From assembly GCA_029776065.1 (NCBI GenBank), contig JARVJP010000009.1, positions 640,514-704,513 of the forward strand: a stretch of DNA of 64,000 nucleotides, given 5' to 3'. This DNA comes from Nitrososphaeria archaeon. GTDB lineage: Archaea; Thermoproteota; Nitrososphaeria; JACIWG01. The translations under genes were made by a program, and so were the position numbers. The notes beneath the pieces were generated by a model. The model worked only from the letters and a program-made list of their open reading frames with translations. It searched no databases and had not been told where the DNA came from. Shown piece after piece: positions 1 to 64,000 of this stretch (position 1 is the first letter of the stretch; each line of letters opens with the position of its first letter).

Positions 1-131
1 TGACATCTTATGATATCATCGCAGATAAATATCTTAACTTTTTAGTAGAACCAATAATATTCGCAAACAAAAATAAAGAGCATCATCGCAACATCGTGCA
101 ACGGTTTCTACGAGAAGAAACATTTAAGTAG

Positions 132-152
132 TATTTATTTATTAAATAAATA
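132..152 (+). promoter_or_regulatory. TATA-containing palindrome in front of the RHH gene
   Basis: A perfect inverted repeat with 10-nt arms (tatttattta / taaataaata) and a 1-nt centre ends one base before the ATG at 154. It is A/T only, so it can also serve as the TATA/BRE region, but a palindrome of this size abutting the start of a ribbon-helix-helix gene fits an autoregulatory operator. The role is inferred. Confidence 0.45.
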
Positions 153-153
153 T

Positions 154-483
154 ATGGGTACGCTAACAATTTCCCTTGACGATGATATAGAAAAAAGGCT
201 TAGAGAACTTGTTAGACGAATGCATGGATCAAGAAAAGGTGGGTTATCAAAGGTTATCGAAAGTGCTTTGGAAAACTATTTCGCCTCAGTAAACAGGTCC
301 ATCAACAGTGGTGAAATCTTCAAAGCACTAAAAGAGGACGAAGTGGTTGCAGAGGCTAACACATTGGATGAGTTAGCATCTATCCTTAGAAAGAAAAGAA
401 TTGAGGTTAGAGGCTTAAGGATAGTTTCCTCAAGACCTATCAGACCAGTTGTCCACGGTGGGTATAGAATTAAGCGATCTTAG
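154..483 (+). CDS. Ribbon-helix-helix DNA-binding protein, antitoxin-like
   Basis: This 109-residue protein begins with the MetJ/Arc-type pattern TLTISLDDDIEKRLRELV (residues 3-20), a beta strand followed by helix. A second helix, GGLSKVIESALENYF, completes the ribbon-helix-helix fold expected to dimerise and bind operator DNA. The remaining ~65 residues are basic and could be the partner-binding tail of an antitoxin. The ATG is preceded by a palindromic A/T promoter, as expected for autoregulation. Its 3' end overlaps the next gene by 35 nt in another frame, so the two are almost certainly translated from one mRNA. The family assignment of the first 45 residues is firm. The antitoxin role is inferred from the arrangement. 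Confidence 0.75.
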   Translation: MGTLTISLDDDIEKRLRELVRRMHGSRKGGLSKVIESALENYFASVNRSINSGEIFKALKEDEVVAEANTLDELASILRKKRIEVRGLRIVSSRPIRPVVHGGYRIKRS

Positions 484-907
484 TCTAAGTTGGGTGCACT
501 TTACTATGGGTTCGTATTTTCTAGACGGTACACCGGTGTTGGAAATAGCGATCAGGAATCCGTTTCTGAACAAGACCTTCCCAGCTGAAGGTAAAGTTGT
601 TGCCATAATAGACACAGGGTTTGAAGGCTTCCTACTTGTTCCCAAAGATGTATTTGAAAAACTTTCTTTGGATCAACTTTCAGTGGATAAGAGAAGGCTC
701 ATTCTTGCTGATGGCCAGTATACCCAGTCTATCGGGACATATGGCGAAGTGGTCATCCCAAATTTTAATGTGAAATTTGACGGCTTTATTGAGACCATAA
801 GGGGGGTTGAAGAAATAGTTATAGGGACAGGTTTGATGGAAAACTTGAAGCTCATTTTAGACTATTGTACAAGAAGAATAGAAATAGAAGCTTGTAAAAA
901 ACCTTAG
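449..907 (+). CDS. Retropepsin-like (clan AA) aspartic protease domain protein
   Basis: A 152-residue single-domain protein. The signature is VVAIIDTGFEGFLLVP near residues 50-65: a hydrophobic strand, then D-T-G, then a turn, as in clan AA aspartic proteases that work as homodimers. A second hydrophobic strand with VIGTGLMENLKLILDY near residues 125-140 matches the family's psi-loop half. No signal peptide or membrane segment is visible, so it should be cytosolic. The longest frame starts at a TTG inside the RHH gene. The first ATG in frame, at 506, would give a 133-residue protein that keeps the DTG motif. Overlap with an RHH gene makes a toxin-antitoxin-like or regulatory pair possible. 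Protease activity is inferred from the motif. Confidence 0.7.
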   Translation: MSTVGIELSDLSLSWVHFTMGSYFLDGTPVLEIAIRNPFLNKTFPAEGKVVAIIDTGFEGFLLVPKDVFEKLSLDQLSVDKRRLILADGQYTQSIGTYGEVVIPNFNVKFDGFIETIRGVEEIVIGTGLMENLKLILDYCTRRIEIEACKKP

Positions 908-1026
908 ATACTATCTACTTAATTAGTTTTTAATAAGATAATTGCTAGGTCCATACAAGATTAGGCCCTCTTTAATCTTGCCATAACAAATGAAAGCCCT
1001 GATCTAAACCGTCATTCTTAAATATA

Positions 1027-1588
1027 ATGGTACAAAATAATGGGCATAAGTCTAACTCATTGAACTTTATCACACCCAAATTTATGGAAGTGTTGGATCT
1101 CTTCTTAGAAGAGCCGATGCAAGAATTTCATGAGAGAGGTTGTTAGAAAGGCAGGGGTAAGTAAGGGAGCGGTAAACAAGATTTTGAGAATTCTAGCTGA
1201 TATTAGCATGCTTGAAAGAGAGGAGAAAGGTAGAATGGTGTTCTATAAGCTCAATTGGGATGATCCAGTAGTACGACAGTTCAAGGTCTTAAGGAGTGTC
1301 TATTCTTTAAAAGGTCTGGTAAACGAATTAAAGAACAATTCGAAAAAGATCATACTCTTTGGAAGCTGTGCTCAAGGATCTAACGTGAAATCTAGTGACA
1401 TAGACCTTTTCATACTGACGAGTGAAAAGGATCAAGTTAGAAAGAAGATAAATATGTTTAACAAGAAAGCAGAGAAAAATATAGCACCTATAGTTGTCAA
1501 CAGCAACGAACTTGTTAAGCTTAAACATGAAGACAAAGCACTTTACTACAATATTGATAGAGGAATAGTTCTATGGCAGGCAGAATAA
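1027..1588 (+). pseudogene. MNT-type nucleotidyltransferase with N-terminal wHTH, frameshifted
   Basis: The ATG at 1027 opens a frame encoding an N-terminal segment ending in LDLFLEEPMQEFHE, which then runs into a stop. From 1130 the next frame continues without a gap in sense: REVVRKAGVSKGAVNKIL (winged HTH), then IILFGSCAQGSNVKSSDIDLFIL, the G-S-x10-D-x-D signature of minimal nucleotidyltransferases. The junction lies in a GA dinucleotide run near 1130-1137, and adding one GA would restore a single protein. The intact protein would be the antitoxin of an MNT/HEPN pair that AMPylates its toxin. The next gene is a broken HEPN gene, consistent with that role. It could be real decay or a repeat-length assembly error. 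Confidence 0.75.
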
Positions 1589-1899
1589 GTCCGAAAATCC
1601 AAAAGGCTACTAGCTGAAAGGAAGCTTATACGTGCTAAGGTAAGCAAGGAGACGATATCAAAAGAAATTTTAGCAGCAAAGGATTCAGAGAGAAGAGCCA
1701 CTACGCACTACTTTCAGCTATCAGGGAACTGTTCAAGAACGAGTTAGAGATCTCTCTAATTGAGAGCTTCGAAGAAGCCATGAACCTGAGGCAGGAAGCA
1801 GACTACGGTTTAAAGTACTCAGGAGAAGGAGCACAGGACACAATTGAAGGCGCCGAGAAATTTCTAAAAAGAATAAGTGAAATATTCATTATGGAATAA
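1573..1899 (+). pseudogene. HEPN-domain protein remnant, partner of the MNT gene
   Basis: No single frame is open, but three segments join into one HEPN-like protein. MAGRISPKIQK runs from the ATG at 1573. LLAERKLIRAKVSKETISKEILAAK follows in the next frame from about 1607. HYALLSAIRELFKNELEISL through SGEGAQDTIEGAEKFLKRI lies back in the first frame from about 1699 to the TAA at 1897. The shifts near 1606 and 1690-1699 compensate each other in frame. HEPN proteins paired with MNT enzymes are RNase toxins held in check by AMPylation. The gene overlaps the MNT gene by 16 nt as usual for this pair. With two lesions it is unlikely to be functional as read. Confidence 0.65.
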
Positions 1900-1970
1900 A
1901 AAGGTGTGTTTCCAACTAGTTCCATCCTAAATATGATACAAGAACAAACCGTCATCCTTCAATAGTTATC

Positions 1971-2336
1971 TTAAGAAGACCGCTTACCTTTCTCATGTTC
2001 TAGTCTTTTCTTATAGTATTCTTCCAACTCGTTGTCTCCCATATCCCTATACTCTCCAGCAAGCAACACTCTCTTATCCCCGAACTTGATAAAATAGTAC
2101 ACGGAATAACTGCATAAGGGCACAATCTTCAAACCTTTTTTAACCGCGTACTCTACTGCCTTATCGACCATAAGCTTAGCCAAACCCTTACCTCTATAAG
2201 CCTCAGGCGTGTATGTCTCGATTAAGTTTAATCGATCACCTTCCACACTATACTTCAAATACGCCTTAGATTTATCAGGTAACCTAATAAAAAACACAGT
2301 CGAAGTCCTCTCAACCTTAAACTCATCATCCGCCAT
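1971..2336 (-). CDS. GNAT-family N-acetyltransferase
   Basis: The protein (121 residues from the ATG at 2336) carries the acetyl-CoA binding motif A of Gcn5-related acetyltransferases: LIETYTPEAYRGKGLAKLMVDKAVEYA, with the R-G-x-G-x-A loop. The segment after it, KKGLKIVPLCSYSVYYFIKF, matches motif B of the short GNAT/NATD1-type family common in archaea. A longer frame reaches an ATG at 2429, but the extra 31 residues look unlike the family, so I place the start at MADDEF. It is a stand-alone gene facing the radical SAM gene across a short gap. The substrate cannot be deduced. Confidence 0.8.
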   Translation of the reverse strand: MADDEFKVERTSTVFFIRLPDKSKAYLKYSVEGDRLNLIETYTPEAYRGKGLAKLMVDKAVEYAVKKGLKIVPLCSYSVYYFIKFGDKRVLLAGEYRDMGDNELEEYYKKRLEHEKGKRSS

Positions 2337-2539
2337 GACTAGAAGTGCGGGCTTGCCCCTAAAAAGGATTTGTTCAGAGAGAAAATTCCATAACCTAAGA
2401 GTTACAATAGAATGTCTAATGAAGATCATTTCTTAGTAGGCTTTAAACATCATCTAAAACCCTGCCACAAACTTATCAAAGACCCTTTCTTGAAAAGAAG
2501 ATAATAACACTTTTAATCAAATCGACTGCACTAAACCTG

Positions 2540-3580
2540 ATGGAAAAGCTTCTCCTACCAAAACCGTCCTCAATAGGCCTAATATTATCATATAGGTGTA
2601 CAAGTTGTTGCAAGCATTGCATGTATGCTTCATCACCATACTGGCCGAACGACTGGATAAGCTTAAACGAACTCGACCATTTAGTATCCAAGCTTTCTGA
2701 GACAATAAGCCCTGCTCCACTAGGCCCTAAAAGTGTAAGCATTAATTCTGGCCTACATTTTACTGGAGGCGAACCCTTCACAAACTACCCTCTATTATTG
2801 GGTGCCGTCAAAATCGCTAGAAAATACAACGTTCCTTCAACATTTGTTGAGACAAACTGCTTCTGGTGTACTAGTGACGACGTTGCTAGAAGGCATCTAA
2901 CAGAATTGAAAGATTCAGGCTTAAACGGAATACTTGTAAGCGTTAACCCATTCATCTTAGAGTATGTCCCATTTGAGAGGACAGAAAGAGGGGTAAACGT
3001 CGGATATGAAGTCTTTCAAGAGAATCTCATGGTATACCAAGAATATTACAGAACACTGTTCAAAAGCCTCAATCTAAAGACAACACTACCATTCGAAGAC
3101 TTCATGAGAAAGGCTAACACATCGTGGGCATATCACATAGAACTTTTACCCATGGGCCGCGCAGTCTACAAATTAGATAAATTATTCAAAAAATACCCAG
3201 CAAAATATTTCTTCGACCAGTCATGCTTCCTAGAGTTAACTAGGGAATGGCATGTTCACATAGACAACTATGGAAACTATATCCCAGGATACTGCGGTGG
3301 AATATCCCTAGGAAACACACGAAACTTTGAATCCCTCTTCGAAGGCATAGCTTTAGACAACTTGCCCATAATCAAGGCTCTAACCACGGATATCCAAACT
3401 CTCTACAACATCGGAGTAAAAGAATTCAACTATAAAGAACAGGTAGAAGGATACATCTCAAAGTGCCACCTATGCCTAGACCTGAGAAAACATATTATTG
3501 AAGAAGGCAGTAAATTTATCGAACTTAAGCCTACAGAATTCTACAAAAACCTTCTACAATCTCCATACAGCACTCCATAA
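2540..3580 (+). CDS. Radical SAM enzyme, unknown substrate
   Basis: The 346-residue protein has the radical SAM cluster motif CX3CX2C at residues 20-27 (C-T-S-C-C-K-H-C, with an additional Cys at 23), preceded by a hydrophobic strand. LHFTGGEPFTNYPLL supplies the GGEP SAM-binding motif. A late cysteine pair in SKCHLCLDLRKHI could bind an auxiliary Fe-S cluster in the manner of SPASM-like proteins, although the full set of SPASM cysteines is not evident. The gene is monocistronic: the GNAT gene diverges upstream and an ATPase gene starts 80 nt downstream after its own promoter. No precursor peptide or partner enzyme is recognisable nearby, so its role is unknown. Confidence 0.8.
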   Translation: MEKLLLPKPSSIGLILSYRCTSCCKHCMYASSPYWPNDWISLNELDHLVSKLSETISPAPLGPKSVSINSGLHFTGGEPFTNYPLLLGAVKIARKYNVPSTFVETNCFWCTSDDVARRHLTELKDSGLNGILVSVNPFILEYVPFERTERGVNVGYEVFQENLMVYQEYYRTLFKSLNLKTTLPFEDFMRKANTSWAYHIELLPMGRAVYKLDKLFKKYPAKYFFDQSCFLELTREWHVHIDNYGNYIPGYCGGISLGNTRNFESLFEGIALDNLPIIKALTTDIQTLYNIGVKEFNYKEQVEGYISKCHLCLDLRKHIIEEGSKFIELKPTEFYKNLLQSPYSTP

Positions 3581-3633
3581 CGCTTTAGAATTTCAACGTA
3601 TTCAATAGTACGTGGAATTGTTCATCTATAACC

Positions 3634-3656
3634 ACAAACTTTTTTAAAAAGTTTGT
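3634..3656 (+). promoter_or_regulatory. Palindromic promoter of the first ATPase gene
   Basis: The sequence reads acaaac-tttttt-aaaaa-gtttgt, an inverted repeat with an odd centre. It ends 4 nt before the ATG at 3661 and includes the TATA-like tttttaaaa. It is a candidate operator over the core promoter. Comparable palindromes lie just upstream of the genes at 154 and 32786. Confidence 0.45.
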
Positions 3657-3660
3657 AGAT

Positions 3661-4995
3661 ATGTGGATTATGAACCTTCAGGAAATTAAAAGAGCCATCG
3701 TATCACAAAGGGAGGAGATGGAGGAAAAGTTTAGTGAAGACAGAATTGTTAAAAGAGAACCTGAAATAAGTAAGTTAAAAGGCTTTCTCGCCTTCCCGAA
3801 CGTACTAGTTGTTTTAGGAATTAGAAGGTGCGGGAAGTCTATATTTTCATGGCAGATTTTTAAAAACGATGCGTTCGGGTACATCAATTTTGATGATGAA
3901 CGTTTATACGGTGTTAAAGCAGACACCTTGGATCTAATTCTACAATCCTTCTATGAACTCTATGGAAACATAGATTATATCATATTGGATGAGCCGCAAA
4001 ATGTCACTGGATGGGAGCTCTTTGTAAACAGACTGAGACGCACTAAAAAGGTTATAGTAACAGGAAGTAACTCAAAACTTTTAAGCGGAGAACTTGCAAC
4101 ACATTTAACTGGACGGCACGTAAGTTTCACACTAATGCCCTTTAGTTTCAGAGAATATCTAAATTATAAGAAACTAAGTGTGTCTAAAGAGGATTTTTAT
4201 TCAACACAAAAAGTAGCTGAATTAAAGAGAAGTCTCGAAGAATACATGAAAATTGGTGGATTACCTGAAACCTACTTGTTTGGAAAAGAAATTCTAGTAA
4301 GGATCTACAGCGATATAATAGAGAAAGACATTCTAAAGAGGACCAAAATCAAGATGAAGGAAACATTTAGAAACTTCATAAGATACCTAATATCAAATGT
4401 CGCATCAGAATTCACAATAAGAAAGCTTTCAAACGTTTTTGAAATCAGAGACGTACATACTGTCAGGAACTGGCTTAGCGCTCTAGAAAATGCCTACCTA
4501 TTCTTCGTCCTCGAAAGATATTCACCAAAACTAAAACAGCAGATCATCGCCCCCAAGAAAATCTACTGCACAGACAACGGTCTAGTCAATACAATGTCAT
4601 TCAAGACCGATGAAAACTATAGCCGCCTAATGGAAAACCTAGTAGCAATCGAACTATTAAGAAGAAAAAATTATTGGCAAAGTGAACTAGAAACCTTCTA
4701 CTGGAAAGACCATCAACAGAATGAAGTCGACTTCGTTTTGAAAGAAGGCACAGCCACAAAACAACTTATACAAGTAACATACGCTTCTAGCAAAAATGAA
4801 ATCAAGAACAGGGAAATCCGCTCCTTAACAAAAGCAAGCAATGAACTAAAATGCAAGAACCTACTAATAATCACATCGGACTACGAAGACACATCAAGTC
4901 TCGACAACAAAACCATCAAGTATATACCTTTATGGAAATGGCTCCTACAGGAAAAACATGATATTAGCAACAAACATCTCTTAGCATATCGATAG
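3661..4995 (+). CDS. AAA ATPase with C-terminal DUF4143 (PD-(D/E)XK-like) domain
   Basis: 444 residues. The N-terminal P-loop module has Walker A in VLVVLGIRRCGKSIFSWQ (about residues 50-67) and Walker B in DYIILDEPQNV. Sensor-type VTGSNSKLL and LTGRHVSFTLMPFSFREYL follow, the hallmark order of AAA_14/DUF4143 proteins. The C-terminal part has FYWKDHQQNEVDFVLKEG followed by QLIQVTYA, the acidic/strand pattern of a PD-(D/E)XK nuclease-like fold. It is closely similar to the protein encoded at 36850 over the C-terminal third. A second ATG at 3670 is an alternative start. The family is very common and multicopy in archaea. A mobile or defence role is often suspected but unproved. Confidence 0.85.
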   Translation: MWIMNLQEIKRAIVSQREEMEEKFSEDRIVKREPEISKLKGFLAFPNVLVVLGIRRCGKSIFSWQIFKNDAFGYINFDDERLYGVKADTLDLILQSFYELYGNIDYIILDEPQNVTGWELFVNRLRRTKKVIVTGSNSKLLSGELATHLTGRHVSFTLMPFSFREYLNYKKLSVSKEDFYSTQKVAELKRSLEEYMKIGGLPETYLFGKEILVRIYSDIIEKDILKRTKIKMKETFRNFIRYLISNVASEFTIRKLSNVFEIRDVHTVRNWLSALENAYLFFVLERYSPKLKQQIIAPKKIYCTDNGLVNTMSFKTDENYSRLMENLVAIELLRRKNYWQSELETFYWKDHQQNEVDFVLKEGTATKQLIQVTYASSKNEIKNREIRSLTKASNELKCKNLLIITSDYEDTSSLDNKTIKYIPLWKWLLQEKHDISNKHLLAYR

Positions 4996-5148
4996 GCATC
5001 AGTTAATTAGAATAATACCAGAGCAATTAGGCTTCCATCTCTAGGCCTGAGCCCCAAGCTACCTCATCTGTCTATCTATTAACTGATTATCCAGTCGAAT
5101 TATTTTCTTTGAAGCCAAAAAAACCTTTGTTAGTTAAGCAAATCTCTG

Positions 5149-5413
5149 CTATTTGTAAGCTTTACCTCTAGGACCTATAAAATGAATAAGAACCTTTCTT
5201 TCATCCCAGTTCACTTCGTACACGATCCTTAAACTTCCAATCCTGATACGATATGTGTTATCGTAGCCTTCAAGCTTCAAGACATCAAGCCTTTTAAATG
5301 GTAAAGGGTTATCTCTCAAAACCAATAATACCTCTTTAATTTCTTTTTTTCCTTTCCTTATTCAACACCTTTAAGAACTTCAACACTTTCTTTTTAGCTT
5401 CTATTTTAAACAT
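5149..5413 (-). pseudogene. RelE/ParE-family toxin, frameshifted in an A7 run
   Basis: Reading down from the ATG at 5413 gives MFKIEAKKKVLKFLKVLNKERKK. The frame then breaks at a run of seven A (T7 at 5344-5350 on the plus strand). One frame over, EIKEVLLVLRDNPLPFKRLDVLKL continues through YRIRIGSLRIVYEVNWDERKVLIHFIGPRG, which is the classical RelE-type C-terminal half including the R-I-x-x-G-x-x-R-I-V-Y-E segment. One base fewer in the run restores an 87-residue toxin. It begins 1 nt after the antitoxin stop codon. An mRNA interferase role follows from the family. Homopolymer error and genuine inactivation are both possible. Confidence 0.75.
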
Positions 5414-5414
5414 G

Positions 5415-5597
5415 TCAATCTAGGGCCTTCATCAATTCGTCTTCGCTTACTATTTCATCACGGCTTTCAATAGCTTTTTTTTCATCGCTTAGAGGTGTCT
5501 CAACTGGTATAATTCTTTCGATCAACTCCTTATACAGTGATCTAATCTCTTTCAACTCTTCTTTGATTTCCCTTAGCGAAGCCTCAACTTCCGACAT
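5415..5597 (-). CDS. Small acidic antitoxin-like protein preceding the RelE toxin
   Basis: 60 residues, highly charged and strongly helical (SEVEASLREIKEELKEIRSLYKELIERI). The acidic C-terminus ends in VSEDELMKALD, the kind of tail seen on RelE-neutralising antitoxins in archaea. TGA-C-ATG joins it to the toxin frame, so the two are translationally coupled. No DNA-binding motif is obvious. The antitoxin function is inferred from position. Confidence 0.65.
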   Translation of the reverse strand: MSEVEASLREIKEELKEIRSLYKELIERIIPVETPLSDEKKAIESRDEIVSEDELMKALD

Positions 5598-5962
5598 AAC
5601 GTTACAATTGACTATTACAAGAATTTAAACATTTCCGTTTACAAAAAAATAGCAGAACGCCCATCGAATTTATTCGTGGGATGAATGCGCAGATAGGCTT
5701 GAATGGGTGCTTCAGTATGGTGTTTTTGGGCGAGTCGCTCTTGAAAGCTAATTCGTACGCCTTATCCAGAACTTCTCTACCATCCTCACCCATAATCCCA
5801 CGTTCAAATAGCGTTACGGATGTCGCTATAAGTTTTAGTTATAGTGTTCTAAATTTTTTGGGGTAGATGGCATAAAGTGTACACGGCTAAAGGTTGTTCT
5901 AAGACAACAGAACACTATACTTGACCAAAGAGTTTATCTCTTAAATGTGAGTACAAAGTGGT
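5598..5962. other. Spacer between the antitoxin and csa1, with a possible gene remnant
   Basis: There is no convincing intact gene. On the minus strand, 5602-5793 is open and reads MGEDGREVLDKAYELAFKS at its start, with open frame also upstream of that ATG. It looks like the end of a decayed gene but I cannot name it. On the plus strand the last 80 nt contain gttgt-tctaag-acaac near 5893-5908 and a TATA-like tttatctcttaaatg shortly before the csa1 ATG. These are the likely promoter and a weak operator candidate for the adaptation operon. Confidence 0.4.
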
Positions 5963-6907
5963 ATGCTATTACTGGATAAGACGGATGTTGACAGAAAGCT
6001 AAAGTTATTAAGACAAGAAATTACTGAAAGAGGAATAGTAGACGAATTAAGAGGGTGGAACTACGACAAACCCCCACTGCAGCCTTTATCCAGGTCAGTA
6101 AAATTTGGTGTCAGTGAACTTGCTGGAAGATACTGCGAAACCTTAAGAGACATTTATTTAAAGAGAGTTCTTGGTCTAAAACCTTCACTGAGTGTAAAGA
6201 TGATAAGAGGTACAGCTCTACATTGGGCAATCAAGGATGCAGTCTCAGATGTGAAGAAATTTATTTACAATAATCCAGATGCTACAGGCACAGAACTATT
6301 AAGAGATCTTTTATCAAAGGCTGAAAGAACGGGTTGGGCCGCAGCAAGTAAAGCTGAGTTAACAATAAACATTTTAGAGCAAAAAGACAAAGATCAGCTT
6401 GTAAAGGAATGTTCAAGTCTATATAGTTTTCTTATCATTCAAGCTGCTGCAAAATTCGATTACGCTTTATCAAAGTACCCTCACGCCGAACCAGACTCTA
6501 TAGTCAGTGTTGCCGTTCCCCCTGTAACAGAGAGAAAGGTTGATGGAGCGTTGGTAGGATTAGCAAGCGAATTGAGTGTAGATATGTATACCCCATATAA
6601 TGCGATAATAGACTTCAAGACCGGCGAGGTAAGGCATTTCCATCCGCTTACTGCAGCAGGCTATGCCTTAGCAATAGAAAGTGAAGAAAATATTCCAATA
6701 GATTTTGGTTTCGTAGTTTATTTGAAGTTTGAGAAAAAAACTCCATCATTTAACATAAGATATTTCGTCGTGGGAGACGAGCTTAGAAGAGAGTTCTTGG
6801 AGATAAGAGACGAAGCCTTCGAAATAGTTAATTCAGGAAGGGACCCTGGTATGCCAAGTAAATGCCAAGACTTCTGCCCATACTATCAGGTATGCCAAAA
6901 AGGTTGA
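5963..6907 (+). CDS. csa1: Csa1, Cas4-like adaptation protein of type I-A systems
   Basis: 314 residues. The N-terminal RGWNYDKPPLQPLSRSVKFGVSELAG is the segment that typifies the Csa1 family. A single Cys follows (GRYCETLRDIYLKR), and the C-terminus has C-Q-D-F-C-P-Y-Y-Q-V-C, together giving the four cysteines of a Cas4-type iron-sulfur cluster. Between them, ELSVDMYTPYNAIIDFKTGEVRHF carries the D-x-K nuclease core of the RecB-like fold. Csa1 acts with Cas4, Cas1 and Cas2 in spacer processing and PAM-side trimming. It is first in an operon with cas1, 71 nt upstream of it. Family membership is firm. Confidence 0.92.
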   Translation: MLLLDKTDVDRKLKLLRQEITERGIVDELRGWNYDKPPLQPLSRSVKFGVSELAGRYCETLRDIYLKRVLGLKPSLSVKMIRGTALHWAIKDAVSDVKKFIYNNPDATGTELLRDLLSKAERTGWAAASKAELTINILEQKDKDQLVKECSSLYSFLIIQAAAKFDYALSKYPHAEPDSIVSVAVPPVTERKVDGALVGLASELSVDMYTPYNAIIDFKTGEVRHFHPLTAAGYALAIESEENIPIDFGFVVYLKFEKKTPSFNIRYFVVGDELRREFLEIRDEAFEIVNSGRDPGMPSKCQDFCPYYQVCQKG

Positions 6908-6978
6908 CTCAACGAGGTCTTCAATCAACATTACCTTAAAATTTATTACACTCTATTCACAGATAAAATTCGTCTTAA

Positions 6979-7986
6979 ATGAGACTAGTAGTTAATGAAC
7001 CAGGATTGTTCGTCGGAACTAGAGGAGGTATGATAACAGTTTTTAAGAAAAGAGAAAAGGTTTTAGAAGTTTCAACACCTAAGATCGATCTTGTTATAGT
7101 TTTGACAAGAGGGGCATCATTCTCTTCAGCGTTAATAGGACTTCTCTTGAGACACCATATTCCACTGATCTTCTACTCTTCGTATGGTGCACCTTTAGCT
7201 GTATGCAAAGGATTTACAAGTGGATCTATTAAGCTCAGAAAATATCAGTATAAAGCTCAAGATAACCAAGTCGGAATAGAGTTAGCTAAAGCTTTCGCAA
7301 CAGGTAAGATGTTGAATCAGTACAGCTTACTTTATTCTATGGCAAAGAATAGAACCTCAAGTGACCCTCAACTTGCTAAAGAGCTTTATGAGAAGGCCAG
7401 AGAAATTAAGAGTGAATGTAACAAGATATCTGAGCTAGAAGGTGAAACTGTAAATAATATTAGAGCAAGTATTATGAGTATCGAAGCTGAGGCAGCCCAA
7501 CTCTATTGGGAGAGCGTCACAAAAGCCCTTTCTAAGGTAATAACCTTTCCTGGGAGAAGAAAGAGATTTGAGAATCCATCTGACCCAGTAAATATCGCCT
7601 TAAACTATCTTTATACAATATTAGCAGGAGAATGTTGGATGTATATTGAAATATCGGGTTTAGATCCGTTTTCCGGTTTCTTACACTCAGACAGTCCTAG
7701 AAGACCCGCTTTAGTAATGGATCTGATAGAAGAGTTTAGGCAACCCGTTGTCGATAGGGTTGTCTTCAAAGCTGTCTTTGAAAGAAAACTTGATAATGCA
7801 ATTGAGGGAAATAGACTCAAGAGAGAATCAAGGTTAATGCTCTATAAATTATATGCTGAAAGATTGGCTAAGAAGGTTACATTTTCAAATAGGAGTCTAC
7901 CCATACAAGATCACATACTCCTCCAAGCAAGAAGAATCGGAGAACATATTATGGAAAGAGAGGAATATACACCATTCATAGAGTGA
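6979..7986 (+). CDS. cas1: Cas1 integrase
   Basis: 335 residues, the usual archaeal Cas1 length. The N-terminal beta-rich domain (MRLVVNEPGLFVGTRGGMIT) is followed by the helical catalytic domain. This carries the metal-binding Glu in SIEAEAAQLYWESV, the His in PFSGFLHSD and the acidic pair in MDLIEEFRQPVVDRVVF. Cas1 with Cas2 integrates protospacers at the leader end of the array, which lies 1 kb downstream here. The cas2 frame overlaps its stop. All catalytic positions are intact, so adaptation should be active. Confidence 0.97.
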   Translation: MRLVVNEPGLFVGTRGGMITVFKKREKVLEVSTPKIDLVIVLTRGASFSSALIGLLLRHHIPLIFYSSYGAPLAVCKGFTSGSIKLRKYQYKAQDNQVGIELAKAFATGKMLNQYSLLYSMAKNRTSSDPQLAKELYEKAREIKSECNKISELEGETVNNIRASIMSIEAEAAQLYWESVTKALSKVITFPGRRKRFENPSDPVNIALNYLYTILAGECWMYIEISGLDPFSGFLHSDSPRRPALVMDLIEEFRQPVVDRVVFKAVFERKLDNAIEGNRLKRESRLMLYKLYAERLAKKVTFSNRSLPIQDHILLQARRIGEHIMEREEYTPFIE

Positions 7987-7991
7987 TCCAA

Positions 7992-8267
7992 ATGTTTACT
8001 TTAGTGATTTATGATATAACAGAGGACAACTTAAGAACAGAAGCCGCGCAGGCGTGTAAAACCTTTGGCTTAGTGAGGGTTCAGAAGAGCGCATTCTTAG
8101 GTCAGATTTCCAGCTCATTAAGAAAAGAACTCATCGCCACTTTAAGAAATATCGTTGAAGGAAGTAAGAATAACATACAAGTCTATATCATATGTAGACC
8201 AGATATTTCCCTCAAGGTAGAACTAGGAAGGCCATTCAAGGGAGAAGAAAGTGAAATGCTTGTCTGA
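7992..8267 (+). CDS. cas2: Cas2 adaptation protein
   Basis: 91 residues from the ATG at 7992; a GTG at 7983 overlapping the cas1 stop is also possible. MFTLVIYDITEDNLR is the first ferredoxin-fold strand with the conserved Asp, and LVRVQKSAFLGQISSS is the second-strand region. NNIQVYIICRPD matches the C-terminal strand. Cas2 dimers bridge two Cas1 dimers. The 3' end overlaps the cas4 start by 17 nt. Confidence 0.95.
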   Translation: MFTLVIYDITEDNLRTEAAQACKTFGLVRVQKSAFLGQISSSLRKELIATLRNIVEGSKNNIQVYIICRPDISLKVELGRPFKGEESEMLV

Positions 8268-8853
8268 GGAGGAACCTGAACTTATTCCAGCAAAGTGGAT
8301 AGAAATATACCACTATTGCCCAAAGATCATATACTATATGGGTGTACTTGGAGCCAGAGAAAGAGAAACAGAATACATGGTCGAAGGAAAAAGCGAACAA
8401 GAAAATGAAGAAGAAAGGGAAAGAAGACGTATAACCTTGTTAGCAAAAAGAAAGGAGAAAGTAATAAGACGATGGATGAACTTAAAGCTCTCTTCAGAAA
8501 AACTCGGCATAAAAGGGGAAGTAGACTTCATAGCCCAAACAGAAAACGGCACGAAAATAGTTGAAATAAAACACACAACCATAAATAAGCTTATGCCAGG
8601 CTATCTATATCAAACAGCATCATATGCAATGCTGGCAGAGGAAAATCTCAAGATACCAGTAAGAAGCATAATCATACATTACATAAAAAGTGGTAAAACC
8701 TTCGAAATCAACTTGACAGATGAAATAAGAAATCACGTTAAATGGGTAACAAGAAAGATAAAAGATATAATTGAAAAAGAAAAAATACCAAAAGTCCAAA
8801 AGATAAAAGAATGCAGAGGATGCGGATATTACAAGGTATGCAAAAAACTATAA
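8251..8853 (+). CDS. cas4: Cas4 RecB-like nuclease
   Basis: 200 residues. The N-terminal YHYCPKIIYYMG holds the first cluster Cys. The nuclease core is KGEVDFIAQTENGTKIVEIKHTT (D, then E-x-K). The C-terminus ends in C-R-G-C-G-Y-Y-K-V-C, supplying the other three Fe-S ligands. Cas4 trims prespacers and helps select the PAM. It starts at a GTG within cas2 and ends 116 nt before the first CRISPR repeat, making the array leader the operon's 3' flank. The system therefore has both Cas4 and the Cas4-like Csa1. Confidence 0.95.
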   Translation: MKCLSEEEPELIPAKWIEIYHYCPKIIYYMGVLGARERETEYMVEGKSEQENEEERERRRITLLAKRKEKVIRRWMNLKLSSEKLGIKGEVDFIAQTENGTKIVEIKHTTINKLMPGYLYQTASYAMLAEENLKIPVRSIIIHYIKSGKTFEINLTDEIRNHVKWVTRKIKDIIEKEKIPKVQKIKECRGCGYYKVCKKL

Positions 8854-8969
8854 CATAAAACTTCTACCCGTTTATATAACCTAATACAAGTCATAGGGTA
8901 GCAAGAGACAAACTTAAATAAAAGCCTAAAAATAGCTTCTTTGGTCTAAATAGACTAAAATAGGCATCG
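8854..8969 (+). promoter_or_regulatory. CRISPR leader and array promoter
   Basis: This 116-nt A/T-rich stretch lies between cas4 and the first repeat. It contains TATA-like tttatataa near 8870-8880 and aacttaaataaaa near 8911-8923, and a short inverted repeat gtcta-aa-tagac at 8944-8955, 15 nt before repeat 1. Repeats end in ATTGAAAG, the usual 3' end of archaeal I-A repeats in the transcribed strand. The array is therefore read rightward and this is the leader side, consistent with the adjacent adaptation genes. Confidence 0.75.
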
Positions 8970-9435
8970 GAATCTCATAAAGAGAATTGAAAGCCTTACT
9001 GTGTTCTGTTCGATGACATCTCCTGGGTTTTTGAATCTCATAAAGAGAATTGAAAGCATACTTTATGGAGGGAGTTCGATTATAACAGGAGAACATGAAT
9101 CTCATAAAGAGAATTGAAAGTTTAGGACAGAAAGCAACTTGGTGCTCTTCGCTATATAAGAATCTCATAAAGAGAATTGAAAGACACCCCACGCCCAAAT
9201 AAGGTAGTCATCATCATTCAACGGAATCTCATAAAGAGAATTGAAAGAAGGCTTTTTTTCCTTGCTCGGGGATGGTGTTCAAGTCAGAATCTCATAAAGA
9301 GAATTGAAAGGTTGGAATACCGTATGACTGCATATTCACCCGCCGAATCTCATAAAGAGAATTGAAAGACAGAGCCAAATATAGGGGCTATCATGTACCT
9401 AAAGATGACATGAATCTCATAAAGAGAATTGAAAG

Positions 9436-9475
9436 ATACGGTCAAATGGCCCCACCTCCCACTCTGGTGGGGTTG
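9436..9475 (+). repeat. Spacer 8, identical to spacer 17 (9992-10031)
   Basis: The 40-nt spacer beginning atacggtcaaatgg is repeated exactly after repeat 17. Internally it has a perfect 7-bp inverted repeat, ccccacc … ggtgggg, separated by 9 nt. The two copies are nine units apart. Confidence 0.95.
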
Positions 9476-9743
9476 GAATCTCATAAAGAGAATTGAAAGT
9501 GCTAAGGTGTATATGATTTCTCTCTCCTCTTCTTCTGAATCTCATAAAGAGAATTGAAAGTGTTTTTGAATTAGCGAAAACGCTTAAAAAAGAGAGAATC
9601 TCATAAAGAGAATTGAAAGAAAGACTAGTTCTTTGGCTTCTTCTTCTGTAAGCGTGTCGAATCTCATAAAGAGAATTGAAAGGCTATCTCTCGCTTCCTT
9701 TCATCTATTAGACCCTTTTGAATCTCATAAAGAGAATTGAAAG

Positions 9744-9841
9744 CGCTTAATGTAATCCGCCTTCTTGATTACGCTAAGAAGAATCTCATAAAGAGAATTG
9801 AAAGCGCTTAATGTAATCCGCCTTCTTGATTACGCTAAGAA
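9744..9841 (+). repeat. Tandem duplicated spacer-repeat unit (spacers 13 and 14)
   Basis: The 37-nt spacer beginning cgcttaatgtaatccg lies at 9744-9780 and again at 9805-9841, with one repeat between. This is the product expected from unequal recombination or slippage between repeats. Confidence 0.95.
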
Positions 9842-12800
9842 GAATCTCATAAAGAGAATTGAAAGACAAAATCGTTCACGGAGGCGACAAATTCGATAAC
9901 GTGGAATCTCATAAAGAGAATTGAAAGTATGCAAACATTGAGTGGGAAGTACGAGGTGTAATACCAAGAATCTCATAAAGAGAATTGAAAGATACGGTCA
10001 AATGGCCCCACCTCCCACTCTGGTGGGGTTGGAATCTCATAAAGAGAATTGAAAGTTTTCTATCCCGTGCGGGCGAATACCTACTATAAACACGAATCTC
10101 ATAAAGAGAATTGAAAGATAAAGTGAAGAACCCCCGCTTTTTGTTTCACATTTTGGAATCTCATAAAGAGAATTGAAAGTTGAGCAAAGCCTATGAACAA
10201 CAGCCTTACAAAATTTCCTGGAATCTCATAAAGAGAATTGAAAGTAATGAAAGGGTTTCGCCTCGTTCCAGAGGCTCTTCAGAATCTCATAAAGAGAATT
10301 GAAAGCATTTGCCGTATTCGTTTCTTCCGATGGCACCTGCCTTGAATCTCATAAAGAGAATTGAAAGAAATATACGGGCATAAAACCTCTATATTTTTTC
10401 GTTTTGGAATCTCATAAAGAGAATTGAAAGATTGGTATGGTAAAAGGATATATATGTTAAAACATAAAGAATCTCATAAAGAGAATTGAAAGGACATTTA
10501 TTCCACCCTTTCGAGTTCCCTAAGTTTCTGAATCTCATAAAGAGAATTGAAAGAAATGTAGTCGCCTCCGGCCTTGGTATGCTGAAGGTGCGTGGAATCT
10601 CATAAAGAGAATTGAAAGACGTTGGAGTATTTAGGATAGGCGGTAGCTCTCAAACCGAATCTCATAAAGAGAATTGAAAGTAGGCAGATTGATGCAGTAT
10701 TGCCCAAGCTTTGAAGGAATCTCATAAAGAGAATTGAAAGAGTGCTCGGATTACACCTGCAGATATAATTGTTGGGAATCTCATAAAGAGAATTGAAAGA
10801 GATTAACTCATATGGCTATAGAAATGATAAAGGATTAGAATCTCATAAAGAGAATTGAAAGAAATATATTAATGCAATAACTAAAGTAGACCAACTCAAA
10901 GAATCTCATAAAGAGAATTGAAAGCTATTTCATTCATAGCCTCTAATAACGACGTGTGGAAGCGAATCTCATAAAGAGAATTGAAAGATAGCATAGCTTA
11001 CAACGTATGGGTATTAGAAGTTCATTGAATCTCATAAAGAGAATTGAAAGCATAATAGAAGGGGGTTTAACCGGGCGGGCTTTAGAAGAATCTCATAAAG
11101 AGAATTGAAAGAATAGATATTCCACCAGGTAGCGGTTGGTATCAGTTTCGAATCTCATAAAGAGAATTGAAAGGATATAACTAAAGGCACTAAAAAGGTG
11201 TACAGTATTAGAATCTCATAAAGAGAATTGAAAGAGCACATCTTGATCATAAACAACTTTATCAAAATTCCAGAATCTCATAAAGAGAATTGAAAGTGAA
11301 ACAGGGGGGCTGTAGGCTATATAAGCGAATTGAAGAATCTCATAAAGAGAATTGAAAGAAAGTTCCCATGCTCCTTTCACAACGCCCAGACATACCGAAT
11401 CTCATAAAGAGAATTGAAAGTTTTACCTAAACCTCTCCTTTTTGAAAATTTTCTTCTCGGAATCTCATAAAGAGAATTGAAAGTCAATTTCCGCCTTGAG
11501 TTTCTTACTGAAATCGTGAATCTCATAAAGAGAATTGAAAGTCGTGTAAATTCATCAGAATCCACTTCTTTTTTATCAAGGAATCTCATAAAGAGAATTG
11601 AAAGAACAGTACTCGCCAACCTTCCCAGAAGGCAGCCCAGCTGAATCTCATAAAGAGAATTGAAAGTCACAACCACCCAAGCCAAGCAAGTAACCCGCTT
11701 AACCGAATCTCATAAAGAGAATTGAAAGTTTCTTCGCATAGTTCGATAAGCCTTTGTTTGTATCTGGAATCTCATAAAGAGAATTGAAAGACCTTCCAGG
11801 CTGGCTCAGTAGTTATTATAGCAGGTATGAATCTCATAAAGAGAATTGAAAGTTTTATTCACCTCTATACGCTTTTGCCTTAAATACTAAAGAATCTCAT
11901 AAAGAGAATTGAAAGAATGGTGGAAGTTTTCTAAGTTCCTCTTCTGTCTGTGGAAGGAATCTCATAAAGAGAATTGAAAGTAACTGTGACTATTTTAGCC
12001 ATTATACTCCACTCCTCCGAATCTCATAAAGAGAATTGAAAGGCATCTACAACCGAGCCCTAAGCGACGCAGAAATACAGGCGAATCTCATAAAGAGAAT
12101 TGAAAGAAGATAAACCACAACCCAATAGTAGGGCACACGGAAGAGAATCTCATAAAGAGAATTGAAAGTTGAAACTTAATCCAAAAACGCTGACGTAATA
12201 TTTTGAATCTCATAAAGAGAATTGAAAGTTTAGTTCCTGTAGGGAGGACGAGCCTGAAAACCAAAGAATCTCATAAAGAGAATTGAAAGAACTCAAAGAA
12301 ATAGCGCAAGACATAACAGACTTAACTAGAATCTCATAAAGAGAATTGAAAGGTATTATTTATTATATAGTTAGTGTGAAGCATATCTAGGAATCTCATA
12401 AAGAGAATTGAAAGTTGCCATACGATATAAGGTTAGTTGACATACTTTTATCTGGAATCTCATAAAGAGAATTGAAAGCATTTTCCTTATCGCACGATTA
12501 TATAATTTCATTGTTTATGAATCTCATAAAGAGAATTGAAAGTCGGTGTCTTCGACTCTGTTACGCTTTTAGCAGAACATGAATCTCATAAAGAGAATTG
12601 AAAGTATATCGGCTCTGCATTATTATTTATAGTCAATTCAAAGAATCTCATAAAGAGAATTGAAAGATAATATGTTTTCTCTCCGACATGATTTTGTTAA
12701 CAACCCCGAATCTCATAAAGAGAATTGAAAGACTAATGCATTTTAGTGACACAAACCTATCCTTAGGGGGAATCTCATAAAGAGAATTGAAAGACGAAAA

Positions 12801-13233
12801 TATCTCGGACTTTTAGCACCCTTTGGCTTTCTTGGGAATCTCATAAAGAGAATTGAAAGTTTTAAGGGGAGCTATGATTTGCATGTTTTCTCTTCCGAAT
12901 CTCATAAAGAGAATTGAAAGCATGCCTTTGCGTACTTGAAGACCTCTCTTAAGAGGGGAGAATCTCATAAAGAGAATTGAAAGAAAGCTCGTGCATTCAA
13001 AGATGGCGATGTCATCTATCTGAATCTCATAAAGAGAATTGAAAGGGCATTTTGACTTGTAGTGTGCTTTATCTTTAGCATTTTGAATCTCATAAAGAGA
13101 ATTGAAAGATACCATGAGCCATCGCATCAGTCATCTGTTCCTCATAGAATCTCATAAAGAGAATTGAAAGATACACCAGCTCAAACGGGTTCACCTGCAA
13201 TATAGAAGGGAATCTCATAAAGAGAATTGAAAG

Positions 13234-13339
13234 ATACGGCATAATCGTTTGGATGGAAAGCGCTCAGAAAGAATATCTTAGACCCCAGTTGTTTGGGTTT
13301 ATTTAGAACAACAGCAACTTTTCCTTACTTTGTGCTAAA
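13234..13339. other. Trailer of the CRISPR array
   Basis: 106 nt between the last repeat and the end of the convergent csx1 gene. It contains gttgtt … aacaac near 13289-13313 with a following A/T-rich stretch, a weak candidate for termination of both convergent transcripts. No gene is seen. Confidence 0.4.
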
Positions 13340-14749
13340 TTATTTTTCGGGGCTTTCAATCCAAGACTTAATCATCTTTATCGTTTCTTCTTTCTCATTA
13401 TAGCGTAAGAAGATTCTATCTTTTTCCTTACTGACTTGCACAAGTTCTCTTAGAAAGCCACTATGAGCGAAAAAGTTTCTTTTCTGTTCGCTTATCTTTT
13501 TTTCTAAATGCACCTTTTCTTTTTGGTTCTCAGTAAAGAGTTCCTTCAGATTCTTTTCCTCTCCTTTGAGCAATTTATAGGACAACTCTTTGATCTCACC
13601 TAAATCTCTTAATAAGAATCTTTTGTTAAGACCAAGGGTTTGATACGTCTCAGGAAATACCTTCTGAATTGCTGTTATGTCTACTTTACTGTTCTCGTTA
13701 GAAGGCAAAATTTTCTCTTCCCAAAATTTTCTGAGACTTGATAATAGATCAAGTGATAGCATCACATTCACGGCAAGGCTTCTATTGACCTTTAAGTATT
13801 CTTCTTTTAGAAGACTATTTTCTATGGAAAGCTTCCTTTTATCTTCAAAATACTTTAAGAGGAAACTAAGGCATTCGAAACCATCACTTGGATTCTCTCC
13901 TTCTAAATTAATTATCCTTTTATCAAAGAAAGCCAATGGAGTATTATATTTTAATATATTAAAAGCAAATTTTGCATCATTAACCATTTTCTTGATAACG
14001 GTGTTCTTCTCGTTGAGTTCCATTCCCCAATTCTTTTTACAACCTTCTGTAACCTTGGTGTCTAAGAAGTTGATTGCAGAAAAGTTTACATCCTTTAATG
14101 GAAAGTCAAAAAATACCCTAACATCGTATTTGTAGAAGTTGACTTCGTATTTCTTCACACCAGGAATTATTGGAGGAATAAATATTAGTTGGGCATTTGG
14201 AAATGGTTGAGCTTGAATAAGTCTTCTAAGCTTGAACCGAATAATCAAAATTCTTAATGTATCCATTAATGCGGTTGTGTAAATGTTATGTCCAGTTGAA
14301 ATGTCTCCTATCAACTTAATATTCCCATCATTGTTTTCGTCAATTATTTTAGAAAGTTCTAGAAGCATGTAAGATACTAGGTTGTCGGCATGATTTTCAA
14401 AAGCTATTGAGAAATCTTTTTCTTTATATTTTCCGACAGATTGTAGCACAACAATGTCTTCTAGGTTGATAGGTTCGCCAACAAGTTCATCGATTCTTTC
14501 CTTAACTTGCGCCTTAAATTTAACTCTATCTCTTAAGAGAGATAGATGATCAAAGCCATCAAGTTTAACGACAAGGCTCTCTGGGACTAGAAAGATTATT
14601 TTGTAGTTGTACCTTTCTTCTTGGCATTTTACGTAGAAATCTTTTACCGCCTTTGAAGAAAGGGAAGAAGAATGTTCCTCTCCTTCAATAACAAAATCTA
14701 CTTGTGGGTAGTCAAATCTACCGACAACCTGAAAGATGTATCCTCGCAT
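13340..14749 (-). CDS. csx1: Csx1: CARF-HEPN ribonuclease activated by cyclic oligoadenylate
   Basis: 469 residues from the ATG at 14749; a TTG 9 nt upstream extends the frame. The N-terminal CARF domain has a Rossmann-like start (MRGYIFQVVGRFDY) and the conserved loop KLIGDISTGHNIYTTALMDTLR near residues 150-170. The C-terminal HEPN domain has the RX4-6H ribonuclease motif R-N-F-F-A-H (Arg424, His429). On binding a cyclic oligoadenylate made by Cas10, Csx1 degrades RNA non-specifically. A TATA box (ttatatataa) is centred about 26 nt upstream of the ATG, supporting a leaderless start. It lies downstream of csx3 on the minus strand, back-to-back with the Cmr operon. Confidence 0.9.
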   Translation of the reverse strand: MRGYIFQVVGRFDYPQVDFVIEGEEHSSSLSSKAVKDFYVKCQEERYNYKIIFLVPESLVVKLDGFDHLSLLRDRVKFKAQVKERIDELVGEPINLEDIVVLQSVGKYKEKDFSIAFENHADNLVSYMLLELSKIIDENNDGNIKLIGDISTGHNIYTTALMDTLRILIIRFKLRRLIQAQPFPNAQLIFIPPIIPGVKKYEVNFYKYDVRVFFDFPLKDVNFSAINFLDTKVTEGCKKNWGMELNEKNTVIKKMVNDAKFAFNILKYNTPLAFFDKRIINLEGENPSDGFECLSFLLKYFEDKRKLSIENSLLKEEYLKVNRSLAVNVMLSLDLLSSLRKFWEEKILPSNENSKVDITAIQKVFPETYQTLGLNKRFLLRDLGEIKELSYKLLKGEEKNLKELFTENQKEKVHLEKKISEQKRNFFAHSGFLRELVQVSKEKDRIFLRYNEKEETIKMIKSWIESPEK

Positions 14750-14770
14750 TGCAGACAATATAGTAAAAAT

Positions 14771-14781
14771 TGTTATATATA
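14771..14781 (-). promoter_or_regulatory. TATA box of csx1
   Basis: The minus-strand sequence attatatataa lies about 26 nt upstream of the ATG at 14749, the spacing of an archaeal leaderless promoter. It sits at the very end of csx3, so csx1 can be transcribed separately from csx3. Confidence 0.5.
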
Positions 14782-14782
14782 A

Positions 14783-15070
14783 TTAAACTTTTATTAAATC
14801 ACCAACTTCATGCTCATCACAATGCGATTCAACAACAACTGCCCCACCAAGTCTCGGATCGTAGGCTGCAATAAACTTTGATGGGTGATAAAAGTGGATA
14901 AGATAACCATAAAACCATATTGGTCCACGCCCAGACAATATCACACCTTTTCTAAAATCAACTTTAGGTGGAACCAACTTCTTCAAAAAGTCTGGAGACA
15001 AGAATTCATCAAAAGTAAAAGATACCACCGTAAAATTTTCTTTCTCCTCTACGCTAAAGAGCCTTCTCAA
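14783..15070 (-). CDS. csx3: Csx3 / Crn3-family cOA-degrading ring nuclease
   Basis: 95 residues, the size of single-domain Csx3. The core GVILSGRGPIWFYGYLIHFY and the following HPSKFIAAYDPRLGGAVVVESH (residues 42-83) are the family's most conserved stretch. His59 and Asp71 sit where the family has catalytic or cOA-contacting residues; that mapping is inferred by pattern. Characterised Csx3 from Archaeoglobus degrades cyclic tetra-adenylate, ending the Csx1 response. The start is a TTG at 15070 with a TATA-like gtatttaag about 21-25 nt upstream, consistent with a leaderless mRNA. It precedes csx1 by 33 nt. Activator and terminator of the signal are thus neighbours. Confidence 0.88.
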   Translation of the reverse strand: MRRLFSVEEKENFTVVSFTFDEFLSPDFLKKLVPPKVDFRKGVILSGRGPIWFYGYLIHFYHPSKFIAAYDPRLGGAVVVESHCDEHEVGDLIKV

Positions 15071-15143
15071 TTATGTTCGACTACTTCTTAAATACATGAT
15101 TTTAAATAGTTTAAAGACTTAAGCTAGTACCAAAATAGAAGAA

Positions 15144-15198
15144 TTTCAATTTGAATCTTTTTGCTCGGAGAGCAAAAGATAAGGATGTTAAGATTCAA
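15144..15198. promoter_or_regulatory. Nested inverted repeats between csx3 and the Cmr operon
   Basis: An outer repeat ttgaatctt (15151-15159) pairs with aagattcaa (15190-15198). Inside it lies a tight hairpin of ttttgctc and gagcaaaa separated by gga. A further palindrome, ttcaa-t-ttgaa, overlaps the left edge. The element sits between divergent operons, upstream of both starts. It could be a regulatory site, a small structured RNA or a relic of an insertion. Confidence 0.45.
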
Positions 15199-15367
15199 TT
15201 TTCTAAGGCATTTGTCTTATAGGAACTTTTAGAAAGTATGCCCGTTATGCTACTAAGGGGATTTAACTAATTTGCTACACTCTCATGTCGGAGCCTACCA
15301 TAAAGTTAATCTTGGTTAAGATCGAGCTTGTGATTGAATGACTTATAGTGGTCCATGAAACTCAGAA

Positions 15368-15379
15368 AAGTATAAAAGT
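15368..15379 (+). promoter_or_regulatory. TATA box of the Cmr operon
   Basis: aaagtataaaag is the best TATA match in the 350-nt gap and would place transcription start near 15395-15400. That leaves a 25-65 nt leader before the candidate TTG (15423) or ATG (15465) of the first gene. Confidence 0.5.
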
Positions 15380-15464
15380 CTCTCTGCATCAAACATAATG
15401 GAGTTTAGAGAACCTTGATTTTTTGGGGTTATCTCACATTTTTGCAGAAGACTACTATCGTCAA

Positions 15465-16247
15465 ATGGAGGAGAATGCTTTGCATAAGGTGTCTATTATA
15501 GCCACAATTGGAACGAGCCCTCCTGTGATTACAGAGTTCCTACAGTATGTCAAAGAGGTTTTGGATCAAAGAGTTACCGACCTAACGATCATAACCACAA
15601 AGGAACCACTTGTGCTCGAAGGACTAGAACTGGTAAAAGCTGGTGTAGCTGACCGCTACCCCATGGTCCACCTTCACGTTGTGGGACTGCCTTTTGATGA
15701 CGTGGATTCAGAGGAGAGGAACACCGAGTTTATTGGCATTGCTGCACGGATTCTAAGGGATCAGAAGGAGAAGTATGGTATAGAGGTTGTCCACCTATGT
15801 GTGGCAGGGGGAAGGAAGGAGGTATGCATTATGCTCTCTCTGCTAGCTCAGTTCTACAACGTTAATGGCGTATATCATATCGTCATGCCTGATGTGAAGA
15901 CCTTCAACCAGCAGCTGGAGCTGATAAGGTATGAGACCAGAGAGCTTGCAAACGCAGAGGACAAGCTTGCCTATTACAGGCAGAAGAAGGAGCTTTTAGA
16001 ACCTGTCCTGTTTCCTCAACCGTCTACCTATAATGTTATTAAGATCCCTGTCATTCCTTACCCTATGCATACTCTTATCGGAATGAAGCAGGTGTTAAAG
16101 CAGCGAAAGTTCCCGTTAAAGTCGATTGATACGGATATTGCCTCTCAACTTAGGGACTTTGGATACATAAGGATCATACGAAACTATGCCTATACCTCCC
16201 CAGACGGCGAACGTCTGCTACGGTTTATAGGGTCGGTGGCGAATTGA
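15465..16247 (+). CDS. CARF-domain protein, NE0113/Csm6-like family, putative ring nuclease or effector
   Basis: 260 residues from the ATG at 15465; a TTG at 15423 adds 14. The opening VSIIATIGTSPPVITEFLQYV and the later HLCVAGGRKEVCIMLSLLAQ are the two diagnostic loops of the NE0113 family (PF09623/TIGR02584), a CARF-like fold that binds cyclic oligoadenylate. The last ~60 residues (SIDTDIASQLRDFGYIRII) look like a winged helix. There is no HEPN R-x4-6-H motif, so it is more likely a ring nuclease or a cOA-responsive regulator than an RNase. It is the first gene of the Cmr operon, with its TGA overlapping the cmr4 ATG. Confidence 0.8.
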   Translation: MEENALHKVSIIATIGTSPPVITEFLQYVKEVLDQRVTDLTIITTKEPLVLEGLELVKAGVADRYPMVHLHVVGLPFDDVDSEERNTEFIGIAARILRDQKEKYGIEVVHLCVAGGRKEVCIMLSLLAQFYNVNGVYHIVMPDVKTFNQQLELIRYETRELANAEDKLAYYRQKKELLEPVLFPQPSTYNVIKIPVIPYPMHTLIGMKQVLKQRKFPLKSIDTDIASQLRDFGYIRIIRNYAYTSPDGERLLRFIGSVAN

Positions 16248-17218
16248 TGCCATCTCTTCGATTAGGATATTATAGCCAAGCTTCCGTGGTTCTGATACAG
16301 GCGATATCTCCTCTGCATGTTGGCATGGGGAGAGGTCTAGGTGTCGTTGATCTGCCTGTGCAGCGTGATGCTCTTGGTTTTCCAACGATCTTCGCAAGCA
16401 GCTTGAAGGGGCCCTTAAGAGCTACCTTCGATAGGCTTGTGGGTAAGAAAGATTGCACGAATATCATCTTTGGCTCTGGTGATGGAAGAGATGAAGATTA
16501 TTATGCTGGTGCCTTTAACCCTCTTGACGCCAAACTTCTACTTCTGCCAGTCAGGAGTTTAATTGGCGTATATACGCTGACTACTTCGCCAATCATGTTG
16601 AATAACTTCATGACATACCTAGAGGCTTCAACACATGCGGGCGTAAGTGAGCAGAGTATAAAGGATCTCCTAGAAGCCTTAAGAGAGACAATAGGGGAGG
16701 CAAAGACTCTTGGCAAAGATGAAGTTCTTGTAAGTAAGGAGGCAAAAGAGAAGATCTGCCTTCCCATAAATGGGAAAGACACTCTAATCCTAGCTGATGA
16801 GTTCCCACTGTCCTTAAGAGAGTCGCCCACCGTCGGAGAATTAGCCAAAAAGCTTGAACCTGAGGAAGGTTGGAGGCTTGCTGTCGTTCACGATGATTTC
16901 ATGGTTAACTCCTTGCTTGAGAGGAGTTTGCTCAGGCAGACCCGTGCAGCTTTGGAAACTGGAACTAAGAAGGTGAAGCGAGGAGCCCTTTGGACAGAAG
17001 AGGATATACCTCCTCAAACAATTCTTTACACGGTATTCTTTTACTCTGACCCCAGGACAAAGACGGATACTTGCCAAGAGCTGCGTTCAAAGTCTAATGC
17101 GACTGGAGTGAAAGAACTCTTCGAGAACAAAATCCTTTCTAACGGTCACGGCTACATGATCTTCGGCGGCCACGAGACGGTCGGCAGAGGTGTTGCAAAA
17201 CTAAGGAAGGTGGGATAG
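16247..17218 (+). CDS. cmr4: Cmr4 (Cas7-group RAMP), type III-B backbone
   Basis: 323 residues from the ATG at 16247, which overlaps the upstream TGA. PLHVGMGRGLGVVDLPVQRD and FPTIFASSLKGPLRA near the start are typical Cmr4 signatures (RAMP strand plus glycine-rich turn). AFNPLDAKLLLLPVRSLIGVYTL follows, and the C-terminal GHGYMIFGGHETVGRGVAKL is the family's G-rich loop. Cmr4 forms the helical backbone along the crRNA and cuts target RNA every 6 nt. The expected catalytic acidic residue lies in the first third, but I could not pin it down without an alignment. Confidence 0.93.
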   Translation: MPSLRLGYYSQASVVLIQAISPLHVGMGRGLGVVDLPVQRDALGFPTIFASSLKGPLRATFDRLVGKKDCTNIIFGSGDGRDEDYYAGAFNPLDAKLLLLPVRSLIGVYTLTTSPIMLNNFMTYLEASTHAGVSEQSIKDLLEALRETIGEAKTLGKDEVLVSKEAKEKICLPINGKDTLILADEFPLSLRESPTVGELAKKLEPEEGWRLAVVHDDFMVNSLLERSLLRQTRAALETGTKKVKRGALWTEEDIPPQTILYTVFFYSDPRTKTDTCQELRSKSNATGVKELFENKILSNGHGYMIFGGHETVGRGVAKLRKVG

Positions 17219-17230
17219 AAACGTCTGAGG

Positions 17231-17697
17231 ATGGAGGGTCCCCGCCAAGGACGACCTACATAGCGATCAGCTGTATTGAAGCAGTCAGAGAACTTGATGG
17301 CAAGATAGAGAAATTCGGTCAATTCTATCGAGCTAGGGCCCGTAGGATGGCCTCCATGATATATGAGACGGGTCTTCTCAGCACTATAAGTTACCTCTAC
17401 GCCAAGGCGACCAAGGATGTTTATGATAAGTTTGTTAGCGCTGATGTAAAAGGAGGAGTAAAATTCGAGCTCCTTAAGAATGAGGAAAAGGAAAATGTCG
17501 CACACGCTGCCTATCTATATCAGGTCCTCAGTTACATTTCCGAGAAGCTAGGTCGAGCTGGGCAGGAAAGAGAACCTATCGACTTTGTTAAGAAGTTGGC
17601 CGAAAATCCTATAGAACTTGGGGTAGCCGAATCCCTCCTCAAACCTTTCCTGATAGAGTTGAAACACTTAGCAGAAGCAATATGGGTAGAAGAGTGA
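17231..17697 (+). CDS. cmr5: Cmr5 small subunit; 5' end needs one missing base or a non-ATG start
   Basis: The uninterrupted frame from the ATG at 17347 encodes 116 residues. Cmr5-like sequence extends upstream in the same frame (YIAISCIEAVRELDGKIEKFGQFYRARARRM) with no ATG, GTG or TTG. An ATG at 17231 opens a frame reading MEGP that would join this sequence if the C4 run at 17240-17243 had one more C, giving MEGPPPRTTYIAISCIE and ~156 residues. A start at an ATA or ATT codon is the alternative. Cmr5 is the helical small subunit stacking beside Cmr4 in III-B complexes. The stop overlaps the cmr1 ATG. Confidence 0.8.
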
Positions 17698-19166
17698 TGG
17701 AAATAGACCTTGACCAGATTAAAGCAGTGGCAAAAGAGCTAACCGAACAATGCCTTGTAGCGGAGGTCAAGCTAGTTAATATAACTCACGCCAGACTTGG
17801 AGGATACAATGCTAGAACCTATTCAAACGAGCTGCAACTTGCCGAAACCCTCAGAACTCAGAGCATCAAGGGTGTTTGGCGTTGGTGGATAAGAGTGATA
17901 CTTTCAGGAGCAGCGTGGGAAATGGGCATAAACGATGCTGGTCCCATAATCGAGCTTACCAGAAAGATTATGGGTTCCACTGAGTCAGCATCAACCTTAA
18001 TTCTGAAACTTGCAGCTACTCCAGCAGAGACAGAAGCGGTCTTACCTAGAAGAGCTATCAATATGTTATCCAACCTTAAGGGTAAATATCCAAGCGAAGA
18101 TATCAAAAAGATATTTTCCGAATGCGGTTTGCAAATACCTCAAAAACTTAATCGTAGAGGCTTTATTAACACAATACTTCCACCCAGACTAGGGCTCCTT
18201 GTAATGGACGAAGAATTGTCAGTAAAGGAGTTAGATGGAATGCTTCAGATGTATAAGGCAGGATCCCTGGAAGCATGTGTCCAAATTTACGCAAGAACTG
18301 GGACTGGGATTGCTAAGGATGAGATTAATGTGGCAATAGGTGCTCTTCTCCTCGCATTGATTCTCCAAGGCGTAGGTGCAATAACCAGAAGGGGTTTCGG
18401 GCACTTCCAAATAACATGTCGAGAAGGCTCGCAATATCCTTTTATTAAGGCCTACGTGGAGTATGTAAAACAGCTAAATGAAGCGGTTGACGCAAGTACA
18501 ACAAGAGATGCACTCAATAAACTCATACATGAAGCAATTGGAAGTGCAAAGCGCCTTCTCGAAAAGATTACAGTTTCCCATAAGGTAACGGAGACGATAC
18601 CTCCGCGTCCTTCCCTTTCCTTTGAGCGCTCAGCATTCAAGCTAGAAATTGTAAAGATCGATGTAGGAAGTGGAAGAGATAGTCCTGAGTGGAACTTACT
18701 GAGATGTTTAGGTTTTAAGAAGAAGGACGAAGCACAACTCAAACTCCTTAGAAAACTAGGACAAGCAACCTTAAAGATAGAGTGGAAGAGGAATAAGGGA
18801 CTAGACATCTTTGCTAGTGGTAGGGATCTCCAAACATGGATTCTTGGCCTACCCCGCTCCCATTTAGCTATACACTCAGGCGAAAAGGATACAGGTTATT
18901 TCTTACCCCCAAAATCGCCTAGAGAGCGACTTGAAGTAGGGAGAAGATCCAGTTCGATTTCTTTTGCTCCACTTAAGCAGATTAGTGACTATGAGTGGTT
19001 AGTAGCTGCCTATGGCTTCCTTTCAAGCGACTGGCCAGAGAGAATAGAGTGGTTGAGTGGGACAAGGGGAAAGGTAAGTGTGTCCTTAAAAGTTGAAGTT
19101 CGGAAACGCTTTGATGAATCGTTCCAGCAAGTCGTCGACTACCTACATAGGGGAGGAAGAGCTTGA
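17697..19166 (+). CDS. cmr1: Cmr1 (Cas7-group RAMP)
   Basis: 489 residues from the ATG at 17697 (TGATG overlap with cmr5); the frame is open from 17682. RTQSIKGVWRWWIRVILSGA is the Cmr1 hallmark, and VGAITRRGFGHFQI is its glycine-rich loop. At 489 residues it is longer than many Cmr1 proteins and appears to hold two RAMP-like halves. Cmr1 caps the head of the III-B filament near the 3' end of crRNA. It is joined end-to-end to cmr6. Confidence 0.92.
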   Translation: MEIDLDQIKAVAKELTEQCLVAEVKLVNITHARLGGYNARTYSNELQLAETLRTQSIKGVWRWWIRVILSGAAWEMGINDAGPIIELTRKIMGSTESASTLILKLAATPAETEAVLPRRAINMLSNLKGKYPSEDIKKIFSECGLQIPQKLNRRGFINTILPPRLGLLVMDEELSVKELDGMLQMYKAGSLEACVQIYARTGTGIAKDEINVAIGALLLALILQGVGAITRRGFGHFQITCREGSQYPFIKAYVEYVKQLNEAVDASTTRDALNKLIHEAIGSAKRLLEKITVSHKVTETIPPRPSLSFERSAFKLEIVKIDVGSGRDSPEWNLLRCLGFKKKDEAQLKLLRKLGQATLKIEWKRNKGLDIFASGRDLQTWILGLPRSHLAIHSGEKDTGYFLPPKSPRERLEVGRRSSSISFAPLKQISDYEWLVAAYGFLSSDWPERIEWLSGTRGKVSVSLKVEVRKRFDESFQQVVDYLHRGGRA

Positions 19167-20003
19167 TTGTCTACCGCTGAAAATCCCTCTCTGACAGCTC
19201 ACTGGATCGAGAAGGTTTACGAGCAGCTCATAGTCTCCCAATGGATGGGTAATACGCCGAATCTCTTCAGCTTAGCTAGCATATCATCATTTACGATCAA
19301 CACTGCAACAGAAAAGGAAAATGAGAAGCGTTCGGTCTTAGAAATGCTCACTAAGTATAGCAAAGAAGTTAGTCTAGCCAAGGTTAACAGGCATTTGGAT
19401 GAGACTAAAGCGGCCTATTCTTCTCTAGGTTTCCCTATTCTCGACCTAGAAGCGAGACTTACCTATAGGGCGGTGGTGGGAGCCTCATCCACCTTCGGAC
19501 AGACCGCATTTGAGGTAGGATTGTCCTTCGATCCTCTCCTAAACGTCCCCTATATCCCTGGCTCAAGCATCAAAGGTGCCGTTAAAGCAGCAAGCAGACT
19601 GGGGAAAGTAATTCCTGACGATAAGATGCTAAGGGAGCTCTTTGGTAACGGCTTAGTTGGGCGCTTAGACTTCTCGGATGCTTATCCTGTAGAGGGGGGC
19701 GTGAAGGGGTATATCCTCATCCCTGATGTGCTGACACCACACTACAGCAAAGGAGGCGAAGATGTTCTAGAAGAAGACAAAATTATGCCAACCCCTATCC
19801 CATTTCTATCCATAGCTCCAACCACTAGGTTCAGATTCCTTATAGCAGATAGGGCCCAGAAACTCGACCAGCCATTCTTGGAGACGTTACTCAAAGCCGT
19901 CGCCGTCGCCTTCTCATTAGGGGTTGGTGCGAAGACAGCCCTAGGCTACGGAGCCTTCGAGCTCGTAAAGGCTTTCGTCGAAGAAGGTGGGCGAAATGCC
20001 TAG
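19167..20003 (+). CDS. cmr6: Cmr6 (Cas7-group RAMP)
   Basis: 278 residues starting at a TTG immediately after the cmr1 TGA. LSFDPLLNVPYIPGSSIKGAVKA is the signature RAMP loop of Cmr6, and VAFSLGVGAKTALGYGAFEL is the C-terminal G-rich motif. Cmr6 joins Cmr1 at the filament head. The end overlaps cas10 by 8 nt. Confidence 0.93.
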   Translation: MSTAENPSLTAHWIEKVYEQLIVSQWMGNTPNLFSLASISSFTINTATEKENEKRSVLEMLTKYSKEVSLAKVNRHLDETKAAYSSLGFPILDLEARLTYRAVVGASSTFGQTAFEVGLSFDPLLNVPYIPGSSIKGAVKAASRLGKVIPDDKMLRELFGNGLVGRLDFSDAYPVEGGVKGYILIPDVLTPHYSKGGEDVLEEDKIMPTPIPFLSIAPTTRFRFLIADRAQKLDQPFLETLLKAVAVAFSLGVGAKTALGYGAFELVKAFVEEGGRNA

Positions 20004-23000
20004 AGACGATTTCTTCAAGAAGAAGATAGCAGCACTTCTACACGACTCCCCTGGCAAACCTTGGATAATATCTGGGGATCTCAGCTGGCTAGGAGGGCAC
20101 GAAGAAGATGCGAAGTCACTAGCAACTGATCTCTTTGGTGATGAAATTGCTACTCTTATTGGCGATAATGATGTGAAGAATTCTGATAAGCTGGCAGCAT
20201 CCTTTGACAGATGGATTCTATCCTTCTTGATGGGAGGCGATTATGAGCGTGGTGCCTTCGTTACCAAGGATGTGAAGCTCTTCAACCTATTCTACCGTGA
20301 GAAGCCCCACCAAGCTCCTCTCCAACCCCCTTCAAAGGACCAGCTACAATACCGTGAGCAGCTGAGCAAATTTGTCGAGAACGTAAAGACCATTCATGAG
20401 CAAGTGTCAAACAAAGGAGGATGGCATCTAGCCTACAACACCTTCTACGCTATCTACGAATACCTATGGTGCAGATACTTCGGTACTCCAGGCCCCGCTG
20501 ACACCCGATTCCCAACTCATACAGTCTTCGACCATACTTATGCAACCGCCTCGACCTTGAATGTGGTAGGCAGTGGGATAATAGACGGCTATATGGTCTC
20601 TATTGACCTTGGAGGAGTCCAGAACTTCATCTCTGCATCGAGGAAATTGCGTGATCTATGGGCCTCGAGCTGGCTTACCTCTTCTCTTGCCTGGTCGATG
20701 GTCTTACCGTTCGTTGAAGCCTTTGGACCAGATATCTTGGTTCTCCCGACGGCTAGAGGAAACCCCTTTTTTTATCATACGCTGGCATGCATGCTAAATA
20801 CACAGGGAGTAGGGGAGATACCTAGCGATATTAAGAAGTCTTCCAAGCTCGCAGGCTACGAAATCGGTTTAGGATACCCTAGACATGCGGTAGTGCCAGC
20901 AACAGTAACGTTAATCCTTCCTAGCTCGACATCCCATCCAGAGGACGCAAAACTCACTGCCGATGGAAAGGAATTGGAGCTTTCCGATACAAGGAAGATT
21001 GCTGAGTTCATGAATGAACTTTACCTTTCGAGGTGGAGAGAACTGGTCAAATCGATCCTTGAAGCCATTATGACACCAAAACTTGAGATGTTAAGACAAG
21101 TTTTTGACGATATGTCTCTCAAGGATTCTCCTCCTTTATCGCTTCGAGTGGCTGTAGCTGAAATAAAATCAGATCTCTCTTCGAAGGAAGCTTACCTTGT
21201 CTACCATAAAGCATTCCGAAAGGTTTTACATGGCTTAAGGGAGGCGGCGGGTCTGAAGGTTGCTCCATCTGTAGCGCTTAACCTAACAGAATATACTAGG
21301 AACTACGAGCGATATCCTCTTACATCAGGTGAGCTCAGGTTTTACACCTGCTCAGTCTGTGGCGAAGTCCCTTCGGTTCCAAAATTTTTAAAAGTCGCAG
21401 AAGAAATCAACTCATCCGTAAATGAGAAGAACCTGATTACTGTAGAAGAGATTAGAGGACGACTGGCAGGAGAACGCCTATGCCCCTTCTGTCTGATAAA
21501 GAGGCTTTCAACAACCAAAAAGGTATTTCCTCAAATCTTGGAAGTGTTACTTAAGAAGCATCAGGACCCTGCCCTTCCACGTTTCCCTAGTGTCTCTTCA
21601 GTTGCAGCTGTTAACTTCAAAAAGGTTGTAGTGGATGCAGCCATCAAAAAGCCAGAAGTCATTTTTCCACTTCTACGTGATGTTATCAAGTCTAGAGAAG
21701 ATATTAACGAGTTGCTAGCCCCTAAGGTCGCCTATAGACCTGAGCAAGAACTTCTCGAACAGATCGGGCAGAAGTTTAAGGAAGATGACTTTCAAGCTCT
21801 GGGCACACTGGCGATTGGAGATGCAGAGGGCCTACTCTTAGTAGGAGAGCAAAGAACCTTAGTTAGTAAATTAGCTCGAGCTGTAAGGGAAGTTTTGTCT
21901 TCTGAACCAGCATTGAACACTTACTACGCCATGATCAAGGGCGATGGAGACGATGTGGGAAAAGTCATAAGGGGCGACATCGACGATGTAAAGGCAATAC
22001 CTACATTCAATAATCTCTTCCAATATCTTTCTACTTTAACGCCCAATGAAGATCTTGGTAATGTCCTCCACACGATTGGAGATAACAAATTAGAGGAAGC
22101 GGCTCGACATCTCTCAAAAGGACTTGACCGAGAAATAAGACCTGAAGAAATACAGGAATTGTTAGCGCTACTAAAGAAAAGCCTCAAGGTCGAATCTGAG
22201 GATGAAGAGAAGTGGAAGAAAAGACTTCTAGTCTCCCCTACCTATCATGCGACCCTTAGCCGAAGCCTTATGACATTAGCCACTCAAATCTCAAATGAGA
22301 TATCAGATCCAAGGGTTAGAGGGTTCGTTGTCTACTCGGGCGGTGATGATGTTCTAGCTATGAGCCCTGTAGAAGCTGCCTTGAATGTAACATTAACGGT
22401 GCGAAGTCTATATGAGGGCAAACCAATTATAGGCTTCTTAAAGCAGAATGATATTGAGAGTAAGAAAGACAACTTTGTTCCCTCCTTAGGCGACCTAGGG
22501 CAGTCTTTCGCTATCACATACGCTCATTACAGGTATCCCCTCTTCCGTGCCCTAGAAGTTGGTGTTAACGCTCTTGAAGAAAAGGCAAAAGAGGTTGTAT
22601 GGTTGGAATCTTCTATGCCACATTCCCCATCATCAAAGAAAGATTCTGTCATAGTAACATATGTGCCAAGAGGCGGTAGCCAGATACAGGCTATGCTCCC
22701 ATACCGAGCAAATGACGGTCAGATTGGAGAATTTGTTAGAGAAATAATCTATGCATTAGGAATCATCGACGAAAGAAAGATGTCAGCCAGTATCGTCAAG
22801 GACGTAGACGAGTGGATGAATAAAATAATGGTTGCTTACTCCAAAGATTCAAAGGAGCTAGCCAAGGAAATAATCGGTTACATCGTTGAAAGGAATGCCT
22901 CAACAGAATGTGACACCTTAGATAAAAACAGAATGAAGGAACTGTTAATTAAAGGTCTGGACTTGGCATGGTGCTATAGCCACGAAACGCCTGAAGAGAG

Positions 23001-23091
23001 ACGACAGAATCTTGCTAAGACGCTGCTTATAACAGAATTAAACATGGCCCTACAGACGGAAATGGGAGCAAGGAGAGGTATAGAGTCTTGA
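19996..23091 (+). CDS. cas10: Cas10 (Cmr2), HD nuclease and cyclic oligoadenylate synthase
   Basis: 1031 residues from the ATG at 19996; a GTG at 19987 is also in frame. The N-terminal IAALLHDSPGKPW has the HD dyad (His16, Asp17) of the DNase domain. YMVSIDLGGVQNFISASRKLRD follows, at the entry to the first Palm domain. A zinc finger is made by C-S-V-C and C-P-F-C around 21350-21490. MIKGDGDDVGKVIRGD is another conserved Palm segment. VVYSGGDDVLAMSP supplies an intact GGDD (residues 782-785), the active site that makes cOA from ATP. Cas10 is the III-B large subunit. Both the HD and cyclase motifs are complete, so signalling to Csx1 is expected. Confidence 0.97.
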   Translation: MPRDDFFKKKIAALLHDSPGKPWIISGDLSWLGGHEEDAKSLATDLFGDEIATLIGDNDVKNSDKLAASFDRWILSFLMGGDYERGAFVTKDVKLFNLFYREKPHQAPLQPPSKDQLQYREQLSKFVENVKTIHEQVSNKGGWHLAYNTFYAIYEYLWCRYFGTPGPADTRFPTHTVFDHTYATASTLNVVGSGIIDGYMVSIDLGGVQNFISASRKLRDLWASSWLTSSLAWSMVLPFVEAFGPDILVLPTARGNPFFYHTLACMLNTQGVGEIPSDIKKSSKLAGYEIGLGYPRHAVVPATVTLILPSSTSHPEDAKLTADGKELELSDTRKIAEFMNELYLSRWRELVKSILEAIMTPKLEMLRQVFDDMSLKDSPPLSLRVAVAEIKSDLSSKEAYLVYHKAFRKVLHGLREAAGLKVAPSVALNLTEYTRNYERYPLTSGELRFYTCSVCGEVPSVPKFLKVAEEINSSVNEKNLITVEEIRGRLAGERLCPFCLIKRLSTTKKVFPQILEVLLKKHQDPALPRFPSVSSVAAVNFKKVVVDAAIKKPEVIFPLLRDVIKSREDINELLAPKVAYRPEQELLEQIGQKFKEDDFQALGTLAIGDAEGLLLVGEQRTLVSKLARAVREVLSSEPALNTYYAMIKGDGDDVGKVIRGDIDDVKAIPTFNNLFQYLSTLTPNEDLGNVLHTIGDNKLEEAARHLSKGLDREIRPEEIQELLALLKKSLKVESEDEEKWKKRLLVSPTYHATLSRSLMTLATQISNEISDPRVRGFVVYSGGDDVLAMSPVEAALNVTLTVRSLYEGKPIIGFLKQNDIESKKDNFVPSLGDLGQSFAITYAHYRYPLFRALEVGVNALEEKAKEVVWLESSMPHSPSSKKDSVIVTYVPRGGSQIQAMLPYRANDGQIGEFVREIIYALGIIDERKMSASIVKDVDEWMNKIMVAYSKDSKELAKEIIGYIVERNASTECDTLDKNRMKELLIKGLDLAWCYSHETPEERRQNLAKTLLITELNMALQTEMGARRGIES

Positions 23092-24158
23092 GAGACATCT
23101 TGTTTCGAACGATAGAGCCAATGATGTTCAGAGGGGCTTCGGAGTTCTCTCCCACATCACGTGGCCCGCAAACAGGTGCGTGGAGTAGACCCCTTCCGCC
23201 CCCATCTACGATAGCAGGGGCCCTCGCTACACTGATCCTTCAACATGAAAATCGTTCTCTTGTAGGAGGAAAACCGTCGGCGTGGTACGAGGAAGTTACC
23301 GATGTCCTAGGCGGAAAAGGCTCTACTATGTTAAGGGGACCGTATTTGATAAATGGTGAAGGTGGTACCTATGTTCAGTATAAAGAGGGACTGCTACTGC
23401 TTAATGAGCTCAAAAAAGGTTTGACAAAAGGTGATTTGCTGAAAGCCGCAAAAGACCTCGACAAAGCAAAAAATAAGTTCGAACTCGGGCATGTAGATTT
23501 AATCGGCATCAAACTCTCAGACGAGAATAAGGCGACTGAGACAGGGCTGGTCTACAGCGCTAGAATGGTCGATTATGGAAAGATTGGTGGACGGAAGAAC
23601 ATCAGCTGCAGCATAATGATTGAGATTCTCAAAGCCTCTGATTCGCTAGAGAAAGCTCTTTTGACACCCAAGATTATACGACTTGGGGGCGAAGGGCGAT
23701 TGGTCGAAGTAATAGCTGAAGAACTTCAGCCTGTTAGCGAATTTGTAAGGGCAGAGGGCTGCAGAACAAGAGAGCTGAGACTTTATGTAGCAACACCCAT
23801 GCTCTTCGAAGCATCGCCTTGCCTGTTTTCTAAAGAAGGCGTTGAAGTCGAACCTGGGACAGTATTCTTAAGTTCTAGCCTAAATTGGAAAGTGAGTGCC
23901 TATCTGAATGATGTCGGCTTTAAGGCGACTTTTATCAGAGTGGCAGGTAGTCTGAGGATGCTAGGAGGATTTAGCGTCGCCAAAGCCGCTCGAAAACCTA
24001 TGTATGCAGCCCTTCATCCAGGCTCCGTTATCGAGATCACTCGTGAATTACCATTTTCAAAAGAAGACTGTTACAAAATCTATTCTGAGGGGCTTGGACT
24101 CTTTCGGGATCTTGGATACGGAACAGTCATACCCATACCAATCGTCAATCATGCCTAA
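23088..24158 (+). CDS. cmr3: Cmr3 (Cas5-group RAMP)
   Basis: 356 residues from a TTG overlapping the cas10 stop. MRDILFRTIEPMMFRGASEF and the proline-rich RPLPPPSTIAGALAT are characteristic of Cmr3. The C-terminal GLFRDLGYGTVIPIPI is the RAMP G-loop. Cmr3 binds the 8-nt crRNA handle and pairs with Cas10 at the base of the complex. It is the last gene of the Cmr operon. Confidence 0.92.
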   Translation: MRDILFRTIEPMMFRGASEFSPTSRGPQTGAWSRPLPPPSTIAGALATLILQHENRSLVGGKPSAWYEEVTDVLGGKGSTMLRGPYLINGEGGTYVQYKEGLLLLNELKKGLTKGDLLKAAKDLDKAKNKFELGHVDLIGIKLSDENKATETGLVYSARMVDYGKIGGRKNISCSIMIEILKASDSLEKALLTPKIIRLGGEGRLVEVIAEELQPVSEFVRAEGCRTRELRLYVATPMLFEASPCLFSKEGVEVEPGTVFLSSSLNWKVSAYLNDVGFKATFIRVAGSLRMLGGFSVAKAARKPMYAALHPGSVIEITRELPFSKEDCYKIYSEGLGLFRDLGYGTVIPIPIVNHA

Positions 24159-24705
24159 GATGTAGAGAATGTTGGTTGGGGTAGTACGCGAATTGCGCAT
24201 TTTCTACTCTTGGCTGGTAACCCTGGAGCGAATACCGTCGGGCTAAGTTATTATATAAAGAACTATTCTCTATGGAAAAAGGAAAGGCGAGAGATCTTGG
24301 AGAGCATTTTAATGGTAACAAACCGAGGAAGTGAAGGGAAATGCGGTGAGCTTTAAGCCTCTTGGCAGAAATGCAACCTAAAACTTCCGTTTTATCGAGG
24401 TTCCAGTTATAAAATCTGAAATTGACTACGCTTACTTTGAAAGCCTCAAGACCGTTAGAGAAAAAGGCGGTAGCATCACAACTGAAGAGTTCACGAGTCA
24501 ACTATATAACGTCAGAAAAATCTTCGACAAGTTGTCTAGGAGATCTTCCAACCTTACAACGTTAGGCATAATCAAAACTTGTTGGCAAGAAAGATGTAAA
24601 CTAAACATAGGAAAAATTAGGCTGAGTAAACCCAAAGAATTTAAAATGAGAAATTTATGGTTCTAGAAATTGAATGTAAACATGTTCAAAACCGTAACCT
24701 TAGAT
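24159..24705. other. Gap between the Cmr and I-A modules, with an unassigned open fragment
   Basis: The plus-strand frame 24382-24666 is open and reads like protein: EVPVIKSEIDYAYFESLKTV, then TTEEFTSQLYNVRKIFDKL. It has no good start codon and is preceded by a TAA at 24379. It may be the tail of a decayed helical protein. I do not recognise it. Otherwise the stretch, including the minus-strand frame over 24145-24501, shows no supported gene. Confidence 0.35.
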
Positions 24706-25335
24706 CTATGAATTACTTAAAGAAGCCTTTATAATCTTGCCAAATTCAGTCAGCTCATAATTACCCTCTACAAGGTCTAACACTCCATTTTCACATAATA
24801 TCCTAAGCTTTCTCCAAGCTGTAGTCTTACTAGTACCACATTTTTGAACTATCTCGGAAAGCTTCAGAGACTCTTTATCTAGAACTTCTAAGATCTTTAA
24901 ACTTTTGGAGTCAATTTCTTTGAGATGGCACCATTTTAATGGGAATGAGACTATGTTCGACGAATCCTCAAATTCAACCTCTATTATGGCATCCAACTTG
25001 AGTATAGATGCAGCCAGCAGTGTTTCTAAGATTAGTGCTCTTAATCCTCCACTCAAGTTTATTAGAAATCTATTGTTTTTCTTTCTTGAAAATGCGTTAA
25101 TTATTTCTATTATGCCCTTACTAAAGTCTCTTACTTCTATATCAGCCCTATTGACAGTAGGATTATGGAAAGCTTTCTCCAATATCGTCTTAAAACTTTG
25201 AAATACCCTCTCACTTCTTTCGTCGACAGGCTTGGGGATCAACGTTACGACTTCATCTTCATCTCTCATTCCCCTTCTTGATACAGCTCTTAAAGCGAAC
25301 TTTTCATCAAAACCTAAAGTAACTACAACAATCAT
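24706..25335 (-). CDS. csa3: Csa3, CARF-wHTH transcription regulator
   Basis: 209 residues from the ATG at 25335; the frame extends upstream but the family begins MIVVVTLGFDEKFALRAV. The N-terminal CARF domain has the ligand loop LINLSGGLRALILETLLAAS. The C-terminal winged helix is LKLSEIVQKCGTSKTTAWRKL. Csa3 regulators bind promoters of cas genes and arrays in I-A systems and can respond to cyclic tetra-adenylate. It diverges from csa5 over a ~110-nt gap, so it probably controls that operon and itself. It also links cOA made by Cas10 to type I-A expression. Confidence 0.9.
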   Translation of the reverse strand: MIVVVTLGFDEKFALRAVSRRGMRDEDEVVTLIPKPVDERSERVFQSFKTILEKAFHNPTVNRADIEVRDFSKGIIEIINAFSRKKNNRFLINLSGGLRALILETLLAASILKLDAIIEVEFEDSSNIVSFPLKWCHLKEIDSKSLKILEVLDKESLKLSEIVQKCGTSKTTAWRKLRILCENGVLDLVEGNYELTEFGKIIKASLSNS

Positions 25336-25444
25336 TACCGTTTTACACAGGGAAAACAGATTAATAAATATTTCTAAAAATTGGAACTGTTTCAAAAAGA
25401 AGAAAAACTTAAATAACATGACTTACCATAATGAATGAGCTGAA
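25336..25444. promoter_or_regulatory. Divergent csa3 / csa5 promoter region
   Basis: The rightward TATA-like sequence aaaacttaaataac lies 35-45 nt before the csa5 ATG, and the leftward one is near aatatttattaat. An inverted repeat, aaacag (25354-25359) and ctgttt (25387-25392), spans the middle and is a candidate Csa3 site. Confidence 0.45.
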
Positions 25445-25798
25445 ATGTCTGAATCACGAAATCCTTTCGATAACACATCAAGACTCTTGGCTGTTCTCAT
25501 AAACGAGCAAGGAGGGTACACTTACGTCGACAAACTTGGCAATGCCCCATCCAAGGATCTAGCAATTTTCTATCTTAGAGAAGCGTTGAGAGATTACCAT
25601 TCAATCTTAAGCCGAGGATTTGAAAAAGAGAGCTCAAAAGAAGAAAATAAATTGATAAACTTTCTGCAGGTAGAAAATGATATCAACCAGATAGAGAGCA
25701 TAACTAGTGCAAAAGATTTGCGTGAGAAATTGTCTTTCATAGCAACAAAATCTTTGACCATCCTAGCAAAGCTTAAAATTAAAGAGGTGCAGCAATAA
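25445..25798 (+). CDS. csa5: Csa5 (Cas11), small subunit of type I-A Cascade
   Basis: 117 residues, helical, beginning MSESRNPFDNTSRLLAVLINEQGGYTYVDKLGNAPS. This stretch and the following EALRDYHSILSRG match the Csa5 family. It stacks along the Cas7 backbone and aids R-loop formation. The stop overlaps the cas7 ATG (TAATG). Confidence 0.88.
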   Translation: MSESRNPFDNTSRLLAVLINEQGGYTYVDKLGNAPSKDLAIFYLREALRDYHSILSRGFEKESSKEENKLINFLQVENDINQIESITSAKDLREKLSFIATKSLTILAKLKIKEVQQ

Positions 25799-26751
25799 TG
25801 CAAGACATATTCCTTTCTGTTAGGGGAAGGGTCTTATTAAACGTTGAAGCATTGAATATGACGGAATCCATAGGGAACTATGTTAAACACAGAAAAGTTC
25901 CGGTGCTTGTTCCAGAAAAAGATGGTTTCATAACCTATTACGTGCCAGCAGTCTCTGGAGAAAGTATTGCACATGGTTTCCAAAAGGTGTTAGCTGAAGA
26001 GGCGATTAAGGATTCAATTCCTGTCTGCAACCTTTGTAAAAACGGTATATTTCTGAAGAGTACCAACAAAAAAGTAGTAAAAGAAGCCTTTGAAGGAGAA
26101 CCTGAAAAGGGACAATTAGAGGAATTTGTCGTCTCAAAATGCCTGGTTGAAGATATAGGCGGATTCCTTTACGCTGAAGCAGAAAACATAAAAAGAACTT
26201 CGAACTTTTTTGTCGGCTACATGATTCCAGTGAAAGAGGCATTAGGAAACGTAGTTGTGGAATCGCAACTACATTCGAGGTACGCACTTGGTACACCCTT
26301 TGTAAAAGAGCAAGGTCAAATGATATACTATGTAGAACTTTCTTCTGCAGTTTACACTTTCGGTTTTGATCTAGATACAAGTTATATTGGGAAGTTAACC
26401 TTCCAATATAACTCAGCTGGTAAAGAGGTATTGGAAGAAAAAGAGAGAGTAAGAAGGATAAGAACAACTCTTGAAGCACTTAAATTATTTCTATTAGAAC
26501 AGATGTTCGGTGCGAAGAAGACAAGATTTTTACCTGTAGGGGAATGGGAATCACTAGCTATAGGAGTATCCGACAAAGTATGGACAGTCACAAGTCCGTT
26601 CTCAAAGAATTACATAGAAAAGAGCGAGAAAAAGAGAGAAAAGGTGAATTATAATACAAAGCTTTACATATATAAGGCAGATGTTGGAAGCTTTGAAGAA
26701 ACAGTTGTTGATGCAATAAAAGAATCAGTAAGGAGGGTAAGTGAAAGCTGA
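25798..26751 (+). CDS. cas7: Cas7 (Csa2), type I-A Cascade backbone
   Basis: 317 residues. DIFLSVRGRVLLNVEALNMTESIGNY and the later YYVPAVSGESIAHGFQKVL are the RAMP core and conserved loop of Csa2. CNLCKNGIF and a downstream Cys are an optional metal site. LGTPFVKEQGQMIYYVELSSAVYTFGFDLD is typical of DevR-type Cas7. Multiple copies coat the crRNA spacer. Confidence 0.92.
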   Translation: MQDIFLSVRGRVLLNVEALNMTESIGNYVKHRKVPVLVPEKDGFITYYVPAVSGESIAHGFQKVLAEEAIKDSIPVCNLCKNGIFLKSTNKKVVKEAFEGEPEKGQLEEFVVSKCLVEDIGGFLYAEAENIKRTSNFFVGYMIPVKEALGNVVVESQLHSRYALGTPFVKEQGQMIYYVELSSAVYTFGFDLDTSYIGKLTFQYNSAGKEVLEEKERVRRIRTTLEALKLFLLEQMFGAKKTRFLPVGEWESLAIGVSDKVWTVTSPFSKNYIEKSEKKREKVNYNTKLYIYKADVGSFEETVVDAIKESVRRVSES

Positions 26752-26756
26752 TAGAG

Positions 26757-27578
26757 ATGGCAATAGGATATCTGATTGACATTGAATTCTTATGGGGGTT
26801 CCAAGCAAAAATAGTTGGTTTATCCAAAACTTCTCCATCATTTTACTACCCTCCACCTTCCACTTTTTTAGGCTCCATTGCAGAAGTTATTGCCAAAGAA
26901 AATTTTTTAGGTGAAGACGAAGGGAAGAAAGTTATACCTGTGATTTCTGAAAGACTTTTAGCTCTTGGAGTTAAACCATTAAACTGTATTCCAATAAAGT
27001 ATGAAGACCTAAACAGAATAGTTACCATAAAAATAACTGGGGAAACTGGGCTATGCCCTGATCCATCAAGTCTTAGAAGTTCTTTCGATTCTCCTGCATT
27101 TGGGAAGACAATTTTTTCCACCTTTGATCAAAATCCGCCACTCCTGAGATATTTCTTAGTTCTAAGAGATGAATTATTTAAGATAAACGATAAGGTTTTT
27201 AGCGTTGACGAAGAAACATTTTGGAAAATTCATAGAATAGGTTCTAAAGAGAGCTTAGTATCATGTGATGAAGTTAAAAGAGTCGATGTAAAAATTCTAA
27301 AAGAAACTGCCTTTACTACATACAGCTTCCCTTTGACCGATGATGTTATTCCAATAAGTGAGAGAGAGGGAAGATGGGAGAGAGAACTTTATATCGACTT
27401 GTTCAAAATGGGGTTATATTCTCCAATCAATTATTTACTTAGCAAAAATCTTGCAACGCATATGATTCCTATAAGAAGATACAGGATAGCTGAACCAGAA
27501 TATCATGTGAGATTTACCAATAACATAGCAGCTTACGTGAACGAGAGAGAGGTGGTCATTGGGCGATGGTTAGAATAA
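26757..27578 (+). CDS. cas5: Cas5a, type I-A Cascade subunit
   Basis: 273 residues. GYLIDIEFLWGFQAKIVGLS and SPSFYYPPPSTFLGSIAEVI are the N-terminal RAMP strand and proline-rich loop of Cas5. The protein binds the 5' handle of crRNA. It lies 5 nt after cas7 and overlaps the next gene by 13 nt. Confidence 0.9.
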   Translation: MAIGYLIDIEFLWGFQAKIVGLSKTSPSFYYPPPSTFLGSIAEVIAKENFLGEDEGKKVIPVISERLLALGVKPLNCIPIKYEDLNRIVTIKITGETGLCPDPSSLRSSFDSPAFGKTIFSTFDQNPPLLRYFLVLRDELFKINDKVFSVDEETFWKIHRIGSKESLVSCDEVKRVDVKILKETAFTTYSFPLTDDVIPISEREGRWERELYIDLFKMGLYSPINYLLSKNLATHMIPIRRYRIAEPEYHVRFTNNIAAYVNEREVVIGRWLE

Positions 27579-28744
27579 AGTTAGAATTGCCAATAGATTC
27601 AACATTCTTAAGCGAGACGATCTACGAAGGTCTTCTCTTTGCAATAGCGAAATCTAATAGTGTAAGAAACTTCAATACCCAACAAATAGAATTCGAAGAC
27701 GCTTTTTTGTCAAACTCGTTTAAAGAAGCAGAAGATTATGCAAACGTTAAAATAACGCTTACAGGAAATGATAATATCAACACCGAATTATTCAAAAAGT
27801 TAGGGTTAACTGAAGTAAAAAGTGATAAGAAAATAAATCAGCTATTTGAGAGGCTTCACGAAAATGCTGAAGGCTTAAATTCAAAGTCTGAAATCGAAAT
27901 CGCTTATAAATTAAAGGGAAGAATTGTGCTCTTTGACGTGGAAGATAAAAAGGAGGGTCTTTCTCTCCAATTGCTTAAGGTTGATAGGTATACCGGTTTT
28001 ACTTCGATTGAAACTACGTACACTTGTCAACAGTTGACTTCATACTTCTCTAAAGAACTGATTCTTATCTCACTTCTAGGAGTTTATTCATCACACGTTC
28101 ATACACTTCACATGCCAACAGCAAGGGGTTTGCAACCAGCATATTATTTTCTTTTCTTTTCCCCGGATGAGACGATGAACCTGTTCTCAGGTTATAATAC
28201 AGCATTAGTGGATAGACTGATTTCAATTAAGAATAGAGTTAAAAAAGTGTTAAGAGAGACTCTCGAGTATTCTTCTTTGAATGAAATACTTTGCCTTCAG
28301 TTAATACTTGATTTAGAAATACATAAGCAAATGGAAAATGATAATCTGGACAAACTTTCGCTAATCCTTTTTAGAGTAAACCCCGAAGGACATACCTACA
28401 AAATATATGAGGTGTTACCTCTAATACTGCATAGACAAACCCTTTTCCACAGTAAAGTTAGAGAATTTTTTGGGGACAATTCTGAATCATTTGTAAAAGC
28501 TGTATCCACTTTCTTAAGCGATAGAAGAATTCGAAGCGTGTTGGCTTCTTTGAACAAACGGACAAGAATGAATGAAACTGACCAAATTCTCAAAGCCATC
28601 CAATATCTTTACAGGTTTGTAGTTATAGGTGATGCCTCCGGGCTATCAAATTTTATCAGGTCTGTTGCTGAAGCGCATGAAAAGTGTAAAGACAATAAAG
28701 GCTTAAGCCCATATCTTTATCTAATAAGAAGTTTTAATTTATAG
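27566..28744 (+). CDS. cas8a: Cas8a-like large subunit (Csa4 type)
   Basis: 392 residues, the size of Csa4-type Cas8a proteins. I see no strong motif, but position is diagnostic: it sits between cas5 and cas3' in an otherwise complete I-A operon that has no other large-subunit gene. A central stretch (YSSHVHTLHMPTARGLQPAYYF) and the helical C-terminus look family-like. Cas8a would recognise the PAM and recruit Cas3. The assignment rests mainly on context. Confidence 0.7.
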   Translation: MVRIKLELPIDSTFLSETIYEGLLFAIAKSNSVRNFNTQQIEFEDAFLSNSFKEAEDYANVKITLTGNDNINTELFKKLGLTEVKSDKKINQLFERLHENAEGLNSKSEIEIAYKLKGRIVLFDVEDKKEGLSLQLLKVDRYTGFTSIETTYTCQQLTSYFSKELILISLLGVYSSHVHTLHMPTARGLQPAYYFLFFSPDETMNLFSGYNTALVDRLISIKNRVKKVLRETLEYSSLNEILCLQLILDLEIHKQMENDNLDKLSLILFRVNPEGHTYKIYEVLPLILHRQTLFHSKVREFFGDNSESFVKAVSTFLSDRRIRSVLASLNKRTRMNETDQILKAIQYLYRFVVIGDASGLSNFIRSVAEAHEKCKDNKGLSPYLYLIRSFNL

Positions 28745-28754
28745 AGCTTAAGGA

Positions 28755-30545
28755 ATGTTAAGCAAATATTATCAAGAGATTTTAGAAAAGAAGGGATATC
28801 GTAGCAGAAAGTACATTTCAAATACGATAGATTTAATAGCAGAAGAATGGCGCCATAAAAATATTTTCTTTATTGAAGCACCAACAGGGTATGGAAAGTC
28901 CACTATTGCTCAGGCTATTTCAACATATTCTGTCACCGAAGAATTAAAATCTATTGTGGTTTTGCCCATTAGAACTTTGCTAGAAGACCAGTTCGCCAAA
29001 TTTAAGGAAGTATCGCCAAATGAACAAATTCTGGGGAAAAGATACATGCATAATGCTGATTCAAGATATTTAATCAAGCCTATAACCTTAACCACTATCG
29101 ATACACTTTCTCTTTCCTTTTTCGGGATACCCCCCGAGGACTTGGATAAGGTTGTCAAAAAATTCAGGGACATCCCATATGGTTCAGTCGGTCATTACAT
29201 GTTTTCAATTTCATCAATAATGTTATCCAATATTATTTTAGACGAAGTACATCTACTTGCTGATTCTACGAAATCGCTTAATTTTCTAATTCTCCTAATG
29301 CATTTAGCCATAGACAATGACCAGAAGTTGTTTCTAATGTCTGCTACAATACCTAAAGCTTTAGAAGAAAAGATAATGTCGTATAAGAATGGTTTATTTA
29401 GAAATAGTGTTACATTTATGAGGTTTGAGAAAGGAGAAGATAGTCACTTTTATGATAGAGAATTCATAGAAGAGAGAAGAAAGAAGAACTATATGATATT
29501 TGTTCATAATATAAAATCTGATGAAGAAAAATTCGAAAAAATATTAGATTGGATAGAAGAGAATAAGGAATTCAGAAGAATCATAATAGTATTCAATACT
29601 GTAAAAGATGCGATAGCCTTCTATGAACTTGTGGTTTCAAAAAGAGTATTTGAAAACATAATATTACTTCATTCAAGGTTTAATGAGAAGGATAGGATAA
29701 AGAAAACTAGCAAATTGAAGGAAATAAAAGATAAGGAAAGTTATCTAATAGTCTCAACTCAGGTCATTGAAGCCGGTGTGGACATCTCTTCAAATCTATT
29801 CCTTAGCGAAATTGCACCGGCAAATTCTCTAATTCAAAGATTGGGGCGATTTCTTAGGTACGAACAAGAAGACAGGGGAATAATTCATATTTGGTTCCAA
29901 GAAGGTGAGGACGGAAATCTATCAAATCATGAAAACAAATATACAGTATACGATTATCAGCTAACACAAAAGACTCTTGAAAAGTTAAAAGAAATATGTA
30001 GCAAAAGGGGGGAAGACTCATTTTATACAAAGAGCGAAGATATGAATTTTCATGACCCCCAATGTTATAGAAAACTTATTGATTTCGTTTACTCTCCAAA
30101 GGACTTTCAGATAAGTGAAGATAAAATTGAAGATTTCATTAATATATTGCTTCAAAGCGATAAGCTTTCCATTAAAGCTGTAGAAAAGTTCTTTGAATTA
30201 GAAGGAAGTTTCGTTAGAGAAGAAGCACTTGTTTCCGTAATTAGCTCAGATATTCTACGGCAACTAGAAGCAGGAATTAAAACAGATTATCCATCATTAA
30301 GTACAATTTCGGAATATTTTGTGCCCATATCTATAAGATCTTTAGTCAAGCTCGCTCCAAAAGAGGTAGTATACTTAAGGAATGAAAAGGGGCATGTTAA
30401 GCTAGAAAAGGAAAGTGTTCCAGGATATGTTTTTGGAAAATTAGAACCTAGAGAATTGCTTAAGTATACCTTCAGTAGGCAATCGGCTGCATTTGTAGTT
30501 GATACGAGATATGATGAACAAATAGGATTAGAAGTCGGTGAATAA
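28755..30545 (+). CDS. cas3': Cas3' helicase
   Basis: 596 residues with the full superfamily 2 motif set: Walker A IEAPTGYGKSTIAQ, motif II ILDEVHLLAD (DEVH), motif III LMSATIPK, VIEAGVDISS and motif VI LIQRLGRFLR. No HD domain is fused; it is encoded separately just downstream, as in Sulfolobales I-A systems. It unwinds target DNA for the Cas3'' nuclease. Confidence 0.93.
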   Translation: MLSKYYQEILEKKGYRSRKYISNTIDLIAEEWRHKNIFFIEAPTGYGKSTIAQAISTYSVTEELKSIVVLPIRTLLEDQFAKFKEVSPNEQILGKRYMHNADSRYLIKPITLTTIDTLSLSFFGIPPEDLDKVVKKFRDIPYGSVGHYMFSISSIMLSNIILDEVHLLADSTKSLNFLILLMHLAIDNDQKLFLMSATIPKALEEKIMSYKNGLFRNSVTFMRFEKGEDSHFYDREFIEERRKKNYMIFVHNIKSDEEKFEKILDWIEENKEFRRIIIVFNTVKDAIAFYELVVSKRVFENIILLHSRFNEKDRIKKTSKLKEIKDKESYLIVSTQVIEAGVDISSNLFLSEIAPANSLIQRLGRFLRYEQEDRGIIHIWFQEGEDGNLSNHENKYTVYDYQLTQKTLEKLKEICSKRGEDSFYTKSEDMNFHDPQCYRKLIDFVYSPKDFQISEDKIEDFINILLQSDKLSIKAVEKFFELEGSFVREEALVSVISSDILRQLEAGIKTDYPSLSTISEYFVPISIRSLVKLAPKEVVYLRNEKGHVKLEKESVPGYVFGKLEPRELLKYTFSRQSAAFVVDTRYDEQIGLEVGE

Positions 30546-31344
30546 AAGCTTGAACAAAATCTTTAGTTATTATGATAAAGATGTAAAAGAGACATTGCAT
30601 GATCACATAGAGGCAGGATTGGATGCAGTAAGTAGAGTAGATAAGGCTCCGATCTTCCGATATATTCAAAGAATATATTCAGATATTAAAAACTTTAACG
30701 ATCTAATAAGATTAATAGTGGTTTTCCATGATATAGGGAAAGTGTTTTATCAGCTCAATCCTTTAGAAAATAAAGACCATCTATCATTTTTAGGGCATGA
30801 GATTCTGTCAACGTACGTTTTTAAGAAGTTCTATGATACCTATTATAAGGAAGACTCCCTTTTTGAATGCAAATTCGGTCTCAAAGATCATAAGATCTCG
30901 ATTGAAGAGACATTAGAGTTTTCTATCTTGTACCATCATCACGCCATGAGTTTGCTTGATCGATTAAATCATTTCTCAAGGGACGTCATAAGGGTGGAAA
31001 GAGGAGTCAGTTTGTTCGGAGAATTATTGATCGAAGTGGGTGCGTTTTTGAGCAAAAAGGAAAGGGAAGTGTTTGCAATCACGTTGAATGATCTGAAAGA
31101 ACAGGTTGTTGAGCCAAATTTTGTCATGGAAATAAAAAACTATTGCGAAAATAATATAAAATCTTCCCTTTGGCGTGAAATATGGCTTAACAAGGATAAG
31201 AAGGTAAAAAAATTTTCTCTCGTCCTTCTCTCTATACTGATGGTCGCTGACAACATGGCTGCTCAAAAAAATAGAAAATATTCGGAAGGGATTTTTAATG
31301 AAGTCTTAAAGGAGTTTTACAATTATTATTTATGCCCTTGCTAA
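30538..31344 (+). CDS. cas3'': Cas3'' HD nuclease
   Basis: 268 residues from a GTG that overlaps the cas3' stop by 8 nt. HDHIEAGLDAV supplies the first metal His. VVFHDIGKVFYQ is the HD motif. LGHEILSTYVF and YHHHAMSLLD give the remaining His ligands. It is the stand-alone DNA nuclease of type I-A. Transcription ends in the 190-nt gap before cas6. Confidence 0.92.
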   Translation: MNKSLNKIFSYYDKDVKETLHDHIEAGLDAVSRVDKAPIFRYIQRIYSDIKNFNDLIRLIVVFHDIGKVFYQLNPLENKDHLSFLGHEILSTYVFKKFYDTYYKEDSLFECKFGLKDHKISIEETLEFSILYHHHAMSLLDRLNHFSRDVIRVERGVSLFGELLIEVGAFLSKKEREVFAITLNDLKEQVVEPNFVMEIKNYCENNIKSSLWREIWLNKDKKVKKFSLVLLSILMVADNMAAQKNRKYSEGIFNEVLKEFYNYYLCPC

Positions 31345-31592
31345 GTTATTAATACAAAAAATAAGAGAATGATGATGTCAAGCCTTAAAGTTAAAATAAA
31401 GCCAACTCTACTAAAACTTCTCCAAGGTGATTGATTTTCGGAGAGACTCAAAGACTAGGATCAACTTATGACAAAAGAGTGAGTCGTCATCTATCATTTC
31501 TAATGAAACCTAAGGCAAATTCTTATCTATAGAAATAATTGAAACTAGTGCATGCAACAAATCTTAAATCTTCCATTTACGATATTATCACG

Positions 31593-32468
31593 ATGCCTCT
31601 TACAAGAATCAACTTAAGTATTTATTTCAACGAACACGTTGATTTTCAAAGTTTTTCTGGCTACGCTGTCAGAGGCTTATTTTATAATCTTATCAACAGA
31701 GCTGATCCGGTGTTCGCATCAGCTCTCCATAATTCGCAACGTCTTGCACCTTTTAGTGTGACACCTGTTTTTGTAGAAAAAGATGGAGAACTGTATACTT
31801 CGTTTAGAAAGGTTGAGCGTGGTCCTGCTATGGTTTCATTTTCAGTGCTTACTCTTGATTTGACTGACGCGATGATTAAGCTCATACAAGAAGGCTTAAG
31901 CGACTTGACGATAAGCCAGCACAAAGTGATGTTGAACAGTGTTAAAATAGAAAACCTCGAATTCAAATCTCTATATGATGGCTCCAAGCAGATAGAATCT
32001 TTTAGGACTATGTTTATTTCACCAACGTTCTTTCGTCTTACGCCAAGAGATCTCTTGAAGAAATATTCTAAAGATGAAAAGAAAGACAAATTTGTAGCTT
32101 CACCTTACCGTTTTTGGCCTTTGCCCGATCCGATTCTGTTTTTTAGGAGTGCGGCAAGACTTTGGAGAAAGTTCTCAAACTTTAGCCTTGATCTTGACAG
32201 GTTCATTGAATGGGTTGAATTGGGGGGTGTAGCGTTATCAGGGTATCCTGATGGCATAAGGACGTATAGGGTTTATGAGCATCCTACGACTAACAAGTGG
32301 TGTGTTGGCTTCGTTGGCACAGTGTACTATAGTATAGTAAGGGACTTGTATAGTTCCGAGAACGCTAGGATTGTTGAGACTCTTCTTAAGTTTTCAGAGT
32401 ATGCGAATGTGGGTGGCGGGAGGACGGCTGGGATGGGTGTGATAAAATATCAGCGAATTCAAGATTAG
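31593..32468 (+). CDS. cas6: Cas6 pre-crRNA endonuclease
   Basis: 291 residues from the ATG at 31593; a TTG at 31539 would add 18. FSGYAVRGLFYNLINRADPVFASALHNS is the N-terminal RAMP domain with a candidate general-base His. The C-terminal YANVGGGRTAGMGVIKYQ is the glycine-rich Cas6 loop. It cuts each repeat to leave the ATTGAAAG 5' handle. Being the only Cas6 in the window, it probably serves both the I-A and III-B complexes. Confidence 0.92.
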   Translation: MPLTRINLSIYFNEHVDFQSFSGYAVRGLFYNLINRADPVFASALHNSQRLAPFSVTPVFVEKDGELYTSFRKVERGPAMVSFSVLTLDLTDAMIKLIQEGLSDLTISQHKVMLNSVKIENLEFKSLYDGSKQIESFRTMFISPTFFRLTPRDLLKKYSKDEKKDKFVASPYRFWPLPDPILFFRSAARLWRKFSNFSLDLDRFIEWVELGGVALSGYPDGIRTYRVYEHPTTNKWCVGFVGTVYYSIVRDLYSSENARIVETLLKFSEYANVGGGRTAGMGVIKYQRIQD

Positions 32469-32730
32469 CCGGACCAACTTAGAATACTATCATATATTTT
32501 CATTTCATACATTCTTAATGTGAGGGAGCTAGTTGTGAATTGTTTGCAAGAGGGGGGTAAGCATATGCCGGATCAAAGTTTCAGCGCACTATTGCCTATG
32601 CCGCTAAAATAACCATTAGATGTAGTAAGACCTAGGATGATAGAAACGATGCGCATGGAAAGGCCTATTTTATCTAGGGTACCTTTGAAATAAGAGTTTG
32701 TTCAAAAACATCCAATTTTGTCATTAAATT

Positions 32731-32785
32731 ATTAGTTCTCTTAGGGATCTAAAAATTTAAATATTGGTTCTATTAGAGAACTAAT
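32731..32785 (+). promoter_or_regulatory. Promoter with flanking 11-bp inverted repeat, ATPase gene 2
   Basis: attagttctct at 32731-32741 and its exact complement agagaactaat at 32775-32785 enclose the TATA-like aaaatttaaata. The right arm abuts the ATG at 32786. This is the arrangement of a repressor site covering the core promoter. Confidence 0.6.
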
Positions 32786-34066
32786 ATGGAAGACGTTTTA
32801 CTTCTACTAAACGAATGGTGGCGAAATGATACAATCTCAAAGGATAAAGCGAAGGGGTACAGGAGGAAGGTGTTTGATGAAATAAGGAGGACTTACTCTC
32901 AGTATAGGCAGGTCGTCATTCTAACCGGGCTGAGAAGGGTTGGTAAATCAACTATGCTATATCAATTAATAGAAGAATTACTAAGAATGGGGGTGAGCCC
33001 TAAGAACATACTTTACTTTTCCTTTGACGAGATAGTGGAGGATCCGATTAAGGTTTTGGAGGAGTATGCAAGGATAACAAAGGTTGACTGGAAGGGAGAT
33101 AAGGTTTTCTTGTTTCTGGATGAGGTTCATAAGTTGAAAAACTGGAGTTCTAAAGTAAAACTCTTGTATGACTCCCTACCGAACTTGAAAATCTGTGTTT
33201 CTGGTTCTGCAAGCATAACTGTTGAAAAGGAGGCTGCTAGAGATTTAGCAGGCAGGTATTTTTCTTTCGAAGTTCAACCATTAACTCTTCAAGAGTTTGC
33301 TGAACTTTACTTTGGAAAAAAGATGGACAACTTTGAATTATATCAAGATAAACTTAAAATGGTCTTTAAGGATTATATTAGAAAACCTTTCCCTGAAATA
33401 GTGAACTGGAATGACTTGAGTAAAGTAAACGAATATATTAAGACATTGGTTATTGAAAAAGTAGTGAAGGTGGATATCTCTGAATTGTTCAGTGGCGTCA
33501 ATGTTTCCCTTCTCTCAACCTTAGTAGAAATGTTTATGAAGGATGTAGGAGCAATTATAAACTTCACATCGCTTGCAAAGGATTTAGGGGTTCATAAGCT
33601 TACCTTGGCCAGTCATGTGAAACTACTAGAGTATGGGAAAATGATAAGGATTGTTAAGAACTATAGGCCATCGATCAGGGCTGAATCCAGAAAGCTCATG
33701 AAAGTTTACCCATACAACATAGCTTTATCATTTTGCTTTTATCCAAACTTGACTGGAGGACAAATCCTAGAAAGCTCAGTAGCCTCGGCTTTGAATACTA
33801 ATAAATATTGGAGAAAGAATGAGAGGGAAGTAGACTTCCTAAAGGTAGATGGGAAGATTGTTCCAATAGAAGTTAAGGAAAAAGGTAAAGTGGAGTCGAG
33901 AGACTTAAGAAACCTAATATGGTTTATGGATAAGTATAAGCTAAGCCATGGCATCCTCGTTTACCAAGGAAAAGAAACCGTCTACAGAGCCGAAGACAAA
34001 GAAGTAAAGTTATACCCATTACTAAAGTTGCTGTTTAATCCTAGCTTAGAAGAAAGTAGGAACTAG
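32786..34066 (+). CDS. AAA ATPase with DUF4143 domain (copy 2)
   Basis: 426 residues. Walker A is VVILTGLRRVGKSTMLYQ, Walker B is VFLFLDEVHKL, then CVSGSASITVEKEAARDLAGRYFSFEV. The C-terminal PD-(D/E)XK-like part is NEREVDFLKVDGKIVPIEVKEKGK. It resembles the 34819 gene more than copies 1 and 4, so two subfamilies coexist. All motifs are intact. It has a private promoter with an unusual inverted repeat. It sits just beyond cas6 at the CRISPR island edge. Confidence 0.85.
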   Translation: MEDVLLLLNEWWRNDTISKDKAKGYRRKVFDEIRRTYSQYRQVVILTGLRRVGKSTMLYQLIEELLRMGVSPKNILYFSFDEIVEDPIKVLEEYARITKVDWKGDKVFLFLDEVHKLKNWSSKVKLLYDSLPNLKICVSGSASITVEKEAARDLAGRYFSFEVQPLTLQEFAELYFGKKMDNFELYQDKLKMVFKDYIRKPFPEIVNWNDLSKVNEYIKTLVIEKVVKVDISELFSGVNVSLLSTLVEMFMKDVGAIINFTSLAKDLGVHKLTLASHVKLLEYGKMIRIVKNYRPSIRAESRKLMKVYPYNIALSFCFYPNLTGGQILESSVASALNTNKYWRKNEREVDFLKVDGKIVPIEVKEKGKVESRDLRNLIWFMDKYKLSHGILVYQGKETVYRAEDKEVKLYPLLKLLFNPSLEESRN

Positions 34067-34818
34067 GGTTTTTCACTGGGTATGTGTCGAGTTTGCATGC
34101 TGTTAGACTTTTGGTTCCACTTGTTGCCGGCATTTTACATGATTTGAGTACTTCCAACCTTATGCTCCACAACTCGATTGGATTTAGGGCTAGACCATGA
34201 ACTCCCTGATAAAGCTTAGACTATGACCCTTTTTTGAGGCCACACAACTATCACTCTAAGAAGAGGCTGATTTAGAGGCGTATCCGGCTTGTCTGTCAAC
34301 GATGTGGGATTATGTTAAAGGATCAAATGAACAAGATACGGCTAAGTAATTTAATTATGGGCGCCGGACATAAAGTAAACCATCCATCTCCTCTCTTCAC
34401 AAACCTTTCTTCGTCGATGGGCCTCTTAATCCTGCTTCTCAACCGGTAGTCGGGGTAGTAACGAACTCCTTGGCCAGTATTATTAGTTGGCATAATATTT
34501 TATTTACTTATAAGCCTTTATAATTCTGTGCCAACTGAGGCGGCTTACCAAATACGCATCTTAGTTAGACCCTCATCGCAACCATGGTTATCTCGGAAGA
34601 AGGAACTATCTTCATCAGTGTGATTATCTAAGCAGCAGTCTCCCCTTGTTTATAAAGTATTTTGCTTCGACTCCTCCTTTACAACATTCACATACGTCTT
34701 GTAGAGACTCGATGGAATTTTCCCTGTTTTCTGGTATTCTAAAGTGTAGAAATGCGACTTGATAGTATTATCTTAATGAACCAAAATCTTAAATATAGGT
34801 AAAGTATGATAAACCAAT
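34067..34818. other. Gap between ATPase copies 2 and 3
   Basis: About 750 nt holding only one small minus-strand frame (34323-34493, listed separately). The rest has stops in all frames. It looks like degenerated sequence between two recently arrived genes. The 3' end carries the TATA-like cttaaatata before the ATG at 34819. Confidence 0.5.
34323..34493 (-). CDS. Possible small basic protein, unknown
   Basis: 56 residues from the ATG at 34493, with a TATA-like cttataag and ttataaag about 20-35 nt upstream. The sequence is rich in Arg and Tyr (VRYYPDYRLRSRIKRPIDEE). No family is recognised. The promoter match and coherent composition argue for a gene. The short length and decayed surroundings argue against. 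Confidence 0.3.
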   Translation of the reverse strand: MPTNNTGQGVRYYPDYRLRSRIKRPIDEERFVKRGDGWFTLCPAPIIKLLSRILFI

Positions 34819-36081
34819 ATGCAAAGAGACGACCTTGAGAGGTTCAATGAATGGTGGTTTACAGGGAGGGTTAGAAAGGAATTAGCCCTGCCTTTTAAGA
34901 GGTATGCTTTTCAAAGAATAATTGAGAGTCTGGAAGAAAGACAAGTTTTGATAATCACTGGGCTGAGAAGAGTGGGCAAAACGACCCTTTTGTACCAAGT
35001 TATAGAGAAGCTGCTAGAAGCTCGGAGTTCGAACGAAATTCTCTATTTCTCTTTTGAAGAGTCCGGTGCAGGTCTAAGGGAGGTCTTAGAGTCTTATGAA
35101 AAGTATGTTTTGATGAAGCCCTTTGAAGAAGTCGATAAAGCATTCATATTTCTTGATGAGATCCAATATGCTAGAAATTGGCCCTCTGTGCTCAAACAAT
35201 TTTATGATCTATATCCAAACTTGAAATTTCTTGTCTCAGGCTCCTCCTCTTTACTTCTATCTAAAGAGGCTATGGAGAAGCTTGCTGGGAGATTCTTTTT
35301 TCTTGAGCTCAAGCCTTTAATCTTCCTCGAATTCTTAGAGATGAAGGGGATAAAGAGAGATGGTTTAGACCTCTTCTCTAGGAGAATGGAAGCTCACTTT
35401 ATAGATTATTTGAGAAAATCAGGCTTTCCAGAGATTGTTAACTGGGGAAATGAACTAAAGATATCAGAGTACATAAAGAACTCTGTCATCGATAGAGTTA
35501 TCATGAGAGATATTCCACTTGTATTCAAAAGTAGGGATATGACCCTATTGGACAATATTATCAAGTTCATTCTCTCAAATCCTGGAGCCATCCTCAACAT
35601 CAATTCCTTGTCAGAGAATTGGGGAAAGAGCAAAATAACCGTGTCAAACTATCTAAAATTCTTAGAGACTTCACTTCTGATAAGATCGCTATCAAACTTT
35701 AGACCATCATTCCTATCTTCCTCTAGAAAATTGAAGAAATTTTATCCGGCAACATCATCCTTGATCTTTTCGCACTCTAGAGAAAGATTTGAGAAAAACT
35801 TAGGAAGTGCGTTAGAAACCTATGTTGTGAATACTTTGAATGCTAAGTACTATTTTAGGGAAGGAAAAAGAGAAATAGACGTGATCTTAAAAGATGGAGA
35901 AACATTACCTATAGAAGTCAAAGAAAGCGTGAACAAAGAAGAGCTAGAAAGTTTTTCGAAACTGATAAAATATGTTAATGCCAAAAAAGGCAAGATAATA
36001 ACTCTCAGTCAGGAGATGAAGAAAGGGAATGTTGAGGTATGTCCGGCCTACCTAATTGAAAAGGCTTTTGATTTAGTATGA
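34819..36081 (+). CDS. AAA ATPase with DUF4143 domain (copy 3)
   Basis: 420 residues. Walker A is VLIITGLRRVGKTTLLYQ, Walker B is AFIFLDEIQYA, and the next segment is LVSGSSSLLLSKEAMEKLAGRFFFLEL. The C-terminal domain reads KREIDVILKDGETLPIEVKES. It shares the subfamily of copy 2. Intact motifs suggest function. The role is unknown. Confidence 0.85.
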   Translation: MQRDDLERFNEWWFTGRVRKELALPFKRYAFQRIIESLEERQVLIITGLRRVGKTTLLYQVIEKLLEARSSNEILYFSFEESGAGLREVLESYEKYVLMKPFEEVDKAFIFLDEIQYARNWPSVLKQFYDLYPNLKFLVSGSSSLLLSKEAMEKLAGRFFFLELKPLIFLEFLEMKGIKRDGLDLFSRRMEAHFIDYLRKSGFPEIVNWGNELKISEYIKNSVIDRVIMRDIPLVFKSRDMTLLDNIIKFILSNPGAILNINSLSENWGKSKITVSNYLKFLETSLLIRSLSNFRPSFLSSSRKLKKFYPATSSLIFSHSRERFEKNLGSALETYVVNTLNAKYYFREGKREIDVILKDGETLPIEVKESVNKEELESFSKLIKYVNAKKGKIITLSQEMKKGNVEVCPAYLIEKAFDLV

Positions 36082-36145
36082 TCTTTAAGGCGATAAAGAA
36101 AAGAACTTCTAAAACCTTTTATCCATCTTTTTCCTAATGCAAGTA

Positions 36146-36835
36146 TTATTTAAGGATGACTTGTTCGTTCAGCTTCAGCCATCTCCTTTTCCATAACCAT
36201 ACTAGCGGTAAGATCATGGACAGTATTATTGCTGCGTAGATGATTATGTAGTTCGTGTTTCCGAATTGTGATATTCCGAAGAAGGTTGCGACTGTGTTTG
36301 GGAACGATGTGATGGTGGTTATTACTGTTAGGTAGAATATGACGATTGTTAGGTCTTTTATTGCTGAGTTGATCTTGTTTGATATTGATGAGAGGTATAC
36401 GTTGATCGCATCTGTCATTATTTCCCTGTACGACTCCATTATGTCTATCTGCCTCGTTAGGGATTCGTGTGCTGTTTCGAAGAGGTCTCTGGCTTTCGCT
36501 GTCACATATGATGCCTGAGTCTTTCTAAGGTTGAAGATAAGCCCCCTCTCATACCAGAGGATTTTGTTGAAGCTAACTGTCCTAGACTTTAACTTAAACA
36601 ACTTCCGGATCGTATTTATGTCTGCTCTCTCAATCACGTCCTCTTCTACAGTGGCGGTGAATTCTTCCATCCTTTGAAAATGATAAAAGTTGTTGTCGAT
36701 GACCTCATCTAAGATATAGTATGCCACAATCGATGGTGGGTCGTTTAACTTCTTACGCATTCTCTCTATCACCATATCAACTATTTTTCGATAATCCTTT
36801 TTTTCTACTGTTATCAAAAACTCTTTTGAGATCAC
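36146..36835 (-). CDS. CorA-like transporter C-terminal part, probably truncated
   Basis: 229 residues with a long helical region followed by two membrane helices near the end (LTIVIFYLTVITTITSFPNTVATFFGI and YIIIYAAIILSMILPLVWLW). This is the stalk and pore layout of CorA. The pore signature GMN is not intact: the loop between the helices reads FGISQFGNTNY. CorA proteins are usually ~300-350 residues, so the N-terminal cytoplasmic domain is mostly missing. The GTG start is only 14 nt from the divergent ATPase ATG, leaving no room for a promoter outside coding sequence. The gene may have been cut by arrival of that ATPase. Confidence 0.6.
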   Translation of the reverse strand: MISKEFLITVEKKDYRKIVDMVIERMRKKLNDPPSIVAYYILDEVIDNNFYHFQRMEEFTATVEEDVIERADINTIRKLFKLKSRTVSFNKILWYERGLIFNLRKTQASYVTAKARDLFETAHESLTRQIDIMESYREIMTDAINVYLSSISNKINSAIKDLTIVIFYLTVITTITSFPNTVATFFGISQFGNTNYIIIYAAIILSMILPLVWLWKRRWLKLNEQVILK

Positions 36836-36849
36836 AATAGTTAAAGGAT

Positions 36850-38139
36850 ATGTTTTCTTCTTGGTTGGCTAGAGGAGTGCCTGTTGGGCTTAAGGAAAGA
36901 GCTTATCCTATAGAGTTATCTAATCAAGTGGTTGCAATAATTGGTCCAAGGAGAGCTGAGAAACCATACTTCATGTTTCAGATAGCTAAAACGCTTATGG
37001 AGAGAGGTTTCTTGAAGGAGAATATCGCCTTCATAGATTTTGAAGACGTTAGGCTACAGGGATTAAAACCTGAAGATTACTCTCTTTTTGTGAAGTCTAT
37101 TCACGAATATTTTGTTGAAAAGGATGGGAGAATAGTTCTTCTTTTAGACGAGGTTCAAAACCTTAGAAGTTGGCAGAGCTGGGTAAGAACGTTACATAAT
37201 TCTCGGAGCTACTATATCTTTGTATCAGGGTCTTCTTCAAAACTGTCTTCTAAAGAAGTTTCCACAGAATTAAGGGGGAGGTATATTTCCAAGCTTATTC
37301 TGCCACTGTCCTTCAAAGAGTTTCTTAGGTTCAAAGATGTGAAATTGCAGTACCTTGAAGCACCTGAAGTAAGAGGAAGACTTTTGCAAAGACTAAAAGA
37401 GTTCATGGAATTCGGAGGATTCCCTGAAGTTGTTAGTAGTAATTATGAGAAGATAGGACTTTTGAAAATTTACAGGGAAACAATATTCTATCGAGACGTT
37501 GTTGAAAGGTTTAATGTGAGAGATGTATCATTTCTTGATACGTTTACAAAGGTTCTTATGGAAAACTTTGGAAAATATATTTCAATTTCGAAGCTTAGCG
37601 ATTACTTTAGAAGCCTAGGCTTAAAGAAGAGCAAAAAGACATTAGCCAACTATCTAAAGTATCTAGAGACGGCTTTTTCCATCTTCACAGTCGAAAAGTT
37701 TGGTTATAAGACTAGAGAAAGGGTCTTGCAACCTAAGAAGGTATACCCAATAGATCTTGGTTTTTATAGATTATCGCCCAGATTTTCTATGGATTACGGG
37801 GTTCTTATGGAGAGCTTAGTAGCGATAGAGTTGTTTAAAAGATCGTTTTATGAGGGAATAGAGTTCTATTATTGGAAGGATTACCAAGGTAAGGAGGTTG
37901 ATTTTATAGTTAAAAAGGATCTAAAAATTAGGCAACTTATTCAAATAACATATGCTTCCAGTAGAGATGAAATCAGGAAGAGAGAGTTAGAGGCCCTAGT
38001 TAAGGCCTCAATCATTTTAGATTGTAAAAACCTTTTAGTTATCACGTGGGATTATGAAAACGTATTAGAAGTCGATGGTAGAAAAATAAAATTTCTGCCG
38101 ATGTGGAAATGGTTAGCGATGGACTCTATTTCGACATAA
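36850..38139 (+). CDS. AAA ATPase/DUF4143 homologue with mutated P-loop (copy 4)
   Basis: 429 residues. The fold order matches copy 1, with Walker B IVLLLDEVQNL, YIFVSGSSSKL and C-terminal FYYWKDYQGKEVDFIVKKD followed by QLIQITYASS. The Walker A reads IIGPRRAEKPYF where homologues have G-x-R-R-x-G-K-[S/T]. Gly37 is Glu (GAG) and the Ser/Thr at 39 is Pro (CCA), each one base from consensus, while Lys38 remains. ATP hydrolysis is therefore doubtful although the rest is intact. It faces away from the CorA fragment. Confidence 0.82.
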   Translation: MFSSWLARGVPVGLKERAYPIELSNQVVAIIGPRRAEKPYFMFQIAKTLMERGFLKENIAFIDFEDVRLQGLKPEDYSLFVKSIHEYFVEKDGRIVLLLDEVQNLRSWQSWVRTLHNSRSYYIFVSGSSSKLSSKEVSTELRGRYISKLILPLSFKEFLRFKDVKLQYLEAPEVRGRLLQRLKEFMEFGGFPEVVSSNYEKIGLLKIYRETIFYRDVVERFNVRDVSFLDTFTKVLMENFGKYISISKLSDYFRSLGLKKSKKTLANYLKYLETAFSIFTVEKFGYKTRERVLQPKKVYPIDLGFYRLSPRFSMDYGVLMESLVAIELFKRSFYEGIEFYYWKDYQGKEVDFIVKKDLKIRQLIQITYASSRDEIRKRELEALVKASIILDCKNLLVITWDYENVLEVDGRKIKFLPMWKWLAMDSIST

Positions 38140-38269
38140 CTTTGATTTCGTAATTGAGGTTTGGATCTGAGTGTTGTCCGCCAAAGATGCTCTGTAAGTT
38201 TGAAACAAAGTAGAATACGAACCTCATTGGTTAGGAGAGATATCTAAATTGAATTAGATCTTGCAAAGT

Positions 38270-39799
38270 TTATTCATTATCTTCATTTATCCTCAGAAGC
38301 TTGTCACAGTGTTCCCTTGAGCTACTATAAGCTTCCTTGAATACTTCGAAGGTTTGTCTGTATACTTTGATGCTCTCTGGCCTTGGTATATGCACCTCTC
38401 CGTCTATAACAAGTTCTTCCGCCGCCCCCTCTATACTCTTATACTCCCCTATCGCTACCCCGGCTAGTATTGCTGCTCCTAGGGCTGAGGCCTCTTCAAC
38501 ACTTGTTCTAACAACTCTCTTCTCGAAGACGTCGCTCAGGATCTGCCTCCATAGACGTGACCTCGCGCCTCCTCCGCTTACCTTGATCAAGTCTATCTTT
38601 ATGTGATCTTCAAGTGCGTCCCCTATCCACTTCATTGTGTAGGTTATCCCCTCCAAAATGGACCTTATAACATGCTTCTTCCCATGTACAAGACTTAGGC
38701 CGAACACCATCCCCCTAACATACGGGTCTCTTACTGGAAACCTCTCACCTGACATGAAAGGTAGGAACATTAGGCCATCACATCCAACTGGAGCCTTCTC
38801 CGCTTCCTCGTCTAGGAGCTTGTAAACATCCACTCCCTGCTCAGCAGCCATCTCCCTCTCCTTATCAGCGAAGTTATCCCTGTACCATCTTAGGACGATC
38901 CCGCAGTTGTTCACAGCACCACCGCACAGCCAACGCTTTGAAGCAATATAGTAGCAGAAGAACCTCATATCGCTATCCCACATAGGCTTCCTTGAAACAA
39001 TCCTGACCGCTCCACTTGAACCAAGATTAGCTGCGCAAACCTTAGATCCTACCGCGTTGAGTCCGATGTTTGATAATGCGCCATCTGATGCTCCTAGGGC
39101 AACGGGCACACCCTCATCTAACCCAAGTTCTTTTGCAGCATGGCTTGGAAGCTTATCAAACACCCTGTCCCCCTCAATCAATGTTGGAAGGTGTTCCTCG
39201 CTTATTCCAATAGCTTCTAAGAGCCTCTCATCCCATTTTATTGAGCTAATGTTGAGCAGCTGCGAGCCTGAAGCGAGTGAAGGGTTCGTGTAATAGTCTC
39301 CGAATAACTTGAAAATTATGTAGTCCTGCGCTGTTAAGATCCTCTTACACTCTGCGAAGGTGTTGGGTTGGTTCTCCTTGACCCAAAGTATCTTCGGAGC
39401 GGTGTAGACGAAGAGCGGTGGGCAACCAGTCCTCCTGTACAGCTCCTTAGCCCCCAACAGTTTCTCCAGTTCTTCTGCTTGCCCACCTGCTCTGACATCA
39501 ACCCACGGAATAAGCTTGGTCAAAGGCTTACCATCTTTATCGACACAGCATAGGCCGTGCATCTGCCCAGAGAAGCCAACCGCTTTAATATGTCTCCCAA
39601 CATGCTTTGCAACTGACTGTGTTGCTTTAACGGTGGAAAGGTAGAGTTCCTCGGCGTCCTGCTCAGCCCAGCTCGGCTTAGGGTGTTCAACACCTACCTC
39701 GATCTTGTCTTCCTTAACCACTCTACCTTTGACATCGAATGCTAATGCTTTAACAGCAGTGGTTCCTATATCTACTCCAAGTATGACGTCTTTATCCAA
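38270..39799 (-). CDS. xylB: Xylulokinase-like FGGY sugar kinase
   Basis: 509 residues. ILGVDIGTTAVKALAFDVKGRV is the first ATP-binding strand-loop. AVGFSGQMHGLCCVDKDGKPL and IPWVDVRAGGQAEEL match xylulokinase substrate-site segments. The second phosphate loop is VALGASDGALSNIGLNAV, and IKVSGGGARSRLWRQILSDVF is the adenosine motif. It would make xylulose 5-phosphate from xylulose and ATP, although FGGY enzymes differ in substrate. There is no sugar transporter or isomerase beside it. Confidence 0.85.
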   Translation of the reverse strand: MDKDVILGVDIGTTAVKALAFDVKGRVVKEDKIEVGVEHPKPSWAEQDAEELYLSTVKATQSVAKHVGRHIKAVGFSGQMHGLCCVDKDGKPLTKLIPWVDVRAGGQAEELEKLLGAKELYRRTGCPPLFVYTAPKILWVKENQPNTFAECKRILTAQDYIIFKLFGDYYTNPSLASGSQLLNISSIKWDERLLEAIGISEEHLPTLIEGDRVFDKLPSHAAKELGLDEGVPVALGASDGALSNIGLNAVGSKVCAANLGSSGAVRIVSRKPMWDSDMRFFCYYIASKRWLCGGAVNNCGIVLRWYRDNFADKEREMAAEQGVDVYKLLDEEAEKAPVGCDGLMFLPFMSGERFPVRDPYVRGMVFGLSLVHGKKHVIRSILEGITYTMKWIGDALEDHIKIDLIKVSGGGARSRLWRQILSDVFEKRVVRTSVEEASALGAAILAGVAIGEYKSIEGAAEELVIDGEVHIPRPESIKVYRQTFEVFKEAYSSSREHCDKLLRINEDNE

Positions 39800-39873
39800 C
39801 TTCCAACATCTCTAGCACACCATTTTCTCGCAATAGCTTTAAAGAATTTCTCAATCACCTCTCCAGAGAGTTG

Positions 39874-40360
39874 TTAGCATGTGGAAAGCCGTTTCTCTAT
39901 GTCCTTTAGGTCTAAACAGAAAACCTTCCTTTCTATAAATTCATCTGCTCTTTTAAAGAAGTTCTTTGCAATATTTGCAAAGTTTTCTCTTCTTTCCATT
40001 TTATAACATTTAACGAATTCAGTCTTTTTTCGAGGACGTCTTCGACGTCAACCGCTGTTTTTCCACTTACACTCAGCAAAGAGTATTTTGTTTCCTTCTT
40101 GTTTTATGCGATAACATCGATTTCTTTTTCTTTATACCTCCTCCTTCCAATTTTAGTAAAGGAGGAGATCGTCTCTAAATCACTACTTACTCGCAAACTT
40201 CTTCGAAGACTTAGCCTGAATAAACGTTAAACGCTTTTATCACCTTTTTAAGCTCCTATTTCCTAAACCAGAACTTGTTGAGGTCTTCTCTAATCTTGTA
40301 AATTGTGATTTCAACTTCTTTTCAGTTACCCGGACCTCTTTTTCTATCAGCATCTATTCT
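39874..40360 (-). pseudogene. Decayed archaeal ATPase/DUF234 gene, C-terminal remnant
   Basis: Fragments read in different minus-strand frames assemble into the end of a PF01637/DUF234 protein. EITIYKIREDLNKFWFRK comes first. Then come a W-x-K-E-K-E-I-D-V-I segment (GRWW-like), ILFAECKWKNSG and finally FFKRADEFIERKVFCLDLKD, ending at a TAA near 39874. Several frameshifts and stops separate them, and the ATPase half is gone. It is a remnant of another ATPase-nuclease-like element in this region. Confidence 0.6.
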
Positions 40361-40421
40361 ACTATAATCGAAAAGCGTATTCGTAATGTGATTATAAGTA
40401 TGTTTATAACTCTCCAAGATT

Positions 40422-41216
40422 CTAAGCTAACATTTCCCTTATCTTGGACAGTGTTGCTACGAATGTACCATCCATTAAGTAGAGTTGTGTCTTATCCTCT
40501 AATAGGTACCTTATCATCGGGCTCGGCTTCTTCTCCCCTAACCTGTTAACCGCTATTCCTCCAACAATCCTGTTAAAAGCCGGTAATACAACCAACATGA
40601 GATCCTTGTCTAACGTTTTGGTATTAAGACCGTATTTTCTTTCCTCGGCATATCTTTTCCTATCTAGCGTGCCTATTAGCCATATTGGTTCAATCAGCCT
40701 TAGGCCAGCGTCATCCCTAAGCTCTACCCTGTAGTGCCCGTGCCCTGTTATGATGTATGATGATCTTACGCTCTCCGATTCAGGCCAAGCATTCCCATGA
40801 AGTAATGTAATCAAACTGCTTTTGCATTTTATCGTGAAACCCCTTGAACCAACCACTCTAACATTATGAGGTATAAGGTTTCTTATTCCACCGTCATGGT
40901 TCCCCAGAGTTACAACCATGTCTTCGAACCAAGTCTGGAGCCTGTTGAAGAAGGTGGTCACCTGGAACCAGTCTGCCGGAGAGGCCCATGCGACCTTGTG
41001 TTTGACATCTCCAAGTATGTACAACATTCTAGCTCCATGCTTTTTTCCCAGGTCGATGAGCCGGTCTGCGATGATCGATGCCCTCTGTGGGAGACTTATC
41101 CCCTTCTTCGCGAGCTCGAGCTCGTAGCCTAGGTGTATATCTGAAACCACTAACGCCTTTCTGTCACAATTCAGCAGTACTGCTGAGTCCTCGAAGAGGA
41201 TCTTTAAGTTCTGCAT
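40422..41216 (-). CDS. Calcineurin-like metallophosphoesterase
   Basis: 264 residues from the ATG at 41216, which follows the upstream TAA by one base; a TTG at 41225 is also possible. Metal-binding motifs appear in order: VVSDIHLGYE (D-x-H), LYILGDVKH (G-D), VTLGNHDGG (G-N-H-D) and ITGHGHY (G-H-x-H). The family is the archaeal YmdB/MJ0037-like phosphoesterases, often near Lhr helicase genes and thought to act in nucleic-acid repair. Translational coupling with the next gene upstream suggests a two-gene unit. Confidence 0.85.
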   Translation of the reverse strand: MQNLKILFEDSAVLLNCDRKALVVSDIHLGYELELAKKGISLPQRASIIADRLIDLGKKHGARMLYILGDVKHKVAWASPADWFQVTTFFNRLQTWFEDMVVTLGNHDGGIRNLIPHNVRVVGSRGFTIKCKSSLITLLHGNAWPESESVRSSYIITGHGHYRVELRDDAGLRLIEPIWLIGTLDRKRYAEERKYGLNTKTLDKDLMLVVLPAFNRIVGGIAVNRLGEKKPSPMIRYLLEDKTQLYLMDGTFVATLSKIREMLA

Positions 41217-41217
41217 C

Positions 41218-41907
41218 TTATTCAAGGCTCAGAAGCGGGAACACCTCGGCTCTCACAAAGGATGAAAGGTCAGAGGCCTCTATCTTGGTGAAGGAGACGA
41301 CTATCCCGTTCCTAGTGAACCCGACGACATACCCGAACTTCTTGGATCTGACAACAACGTACCATAGCTTCCCATGAGTCAGGTACTCTGAGTAGAGTGA
41401 TGTATCGGCTAGGCTAGACCCGTACAGGGAGAGCTTGCTCACGTTGGGGATGTTGACGTCATCGAAGAATAGGACCTTCGCGTCCTCCATATGCTCCTCG
41501 TGATACCTTCTAATCGTTTCTGGGTCGATCCTCGCTTCAAGTATCTTCCCACTTACAACAAACAGTATCTTGCTCAGCTGGTTCGCCACGTTATTAGCCC
41601 TCTCCTTCTTCTCGAAGACTACTAGGATCAGTTTCCCCTTGAAGACGTAAAACTCGAAGGCTGCTTCAAATGTTCTAGGTATGAGTCTGAGCTCCCCCTT
41701 GCTTGGAATATGTAAGGGTACATCGAAGCTAAAGGTTCCAGTTAAGGACTCAGCCCTTGCTACAAGATCCTTAACCTCGTTCACCAGCTCGATTCTCTGA
41801 TTACCCTCGAAGTACTCGCTTGAGACCTTGAATCCTTTTAACTTCAAAGCGGTTTCATCTAAGGACATGAAATCTTCTGCGACAAAGATCTTACAGGCGA
41901 GAACCAT
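41218..41907 (-). CDS. Conserved archaeal protein, unknown function
   Basis: 229 residues with mixed alpha/beta composition and no membrane segment or recognised motif. Notable segments are FKVSSEYFEGNQRIELVNEV and VLFFDDVNIPNVSKLSLYGSS. It is coupled to the phosphoesterase gene, starting the two-gene operon. No function is offered. Confidence 0.7.
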   Translation of the reverse strand: MVLACKIFVAEDFMSLDETALKLKGFKVSSEYFEGNQRIELVNEVKDLVARAESLTGTFSFDVPLHIPSKGELRLIPRTFEAAFEFYVFKGKLILVVFEKKERANNVANQLSKILFVVSGKILEARIDPETIRRYHEEHMEDAKVLFFDDVNIPNVSKLSLYGSSLADTSLYSEYLTHGKLWYVVVRSKKFGYVVGFTRNGIVVSFTKIEASDLSSFVRAEVFPLLSLE

Positions 41908-42567
41908 AACTCTTTTCCTGAGGCAGCGTATTATTAAACTTTAGCCGCTTAGAATTAAGTTAGGCATCTAAACGGTGTTGTAAATAGGAAACCTTAAGAT
42001 TGTTGGTATGCAATTATTAAAAAGGAGTGCGTAGTATGAATCTAAAGTGTGGTCTATTTACAGGTTCCCCTTTAGGAATAATCTCATCAAATCAAATTTT
42101 AGTGTCTTTAATAAATGTCGAAGTCTTCGTCTTTGAAGTCAAATTAGGCGGTTCACGGGCCGTAACTTACTTGCTTACGAATAGTGGATCGTACTTCCCA
42201 TGTTGTATTAAGAAGGGCTAGACTGGGAACCATACTATGTTTAACATATCACCTATATAATACTCTTGAAGTTGTGATAACCAATATACAATTGTTTGGT
42301 GAATCTATACCCTCACACATTTTCATTATCGGCATTATAATTTCTGTTATAGCTTTGCTCTTACAGAGGGCCAAATCGTAACCAAAGTACTCTTAAAGCA
42401 TCACCACATACCAGATCAGTGGAAGCGCCTAAAGTGTCATGATCGATATAATTAGCCAAGTGATTTGCTGCCTTTGAATGTGCATACGCTTGCCTCTAAT
42501 TCTAGATATGGTATGTAGCAATAAGAGAAGACTATAAATGGATAATTTATCAATCCCTGTGATTAGA
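41908..42567. other. Gap with weak open frames upstream of the staygreen gene
   Basis: Two overlapping plus-strand frames occur: 42027-42221 (ATG at 42036) and 42184-42381. The second ends in a plausible membrane helix (IFIIGIIISVIALLLQ). They might be halves of a frameshifted small membrane protein, but there is no family support. The TATA-like actataaatgg at about 42532-42542 lies 26-36 nt upstream of the staygreen ATG. Confidence 0.35.
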
Positions 42568-42969
42568 ATGGCTCGCCTAAATCCTGAAAAGCTGAAAGTC
42601 AAGTATTCTTAGGTTTCTAGGTCTGGTGCTCTAACTATTCCTCGCCGTTATACGTTAACGCATTCTGATTTAAAAGGTGAGATGTTCTTGACGACCGGTT
42701 CTGACTACAATAACAAGGAAATATCGAAATTTTATACACGCCTTATGCGGGATGAGGTTTTGGCGGAATGGCAGATTCCCTCTGGTGACCCCTCCCTTCA
42801 TGTGTATTGCCACGTCAGCGGTGGACTTACCTTTGGGAGAGCGAGCTGGCGTGACTCGATCTTTAGAAAAGAACTACCACTAGCCCTTGAAGTCTTCCGA
42901 TATGGTGACAGAGCGCTCTACGAAACTAATCCAAGGCTGGATGAAGCTACAGTTTGGATACACTTCTAA
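42568..42969 (+). pseudogene. Staygreen-family protein interrupted by one in-frame TAG
   Basis: From the ATG at 42568 the frame encodes MARLNPEKLKVKYS, then a TAG at 42610-42612. It continues in the same frame with VSRSGALTIPRRYTLTHSD, FYTRLMRDEVLAEWQ, LHVYCHVSGGLTFGRASWRDSIFRKELPLAL and YGDRALYETNPRLDEA. These are the conserved blocks of the Staygreen family (PF12638), known in plants as a chlorophyll magnesium dechelatase and found with unknown role in some archaea and bacteria. Apart from the TAG the gene is full length (134 codons) and has a TATA box. An internal ATG at 42682 would make a 95-residue form. It could be a nonsense mutation, sequence error or readthrough. Confidence 0.8.
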
Positions 42970-43180
42970 TCCTCAAACCCCGGGTATAAAAGGTCTGAAA
43001 AATACGGTGTTATGGGTAATTTCAAGATATAGCATCTTAAGGGAATAACCGTTCTAGACCGTTGTCTAAGGCTCTTCCTTAAGATAGCTTGAACCTTTTA
43101 TGTCTATTAAAGGCCTGTCCAAATGATATTGCACAATCTCTGACGTAACTACGTCCATCGGAAATAAGAGTTAGACTCCT

Positions 43181-45070
43181 TTATTTCCACAGTTCGCCAG
43201 CGACATCATCCATACCTAGCTGTAACAACTTTTCTTTCGTGGGTTTTCCGGTGCGGGGGTCCCACCCTCTTAGTTTTAAGTATTCGGGTCCGGTGACATC
43301 TAGCTTCACTACCTCATTATTTGCAAGCCTCTGGGGTTCTTTAAGTAGTCTCTCTGGTAATCCATCATCAAAGATTGTGGCGCCGTGTTTTGAATTGAAT
43401 GCGCGTTTAAGGTTATAGACCCTCTCGCCTGCCATTAGTGCCTCACTTAGTGATATTTGTCGTCCGGTTATAGCATTGAAAGCTTTGATCAATCTCTCTT
43501 GAGTCCCGTACCTGAATCCTGCAAATATACACCATCCTGCGATGGTCAGGAACGTCCAGAAATCCTCCATTTTGATGGCTAAATCTGCTTTCCATTCTGT
43601 TGAACCCTTAGCACCGTACTGCTTATTAATTCCTATTTCAGGCACGTTAATGCCGAATAGCTCTGTCATTACTGCATTTCCCTCCATGTGATCCGGGCCA
43701 ACAGGACAGTAGGCGTAGTGGGGTCCTCCACTTTGAAATGCGCGAGGGTCGTGGCCTGGTAACTCTAATCCCTTAACTTGCATCGCATATTTATCGCTAT
43801 TTCTACCTATCATCATAGAAGCTCTCTTTGAGCCCTCGGCGAGCAAGTTGCCGACGCCGTCCCTTCTTGCTATCCTATGTACTAGTTCAATAGCAGCATC
43901 TGAGTTCCCGAATTTCAGATCTAAGCCATCTAGTTCCTCTTTGGACAGAATTCCCCGCTCATAACATTCCATGGCGAAGGAGATGGTTACCCCAGTAGAA
44001 ATGGTATCTAGCCCATATCGATTACATAGATCATTAATCAGGTTTATTGCATAGATGTCGTCGATACCACAGTTAGGGCCAACCATAGCTAGAGTTTCGT
44101 ATTCTACCCCTTCTACATTTTCTTCTTTCAATTGATATTTCCCTTCCCCTTTGTTCACAACCCTTCTGCATGCAACGGCACACATATAGCATGCATTGTT
44201 TTTTAATAGTATTTTGCCTGTACCTTGAGGCCAAGCCAATTTGTTTATTCGCTCCTCATCATACTCGCCAAATATGTCACCTGCAAAGTTGTTGTAGGGA
44301 ACGTCACCATTGATGAAATAGCTTACATATCCGGATACTGTACCCCCCTCTCTATATCTTTTGACCAAAGGAGAAACACTATAGTTGTCAAGTACTTCAC
44401 TCATCACTGCATTGAGTGCTTTTGAGTCGGCTACTGGGACTTCCTTTGTTCCCCTTATCGCAACTGCTTTTAGTTTTTTAAATCCCATTACAGCGCCTAC
44501 ACCACATCTTGCAGCAGCTCTGCCAGCATCATCGTGCATTATTGAAGCAAATCTAACAAGGTTTTCTCCTGCCTGTCCTATGCAAGACACTTGCATTTTT
44601 TTATCACCTAGATCACTTCGTATTGCTCTATCAGCATCTCTTGCATCCATGCCCCAGTAACTAGATGCCTCTTTAAGTTCGATCGAATCATCGCATATTA
44701 ATAGCATTGATGGTTTTGCTGATACCCCAGAGAAGATTACCATGTCGTAGCCCGCACGCTTGAGTTCTACACCAAAGAAGCCTCCTGCATTCGCATCCCC
44801 AAAGAGACCAGTTAACGGAGATTTTGTTACCACCGAATGTCTGCCCGCGGTTTGGATAGGTGTTCCTGTCACTGGGCCTGTCGTGAAGATCAAAAGGTTT
44901 GATGGGTCATATGCGTCTGCTAATATTGGGACTTCGTCGTAGAGTATCTTACCAGCTACACCGACAGAACCGATAAAGTCAACTGCTGTCTTCTTGTCAA
45001 GGGCTTCGATAAATATTTTTTTAGTTGAAAGATTGACTCTAACGACCTTTTGCATGTAACCATATAGCAT
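43181..45070 (-). CDS. Aldehyde:ferredoxin oxidoreductase (tungsten-type), copy 1
   Basis: 629 residues. MQKVVRVNLSTKKIFIEAL and FTTGPVTGTPIQTAGRHSVVTKSP are the tungstopterin-binding N-terminal domain. The 4Fe-4S cluster is held by C-Y-M-C-A-V-A-C (CX2CX3C) plus a distal Cys in TIAGWCIFAGF. LPGHDPRAFQSGGPHYAYCPVGPDH is also family-typical. AORs oxidise aldehydes to acids and reduce ferredoxin, or work in reverse. It is divergent from the opine-dehydrogenase-like gene. Confidence 0.93.
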   Translation of the reverse strand: MLYGYMQKVVRVNLSTKKIFIEALDKKTAVDFIGSVGVAGKILYDEVPILADAYDPSNLLIFTTGPVTGTPIQTAGRHSVVTKSPLTGLFGDANAGGFFGVELKRAGYDMVIFSGVSAKPSMLLICDDSIELKEASSYWGMDARDADRAIRSDLGDKKMQVSCIGQAGENLVRFASIMHDDAGRAAARCGVGAVMGFKKLKAVAIRGTKEVPVADSKALNAVMSEVLDNYSVSPLVKRYREGGTVSGYVSYFINGDVPYNNFAGDIFGEYDEERINKLAWPQGTGKILLKNNACYMCAVACRRVVNKGEGKYQLKEENVEGVEYETLAMVGPNCGIDDIYAINLINDLCNRYGLDTISTGVTISFAMECYERGILSKEELDGLDLKFGNSDAAIELVHRIARRDGVGNLLAEGSKRASMMIGRNSDKYAMQVKGLELPGHDPRAFQSGGPHYAYCPVGPDHMEGNAVMTELFGINVPEIGINKQYGAKGSTEWKADLAIKMEDFWTFLTIAGWCIFAGFRYGTQERLIKAFNAITGRQISLSEALMAGERVYNLKRAFNSKHGATIFDDGLPERLLKEPQRLANNEVVKLDVTGPEYLKLRGWDPRTGKPTKEKLLQLGMDDVAGELWK

Positions 45071-45305
45071 AGGAAGTATGATCTTTTCACTGATTTAAAT
45101 ATTATAAGGCGAGAATATTCTGTAGTATCCAAGGTATCAATGCGATAACTCTAAATTTTTTCTTTGGATGCCATTATTACTCAACTATTATGCGGCACCG
45201 CTATAGTTATACTCAGATAATCTCATGATTATGCTTTTACATGTTGGCTATAAAGTCAGACTTGAGAAACTGAAGCTTAAACATTTATATTACTAGGAAA
45301 AGTGT

Positions 45306-46424
45306 ATGAACTGTGAGAAAATGGTAGACTATGTTTTCACTGTTTGTGGGGCTGGTCGAGCTGGCGCCGCGATAGCCGCGGACATCGCCCTTATGGGACA
45401 CAAAGTGAACCTCTACGAACTTGAACAATTCAAGCAACAGATAAATCCAATTATCGAGCATGGTGGGATCGAGTTATCGGGGAGGTCTCAATCAGGTAGA
45501 AACGGATTCGCGAAGTTAAATAAGATCACGACAAACCCGGAGGAGGCCGTTGAAGATGCGGACCTAATAATAATATCTAGTCCTGCCTTCTCACACAATA
45601 TTTTCTTCGAATATGTACTCCCATATCTTAAGCCGGGTCAATGTGTGTTAGTCACTACAGGGTACTGGGCATCTCTAAGGTTTACCGATAAACTTAAGAA
45701 GAGTGGAAAGTTCGGGAAGATCGTTGTTGCAGAATCGAACATCATGCCTTATCTAAGCGACAAAGACGGATACCACTCACATATTCTGAATCTTAAGAGA
45801 GAAATAGTCTTCTCCCCTTTCCCAGGAACTACAGAAGGAAGGTTAGCAAGCCTTCTAAAGTTGGTCTACCCCCAAATGAGGCGAGTGCCCAATATATTGT
45901 ACACTAACTTAGAATGTGGCAACCCTTCAGTCCACGCGACATTCCTTCTACCGGTGGCAGGGTTGGCCTTTGACAGGTATAGAGGTTGCAAATTATATGG
46001 TGAGGCAACGAGTTGTGGTGCTAGGCTCGTCGAAGCGTTTGATAAAGAGAGAGTGAAGGTTGCCAATGCTCTAGACTGTAAGGTCACAGAAACCGAACTT
46101 GAGGCAGTCAAGAAACAATACGGTTACGAGGGAAAGGACGCAGCCGAAGCATATCGTAAATCAGTACACGCAGATAGATTTATTCCAGCTGAACGCTTAA
46201 AAGCCATTCTGATGGAAGACCTTGGATATTTTTATGTGCCATTATCTAGGCTTGGGAGTTCGTTGGGTGTACCAACACCTGTCACAAGTGGAATAGTTGA
46301 AGTTTGGGGTGCAATCCAAGAGGTCAACTACTGGGAGAAGGGTCTTACGCTAAAAGATTTAGGATTAGAAGGACTGAATGCGAATCAGATAATCAAATAT
46401 GTGAATTTCGGCCCTGATTCATAA
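45306..46424 (+). CDS. NAD/NADP octopine/nopaline dehydrogenase-family protein
   Basis: 372 residues; an ATG at 45321 is an alternative start. The N-terminal Rossmann motif is TVCGAGRAGAAIAADIALMGHKVNLYE (G-x-G-x-x-G). Further on, ADLIIISSPAFSHNIFFEYV and the C-terminal GNPSVHATFLLPVAGLAF match opine dehydrogenases, with the catalytic His in the C-terminal half. Such enzymes link or split an amino acid and a 2-oxo acid by reductive amination. The gene sits between two AOR genes. The substrate is unknown. Confidence 0.88.
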   Translation: MNCEKMVDYVFTVCGAGRAGAAIAADIALMGHKVNLYELEQFKQQINPIIEHGGIELSGRSQSGRNGFAKLNKITTNPEEAVEDADLIIISSPAFSHNIFFEYVLPYLKPGQCVLVTTGYWASLRFTDKLKKSGKFGKIVVAESNIMPYLSDKDGYHSHILNLKREIVFSPFPGTTEGRLASLLKLVYPQMRRVPNILYTNLECGNPSVHATFLLPVAGLAFDRYRGCKLYGEATSCGARLVEAFDKERVKVANALDCKVTETELEAVKKQYGYEGKDAAEAYRKSVHADRFIPAERLKAILMEDLGYFYVPLSRLGSSLGVPTPVTSGIVEVWGAIQEVNYWEKGLTLKDLGLEGLNANQIIKYVNFGPDS

Positions 46425-46768
46425 CAATCGTCAGATTAAGACAAATGAATACTTAGTAACGATGTTTAAGCATTGTTAGTCATAATCAGCTTATCCATTT
46501 AACATGGACCACCAAATACGATTTTGTAGCTATGGTGGCGACAACTTTGTCGAGACATATCTGAAAGATCAGTTTTATACGTAAGTTATTAGTCCAACAA
46601 AGCAACATTTATTATTAGATAAAACCATTCTACTAGAACAACCCTTCATCAAATTTAAAAAAATACTGAATGCCTTACACCAGTTTTTTTATTAAAGTTT
46701 CAAGTTTTTTGACCAAAACTTATATACTAAAACAGGTTCAGGTGAAAATTCGGAAGTGACATAGGTAT
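46425..46768. other. Intergenic region with promoter for AOR 2
   Basis: No gene is seen. Near its end, aacttatatactaaaa at about 46717-46732 is a good TATA box, about 36-50 nt before the TTG start of the AOR gene. Confidence 0.5.
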
Positions 46769-48694
46769 TTGTTTGGTTATATGGGAAAGATCCTGCATGT
46801 TGACCTCTCCCATTCCAAGACGTGGGAAGAGAAGCTCAGAGAAGATCTTATATTAAAATTCCTTGGTAGCAGAGGGATCAATGCTAGACTCTTGTGGGAC
46901 TATATCAATGAACCCCATATGAATCCCTTTGACGAAAGAAACCCTCTAATTATCAGCGCAGGTGTCCTTACTGGAACAACAGCCCCGTCCTCTGGGAGAA
47001 CAACTATAACATGTAAAGGCGTGATAACAGGATTATATCTTAAGTCGAGTTTGGGAGGAAGGTTCGGAGCGGAACTAAAATACAGTGGATACGATTGCCT
47101 TATAATACATGGCATTTCACCTAAATTGGTTTCAATAAATATCAGAGACGAAGAGGTGACGATAGACGACGCTTCACAACTACGCGGACTGAATGTGAAG
47201 GAGACATCAGAAAAAGTAAAGAAGAATATCGGTGATGAAAAAGCACAAGTGCTTGCAATAGGCCCTGCAGGAGAAAGGCTTGTGAAGTTTGCAGGAATCG
47301 TAGATAGTGAGGTATACAATACTGCTGCAAGAGGGGGAACCGGAGCATTGATGGGTAGCAAGAGGTTGAAAGCTATATCGATAAGAGGCACGCATAGCAT
47401 TAGTTTATTTGACAAAGATGAGTTCATAAGATTGACAGCTAAAATCAGACGCGAACTAGCGAAAGATAGTAAATCTCAAGCGCTCTACCTCCTCGGTACT
47501 TCGAACGCGATTCAAAAAACCAACGAGATCTATAGGTTACCTACGAGAAATTTCTCTAAAGGGCACGTTGACCAAATTGAGCCTCTAACAGGAAGTAATC
47601 TCATCTCCAAAGGTTATCTTGTTAAGAGAATTGGATGCCACAGTTGTTCTATAATGTGTCATCGAAGAGTTAAGATTCCTTCCGGTAAGTTCGCAGGTCT
47701 TGAAACAAGTGGCCCAGAATATGAAACTTTCGCTGCGCTTGGATCCCAGTTAATGGTATTGGACACCGATTACGTGATTAAAGCCAACGACCTATGTAAC
47801 ATCTATGGCATAGACACGATCTCAACTGGTGACGCTATAGCTTGGGCTATGGAACTCTATGAAAGGGGAATATTAAAGGAGCAAGATGTAGAGGGCCTAG
47901 ATATTAAATTCGGAAACGGCGACGCTGTTCTTGAGCTCATAGAGCGGATCGCATTTAGAAGAGGCAAATTAGGGAATCTTCTTGCAGAAGGACTTAAACG
48001 TGCTACCGAAGAGATTGGCTATGATTCAATTAAGTATGCTGGCATTAATTCGAAGGGACTTGAACAATCTGAAGTAAATGTACGAATAGCGAAGGGTTAC
48101 GCTCTAGCCTTTGCAGTTAACACCCGCGGCCCAGACCACCTTATGGCGGAACCAATGGCTGAATCAGGTGGCACTCCTGAAGCTCAAGCGCTTGTAGAGA
48201 AGATAACAGGTAACAGGAAATGGGCAGTCCCATATCGAATCGAATATAGACCTGAATTGATCAGATGGCATGAGGACGTATATGCGGTAACGGATTCTCT
48301 TGGATTCTGTGCTTATGCGACTACCGCGGCGTATGGCGTAACCCCATCCAATATGGCTGAAATGTATTATCTTGCTACAGGCATCCAGATGACAGAAGAC
48401 AAACTTATGGAGATCGGTAGAAGGATAGTTACACTTGAGAAATGCTTTAACGTGAGAGAGGGCGCCGATCGTAGATATGACGATTTACCATGGAGAGCTA
48501 TGAACGAGCCAGAACCAGAAGGTCCATTCAAGGGGATGATGACTACAAAAGAACAATTGGATCTGATGTTAGATAGATATTACGAACTTCATGAATGGGA
48601 TAAAAAGACCAGTTGGCCATATAAGCGCACACTCAAGAAGCTTGGACTGGAAGATATAGGGAAGGAACTGGAGGAGATACGTGAACTTACATAA
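46769..48694 (+). CDS. Aldehyde:ferredoxin oxidoreductase (tungsten-type), copy 2
   Basis: 641 residues from a TTG (MFGYMGKILHVDLSHSKTW). It has the family core GVLTGTTAPSSGRTTITCKG, cluster ligands C-H-S-C-S-I-M-C and the distal Cys in SLGFCAYATTAAYG. It is clearly a diverged paralogue of copy 1, not a recent duplicate. AVNTRGPDHLMAEPM is the conserved substrate-side segment. It is in the same direction as the opine-dehydrogenase-like gene, 344 nt downstream. Confidence 0.93.
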   Translation: MFGYMGKILHVDLSHSKTWEEKLREDLILKFLGSRGINARLLWDYINEPHMNPFDERNPLIISAGVLTGTTAPSSGRTTITCKGVITGLYLKSSLGGRFGAELKYSGYDCLIIHGISPKLVSINIRDEEVTIDDASQLRGLNVKETSEKVKKNIGDEKAQVLAIGPAGERLVKFAGIVDSEVYNTAARGGTGALMGSKRLKAISIRGTHSISLFDKDEFIRLTAKIRRELAKDSKSQALYLLGTSNAIQKTNEIYRLPTRNFSKGHVDQIEPLTGSNLISKGYLVKRIGCHSCSIMCHRRVKIPSGKFAGLETSGPEYETFAALGSQLMVLDTDYVIKANDLCNIYGIDTISTGDAIAWAMELYERGILKEQDVEGLDIKFGNGDAVLELIERIAFRRGKLGNLLAEGLKRATEEIGYDSIKYAGINSKGLEQSEVNVRIAKGYALAFAVNTRGPDHLMAEPMAESGGTPEAQALVEKITGNRKWAVPYRIEYRPELIRWHEDVYAVTDSLGFCAYATTAAYGVTPSNMAEMYYLATGIQMTEDKLMEIGRRIVTLEKCFNVREGADRRYDDLPWRAMNEPEPEGPFKGMMTTKEQLDLMLDRYYELHEWDKKTSWPYKRTLKKLGLEDIGKELEEIRELT

Positions 48695-48717
48695 GATACA
48701 TCTCTCACTATATGTGT

Positions 48718-49650
48718 CTAATCATCTCCAACAGTCAATAGATGTTTCATAGAACCATACTTTCTTTTTATTAGATTAAATTCTCTCTTATCATAGAAGT
48801 TGCATTCTCCTTTGCCAAACGCCTTGGCCACTTCGATGCAGAATCTTGAAACTTCCTCTATATCTATGATGTGTGACGAACCTGTGCTACACCCTGGAAC
48901 TGGAACTTCAGTTGTTATTGCAACACCCACGACTGGTGCGTCTGTTGCGGTTGCAGGTTGCATTATGCTGTTAATATGATATATACCATTCCCATATGGT
49001 GTTATGTCTTGCATCGTTATGGGTAGAACTCTAGCTACCCTGCCTGTAACCCATTCCATTATTGTGATTAGGTCATCGCTCACTTTCAAGATCCATCCCT
49101 CTTTAACTGTTGGAGAAATCGCGAACCCTCTCCATTTTATGATTCGATTGGCTTTTGTCGAATCCACGCATAGAATAGCACCCATGGCTTTGTCGACCTC
49201 AAATTTGTTTATCGTTTTCATATCGGCTGGAGACGTTACAAACGGAACGGGTTTGTGGGGTTGTATCAAAGCTGATGGGCATATTTGCGTTGCCAAAATA
49301 ACGTCTCCTTCAAGAAAGTCACCTTTTTTCTGCATGTCTAACAATTTTAGTGCACAAGATAAAGTAACAATAGCTCCATCTGCATCGGAGACAACACCCA
49401 CCTTGTTTGGTCTTATACCTACTCCACCTAATCTCCCAATTATCCCTAAGGTGGGTGCTCTCCCTCCTGAGACTTTCCCATTCTGCCCGGGAACAGTAAT
49501 TTTTATGAATCCGGTAATACCTTTTTTGCATTTCACGGTTTTAGTCAACACTATCTTCGCATTTTTACTTGTAAAAAATTCTGCAACCTTTGAACAATTT
49601 ACACCTGCGTCATCAATTAAATCGAAGATTTCGGTAATCTGCTTAAACAT
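48718..49650 (-). CDS. DUF1177 family protein
   Basis: 310 residues. GQNGKVSGGRAPTLGIIGRLGGVGIRP, VGVVSDADGAIVTLSCALKLLDM and GDVILATQICPSALIQPHKPVPFV are conserved DUF1177 blocks. The function is unproved. The family repeatedly neighbours DUF917 genes and peptide-type importers. It ends its own operon after the DUF917 gene, 13 nt apart. Confidence 0.88.
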   Translation of the reverse strand: MFKQITEIFDLIDDAGVNCSKVAEFFTSKNAKIVLTKTVKCKKGITGFIKITVPGQNGKVSGGRAPTLGIIGRLGGVGIRPNKVGVVSDADGAIVTLSCALKLLDMQKKGDFLEGDVILATQICPSALIQPHKPVPFVTSPADMKTINKFEVDKAMGAILCVDSTKANRIIKWRGFAISPTVKEGWILKVSDDLITIMEWVTGRVARVLPITMQDITPYGNGIYHINSIMQPATATDAPVVGVAITTEVPVPGCSTGSSHIIDIEEVSRFCIEVAKAFGKGECNFYDKREFNLIKRKYGSMKHLLTVGDD

Positions 49651-49663
49651 TTAATCTCGCCTT

Positions 49664-50740
49664 TCAAGGGAAGGAATAACTTATAATCTTTTTACCAGTT
49701 AACACCTCTATTCCTTTGTACAGCTCAGGATCCTTCATTCCAGCTCCAAGAGTGAGCTTCTCTTTTGCAACGTGGAGAACAACAATCTCCATATCTCTCT
49801 TAACCTCGCATGAAGGAATAGGAAGGCCTCTATCCAAGTCCATTGTAGTTATTAGATCAGGAAAAGTTCCGATTCTATGCCCTTCTTGTTCCAAAGTCAT
49901 GTACTCGTTACAGAAGCATAAAGTATATTTGCCTTTCTTATCTTTTATAGTAAGCTCCCCCACGTCGAAGCCTTCCTTTGTCTCCATGTATACATCTAAA
50001 ACTGTTCCTCTCGCAACGAGTTTACCTTCAAGTACTCTTTCCACTGTGTTCAAAACGTCTTCAACCCCATACGACTTGGAGTTTAACATTGCGCGTCCAA
50101 GTAGAACAGCTTTTTCAATCGAACCTACTGCAGCCGTCTTCATCACATAGCTGGCTTTCACCGGATTCCTTGCTACCGTAACATATCCTCCTGCCTTGAC
50201 CGATAATTCTCTTATTGTCTTTGTGGTTTCTAACATGTTTCCTTTGACAACAGATTCGACATATTTACTCCTATCTTTGCTTCCTCCTACTGCAGCTTGA
50301 ATCGATACGTAATTATCCAATTTATGTAGTGATAGGGAACCCATTAATCCACTGGGGTGTGCCCGCCCGTTGCATGGAGCGTCAACAACAGGTAGCCCGA
50401 GAACAGCCGACTGATAGAAGCCGTTTAAGGTTGAAAAACCTCCGTTCTCACTTGAGATAATACCATCTACGTGTATGCCATTTTCTAGTAATAACTCTAT
50501 CGCCCTAACGTAGTCTTCTGGTTCGACCTTTTGCTCTCGTGCTCCAGGTGCTCCAACACGCGATACAGTGATTAGTATCGCATCTTTACTTAACTGATCT
50601 ATGTCAACTATTCTTGGTTCTCCGACAGATAAGGCTAACTTTCCAAAATCGAGGCCTTCACTAATGCTTCCTCCACCGCCACCTCCCAAAACTCCTCCAC
50701 CGTGTGCTGCTGCTTCGACAAAGTCTTTATTGATAATCAT
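49664..50740 (-). CDS. DUF917 family protein
   Basis: 358 residues. The glycine-rich opening HGGGVLGGGGGGSISEGLDFG is the DUF917 hallmark. VDGIISSENGGFSTLNGFYQSAVLGLPVVDAPCNGRAHP follows. The family is related to parts of hydantoinase/oxoprolinase-type enzymes and occurs in amino-acid and hydantoin catabolic clusters. No activity is established. It is the promoter-proximal gene of the DUF917-DUF1177 pair. Confidence 0.88.
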   Translation of the reverse strand: MIINKDFVEAAAHGGGVLGGGGGGSISEGLDFGKLALSVGEPRIVDIDQLSKDAILITVSRVGAPGAREQKVEPEDYVRAIELLLENGIHVDGIISSENGGFSTLNGFYQSAVLGLPVVDAPCNGRAHPSGLMGSLSLHKLDNYVSIQAAVGGSKDRSKYVESVVKGNMLETTKTIRELSVKAGGYVTVARNPVKASYVMKTAAVGSIEKAVLLGRAMLNSKSYGVEDVLNTVERVLEGKLVARGTVLDVYMETKEGFDVGELTIKDKKGKYTLCFCNEYMTLEQEGHRIGTFPDLITTMDLDRGLPIPSCEVKRDMEIVVLHVAKEKLTLGAGMKDPELYKGIEVLTGKKIISYSFP

Positions 50741-50885
50741 CTTTTATGATCAATTTTCCTCTACTGACACATTCTTTATATCCTTTAATCTGATATAATG
50801 ATACTCTTCTGATTCTTCCTAATATATATAAAAGTAAAATGTGTAAATTATGCAAAAGGTTTATTTACAATAAAAGAAAATTTAA

Positions 50886-52058
50886 GTGAGTGGGATTAAT
50901 TTGCAAAGACTTTTTGATTTAGTTCGAGCAAGAAAACTTATGGAGAAATACGGCATTGATGTACTTGTCGCTTCTTCTACAGATAATTTTGGTTATCTTA
51001 CCGACTACTGGACACATTATGGAAAGTACTTTGATATAGGTTGGATCGGCGACCCATGTCTACAAATGGCTGTCCTTCCGTTTGAGAAGAATGTTGATCC
51101 TTTTATGTACTTAGTCGGTCAGCAGTCCGACGTAGAATATATTGACCCATGGATAAAGGATAGAAGGTTTTACACCGACCCAGGATATGGTGCCAAAGAC
51201 GAAGGCAACTTCTTTGAAGTCTTCTCTAAGATGATGAAAGAAAGAGGACTGGATAAATCTAAGATCGGCTTAGAACTCGGGTACGAAGGATACACCATAG
51301 AAGTGGCATCCCATAGGATGGTTGAGACGTTGAAAAAAACCCTTCCTGATGCGAGCTTTGTGGACGCGTCGAACCTGTTCAGAGAATTGCGATTGATTAA
51401 AACAGACGAAGAAATGGCCAGAATTGCGAAGGCAAGTGAGATAATAGACAGATGCCTGAAGGCCACCTTTGAAGAGGTAACAGGGAACATGACCGAATCG
51501 GAACTTGAGTGGATTTTGAAAAGGAATTTAGTCAAAGACAGAATAGACGTTATTCTGCTAAATATTAACTTCGGCGAAGACGATATTCTACGTCCAACCG
51601 AGAAGAAATTGCAAGAAGGCGACTTCATCAGAATCGATCTCGCATTGAAGTATAAACAATACTATGGTGATGTTGCCCGGAGCGTCGTCTTCAAGAAACC
51701 ATCAACCAAGGTCAAGCACATGTTTGATTCCATACATAAAGCACACGACCAGGTCATAGAATCGATCAAGCTGGGATCGAGCTGCTCTGAAATATTTAAC
51801 ATAGCTAAGAAATCCTTAAAGGAATCAGGATACATTTATCAACCCCCTATAATAGGTCATGGTACAGGCATCAGTGTCCACGAAGCACCGTATCTTGGTG
51901 AGAACAACATGACAATACAGCCTGGTATGGCTTTCACAGTAGAAATACTATTGAAGCCTGGCAAAGGCTCTTGGATTGGGACAGAAGACATGATCATCTG
52001 CGATAAAAGAGGATGTCGAGATATCACAACATTCACTAAAGACTTAGTTGTACTCTGA
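50886..52058 (+). CDS. M24-family Xaa-Pro peptidase / creatinase-like hydrolase
   Basis: 390 residues from a GTG. The N-terminal creatinase domain (DLVRARKLMEKYGIDVLVASSTDNFGYLTDYW) precedes the pita-bread domain. Metal ligands are visible in RIDLALKYKQYYGDVARS (two Asp), IGHGTGISVHEAPY (His), FTVEILLKPG (Glu) and GTEDMIIC (Glu). All five ligands are present, so it should be an active metallohydrolase. It diverges from DUF917. Peptides, creatine-like or ectoine-like amides are possible substrates. Confidence 0.88.
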   Translation: MSGINLQRLFDLVRARKLMEKYGIDVLVASSTDNFGYLTDYWTHYGKYFDIGWIGDPCLQMAVLPFEKNVDPFMYLVGQQSDVEYIDPWIKDRRFYTDPGYGAKDEGNFFEVFSKMMKERGLDKSKIGLELGYEGYTIEVASHRMVETLKKTLPDASFVDASNLFRELRLIKTDEEMARIAKASEIIDRCLKATFEEVTGNMTESELEWILKRNLVKDRIDVILLNINFGEDDILRPTEKKLQEGDFIRIDLALKYKQYYGDVARSVVFKKPSTKVKHMFDSIHKAHDQVIESIKLGSSCSEIFNIAKKSLKESGYIYQPPIIGHGTGISVHEAPYLGENNMTIQPGMAFTVEILLKPGKGSWIGTEDMIICDKRGCRDITTFTKDLVVL

Positions 52059-52172
52059 CCTTAATTCACCTATTCCTTCTCGGATAGATACCGCTAAATT
52101 TAGCATATCATACGCAAGATTAAATGGAAGCTAGCATAAGTCATCTGCTAAAGCAATCCTTGCTTGTTTCCT

Positions 52173-53168
52173 TTAAGACTTACTTTTAAGATGGCATGCT
52201 ACGCTATGCCCATTCTTAACTTCTACTAGTTCGGGTTCATCAGAAGTACATGCTGAAAAAACATAAGGGCATCTATTCTGGAGTCTACATCCCCTTGGAA
52301 GATTTATGGGACTGGGGGTCTCTCCTTTAAGATCAATCCTTTTTATTTTCACCCAAGGGTCTGGTATAGGAACAGCTGACAGCAGCGCCTCTGTATATGG
52401 ATGAAGTGGGTCGGAGAAAATTTCTTCTACGTCTCCTGTTTCTACTATCTGCCCAAGATACATTACCGCAACGCGATTGCAGACATATCTTATCACGCTA
52501 AGATCATGTGCTATCATTAAATAGGTCATGTTCAACCTTTTTTGAAGGTCAACTAGCTCATTTAGGATCTTTGCTCCCACGGAGACATCAAGTGAGGCCG
52601 TAGGTTCGTCTAAGATTAGGAATTCAGGGTTGGCTGCTATAGCTCTGGCAATACCAACCCTTTGCTTCATTCCCCCACTGAGCTCTCTCGGCAACTTGTT
52701 CATGTGCTCTTCTGAGAGACCAACGGTCTCCAACAAATTTATTACTCTTTCTTCGACCTCATTTTTATCCTTTAAAATGCCAAAATTACGTAATGGTTCG
52801 GCCAGAAGATTTTTTACGTTCATTCTAGGGTTTAATGAACCAACTGGGTCTTGAAAAACGTATTGCATATGTTTTCGAATTCTCTTTAACTCTTTTTTGG
52901 GAAGACTTGCAATATCCTCTCCTTTAAAAATTATCTGTCCATCTGTCGGATCGATCAACCTGATAATGCACTTGGCAGTAGTGGTCTTCCCGCAGCCACT
53001 TTCACCAACCAGCCCCAAGGCTTCTCCCTTCTTTATATCGAAGTTTACATTATCAACTGCGCGAAGGTACAAGGCTTGATAGGGTTTGCCACCTTTTAAC
53101 CAAGAAAAGCCGGTCTTCTTCTGGATAAAGTATTTCTTCAGACCTTTAACTTCTAAGATGGTCGACAT
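52173..53168 (-). CDS. Peptide/opine ABC importer, ATP-binding protein (OppF-type)
   Basis: 331 residues. Walker A GLVGESGCGKTTTAK, Q-loop FQDPVGSLNPRM, signature RELSGGMKQRVGIA, Walker B FLILDEPTASLD and H-loop IAHDLSV are all present. The C-terminal oligopeptide-type extension has Cys in GCRLQNRCPYVFSAC. It pairs with the adjacent OppD-type subunit, 5 nt upstream on the same strand. Confidence 0.93.
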   Translation of the reverse strand: MSTILEVKGLKKYFIQKKTGFSWLKGGKPYQALYLRAVDNVNFDIKKGEALGLVGESGCGKTTTAKCIIRLIDPTDGQIIFKGEDIASLPKKELKRIRKHMQYVFQDPVGSLNPRMNVKNLLAEPLRNFGILKDKNEVEERVINLLETVGLSEEHMNKLPRELSGGMKQRVGIARAIAANPEFLILDEPTASLDVSVGAKILNELVDLQKRLNMTYLMIAHDLSVIRYVCNRVAVMYLGQIVETGDVEEIFSDPLHPYTEALLSAVPIPDPWVKIKRIDLKGETPSPINLPRGCRLQNRCPYVFSACTSDEPELVEVKNGHSVACHLKSKS

Positions 53169-53173
53169 ACGAA

Positions 53174-54148
53174 TTACTTCCCCTCATAGAGATGACACAT
53201 CACGAAGTGTCCTCTGTCTATTTCTATCATCTCTGGCTTCGCTTTCTCGCATACGCCTAGAATTACCTTGGGGCATCTGTTGATAAATCTACAACCCTTT
53301 GGGGGATTTAAAAGACTAGGAACGAATCCTGGTATATCACTTATTCTAACCTTTTTGTCAACTCGTGGAATTGAGTTAAGTAACGCTTTGGCGTACGGGT
53401 GAAGTGGTCTTCCGTAGAGTACTTCGACATCAGCGATTTCAACAATGTGACCAGCGTGCATAACTGCTAGTCTATCACAAGTCTGCGCAGCGACGCCTAA
53501 ATCGTGTGTAATTAAAAGTATGCTTGTTCCTATCTTATCTCTTGCCTCCTTCATCAGATCGAGAATCTGAGCTTGAGTGGTAACATCGAGTCCGGTTGTA
53601 GGCTCATCGGCTATCAAGAGTTTTGGGTTACAAGCCATCATCATCGCTATCATTACTCTTTGAGCCATGCCCAAACTGAACTCATGAGGGTAGCTTTCAA
53701 CCCTCTTTTCAGCTTCTGGTATTCGAAATCTCTTTAAGCTTTCAATAGCTTTTTCCATTGCCTCTGATTTTGACAATCCCTCATGTGTTCTATAAATACG
53801 TGCTATCTGTTCACCTATCTTCATAAACGGATTCAGCGCAGTTCTCGACTGTTGAAATATCATGGATATCTTCTTTCCTCTTATTTTTGAGAACTCTTTC
53901 TGTGGAAGCTTTAAAAGATCTGTGCCTTCAAAAAATATTTCTCCACTTATTATACGGCCAGGTGGCAATATCAGTCTAAGGATGGACAAAGATGCTACTG
54001 TCTTTCCTGATCCACTTTCTCCTACAAGCCCAAACACCTCCCTTGGCCTTATCTGAAAACTTATTTCATCCAATACTCGCATAACACCTTCGTATAAGTA
54101 GAAGTTGGTACTTAATTTTGTTACGTTTAACAACAAGTTTTCTGACAT
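53174..54148 (-). CDS. Peptide/opine ABC importer, ATP-binding protein (OppD-type)
   Basis: 324 residues. Walker A is GLVGESGSGKTVASL and Walker B is LLIADEPTTGLDVTTQ. The signature motif reads FSLGMAQRV, not LSGGMxQRV. This conservative change occurs in OppD subunits of some importers. The C-terminal extension has GCRFINRCPKVILGVC. It pairs with the OppF-type subunit. Confidence 0.93.
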   Translation of the reverse strand: MSENLLLNVTKLSTNFYLYEGVMRVLDEISFQIRPREVFGLVGESGSGKTVASLSILRLILPPGRIISGEIFFEGTDLLKLPQKEFSKIRGKKISMIFQQSRTALNPFMKIGEQIARIYRTHEGLSKSEAMEKAIESLKRFRIPEAEKRVESYPHEFSLGMAQRVMIAMMMACNPKLLIADEPTTGLDVTTQAQILDLMKEARDKIGTSILLITHDLGVAAQTCDRLAVMHAGHIVEIADVEVLYGRPLHPYAKALLNSIPRVDKKVRISDIPGFVPSLLNPPKGCRFINRCPKVILGVCEKAKPEMIEIDRGHFVMCHLYEGK

Positions 54149-54151
54149 AAT

Positions 54152-55039
54152 CTATCCCGCCAGATCTCTGATACCGTCCCCAAGCAGGTTAAACCCTAGC
54201 ACTGCGAGAACTATAAACGCACCTGGAATAGAAAGCCACCAAGCACCTAGAACCAAATAAGAAGCCCCATCACTTATCATTAACCCCCATTCAGCTGTTG
54301 GGGGGTTCAAACCTAGCCCTATGAAACTTAATGTCGCTGTAACCAATATTGCATAGCCAAAGTTTAAGGTCGTCATGACAGCGACAGGAGTTATACAGTT
54401 TGGGAGGAGGTGGCGTATGATTATTCTTGATGTAGAGTTTCCAGAACACACAGCAGCTTCCACATATTCATTCTCTTTTTGAGAAATCATTTCACCTCTG
54501 GCTACTCTAATAAATATCGCTATTCTGATAACGAACTGCGTTAGCATTAGGTTCCAAAAGCTGGCACCAAGTGCGGCCATTATTCCCATCGCTAATATTA
54601 ATGATGGAAACGCCAAAAGTATATCGGTAACCCTTTGCATCAATAGATCTACCTTTCCTCCAAAATAGCCAGATACAGCACCTATTATGGCGCCGACAGA
54701 TGCGGAAGCTAAGACTGTGGTCAAGGCGATAAAGAGATCTAGTTGTGTTGCAACAATCGTCCTTGAAAAAATATCGCGACCCCATTGGTCAGTACCGAAG
54801 AGGTGCCTCCAGCTCGGAGGAGAGAGAACGTTGTCTGAATCTGTTTCATAAGGATCATAGATGACGATAACTGGGGAAAGAATTACAAGAAATAATAAGA
54901 ATACGATCATGAAGAATCCGGCAAGGGTTAAGTTGTTCTTTCTTAGGACGTACCAGCTATAGTCTATACTTCGCCATGTCTTCCTTAATGGATGCTCTTT
55001 TGTTTTGGGCACAGTCAAAGTTTTGTTCTCCCTATCCAT
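54152..55039 (-). CDS. Peptide/opine ABC importer, permease (DppC-type)
   Basis: 295 residues with the usual N-terminal helix (AGFFMIVFLLFLVILSPVIVIY). Next is LFGTDQWGRDIFSRTI, diagnostic of DppC/OppC. The EAA-type cytoplasmic loop is YVEAAVCSGNSTSRIIIRHLLPN. It overlaps the DppB-type gene by 8 nt. Confidence 0.93.
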   Translation of the reverse strand: MDRENKTLTVPKTKEHPLRKTWRSIDYSWYVLRKNNLTLAGFFMIVFLLFLVILSPVIVIYDPYETDSDNVLSPPSWRHLFGTDQWGRDIFSRTIVATQLDLFIALTTVLASASVGAIIGAVSGYFGGKVDLLMQRVTDILLAFPSLILAMGIMAALGASFWNLMLTQFVIRIAIFIRVARGEMISQKENEYVEAAVCSGNSTSRIIIRHLLPNCITPVAVMTTLNFGYAILVTATLSFIGLGLNPPTAEWGLMISDGASYLVLGAWWLSIPGAFIVLAVLGFNLLGDGIRDLAG

Positions 55040-56054
55040 ATTTTATTCTTGGGTCAACAAATCCGTAAGCTATGTCAGTCAGAAGATTAATTAAAGCAAA
55101 AGTTAGACCAACAATGAGGATATATGCTTGAATCGGGTTATGATCATTTGATGCTATAGACTGCAGAGCAAATAAACCTATCCCAGGCCAAGAGAAAACC
55201 TTTTCAATTACAATAGACCCTGATATCATGAATCCTATACTCAAACCTATCGTGGTTAGAATGGGGATCAACGCGTTCTTCAAAGCATCCTTGTAGATCT
55301 GGCGTTCAGGGAGGCCTGCTGCTCTCGCAGCTTTAATGTAATCTTTCTCAAGAACGTCAAGAACAGCAGAACGAGTCATTCTTGTGATCGGCGCAAGATT
55401 GACAAGTGCTGTTGTTATAGCTGGTAAAGAAATGTAATAGAGACTTAACTTAAGTGTCTCCAAGTCCCCAGACAACAAGCTGTCCACGATATAAAATCCA
55501 GTAATTCGAGCTGGCTCGTCTATGCCGGGAGGAAGTCTTCCAAGTGGTGGAGGAAAGATGCGGGCTACATAAAACAAAAGAAATATTAACACTAGCCCCA
55601 ACCAAAAGCTTGGTATAGAAATGCCACTCACCCCCACAAATCTGGCCACGTGATCTATTATACTATTTTTTTTGAAAGCTGAGATAACTCCTAAAGGTAT
55701 TCCGATCACAACTATGATAAAGAGGCTCACGAAACTGAGCTCTAGAGTTGCTAAGACCCTGTCACCGATCTCATAGAGTACTGGACGGTCGGTGAGGTAA
55801 GACTTTCCAAGATCACCACTCAAAAGGTCTGACATATAGATGAAATACCTTTCCCAAACAGGCTTATAAAGTCCCATTTTTATTCTCATTTCTTCTAGAG
55901 CTTCAACTGATGGACTACCACCTAGCCTCACAGCAGCAGGGTCTCCAGGGAGAAAATATGTTATAGTGAATGTTACTAAAGTTATGCCAAACAGTATAGG
56001 GATGAAAAGGAGAAATCTTTTGACAATATATCGAAATAGACCCAATCTACTCAC
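55032..56054 (-). CDS. Peptide/opine ABC importer, permease (DppB-type)
   Basis: 340 residues from a GTG at 56054. YIVKRFLLFIPILFGITLVTFTI is the first membrane helix. DVLEKDYIKAARAAGLPERQIY is the EAA loop. The C-terminal DIAYGFVDPRIKYG is the DppB signature end. Its start overlaps the PfpI-like gene's stop (GTGA). Confidence 0.93.
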   Translation of the reverse strand: MSRLGLFRYIVKRFLLFIPILFGITLVTFTITYFLPGDPAAVRLGGSPSVEALEEMRIKMGLYKPVWERYFIYMSDLLSGDLGKSYLTDRPVLYEIGDRVLATLELSFVSLFIIVVIGIPLGVISAFKKNSIIDHVARFVGVSGISIPSFWLGLVLIFLLFYVARIFPPPLGRLPPGIDEPARITGFYIVDSLLSGDLETLKLSLYYISLPAITTALVNLAPITRMTRSAVLDVLEKDYIKAARAAGLPERQIYKDALKNALIPILTTIGLSIGFMISGSIVIEKVFSWPGIGLFALQSIASNDHNPIQAYILIVGLTFALINLLTDIAYGFVDPRIKYG

Positions 56055-56608
56055 CTACAGCACAGATACGCGTTAAAACTGCCTCCCACCCATTTGATGG
56101 TATCAATGAGCGCATAAAGAAATTTTGGAAGGTCAGAAGGAACTCTTGATGTGACGATGTTTCCATTTTTTACCACCGCCAAATCTTCAAAAATGACCCC
56201 TGAATTTTTAAGGTCATCCGCAACATCTGTCCACGTCGTAGTCTTCTTTCCTTTCATGATACCTGCGGATACCAACAAAAGCACACCGCGACATATCGAC
56301 GCAATTACATTTTTTTTGTGCATACCCCTCAAGAATTCAAGTGTTTTCTGGTCTCGCCTTAATTCGTAAGGAGACCCTCCACTTGGAGTAAAAACTTCGA
56401 AGTCTTCCACCTTCAGGCTGGCGATGTCAAAGTCAGGATTTATTGTGTAACCGTAAAGTCCCTTAATAGGATTCTTTCCAAATGTTGCTACTGTCACTTT
56501 TACACCGGCTTCTTCAAGCCTGTACATCGAATATAAAAGCTCAGGTTCAACAAACAAATTTCCAGAAATTAATACAACTCTCTTTTCATCGGAAATTATA
56601 GAGATCAC
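56051..56608 (-). CDS. DJ-1/PfpI-family protein
   Basis: 185 residues. VVLISGNLFVEPELLYSMYRLEEAGVKVTVATFG is the first half of the fold. The nucleophile elbow is VIASICRGVLLLVSAG, where Cys is conserved but the usual His after it is Arg. KTTTWTDVADDLKNSGVIFED matches the family. Activities range from protease-like to glyoxalase and hydratase. It is the first gene of the transporter operon, so it may act on the imported compound. Confidence 0.85.
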   Translation of the reverse strand: MISIISDEKRVVLISGNLFVEPELLYSMYRLEEAGVKVTVATFGKNPIKGLYGYTINPDFDIASLKVEDFEVFTPSGGSPYELRRDQKTLEFLRGMHKKNVIASICRGVLLLVSAGIMKGKKTTTWTDVADDLKNSGVIFEDLAVVKNGNIVTSRVPSDLPKFLYALIDTIKWVGGSFNAYLCCR

Positions 56609-56687
56609 CTTTTACAATGATCTTATCTTATGTTTATAAACTTAATGTAGCAAGATTTATATACTATCTCATGCAAATAAGCTAACA

Positions 56688-58475
56688 ATGTCAAAAGAAA
56701 CAAAATCAGGTCGTAGAGATTTTATCGTCAAAGCAGGTATTGCGACTGGTGCCTTCATTGTTGGTGGTGTCGTTGGTTTTATGGTCAAGTCTCCAGAAAC
56801 GCTTACGGAGACGATTACAAAGACAGTGGCTTCTACAACTACAGCAACGACAACTACGACAGTGAGCGGTACGACTACTACAACGATTCCGACGACCACT
56901 TCTACCATTACAACTACGACGATTACAACAACTCCCCCTCCAGAATCAAAACTGGTAATGGCATTAGGTGAAGAAGTGCTAAACCTCGACCCAGCGAGGG
57001 CAGCCGTTGTTAATTGGGCATCAAACTATGCCACAGCAGCTATATATGATCAATTAGTTGTCTGGGGAAGAGTGCCATATTCAGATTATCCAGGCCATTT
57101 TATCTTTGACAAGCTACAGGGAGACACTCCTCAGATAGCCGAGAAGATCGAGTGGGCACCTGACCGCACGTACATAGATATATGGGTCAGATCGGATGCG
57201 AAATTTAACGATGGTAGCCCAATCACAGCCGATGACATAAAATACACAATGGATAGAACCGCGCGTATCCCAGAATCTAAGACAATGGTTGATCGATTTA
57301 GATATGATCATACAGAAGTCATGGACGGTGGGAAGAGGGCTAGAATCGTCCTTAAAGGGGCTACCCCATTAGCGGCATTGCTTTTACCTTTCAAGTACTG
57401 GAATCCACTAAACTCCAAGCTTGTCCAATCCCACGCCACTGAGAAGGATCCCACAGCAAACGACTGGGTAGGCGCCAACCCCTCAGGAGCAGGGCCCTAC
57501 CTAGTGGATAAATGGACACCTGGAGTACAACTGGTTTTGAAAAGGAATCCAAACTACTGGGGCCAACCCCCGAAAACGGAAACAATAATCATAAGATTTA
57601 TTCCCAACTCTTCGGATAGACTTTTACTTCTAAAAGAAGGCACAGTAGATATAGGTGACCCGTTCTTGTTGAGGTCTGAGCTAAAATCACTTGAGACAGA
57701 CCCTAACATAACTATATACAAAGCTCCATCAGCTACTTGGGAACCGATAAACATAAATCATAAGATTCCGCCATTCGACGAAAAAACTGTAAGACAAGCT
57801 TTAGCCTACGCGATTCCTTATGATACAATAATAGACAAAGTGCTCTACGGATATGGCATCAGACTGAAATCACCCATTCCAAAGGGTATTGATACACATA
57901 CTGAAGAGTTTTGGAAGTATGAGTACGACCTCGATAAGGCTAAAGCCCTATTAGCTCAAACGAGTGTTCCTAATGGCTTTGACTGTGAAGCAGTTTATCC
58001 CGAAGGGAAGATCTATCAAAGGGACATATTTACTTGGATACAAAACGAATGGAAGAAGATAGGCGTCAACTTAACTGTGAGAGCGATGCCAGATGCCGCT
58101 CTCGCTGACGCGAGGACGAAGGGAACCGCGCCTATGCATATGTGGGTCTATTCGCCTTTCGCTAGAGACCCGTTCTACATCTTTGATGCATGGTACAGAA
58201 AGCATGTCCTTGGGCAATGGCCACTCTGTATCTGGTGGTCTGGCCCTGGAAATGACAGAGTAGTTGAGTTGACCCAAAAATACATGTCGAGCTTCGATGC
58301 ACAGGCGAGACTTGAAGCAAGCAGAGAAATTCAACAGATAATCGTAGACGAAGTCCCCTATTTCCTGATTTACCAATGGGTTTGGGCACTTCCAATGAGA
58401 AAGAACGTCAAAGGATTTAGCTACGACCCTGACGAACACGTAGGAAGACATCTCAGATACATGTATAAAGAGTAA
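56688..58475 (+). CDS. Tat-exported peptide/opine-binding protein of the ABC importer (SBP family 5)
   Basis: 595 residues. The twin-arginine signal is GRRDFIVKAG followed by a hydrophobic stretch (GIATGAFIVGGVVGFMV). A threonine-rich linker (about residues 44-86) tethers the domain away from the membrane, a common archaeal anchor. The ligand-binding part (PDRTYIDIWVRSDAKFNDGSPITADDIKYTMDR) is the family-5 signature. A TATA box lies in gatttatatactat, ~20-30 nt before the ATG, giving a leaderless mRNA. It is divergent from the PfpI-permease-ATPase operon, which lacks its own binding protein. Confidence 0.92.
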   Translation: MSKETKSGRRDFIVKAGIATGAFIVGGVVGFMVKSPETLTETITKTVASTTTATTTTTVSGTTTTTIPTTTSTITTTTITTTPPPESKLVMALGEEVLNLDPARAAVVNWASNYATAAIYDQLVVWGRVPYSDYPGHFIFDKLQGDTPQIAEKIEWAPDRTYIDIWVRSDAKFNDGSPITADDIKYTMDRTARIPESKTMVDRFRYDHTEVMDGGKRARIVLKGATPLAALLLPFKYWNPLNSKLVQSHATEKDPTANDWVGANPSGAGPYLVDKWTPGVQLVLKRNPNYWGQPPKTETIIIRFIPNSSDRLLLLKEGTVDIGDPFLLRSELKSLETDPNITIYKAPSATWEPININHKIPPFDEKTVRQALAYAIPYDTIIDKVLYGYGIRLKSPIPKGIDTHTEEFWKYEYDLDKAKALLAQTSVPNGFDCEAVYPEGKIYQRDIFTWIQNEWKKIGVNLTVRAMPDAALADARTKGTAPMHMWVYSPFARDPFYIFDAWYRKHVLGQWPLCIWWSGPGNDRVVELTQKYMSSFDAQARLEASREIQQIIVDEVPYFLIYQWVWALPMRKNVKGFSYDPDEHVGRHLRYMYKE

Positions 58476-58508
58476 TTTTCCCCCTCCTTTTTTTCTAGTG
58501 TCTCTAAG

Positions 58509-58667
58509 ATGCGTCAATCAGAAACGGAGGATAAAATATTTGAATACATCGACCAGAACGCCAACGAATATATTGAAGTATTAAGAAAACTTGTCCGTCA
58601 ACAAAGTGTATCCACGTCATGCCTCTGCATAGAGGAAATGCGCATGCCCCAAATGAAAATCTTTTAA
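58509..58667 (+). pseudogene. N-terminal fragment of an M20-type peptidase
   Basis: An ATG at 58509 opens 52 residues beginning MRQSETEDKIFEYIDQNANE and continuing YIEVLRKLVRQQSVST, followed by a short Cys/Met-rich tail and a stop. The IFEYID…L..L.RxxSVS pattern is the usual start of M20 metallopeptidases, whose metal-binding body is absent. It sits 33 nt downstream of the binding-protein gene and is likely a truncated former member of the island. Confidence 0.5.
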
Positions 58668-58760
58668 TACCAAACTATATAAGAGGAAAAAAACATTTGG
58701 TCTCGATAATGATGAACTTCTAACTTAAAAAAATAGAACTGAATAAAAAACCGATACAAT

Positions 58761-60026
58761 CTAACAAATGACCTGTTTGTTTGATCCAATTCCTCGTAGA
58801 CGTAGCACTTCAAGGACTCTTGCCATCTCGTTTCTTACGATCATTAAACCTTCATCGACCCCCATCCCGGGTTTCGCTAGCATCTGAAGAGGGCTTGTAG
58901 CTAAAGCAACGTGAACGGACACCCTGGCCGACTGGTCTGTCTCATTACAGCTTCCTCCAAGGTATGGAAAGACACCTTTCTTCTTACAATAGGTCACAGC
59001 TTCTATAGCATTATTTATGCCACCTAAATCAGGCATCTTAATATGAACTATATCCGTAGCCTTCGCATCAACAAAGTCTTTGATGTCCTGCATTGTGTTA
59101 CACCATTCGTCGACTATTAGTCTAATATTAGAGTTATTGTTAGATAAAATATCCTTTAGTTCGCCTGTCAACTGTATTTGCTCTTCTTTCGTCTTAGTAT
59201 AGACTGGGTACTCAATCTGAACCTTATAAGGTTGAAGACATTTTTCAAGTCTTATTAAATATTTTACTATGTCATCCTTGTCTCCTGCAAAGGCTTCACC
59301 TAATGTGCCATATACGTCGAAGTGAATTGTTGGCAGATAACTTGGTGCATGTTCAGATATTCTTCTCTTCAACCATATCGCATACCTAATAAGTTTTTTT
59401 CCCCTAGTACCAATCGATTGCAGCGTGTTGAAACATCCATGAGGCAAGACGTCGGCCCTTTTTAAGATCGCCTTGTCTGCTTGCATATATCTCTCTTCGC
59501 CTGTCTGAACTAGTACAGGAATTTCCTTTTTACATACACTTAGCTGATACGCCTTCGCTATAACTTCCGCCTTCGTTAGGTTAGATGAACACGCATGGGC
59601 ATCAAGAATCGCTTGCGTTACACCGTACCTTATGGCAGCATGCAACCTCCGGCCTCCAATCATCATCGTATCGAATTCTTGAACATCATTTTTGAATGAT
59701 GACAAACTCAATCCTTTAAGTTTTGGCAGGACATTTCTCCTAATGATAGGAACATACTTCTGGGCTGTGAAAAGTGGTTCTCTGCCCGCTACACCAGAAT
59801 AGGTTACCGCGCAGCAGTCGCCATAAGCTATACTGTTGTCTTCCATCACAAGTATGATTGACACGACTTCTCCAGGTTGACGTATCGACTTGTAACCTTT
59901 TGTAATTGTTTTTCCGAGATAGATAAAACCATCCTGTATCGCGCCCTTACGTATGGCTGTTTGGTCGTCGTAGTAAAAACCACCCAATCCAGCCACAGCC
60001 ATTGCATGCTTTATCTTCATAATCAT
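58761..60026 (-). CDS. Methylaspartate ammonia-lyase homologue (enolase superfamily)
   Basis: 421 residues; a second ATG at 60020 is possible. TMMIGGRRLHAAIRYGVTQAILDAHA, PTIHFDVYGTLGEAF (Asp ligand), IRLIVDEWCNT (Glu/Asp ligands) and VHIKMPDLGGINNAIEAV (catalytic Lys) are the hallmark blocks of 3-methylaspartate ammonia-lyase. The last part, YLGGSCNETDQSARVSVHVALA, is also family-typical. The enzyme converts 3-methylaspartate to mesaconate and ammonia. No glutamate mutase gene is in the window, so another substrate or a distant partner is possible. Confidence 0.88.
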   Translation of the reverse strand: MIMKIKHAMAVAGLGGFYYDDQTAIRKGAIQDGFIYLGKTITKGYKSIRQPGEVVSIILVMEDNSIAYGDCCAVTYSGVAGREPLFTAQKYVPIIRRNVLPKLKGLSLSSFKNDVQEFDTMMIGGRRLHAAIRYGVTQAILDAHACSSNLTKAEVIAKAYQLSVCKKEIPVLVQTGEERYMQADKAILKRADVLPHGCFNTLQSIGTRGKKLIRYAIWLKRRISEHAPSYLPTIHFDVYGTLGEAFAGDKDDIVKYLIRLEKCLQPYKVQIEYPVYTKTKEEQIQLTGELKDILSNNNSNIRLIVDEWCNTMQDIKDFVDAKATDIVHIKMPDLGGINNAIEAVTYCKKKGVFPYLGGSCNETDQSARVSVHVALATSPLQMLAKPGMGVDEGLMIVRNEMARVLEVLRLRGIGSNKQVIC

Positions 60027-60309
60027 ATTAAAACTGATGCCATAGTAATAAAACTTTTTACGTTTTTGTCTAGAGATAAAGGCTGTTAATCAAAATCTCA
60101 AAAACTTGAATACTTTTTAAACACCTTTCTGATGGCATAGTAACGCTATTACCTCTTGATAAAAGTTTACAGTCTCGAACCTGTATGTCGGTTCTACCAA
60201 TATGCCGGTTAAAGGTTAGACTTCTAATCAATATGATTAAAATAGATATGGAACTTGAAAGAATTTATAATGGTTGATATTACTCTTCGATTCTAGAGGG
60301 AAAAAGTCT

Positions 60310-60642
60310 ATGTCTAAAGTCAGAAGGGAAGCGGCAGGACTAAAAGACGTCAAGATAACTGTTCTAAAAAAACAATCTAACAAGGACTTGATCGAGGAAT
60401 ACACTGTTTTCGGAAAGGAGCCCTATATCTGTGATAGATTTGAAGAAGGACAACAGTTTATCTCAAGAGGGTTGCGAACGCCTGAGGGGTTCTGTAGTTG
60501 GGCTTGGGCGGACATACAAAGAGATGTGGCGATTTTGTCCTTCGGAGCAAACTATCCTTCGACAAAGAGGGCGGGTACAGTGGTTGTTTGTTGTACCGAC
60601 GCATATAGGCCTGTTGTTTTTAAACTTGAGAGAATTGAATAG
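60310..60642 (+). CDS. TIGR04076 family protein
   Basis: 110 residues from the ATG at 60310; a TTG at 60274 would add 12. DVKITVLKKQSNKDLIEEYT, TPEGFCSWAWADIQRDVAIL and TVVVCCTDAYRPVVFKLERI are the diagnostic blocks of this small Cys-containing family of unknown function. It lies 27 nt upstream of the UroD-like gene in the same direction, so they are probably co-transcribed. Confidence 0.82.
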   Translation: MSKVRREAAGLKDVKITVLKKQSNKDLIEEYTVFGKEPYICDRFEEGQQFISRGLRTPEGFCSWAWADIQRDVAILSFGANYPSTKRAGTVVVCCTDAYRPVVFKLERIE

Positions 60643-60669
60643 CACTTGACTTTTTATTTGGTGAATTAA

Positions 60670-61674
60670 ATGGCGTCAAAATATGATAAAATAGAGAAGG
60701 TGAAAAAAGGAGAGTTCCTAGAAGAGGTGCCTGTCAGTTTGTGGAGACATTTTCCTATCGATGGCCTTAGAGCCGAATCACTTTGCGCCCGACACCTCGA
60801 ACTTCTTCGAAAGTATGATCTTGATTTGGTCAAGTTCTCTATCACCGGAGGTTATAGTGCTGTTGCCTACGGATGCGAAATCGAATACGTCAACACGCTG
60901 GAAGGAGCTGCCAGAGTCAAGAAACCAGTGATAAACGATTTGGCTGACTGGGAAAGACTTGAAGAAATAAATGTTCAAACAGGAATTCTAGGAGAAATGT
61001 TAAGAGGAGTCAGGTTATATTCAAAGGAACTGAATGAAGAAGTGCCGTTTGTGGTAACAGTATTCTCACCCTTAACCACTGCATCTAAGATTTCCGGAAA
61101 CCTGTTTCTCAGACATTTGAGGACTGAACCGAAAATAATCCGTCAAGCACTAAAGATCATAGAAAAGACAACGACTGAATTCTCCAAAGCAATTATAGAA
61201 AATGGCGCTAGTGGGATATTCTTTGCAACACAGCAAGCGACATACGACTGTTTAAGTATAGAAGAATTCAAGGCTTTTGGTCTTAAATACGATCTTCATG
61301 TATTGAACGCTGTTCAAGATGCATTCTTCAACGTTCTCCACTTACATGGCTTGAACGTTATGTTTGATCTTGCTACAGCCTCTTATCCTGTTTCGGCTGT
61401 GAATTGGCATGACAGACTAACGCCTCCAACTCTTAGAGAGGCTTTTAACAGCTTTAACGGTGTACTAATCGGTGGCTTGAATGAATTCGAAACGCTAACG
61501 ACAAAGCAACCAAAAGATGTGAGGGAAGAAGTCTTCGATGCGGCAGCTCAAACGGGTAGAAGAAGGCTCATAATAGGCCCAGGATGCGTTATACCCTTAA
61601 ATGCTTCAGAAGGAAACATGGAAGAAGTAGTCAAAGCCGCTCGAACCTTACCAAGACGACGTTACCATCTATAA
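60670..61674 (+). CDS. Uroporphyrinogen-decarboxylase-family protein (methyltransferase-like)
   Basis: 334 residues. VPVSLWRHFPIDGLRAESLCARHLELLRKYDLDLVKFS starts the barrel. VLHLHGLNVMF and RRLIIGPGCVIPLNASEGNM near the end resemble the His and Cys zinc-ligand positions of the MtaA/MtbA-type corrinoid:thiol methyltransferase branch of the family. A heme-pathway role is unlikely, since no other heme gene is near. Co-transcription with the TIGR04076 gene suggests a joint role. The substrate is unknown. Confidence 0.82.
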   Translation: MASKYDKIEKVKKGEFLEEVPVSLWRHFPIDGLRAESLCARHLELLRKYDLDLVKFSITGGYSAVAYGCEIEYVNTLEGAARVKKPVINDLADWERLEEINVQTGILGEMLRGVRLYSKELNEEVPFVVTVFSPLTTASKISGNLFLRHLRTEPKIIRQALKIIEKTTTEFSKAIIENGASGIFFATQQATYDCLSIEEFKAFGLKYDLHVLNAVQDAFFNVLHLHGLNVMFDLATASYPVSAVNWHDRLTPPTLREAFNSFNGVLIGGLNEFETLTTKQPKDVREEVFDAAAQTGRRRLIIGPGCVIPLNASEGNMEEVVKAARTLPRRRYHL

Positions 61675-62286
61675 GAATGATATGAAATAACAACAGCAAA
61701 CACGAACTCCTTAAGGTTCTAGCCACATTGGCATCGATCTGTGATAACATCTTTCTAGTAATGTTCTTTTGATCAGTAGGAAGATAAAGTTTACATATGT
61801 AATTAAAGGAAGAGTTCACATTAAGAAATCCAGATCCTTCTCTTGGGATAGGTCAGGAGAATAATTGTAGCAGCTTGCTATCTAGCACCTAGGTAACAGT
61901 ATACCAACATTCGGCACAGTGCATTAATTCATTAGGAAGGGGGACAAATAGGGAGAAAGCGTCAAGATGGAACTGCCGGGAAATATAATTGGCATCATTA
62001 AAAGTTGTTTCTGTTAATGCAGGTATGGGCCTTAAGGATCGTTTAGGAGGAAAACAGTCTTTTATTTTGCTCACCTATGTGCATGGAAATTTTATATTAC
62101 AACTTTCCTCTAAGATAAATTATCCTGATATCAGTAGTTCACTTAAAAACGGTGTAAAGAACTTAAGGTTATACAAATGACTTTGGCTCCGATAGCCAAC
62201 ATATTCGACGGCTTAACTAGGTATACGTTTCTTTAGGCATAAATTATATTCAAAAATTTAGTGCTTGTTGTTTAGTCCCTACATAG
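61675..62286. other. Gap before the Lhr-like gene
   Basis: No supported gene. Short frames over 61631-61819 (minus) and 61989-62180 (plus, TTG start) have no family resemblance I can defend. The stretch is A/T-rich and may hold terminators of the convergent UroD-like and Lhr-like transcripts. Confidence 0.4.
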
Positions 62287-64000
62287 CTATACGAGCCTCT
62301 TCCTCATCTTCTTTCTGCTCATTCCAACTATAGCTTGAACTAGCTCGTCGGAAACAGCTGAATGTTTTTTGAGGATGGATTCAACGTCTGCTATGGCCAA
62401 GGTTCTCTCCGCTAGGACGAATGCAGCTACACCACCATGCTTCTCTATTAGACGGCTTGAATCCATGATGCGCTTGTAGGCCCTCCTCAGGCTTGCGGGA
62501 GGCTTTGAGGCGCCGCTCTTCAACCTTAAGACCAGTCTTCTAACCCTTTCCTCTTCCTCATTCGAGACACCCAACTTTTTTGAGCCGCAGTTTGGGCAAC
62601 TTATAGTGTGTAGCATCTGCTTCACCCTTAAAGTTTCAGAGTACATCCAGCAGTTTGTGCAGACGAGCGTGAAGGCCTCCTCGAGCAACCTTGCCTTAAC
62701 GACCTGCACGATTATGTGCTTGAGCCTCTCAGGCGGAATGATCTCCGCTCTCCTGCTCAGCTCCTCAATGCCAACTCTAGATGTTGGTGTTAGAGCCTGC
62801 TCCCTAACAACCTCGACCTTAACATCTCCATTCTCTATCATCTTCAAGACCTTCTCCGCGTTCTCCAAGTCTGTTTCACTTCTTATAGTACTTCGATATG
62901 CTTCCTCAGCTACAGCTGTATCCTTCATTCCCTCTATGATCTTGTCTATGGAGACATCGGTCAGGTTGGCCTCCTTAGAAATTGCGCCAAACTTCTTCGC
63001 TACGTTGATGAAGTTCTTCTTGAAGACCCCCGAGCTCGAGAGCTCTTTCCTTACCACATCCTCTAGGTTAAGTGAAGCCAGCGCCGTTAAAGCGTCCACA
63101 ACATCTTGTTGGTCAGCCCAAAGCGCCCTTAAGACGATCCTATATGGGTCGAATTGAACTCCAACCGGGTAGCCAAATCTATTCGATAAGAGGTACGATA
63201 GAGCCCTTCCGATGGTCCTATTCACGAGGTGCCCCCAGCACGTTTGTACGATGAGGAACTCCCGCCACTTCTCGACTGTGACCCTCTTATCAGTTGGAAG
63301 TGGGAAGCCACGTTGTAGGCTCTCCACCACCTCCTTAAGTGCTTCACCGCATTCGTCCTCTGGCATCGAATAATCGCCAGCTATCGTCTTGAGTATTCCG
63401 TTGTAGGCTAAGCCACTTCTCCAAAGCTCCTCCACCCTTCCCCTCACCGAGCCGACCTCTTGGGCGATCGTGAATGGGACAGGTATCTCCTCTCCTACCC
63501 AGAAAGGTATAGCTCCTGTTGGGTCTGACTCCGGTCTAACGTGAACCTTACCCTTTGAGATCCCTTCAACCCTCCAAAGGGATCCTCTGAGTATGAACTT
63601 TAAGCCAACTTCACCATATTCTGCGACAAAGCTCTCGTCCAATATGCCCACAGGCTGATCCTCTGAGTCAATCACCAAATACTGTCTCTCTTCAGGTATC
63701 ATCGAAAGGTTTGAGAAGTAATAATCGTAGAGTGCGTTGATCCTCATAGCTCTACGGAAGTAGGTGTCTCCATCTAATCTTGCAAGCCTAGGTTGTCTAT
63801 CGCTCATATACCGCATAACCATCAGTAATTCATCCTTTGAGAGATTCCTGTAGACGTAGGACCTCCTAACGAACTCGAGCACTTCATTAACTTCCCACCT
63901 CATCCTATCGAGCAACATCCCAGCGAGCTGATGTGCCAAAACATCCAAAGGCTTATCGATTACCTTCGTGTCCTCGAGCATACCCTTAGTCGCTCTACCC
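62287..64000 (-). CDS. Lhr-type ATP-dependent helicase, C-terminal part (5' end off window)
   Basis: 564 residues are read from an internal ATG, but the frame stays open to base 64000 (RATKG before it), so the gene is partial. KPLDVLAHQLAGMLLDR is the family segment following helicase motif VI. The C-terminal region contains a zinc-ribbon-like C-T-N-C … C-P-N-C pair and a long helical domain typical of Lhr-C proteins. The helicase core lies outside the window. Lhr enzymes act in DNA repair and genome maintenance. A metallophosphoesterase of the sort often linked to Lhr lies at 40.4-41.2 kb, though not adjacent. Confidence 0.85.
   Translation of the reverse strand, partial: GRATKGMLEDTKVIDKPLDVLAHQLAGMLLDRMRWEVNEVLEFVRRSYVYRNLSKDELLMVMRYMSDRQPRLARLDGDTYFRRAMRINALYDYYFSNLSMIPEERQYLVIDSEDQPVGILDESFVAEYGEVGLKFILRGSLWRVEGISKGKVHVRPESDPTGAIPFWVGEEIPVPFTIAQEVGSVRGRVEELWRSGLAYNGILKTIAGDYSMPEDECGEALKEVVESLQRGFPLPTDKRVTVEKWREFLIVQTCWGHLVNRTIGRALSYLLSNRFGYPVGVQFDPYRIVLRALWADQQDVVDALTALASLNLEDVVRKELSSSGVFKKNFINVAKKFGAISKEANLTDVSIDKIIEGMKDTAVAEEAYRSTIRSETDLENAEKVLKMIENGDVKVEVVREQALTPTSRVGIEELSRRAEIIPPERLKHIIVQVVKARLLEEAFTLVCTNCWMYSETLRVKQMLHTISCPNCGSKKLGVSNEEEERVRRLVLRLKSGASKPPASLRRAYKRIMDSSRLIEKHGGVAAFVLAERTLAIADVESILKKHSAVSDELVQAIVGMSRKKMRKRLV

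Follow-up and report, generated by a model that had tools for sequence, protein, structure and literature searches.

A staygreen-family (PF12638) frame of 154 codons and a terminal TAG lies on the plus strand at positions 42568–43032 of the window, by which we mean the whole stretch of 64,000 nucleotides analysed. The frame contains two in-frame stops and is best read as a pseudogene. The first stop, a TAG at codon 15 (42610–42612), falls in a variable loop of the staygreen family, and the second, a TAA at codon 134 (42967–42969), had previously been taken for the end of the gene. The TAA is followed by a conserved C-terminal tail, SSNPGYKRSEKYGVMGNFKI (42970–43029), and by a terminator TAG in the same frame (43030–43032). 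An internal ATG at codon 39 opens a frame of 95 amino acids (42682–42969, same strand), which lacks H32, D34 and the tail. A TATA-like sequence on the plus strand, CTATAAAT (42532–42539), was found by eye ≈30 bases upstream of the ATG at 42568.

The neighbouring genes are all on the minus strand. They encode a 629-aa aldehyde ferredoxin oxidoreductase with AFOR_N and AFOR_C domains (43181–45070) and, on the other side, a 229-aa protein without a Pfam match (41218–41907), which adjoins a 267-aa calcineurin-like phosphoesterase (40422–41225). Of the four remaining genomes in the family, three keep the genes for the phosphoesterase and the 229-aa protein together as a pair, and in these three, neither a staygreen gene nor the oxidoreductase occurs in the 5.1 to 5.5 kb on that side of the pair. 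In the fourth genome (G002), the 229-aa protein is 39% identical, and no phosphoesterase match was found within the 3.3 kb examined. The stretch upstream of the staygreen frame (41908–42567) holds no ORF of 100 aa. A second decayed gene in this stretch was ruled out, since none of its six read-through frames gave a Pfam match.

Elsewhere, the window contains a large CRISPR array (8970 to about 12920) in which a 24-nt repeat, GAATCTCATAAAGAGAATTGAAAG, recurs every ≈62 bases, with 65 to 68 copies depending on whether family D1 or D2 is counted. Some of the spacers are duplicated; positions 9409–9500 and 9965–10056 are 99% alike. Beside the array (5963–8853 and 13340–20003) are a Cas1 gene flanked by two Cas4-like genes and a type III-B cluster with Cmr4, a weaker match to Cmr1, and Cmr6, accompanied by CARF and CARF-HEPN (Csx1-like) proteins. 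The Cmr1-like and Cmr6-like ORFs (17682–20003) are in one frame with a single TGA between them, and are probably two neighbouring genes. There is a Csx3 match within one ORF-poor stretch of the window, and positions 3661–4995 strongly match the PADLOC candidate family PDC-S01 (E = 8.9e-108).

Extent of the staygreen frame

The original prediction described a staygreen homologue that starts at the ATG at 42568, is interrupted only by the TAG at 42610–42612, might restart at the ATG at 42682, and ends with the TAA at 42967–42969. We found all four codons at these positions, and the homology was borne out by a match of the frame up to the TAA to PF12638 (138.5 bits, E = 1.9e-40), which exceeds the curated cut-off of 27 bits. 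The amber codon is thus real, but it is not the only interruption, as the TAA is a second premature stop inside the domain.

When the frame was read through both stops, the PF12638 score rose from 138.5 to 156.7 bits. A genome-wide search with this profile gave one match, covering profile positions 2–146 of 147, with one TAG and one TAA inside it. With a profile made from 14 homologues, the score was 201.3 bits up to the TAA compared to 217.8 bits through it. The homologues in this alignment comprise eight archaeal sequences, four from the search of the Chloroflexota phylum and two from Bacillales plasmids. L060 and L002 represent one gene, which was counted once, and the N-terminal part of L002 is masked; L075 (G882), at 18.7 bits under the cut-off, is outside the alignment and its column counts. 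The same continuation was seen against AbSGR-h, a Mg-dechelatase homologue from Anaerolineae bacterium SM23_63 (PDB 7Y5Y, staygreen domain protein, 161 residues): up to the TAA, the frame aligned to residues 2–133 with 149.5 bits, whereas the frame read through both stops aligned without gaps to residues 2–154 with 165.4 bits.

The tail alone scored 10.7 bits with the 14-homologue profile, whereas 1000 shuffled versions of it reached 6.7 at most. We also scored 25578 stretches of twenty codons, taken at every fifth codon in the six frames of the window; the best unrelated stretch reached 8.9 bits, and the tail in a shifted register 8.4. By itself, the tail is a modest match; it is the in-frame position that makes it convincing. 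Moreover, all 14 aligned homologues continue beyond the TAA column for 19 residues or more. The tail matches to the Pfam profile, the 14-homologue profile and 7Y5Y therefore indicate a gene that is 154 codons long with two premature stops, occupying 42568–43032 and not 42568–42969. The TAA as a natural end is ruled out by the profile match, the lengths of the homologues and the continuation of the 7Y5Y alignment beyond it. There is accordingly no uninterrupted reading frame over the staygreen domain, which is broken at codons 15 and 134.

Catalytic residues and function

The active site of AbSGR-h, whose structure is 7Y5Y, is proposed to consist of H32, D34 and D62 (PMC11006732). The D34N and D62N mutants were soluble and inactive (PMC8531759, sections 3.3 and 3.4), R26D, Y28A and D114N were inactive and had reduced solubility, and H32A and T29A showed weak activity (PMC8531759). 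All seven residues are found at identical numbers in the archaeal frame when it is read through, which would give it a complete Mg-dechelatase residue set. In contrast to AbSGR-h, which is intact and active in vitro (PMC8531759), the archaeal frame carries two nonsense codons.

We considered the possibility that the locus now encodes a short protein with a new, non-dechelatase role, starting internally, either at the ATG at codon 39 or at a rare ATT start at codon 24, and ending at the TAA. A frame of 95 codons is indeed open from the ATG at 42682, and a start at the ATT would keep R26 to D34. However, the restart at 42682, one of the options in the original prediction, would yield 95 residues without R26, Y28, T29, H32 and D34, residues at which mutation abolished or weakened AbSGR-h activity (PMC8531759). 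From either start, the protein would lack the invariant K8, L9 and V11, as well as the invariant G147 at the other end. Both outer flanks of the frame are nevertheless still conserved, which would be needless in a settled short gene. Such a protein is thus very improbable.

In plants, the staygreen gene serves to break down chlorophyll, and the activity expected of a Mg-dechelatase is removal of Mg from chlorophyll a. The function of staygreen proteins in archaea was approached through the rest of the genome and through the neighbours of homologous genes. The genome has no match to PF02514, the CobN/BchH-type chelatase family (CobN-Mg_chel), which is matched in 5 of 14 control genomes; thus, PF02514 gives no hint that the cell itself makes a chlorophyll substrate. 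Among the best 25 of 137 families, none was shared by more than four of the 74 proteins that neighbour staygreen genes at 11 intact loci and the partly masked L002, and the families matched by four were general acetyltransferases. An ICMT-like methyltransferase adjoins the staygreen gene in two genomes of the Chloroflexota phylum (L087 and L088); neither this nor a comparable neighbour was found beside the archaeal staygreen genes. Assignment of a pathway from gene neighbourhood was therefore ruled out, as the neighbours of intact archaeal staygreen genes point to none. Three archaeal staygreen sequences are included in an alignment in PMC8531759, which, as far as titles and the openings of abstracts show, is the only literature we found on staygreen in archaea.

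Decoding of the two stops

Pyrrolysine decoding had been put forward as one explanation for the TAG. In amber genes that encode pyrrolysine, such as those for methylamine methyltransferases, homology continues in frame before and after a TAG, and the staygreen frame resembles them in this respect. It differs from them in that a TAA also breaks the frame. The TAG is not the sole in-frame stop, because the TAA at 42967 lies inside the domain, and pyrrolysine cannot account for an ochre codon. Furthermore, the genome search for pyl genes, which covered PylS and PylD in a genome that is 95.5% complete, gave a best score of 30.1 bits for PylS_Cterm against a cut-off of 178.15, and of 21.9 bits for PylD against a cut-off of 150.05. 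Matches of this kind are common in the controls: 13 of the 14 control genomes match PylS_Cterm and 10 match PylD, with one over the cut-off in each case. We rejected pyrrolysine decoding on the ochre stop and the low PylS and PylD scores.

TAG is also an ordinary stop codon in the window. The 51 non-overlapping ORFs that reach 100 aa, two of them certainly spurious because they fall within the CRISPR array, end in TAG in 17 cases, in TAA in 22 and in TGA in 12; for the 40 that reach 200 aa, the counts are 13, 18 and 9, respectively. A reassignment of amber was ruled out on these counts.

A different way in which the gene could still be expressed is readthrough of both stops, by near-cognate decoding or an unusual tRNA, yielding the full-length protein at a low level. 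The key residues and 23 of the 24 invariant columns (see below) are preserved in frame around each of the two stops, before and after it, a degree of preservation that is seldom seen in simulations of neutral decay and that would fit with such a product. However, two different codons, amber and ochre, would both have to be read, although both are ordinary stops here and PylS and PylD fall below their cut-offs. The genome has 45 matches to the tRNA family, 44 of them over the gathering score, and no CTA or TTA suppressor anticodon was called among these by ARAGORN with introns allowed, in a set that is incomplete, lacking Asp, His and Tyr and leaving two matches uncalled. (The uncalled matches, L047 and L048, on C3 and C2 of this genome, perhaps contain several introns or insertions.) Nor was there an unusually stable RNA fold in the region of the TAG, the one stop for which folding was assessed (42590–42710, z = −0.17). 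Expression by readthrough of both stops is therefore a highly unlikely explanation for the locus.

Distribution and probable loss of the gene

Staygreen genes are sporadic among the relatives of this archaeon. The only one of 61 related genomes with a match was the source genome itself, and none of the four further genomes from its family, which are 77 to 95% complete, had one. A sample of the phylum gave two matches in 398 genomes, the source genome included. In the class to which the second of these belongs, 9 of 256 genomes matched, eight over the cut-off and one under it, as did 4 of 301 genomes sampled from the phylum to which the Chloroflexota hit belongs. The simplest reading of this sporadic distribution, and of the lack of staygreen in the genomes of the same family, is horizontal gain; from its distribution, the gene was probably acquired horizontally by the source lineage. 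The homologue tree, in which 2 of 12 inner branches were well supported, did not resolve the origin and the donor. By identity, the closest genes are archaeal (59, 57 and 56% for those on L070, L068 and L071), followed by the Chloroflexota gene on L002 (55% over its unmasked part). The staygreen genes of the same archaeal phylum, from eight genomes of one class, share its conserved blocks and are 48 to 59% identical to the frame described here in six cases, and 44 and 46% in the other two. They differ from it in that none of the eight matches, all of which are over the cut-off, contains a stop. More broadly, no stop was found inside the staygreen match in any of 13 other genomes, one of which is under the cut-off and one of which, owing to masked bases, was matched over part of its length. 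The inactivating changes are thus absent from the relatives, as would be expected of a pseudogene, and of the options in the original prediction, a recent nonsense mutation is the one that gains support, with two nonsense codons in place of one.

The frame has otherwise decayed very little. The 14 homologues share 24 invariant columns, 23 of which are kept here, the exception being L39M; when the two Bacillales rows were left out, 31 of 32 were kept. The frame carries no frameshift. The relaxed constraint that would be expected of a pseudogene is therefore not apparent. We simulated neutral decay from the present sequence, with flat or log-uniform priors on the number of mutations, on which the resulting percentages depend. 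With point mutations only, and two new stops, at most one of the 24 columns was hit in 3–4% of cases under the flat prior and 11% under the log-uniform prior; when 10% indels were included and the absence of a frameshift was required, these values fell to 0.5–0.7% and 3.2%, respectively. Long neutral decay is unlikely. The slight decay and the simulations together suggest that the loss is young, or else point to an assembly error or unusual readthrough.

If one or both stops were artefacts of assembly or base calling, or came from a minority strain, the gene would be intact in the cell. This would account for the near-perfect conservation, the unshifted frame and the outcome of the neutral simulations. 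With its 16 contigs and an estimated contamination of 3.2%, the genome is probably a metagenome assembly. On the other hand, the gene sits in a 775-kb contig, and two separate stops would have had to arise within one gene of 465 bases. When seven stretches of the window that are poor in ORFs were scanned (42 frames), we noticed no further Pfam domain with an interruption, although this is a weak control, because the CRISPR array makes up most of two of these stretches, shorter gaps were outside the scan, and Csx3 and ParE were matched in one frame each with the stops in those matches unchecked. Random error is made less likely by the two stops in such a short gene and, to the extent that the control allows, by the lack of other interrupted domains; we consider an artefact unlikely, while giving it more weight than the short protein or readthrough.

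The most plausible explanation, to which we assign a probability of about 0.8, is that a staygreen gene of the Mg-dechelatase type, probably acquired horizontally, was recently inactivated by two nonsense codons and is now a pseudogene. The gene would have arrived in the lineage by horizontal transfer, and the TAG at codon 15 and the TAA at codon 134 would have inactivated it recently. Translation from the ATG at 42568 would stop after 14 residues, with neither stop being read through, and the product of the internal ATG would lack the catalytic H32 and D34. Thus, it is most likely that no working staygreen protein is made.

There is a very small chance that this is instead an archaeal enzyme gene in which an amber and an ochre codon are maintained under purifying selection, both being read through at a low level without pyrrolysine machinery. 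Proof of double readthrough would make the locus far more important, since the frame near both stops is almost undamaged. Read as a recently inactivated pseudogene, it does away with an attractive candidate for archaeal amber recoding, and would provide a small example of the gain and loss of staygreen genes among archaea.
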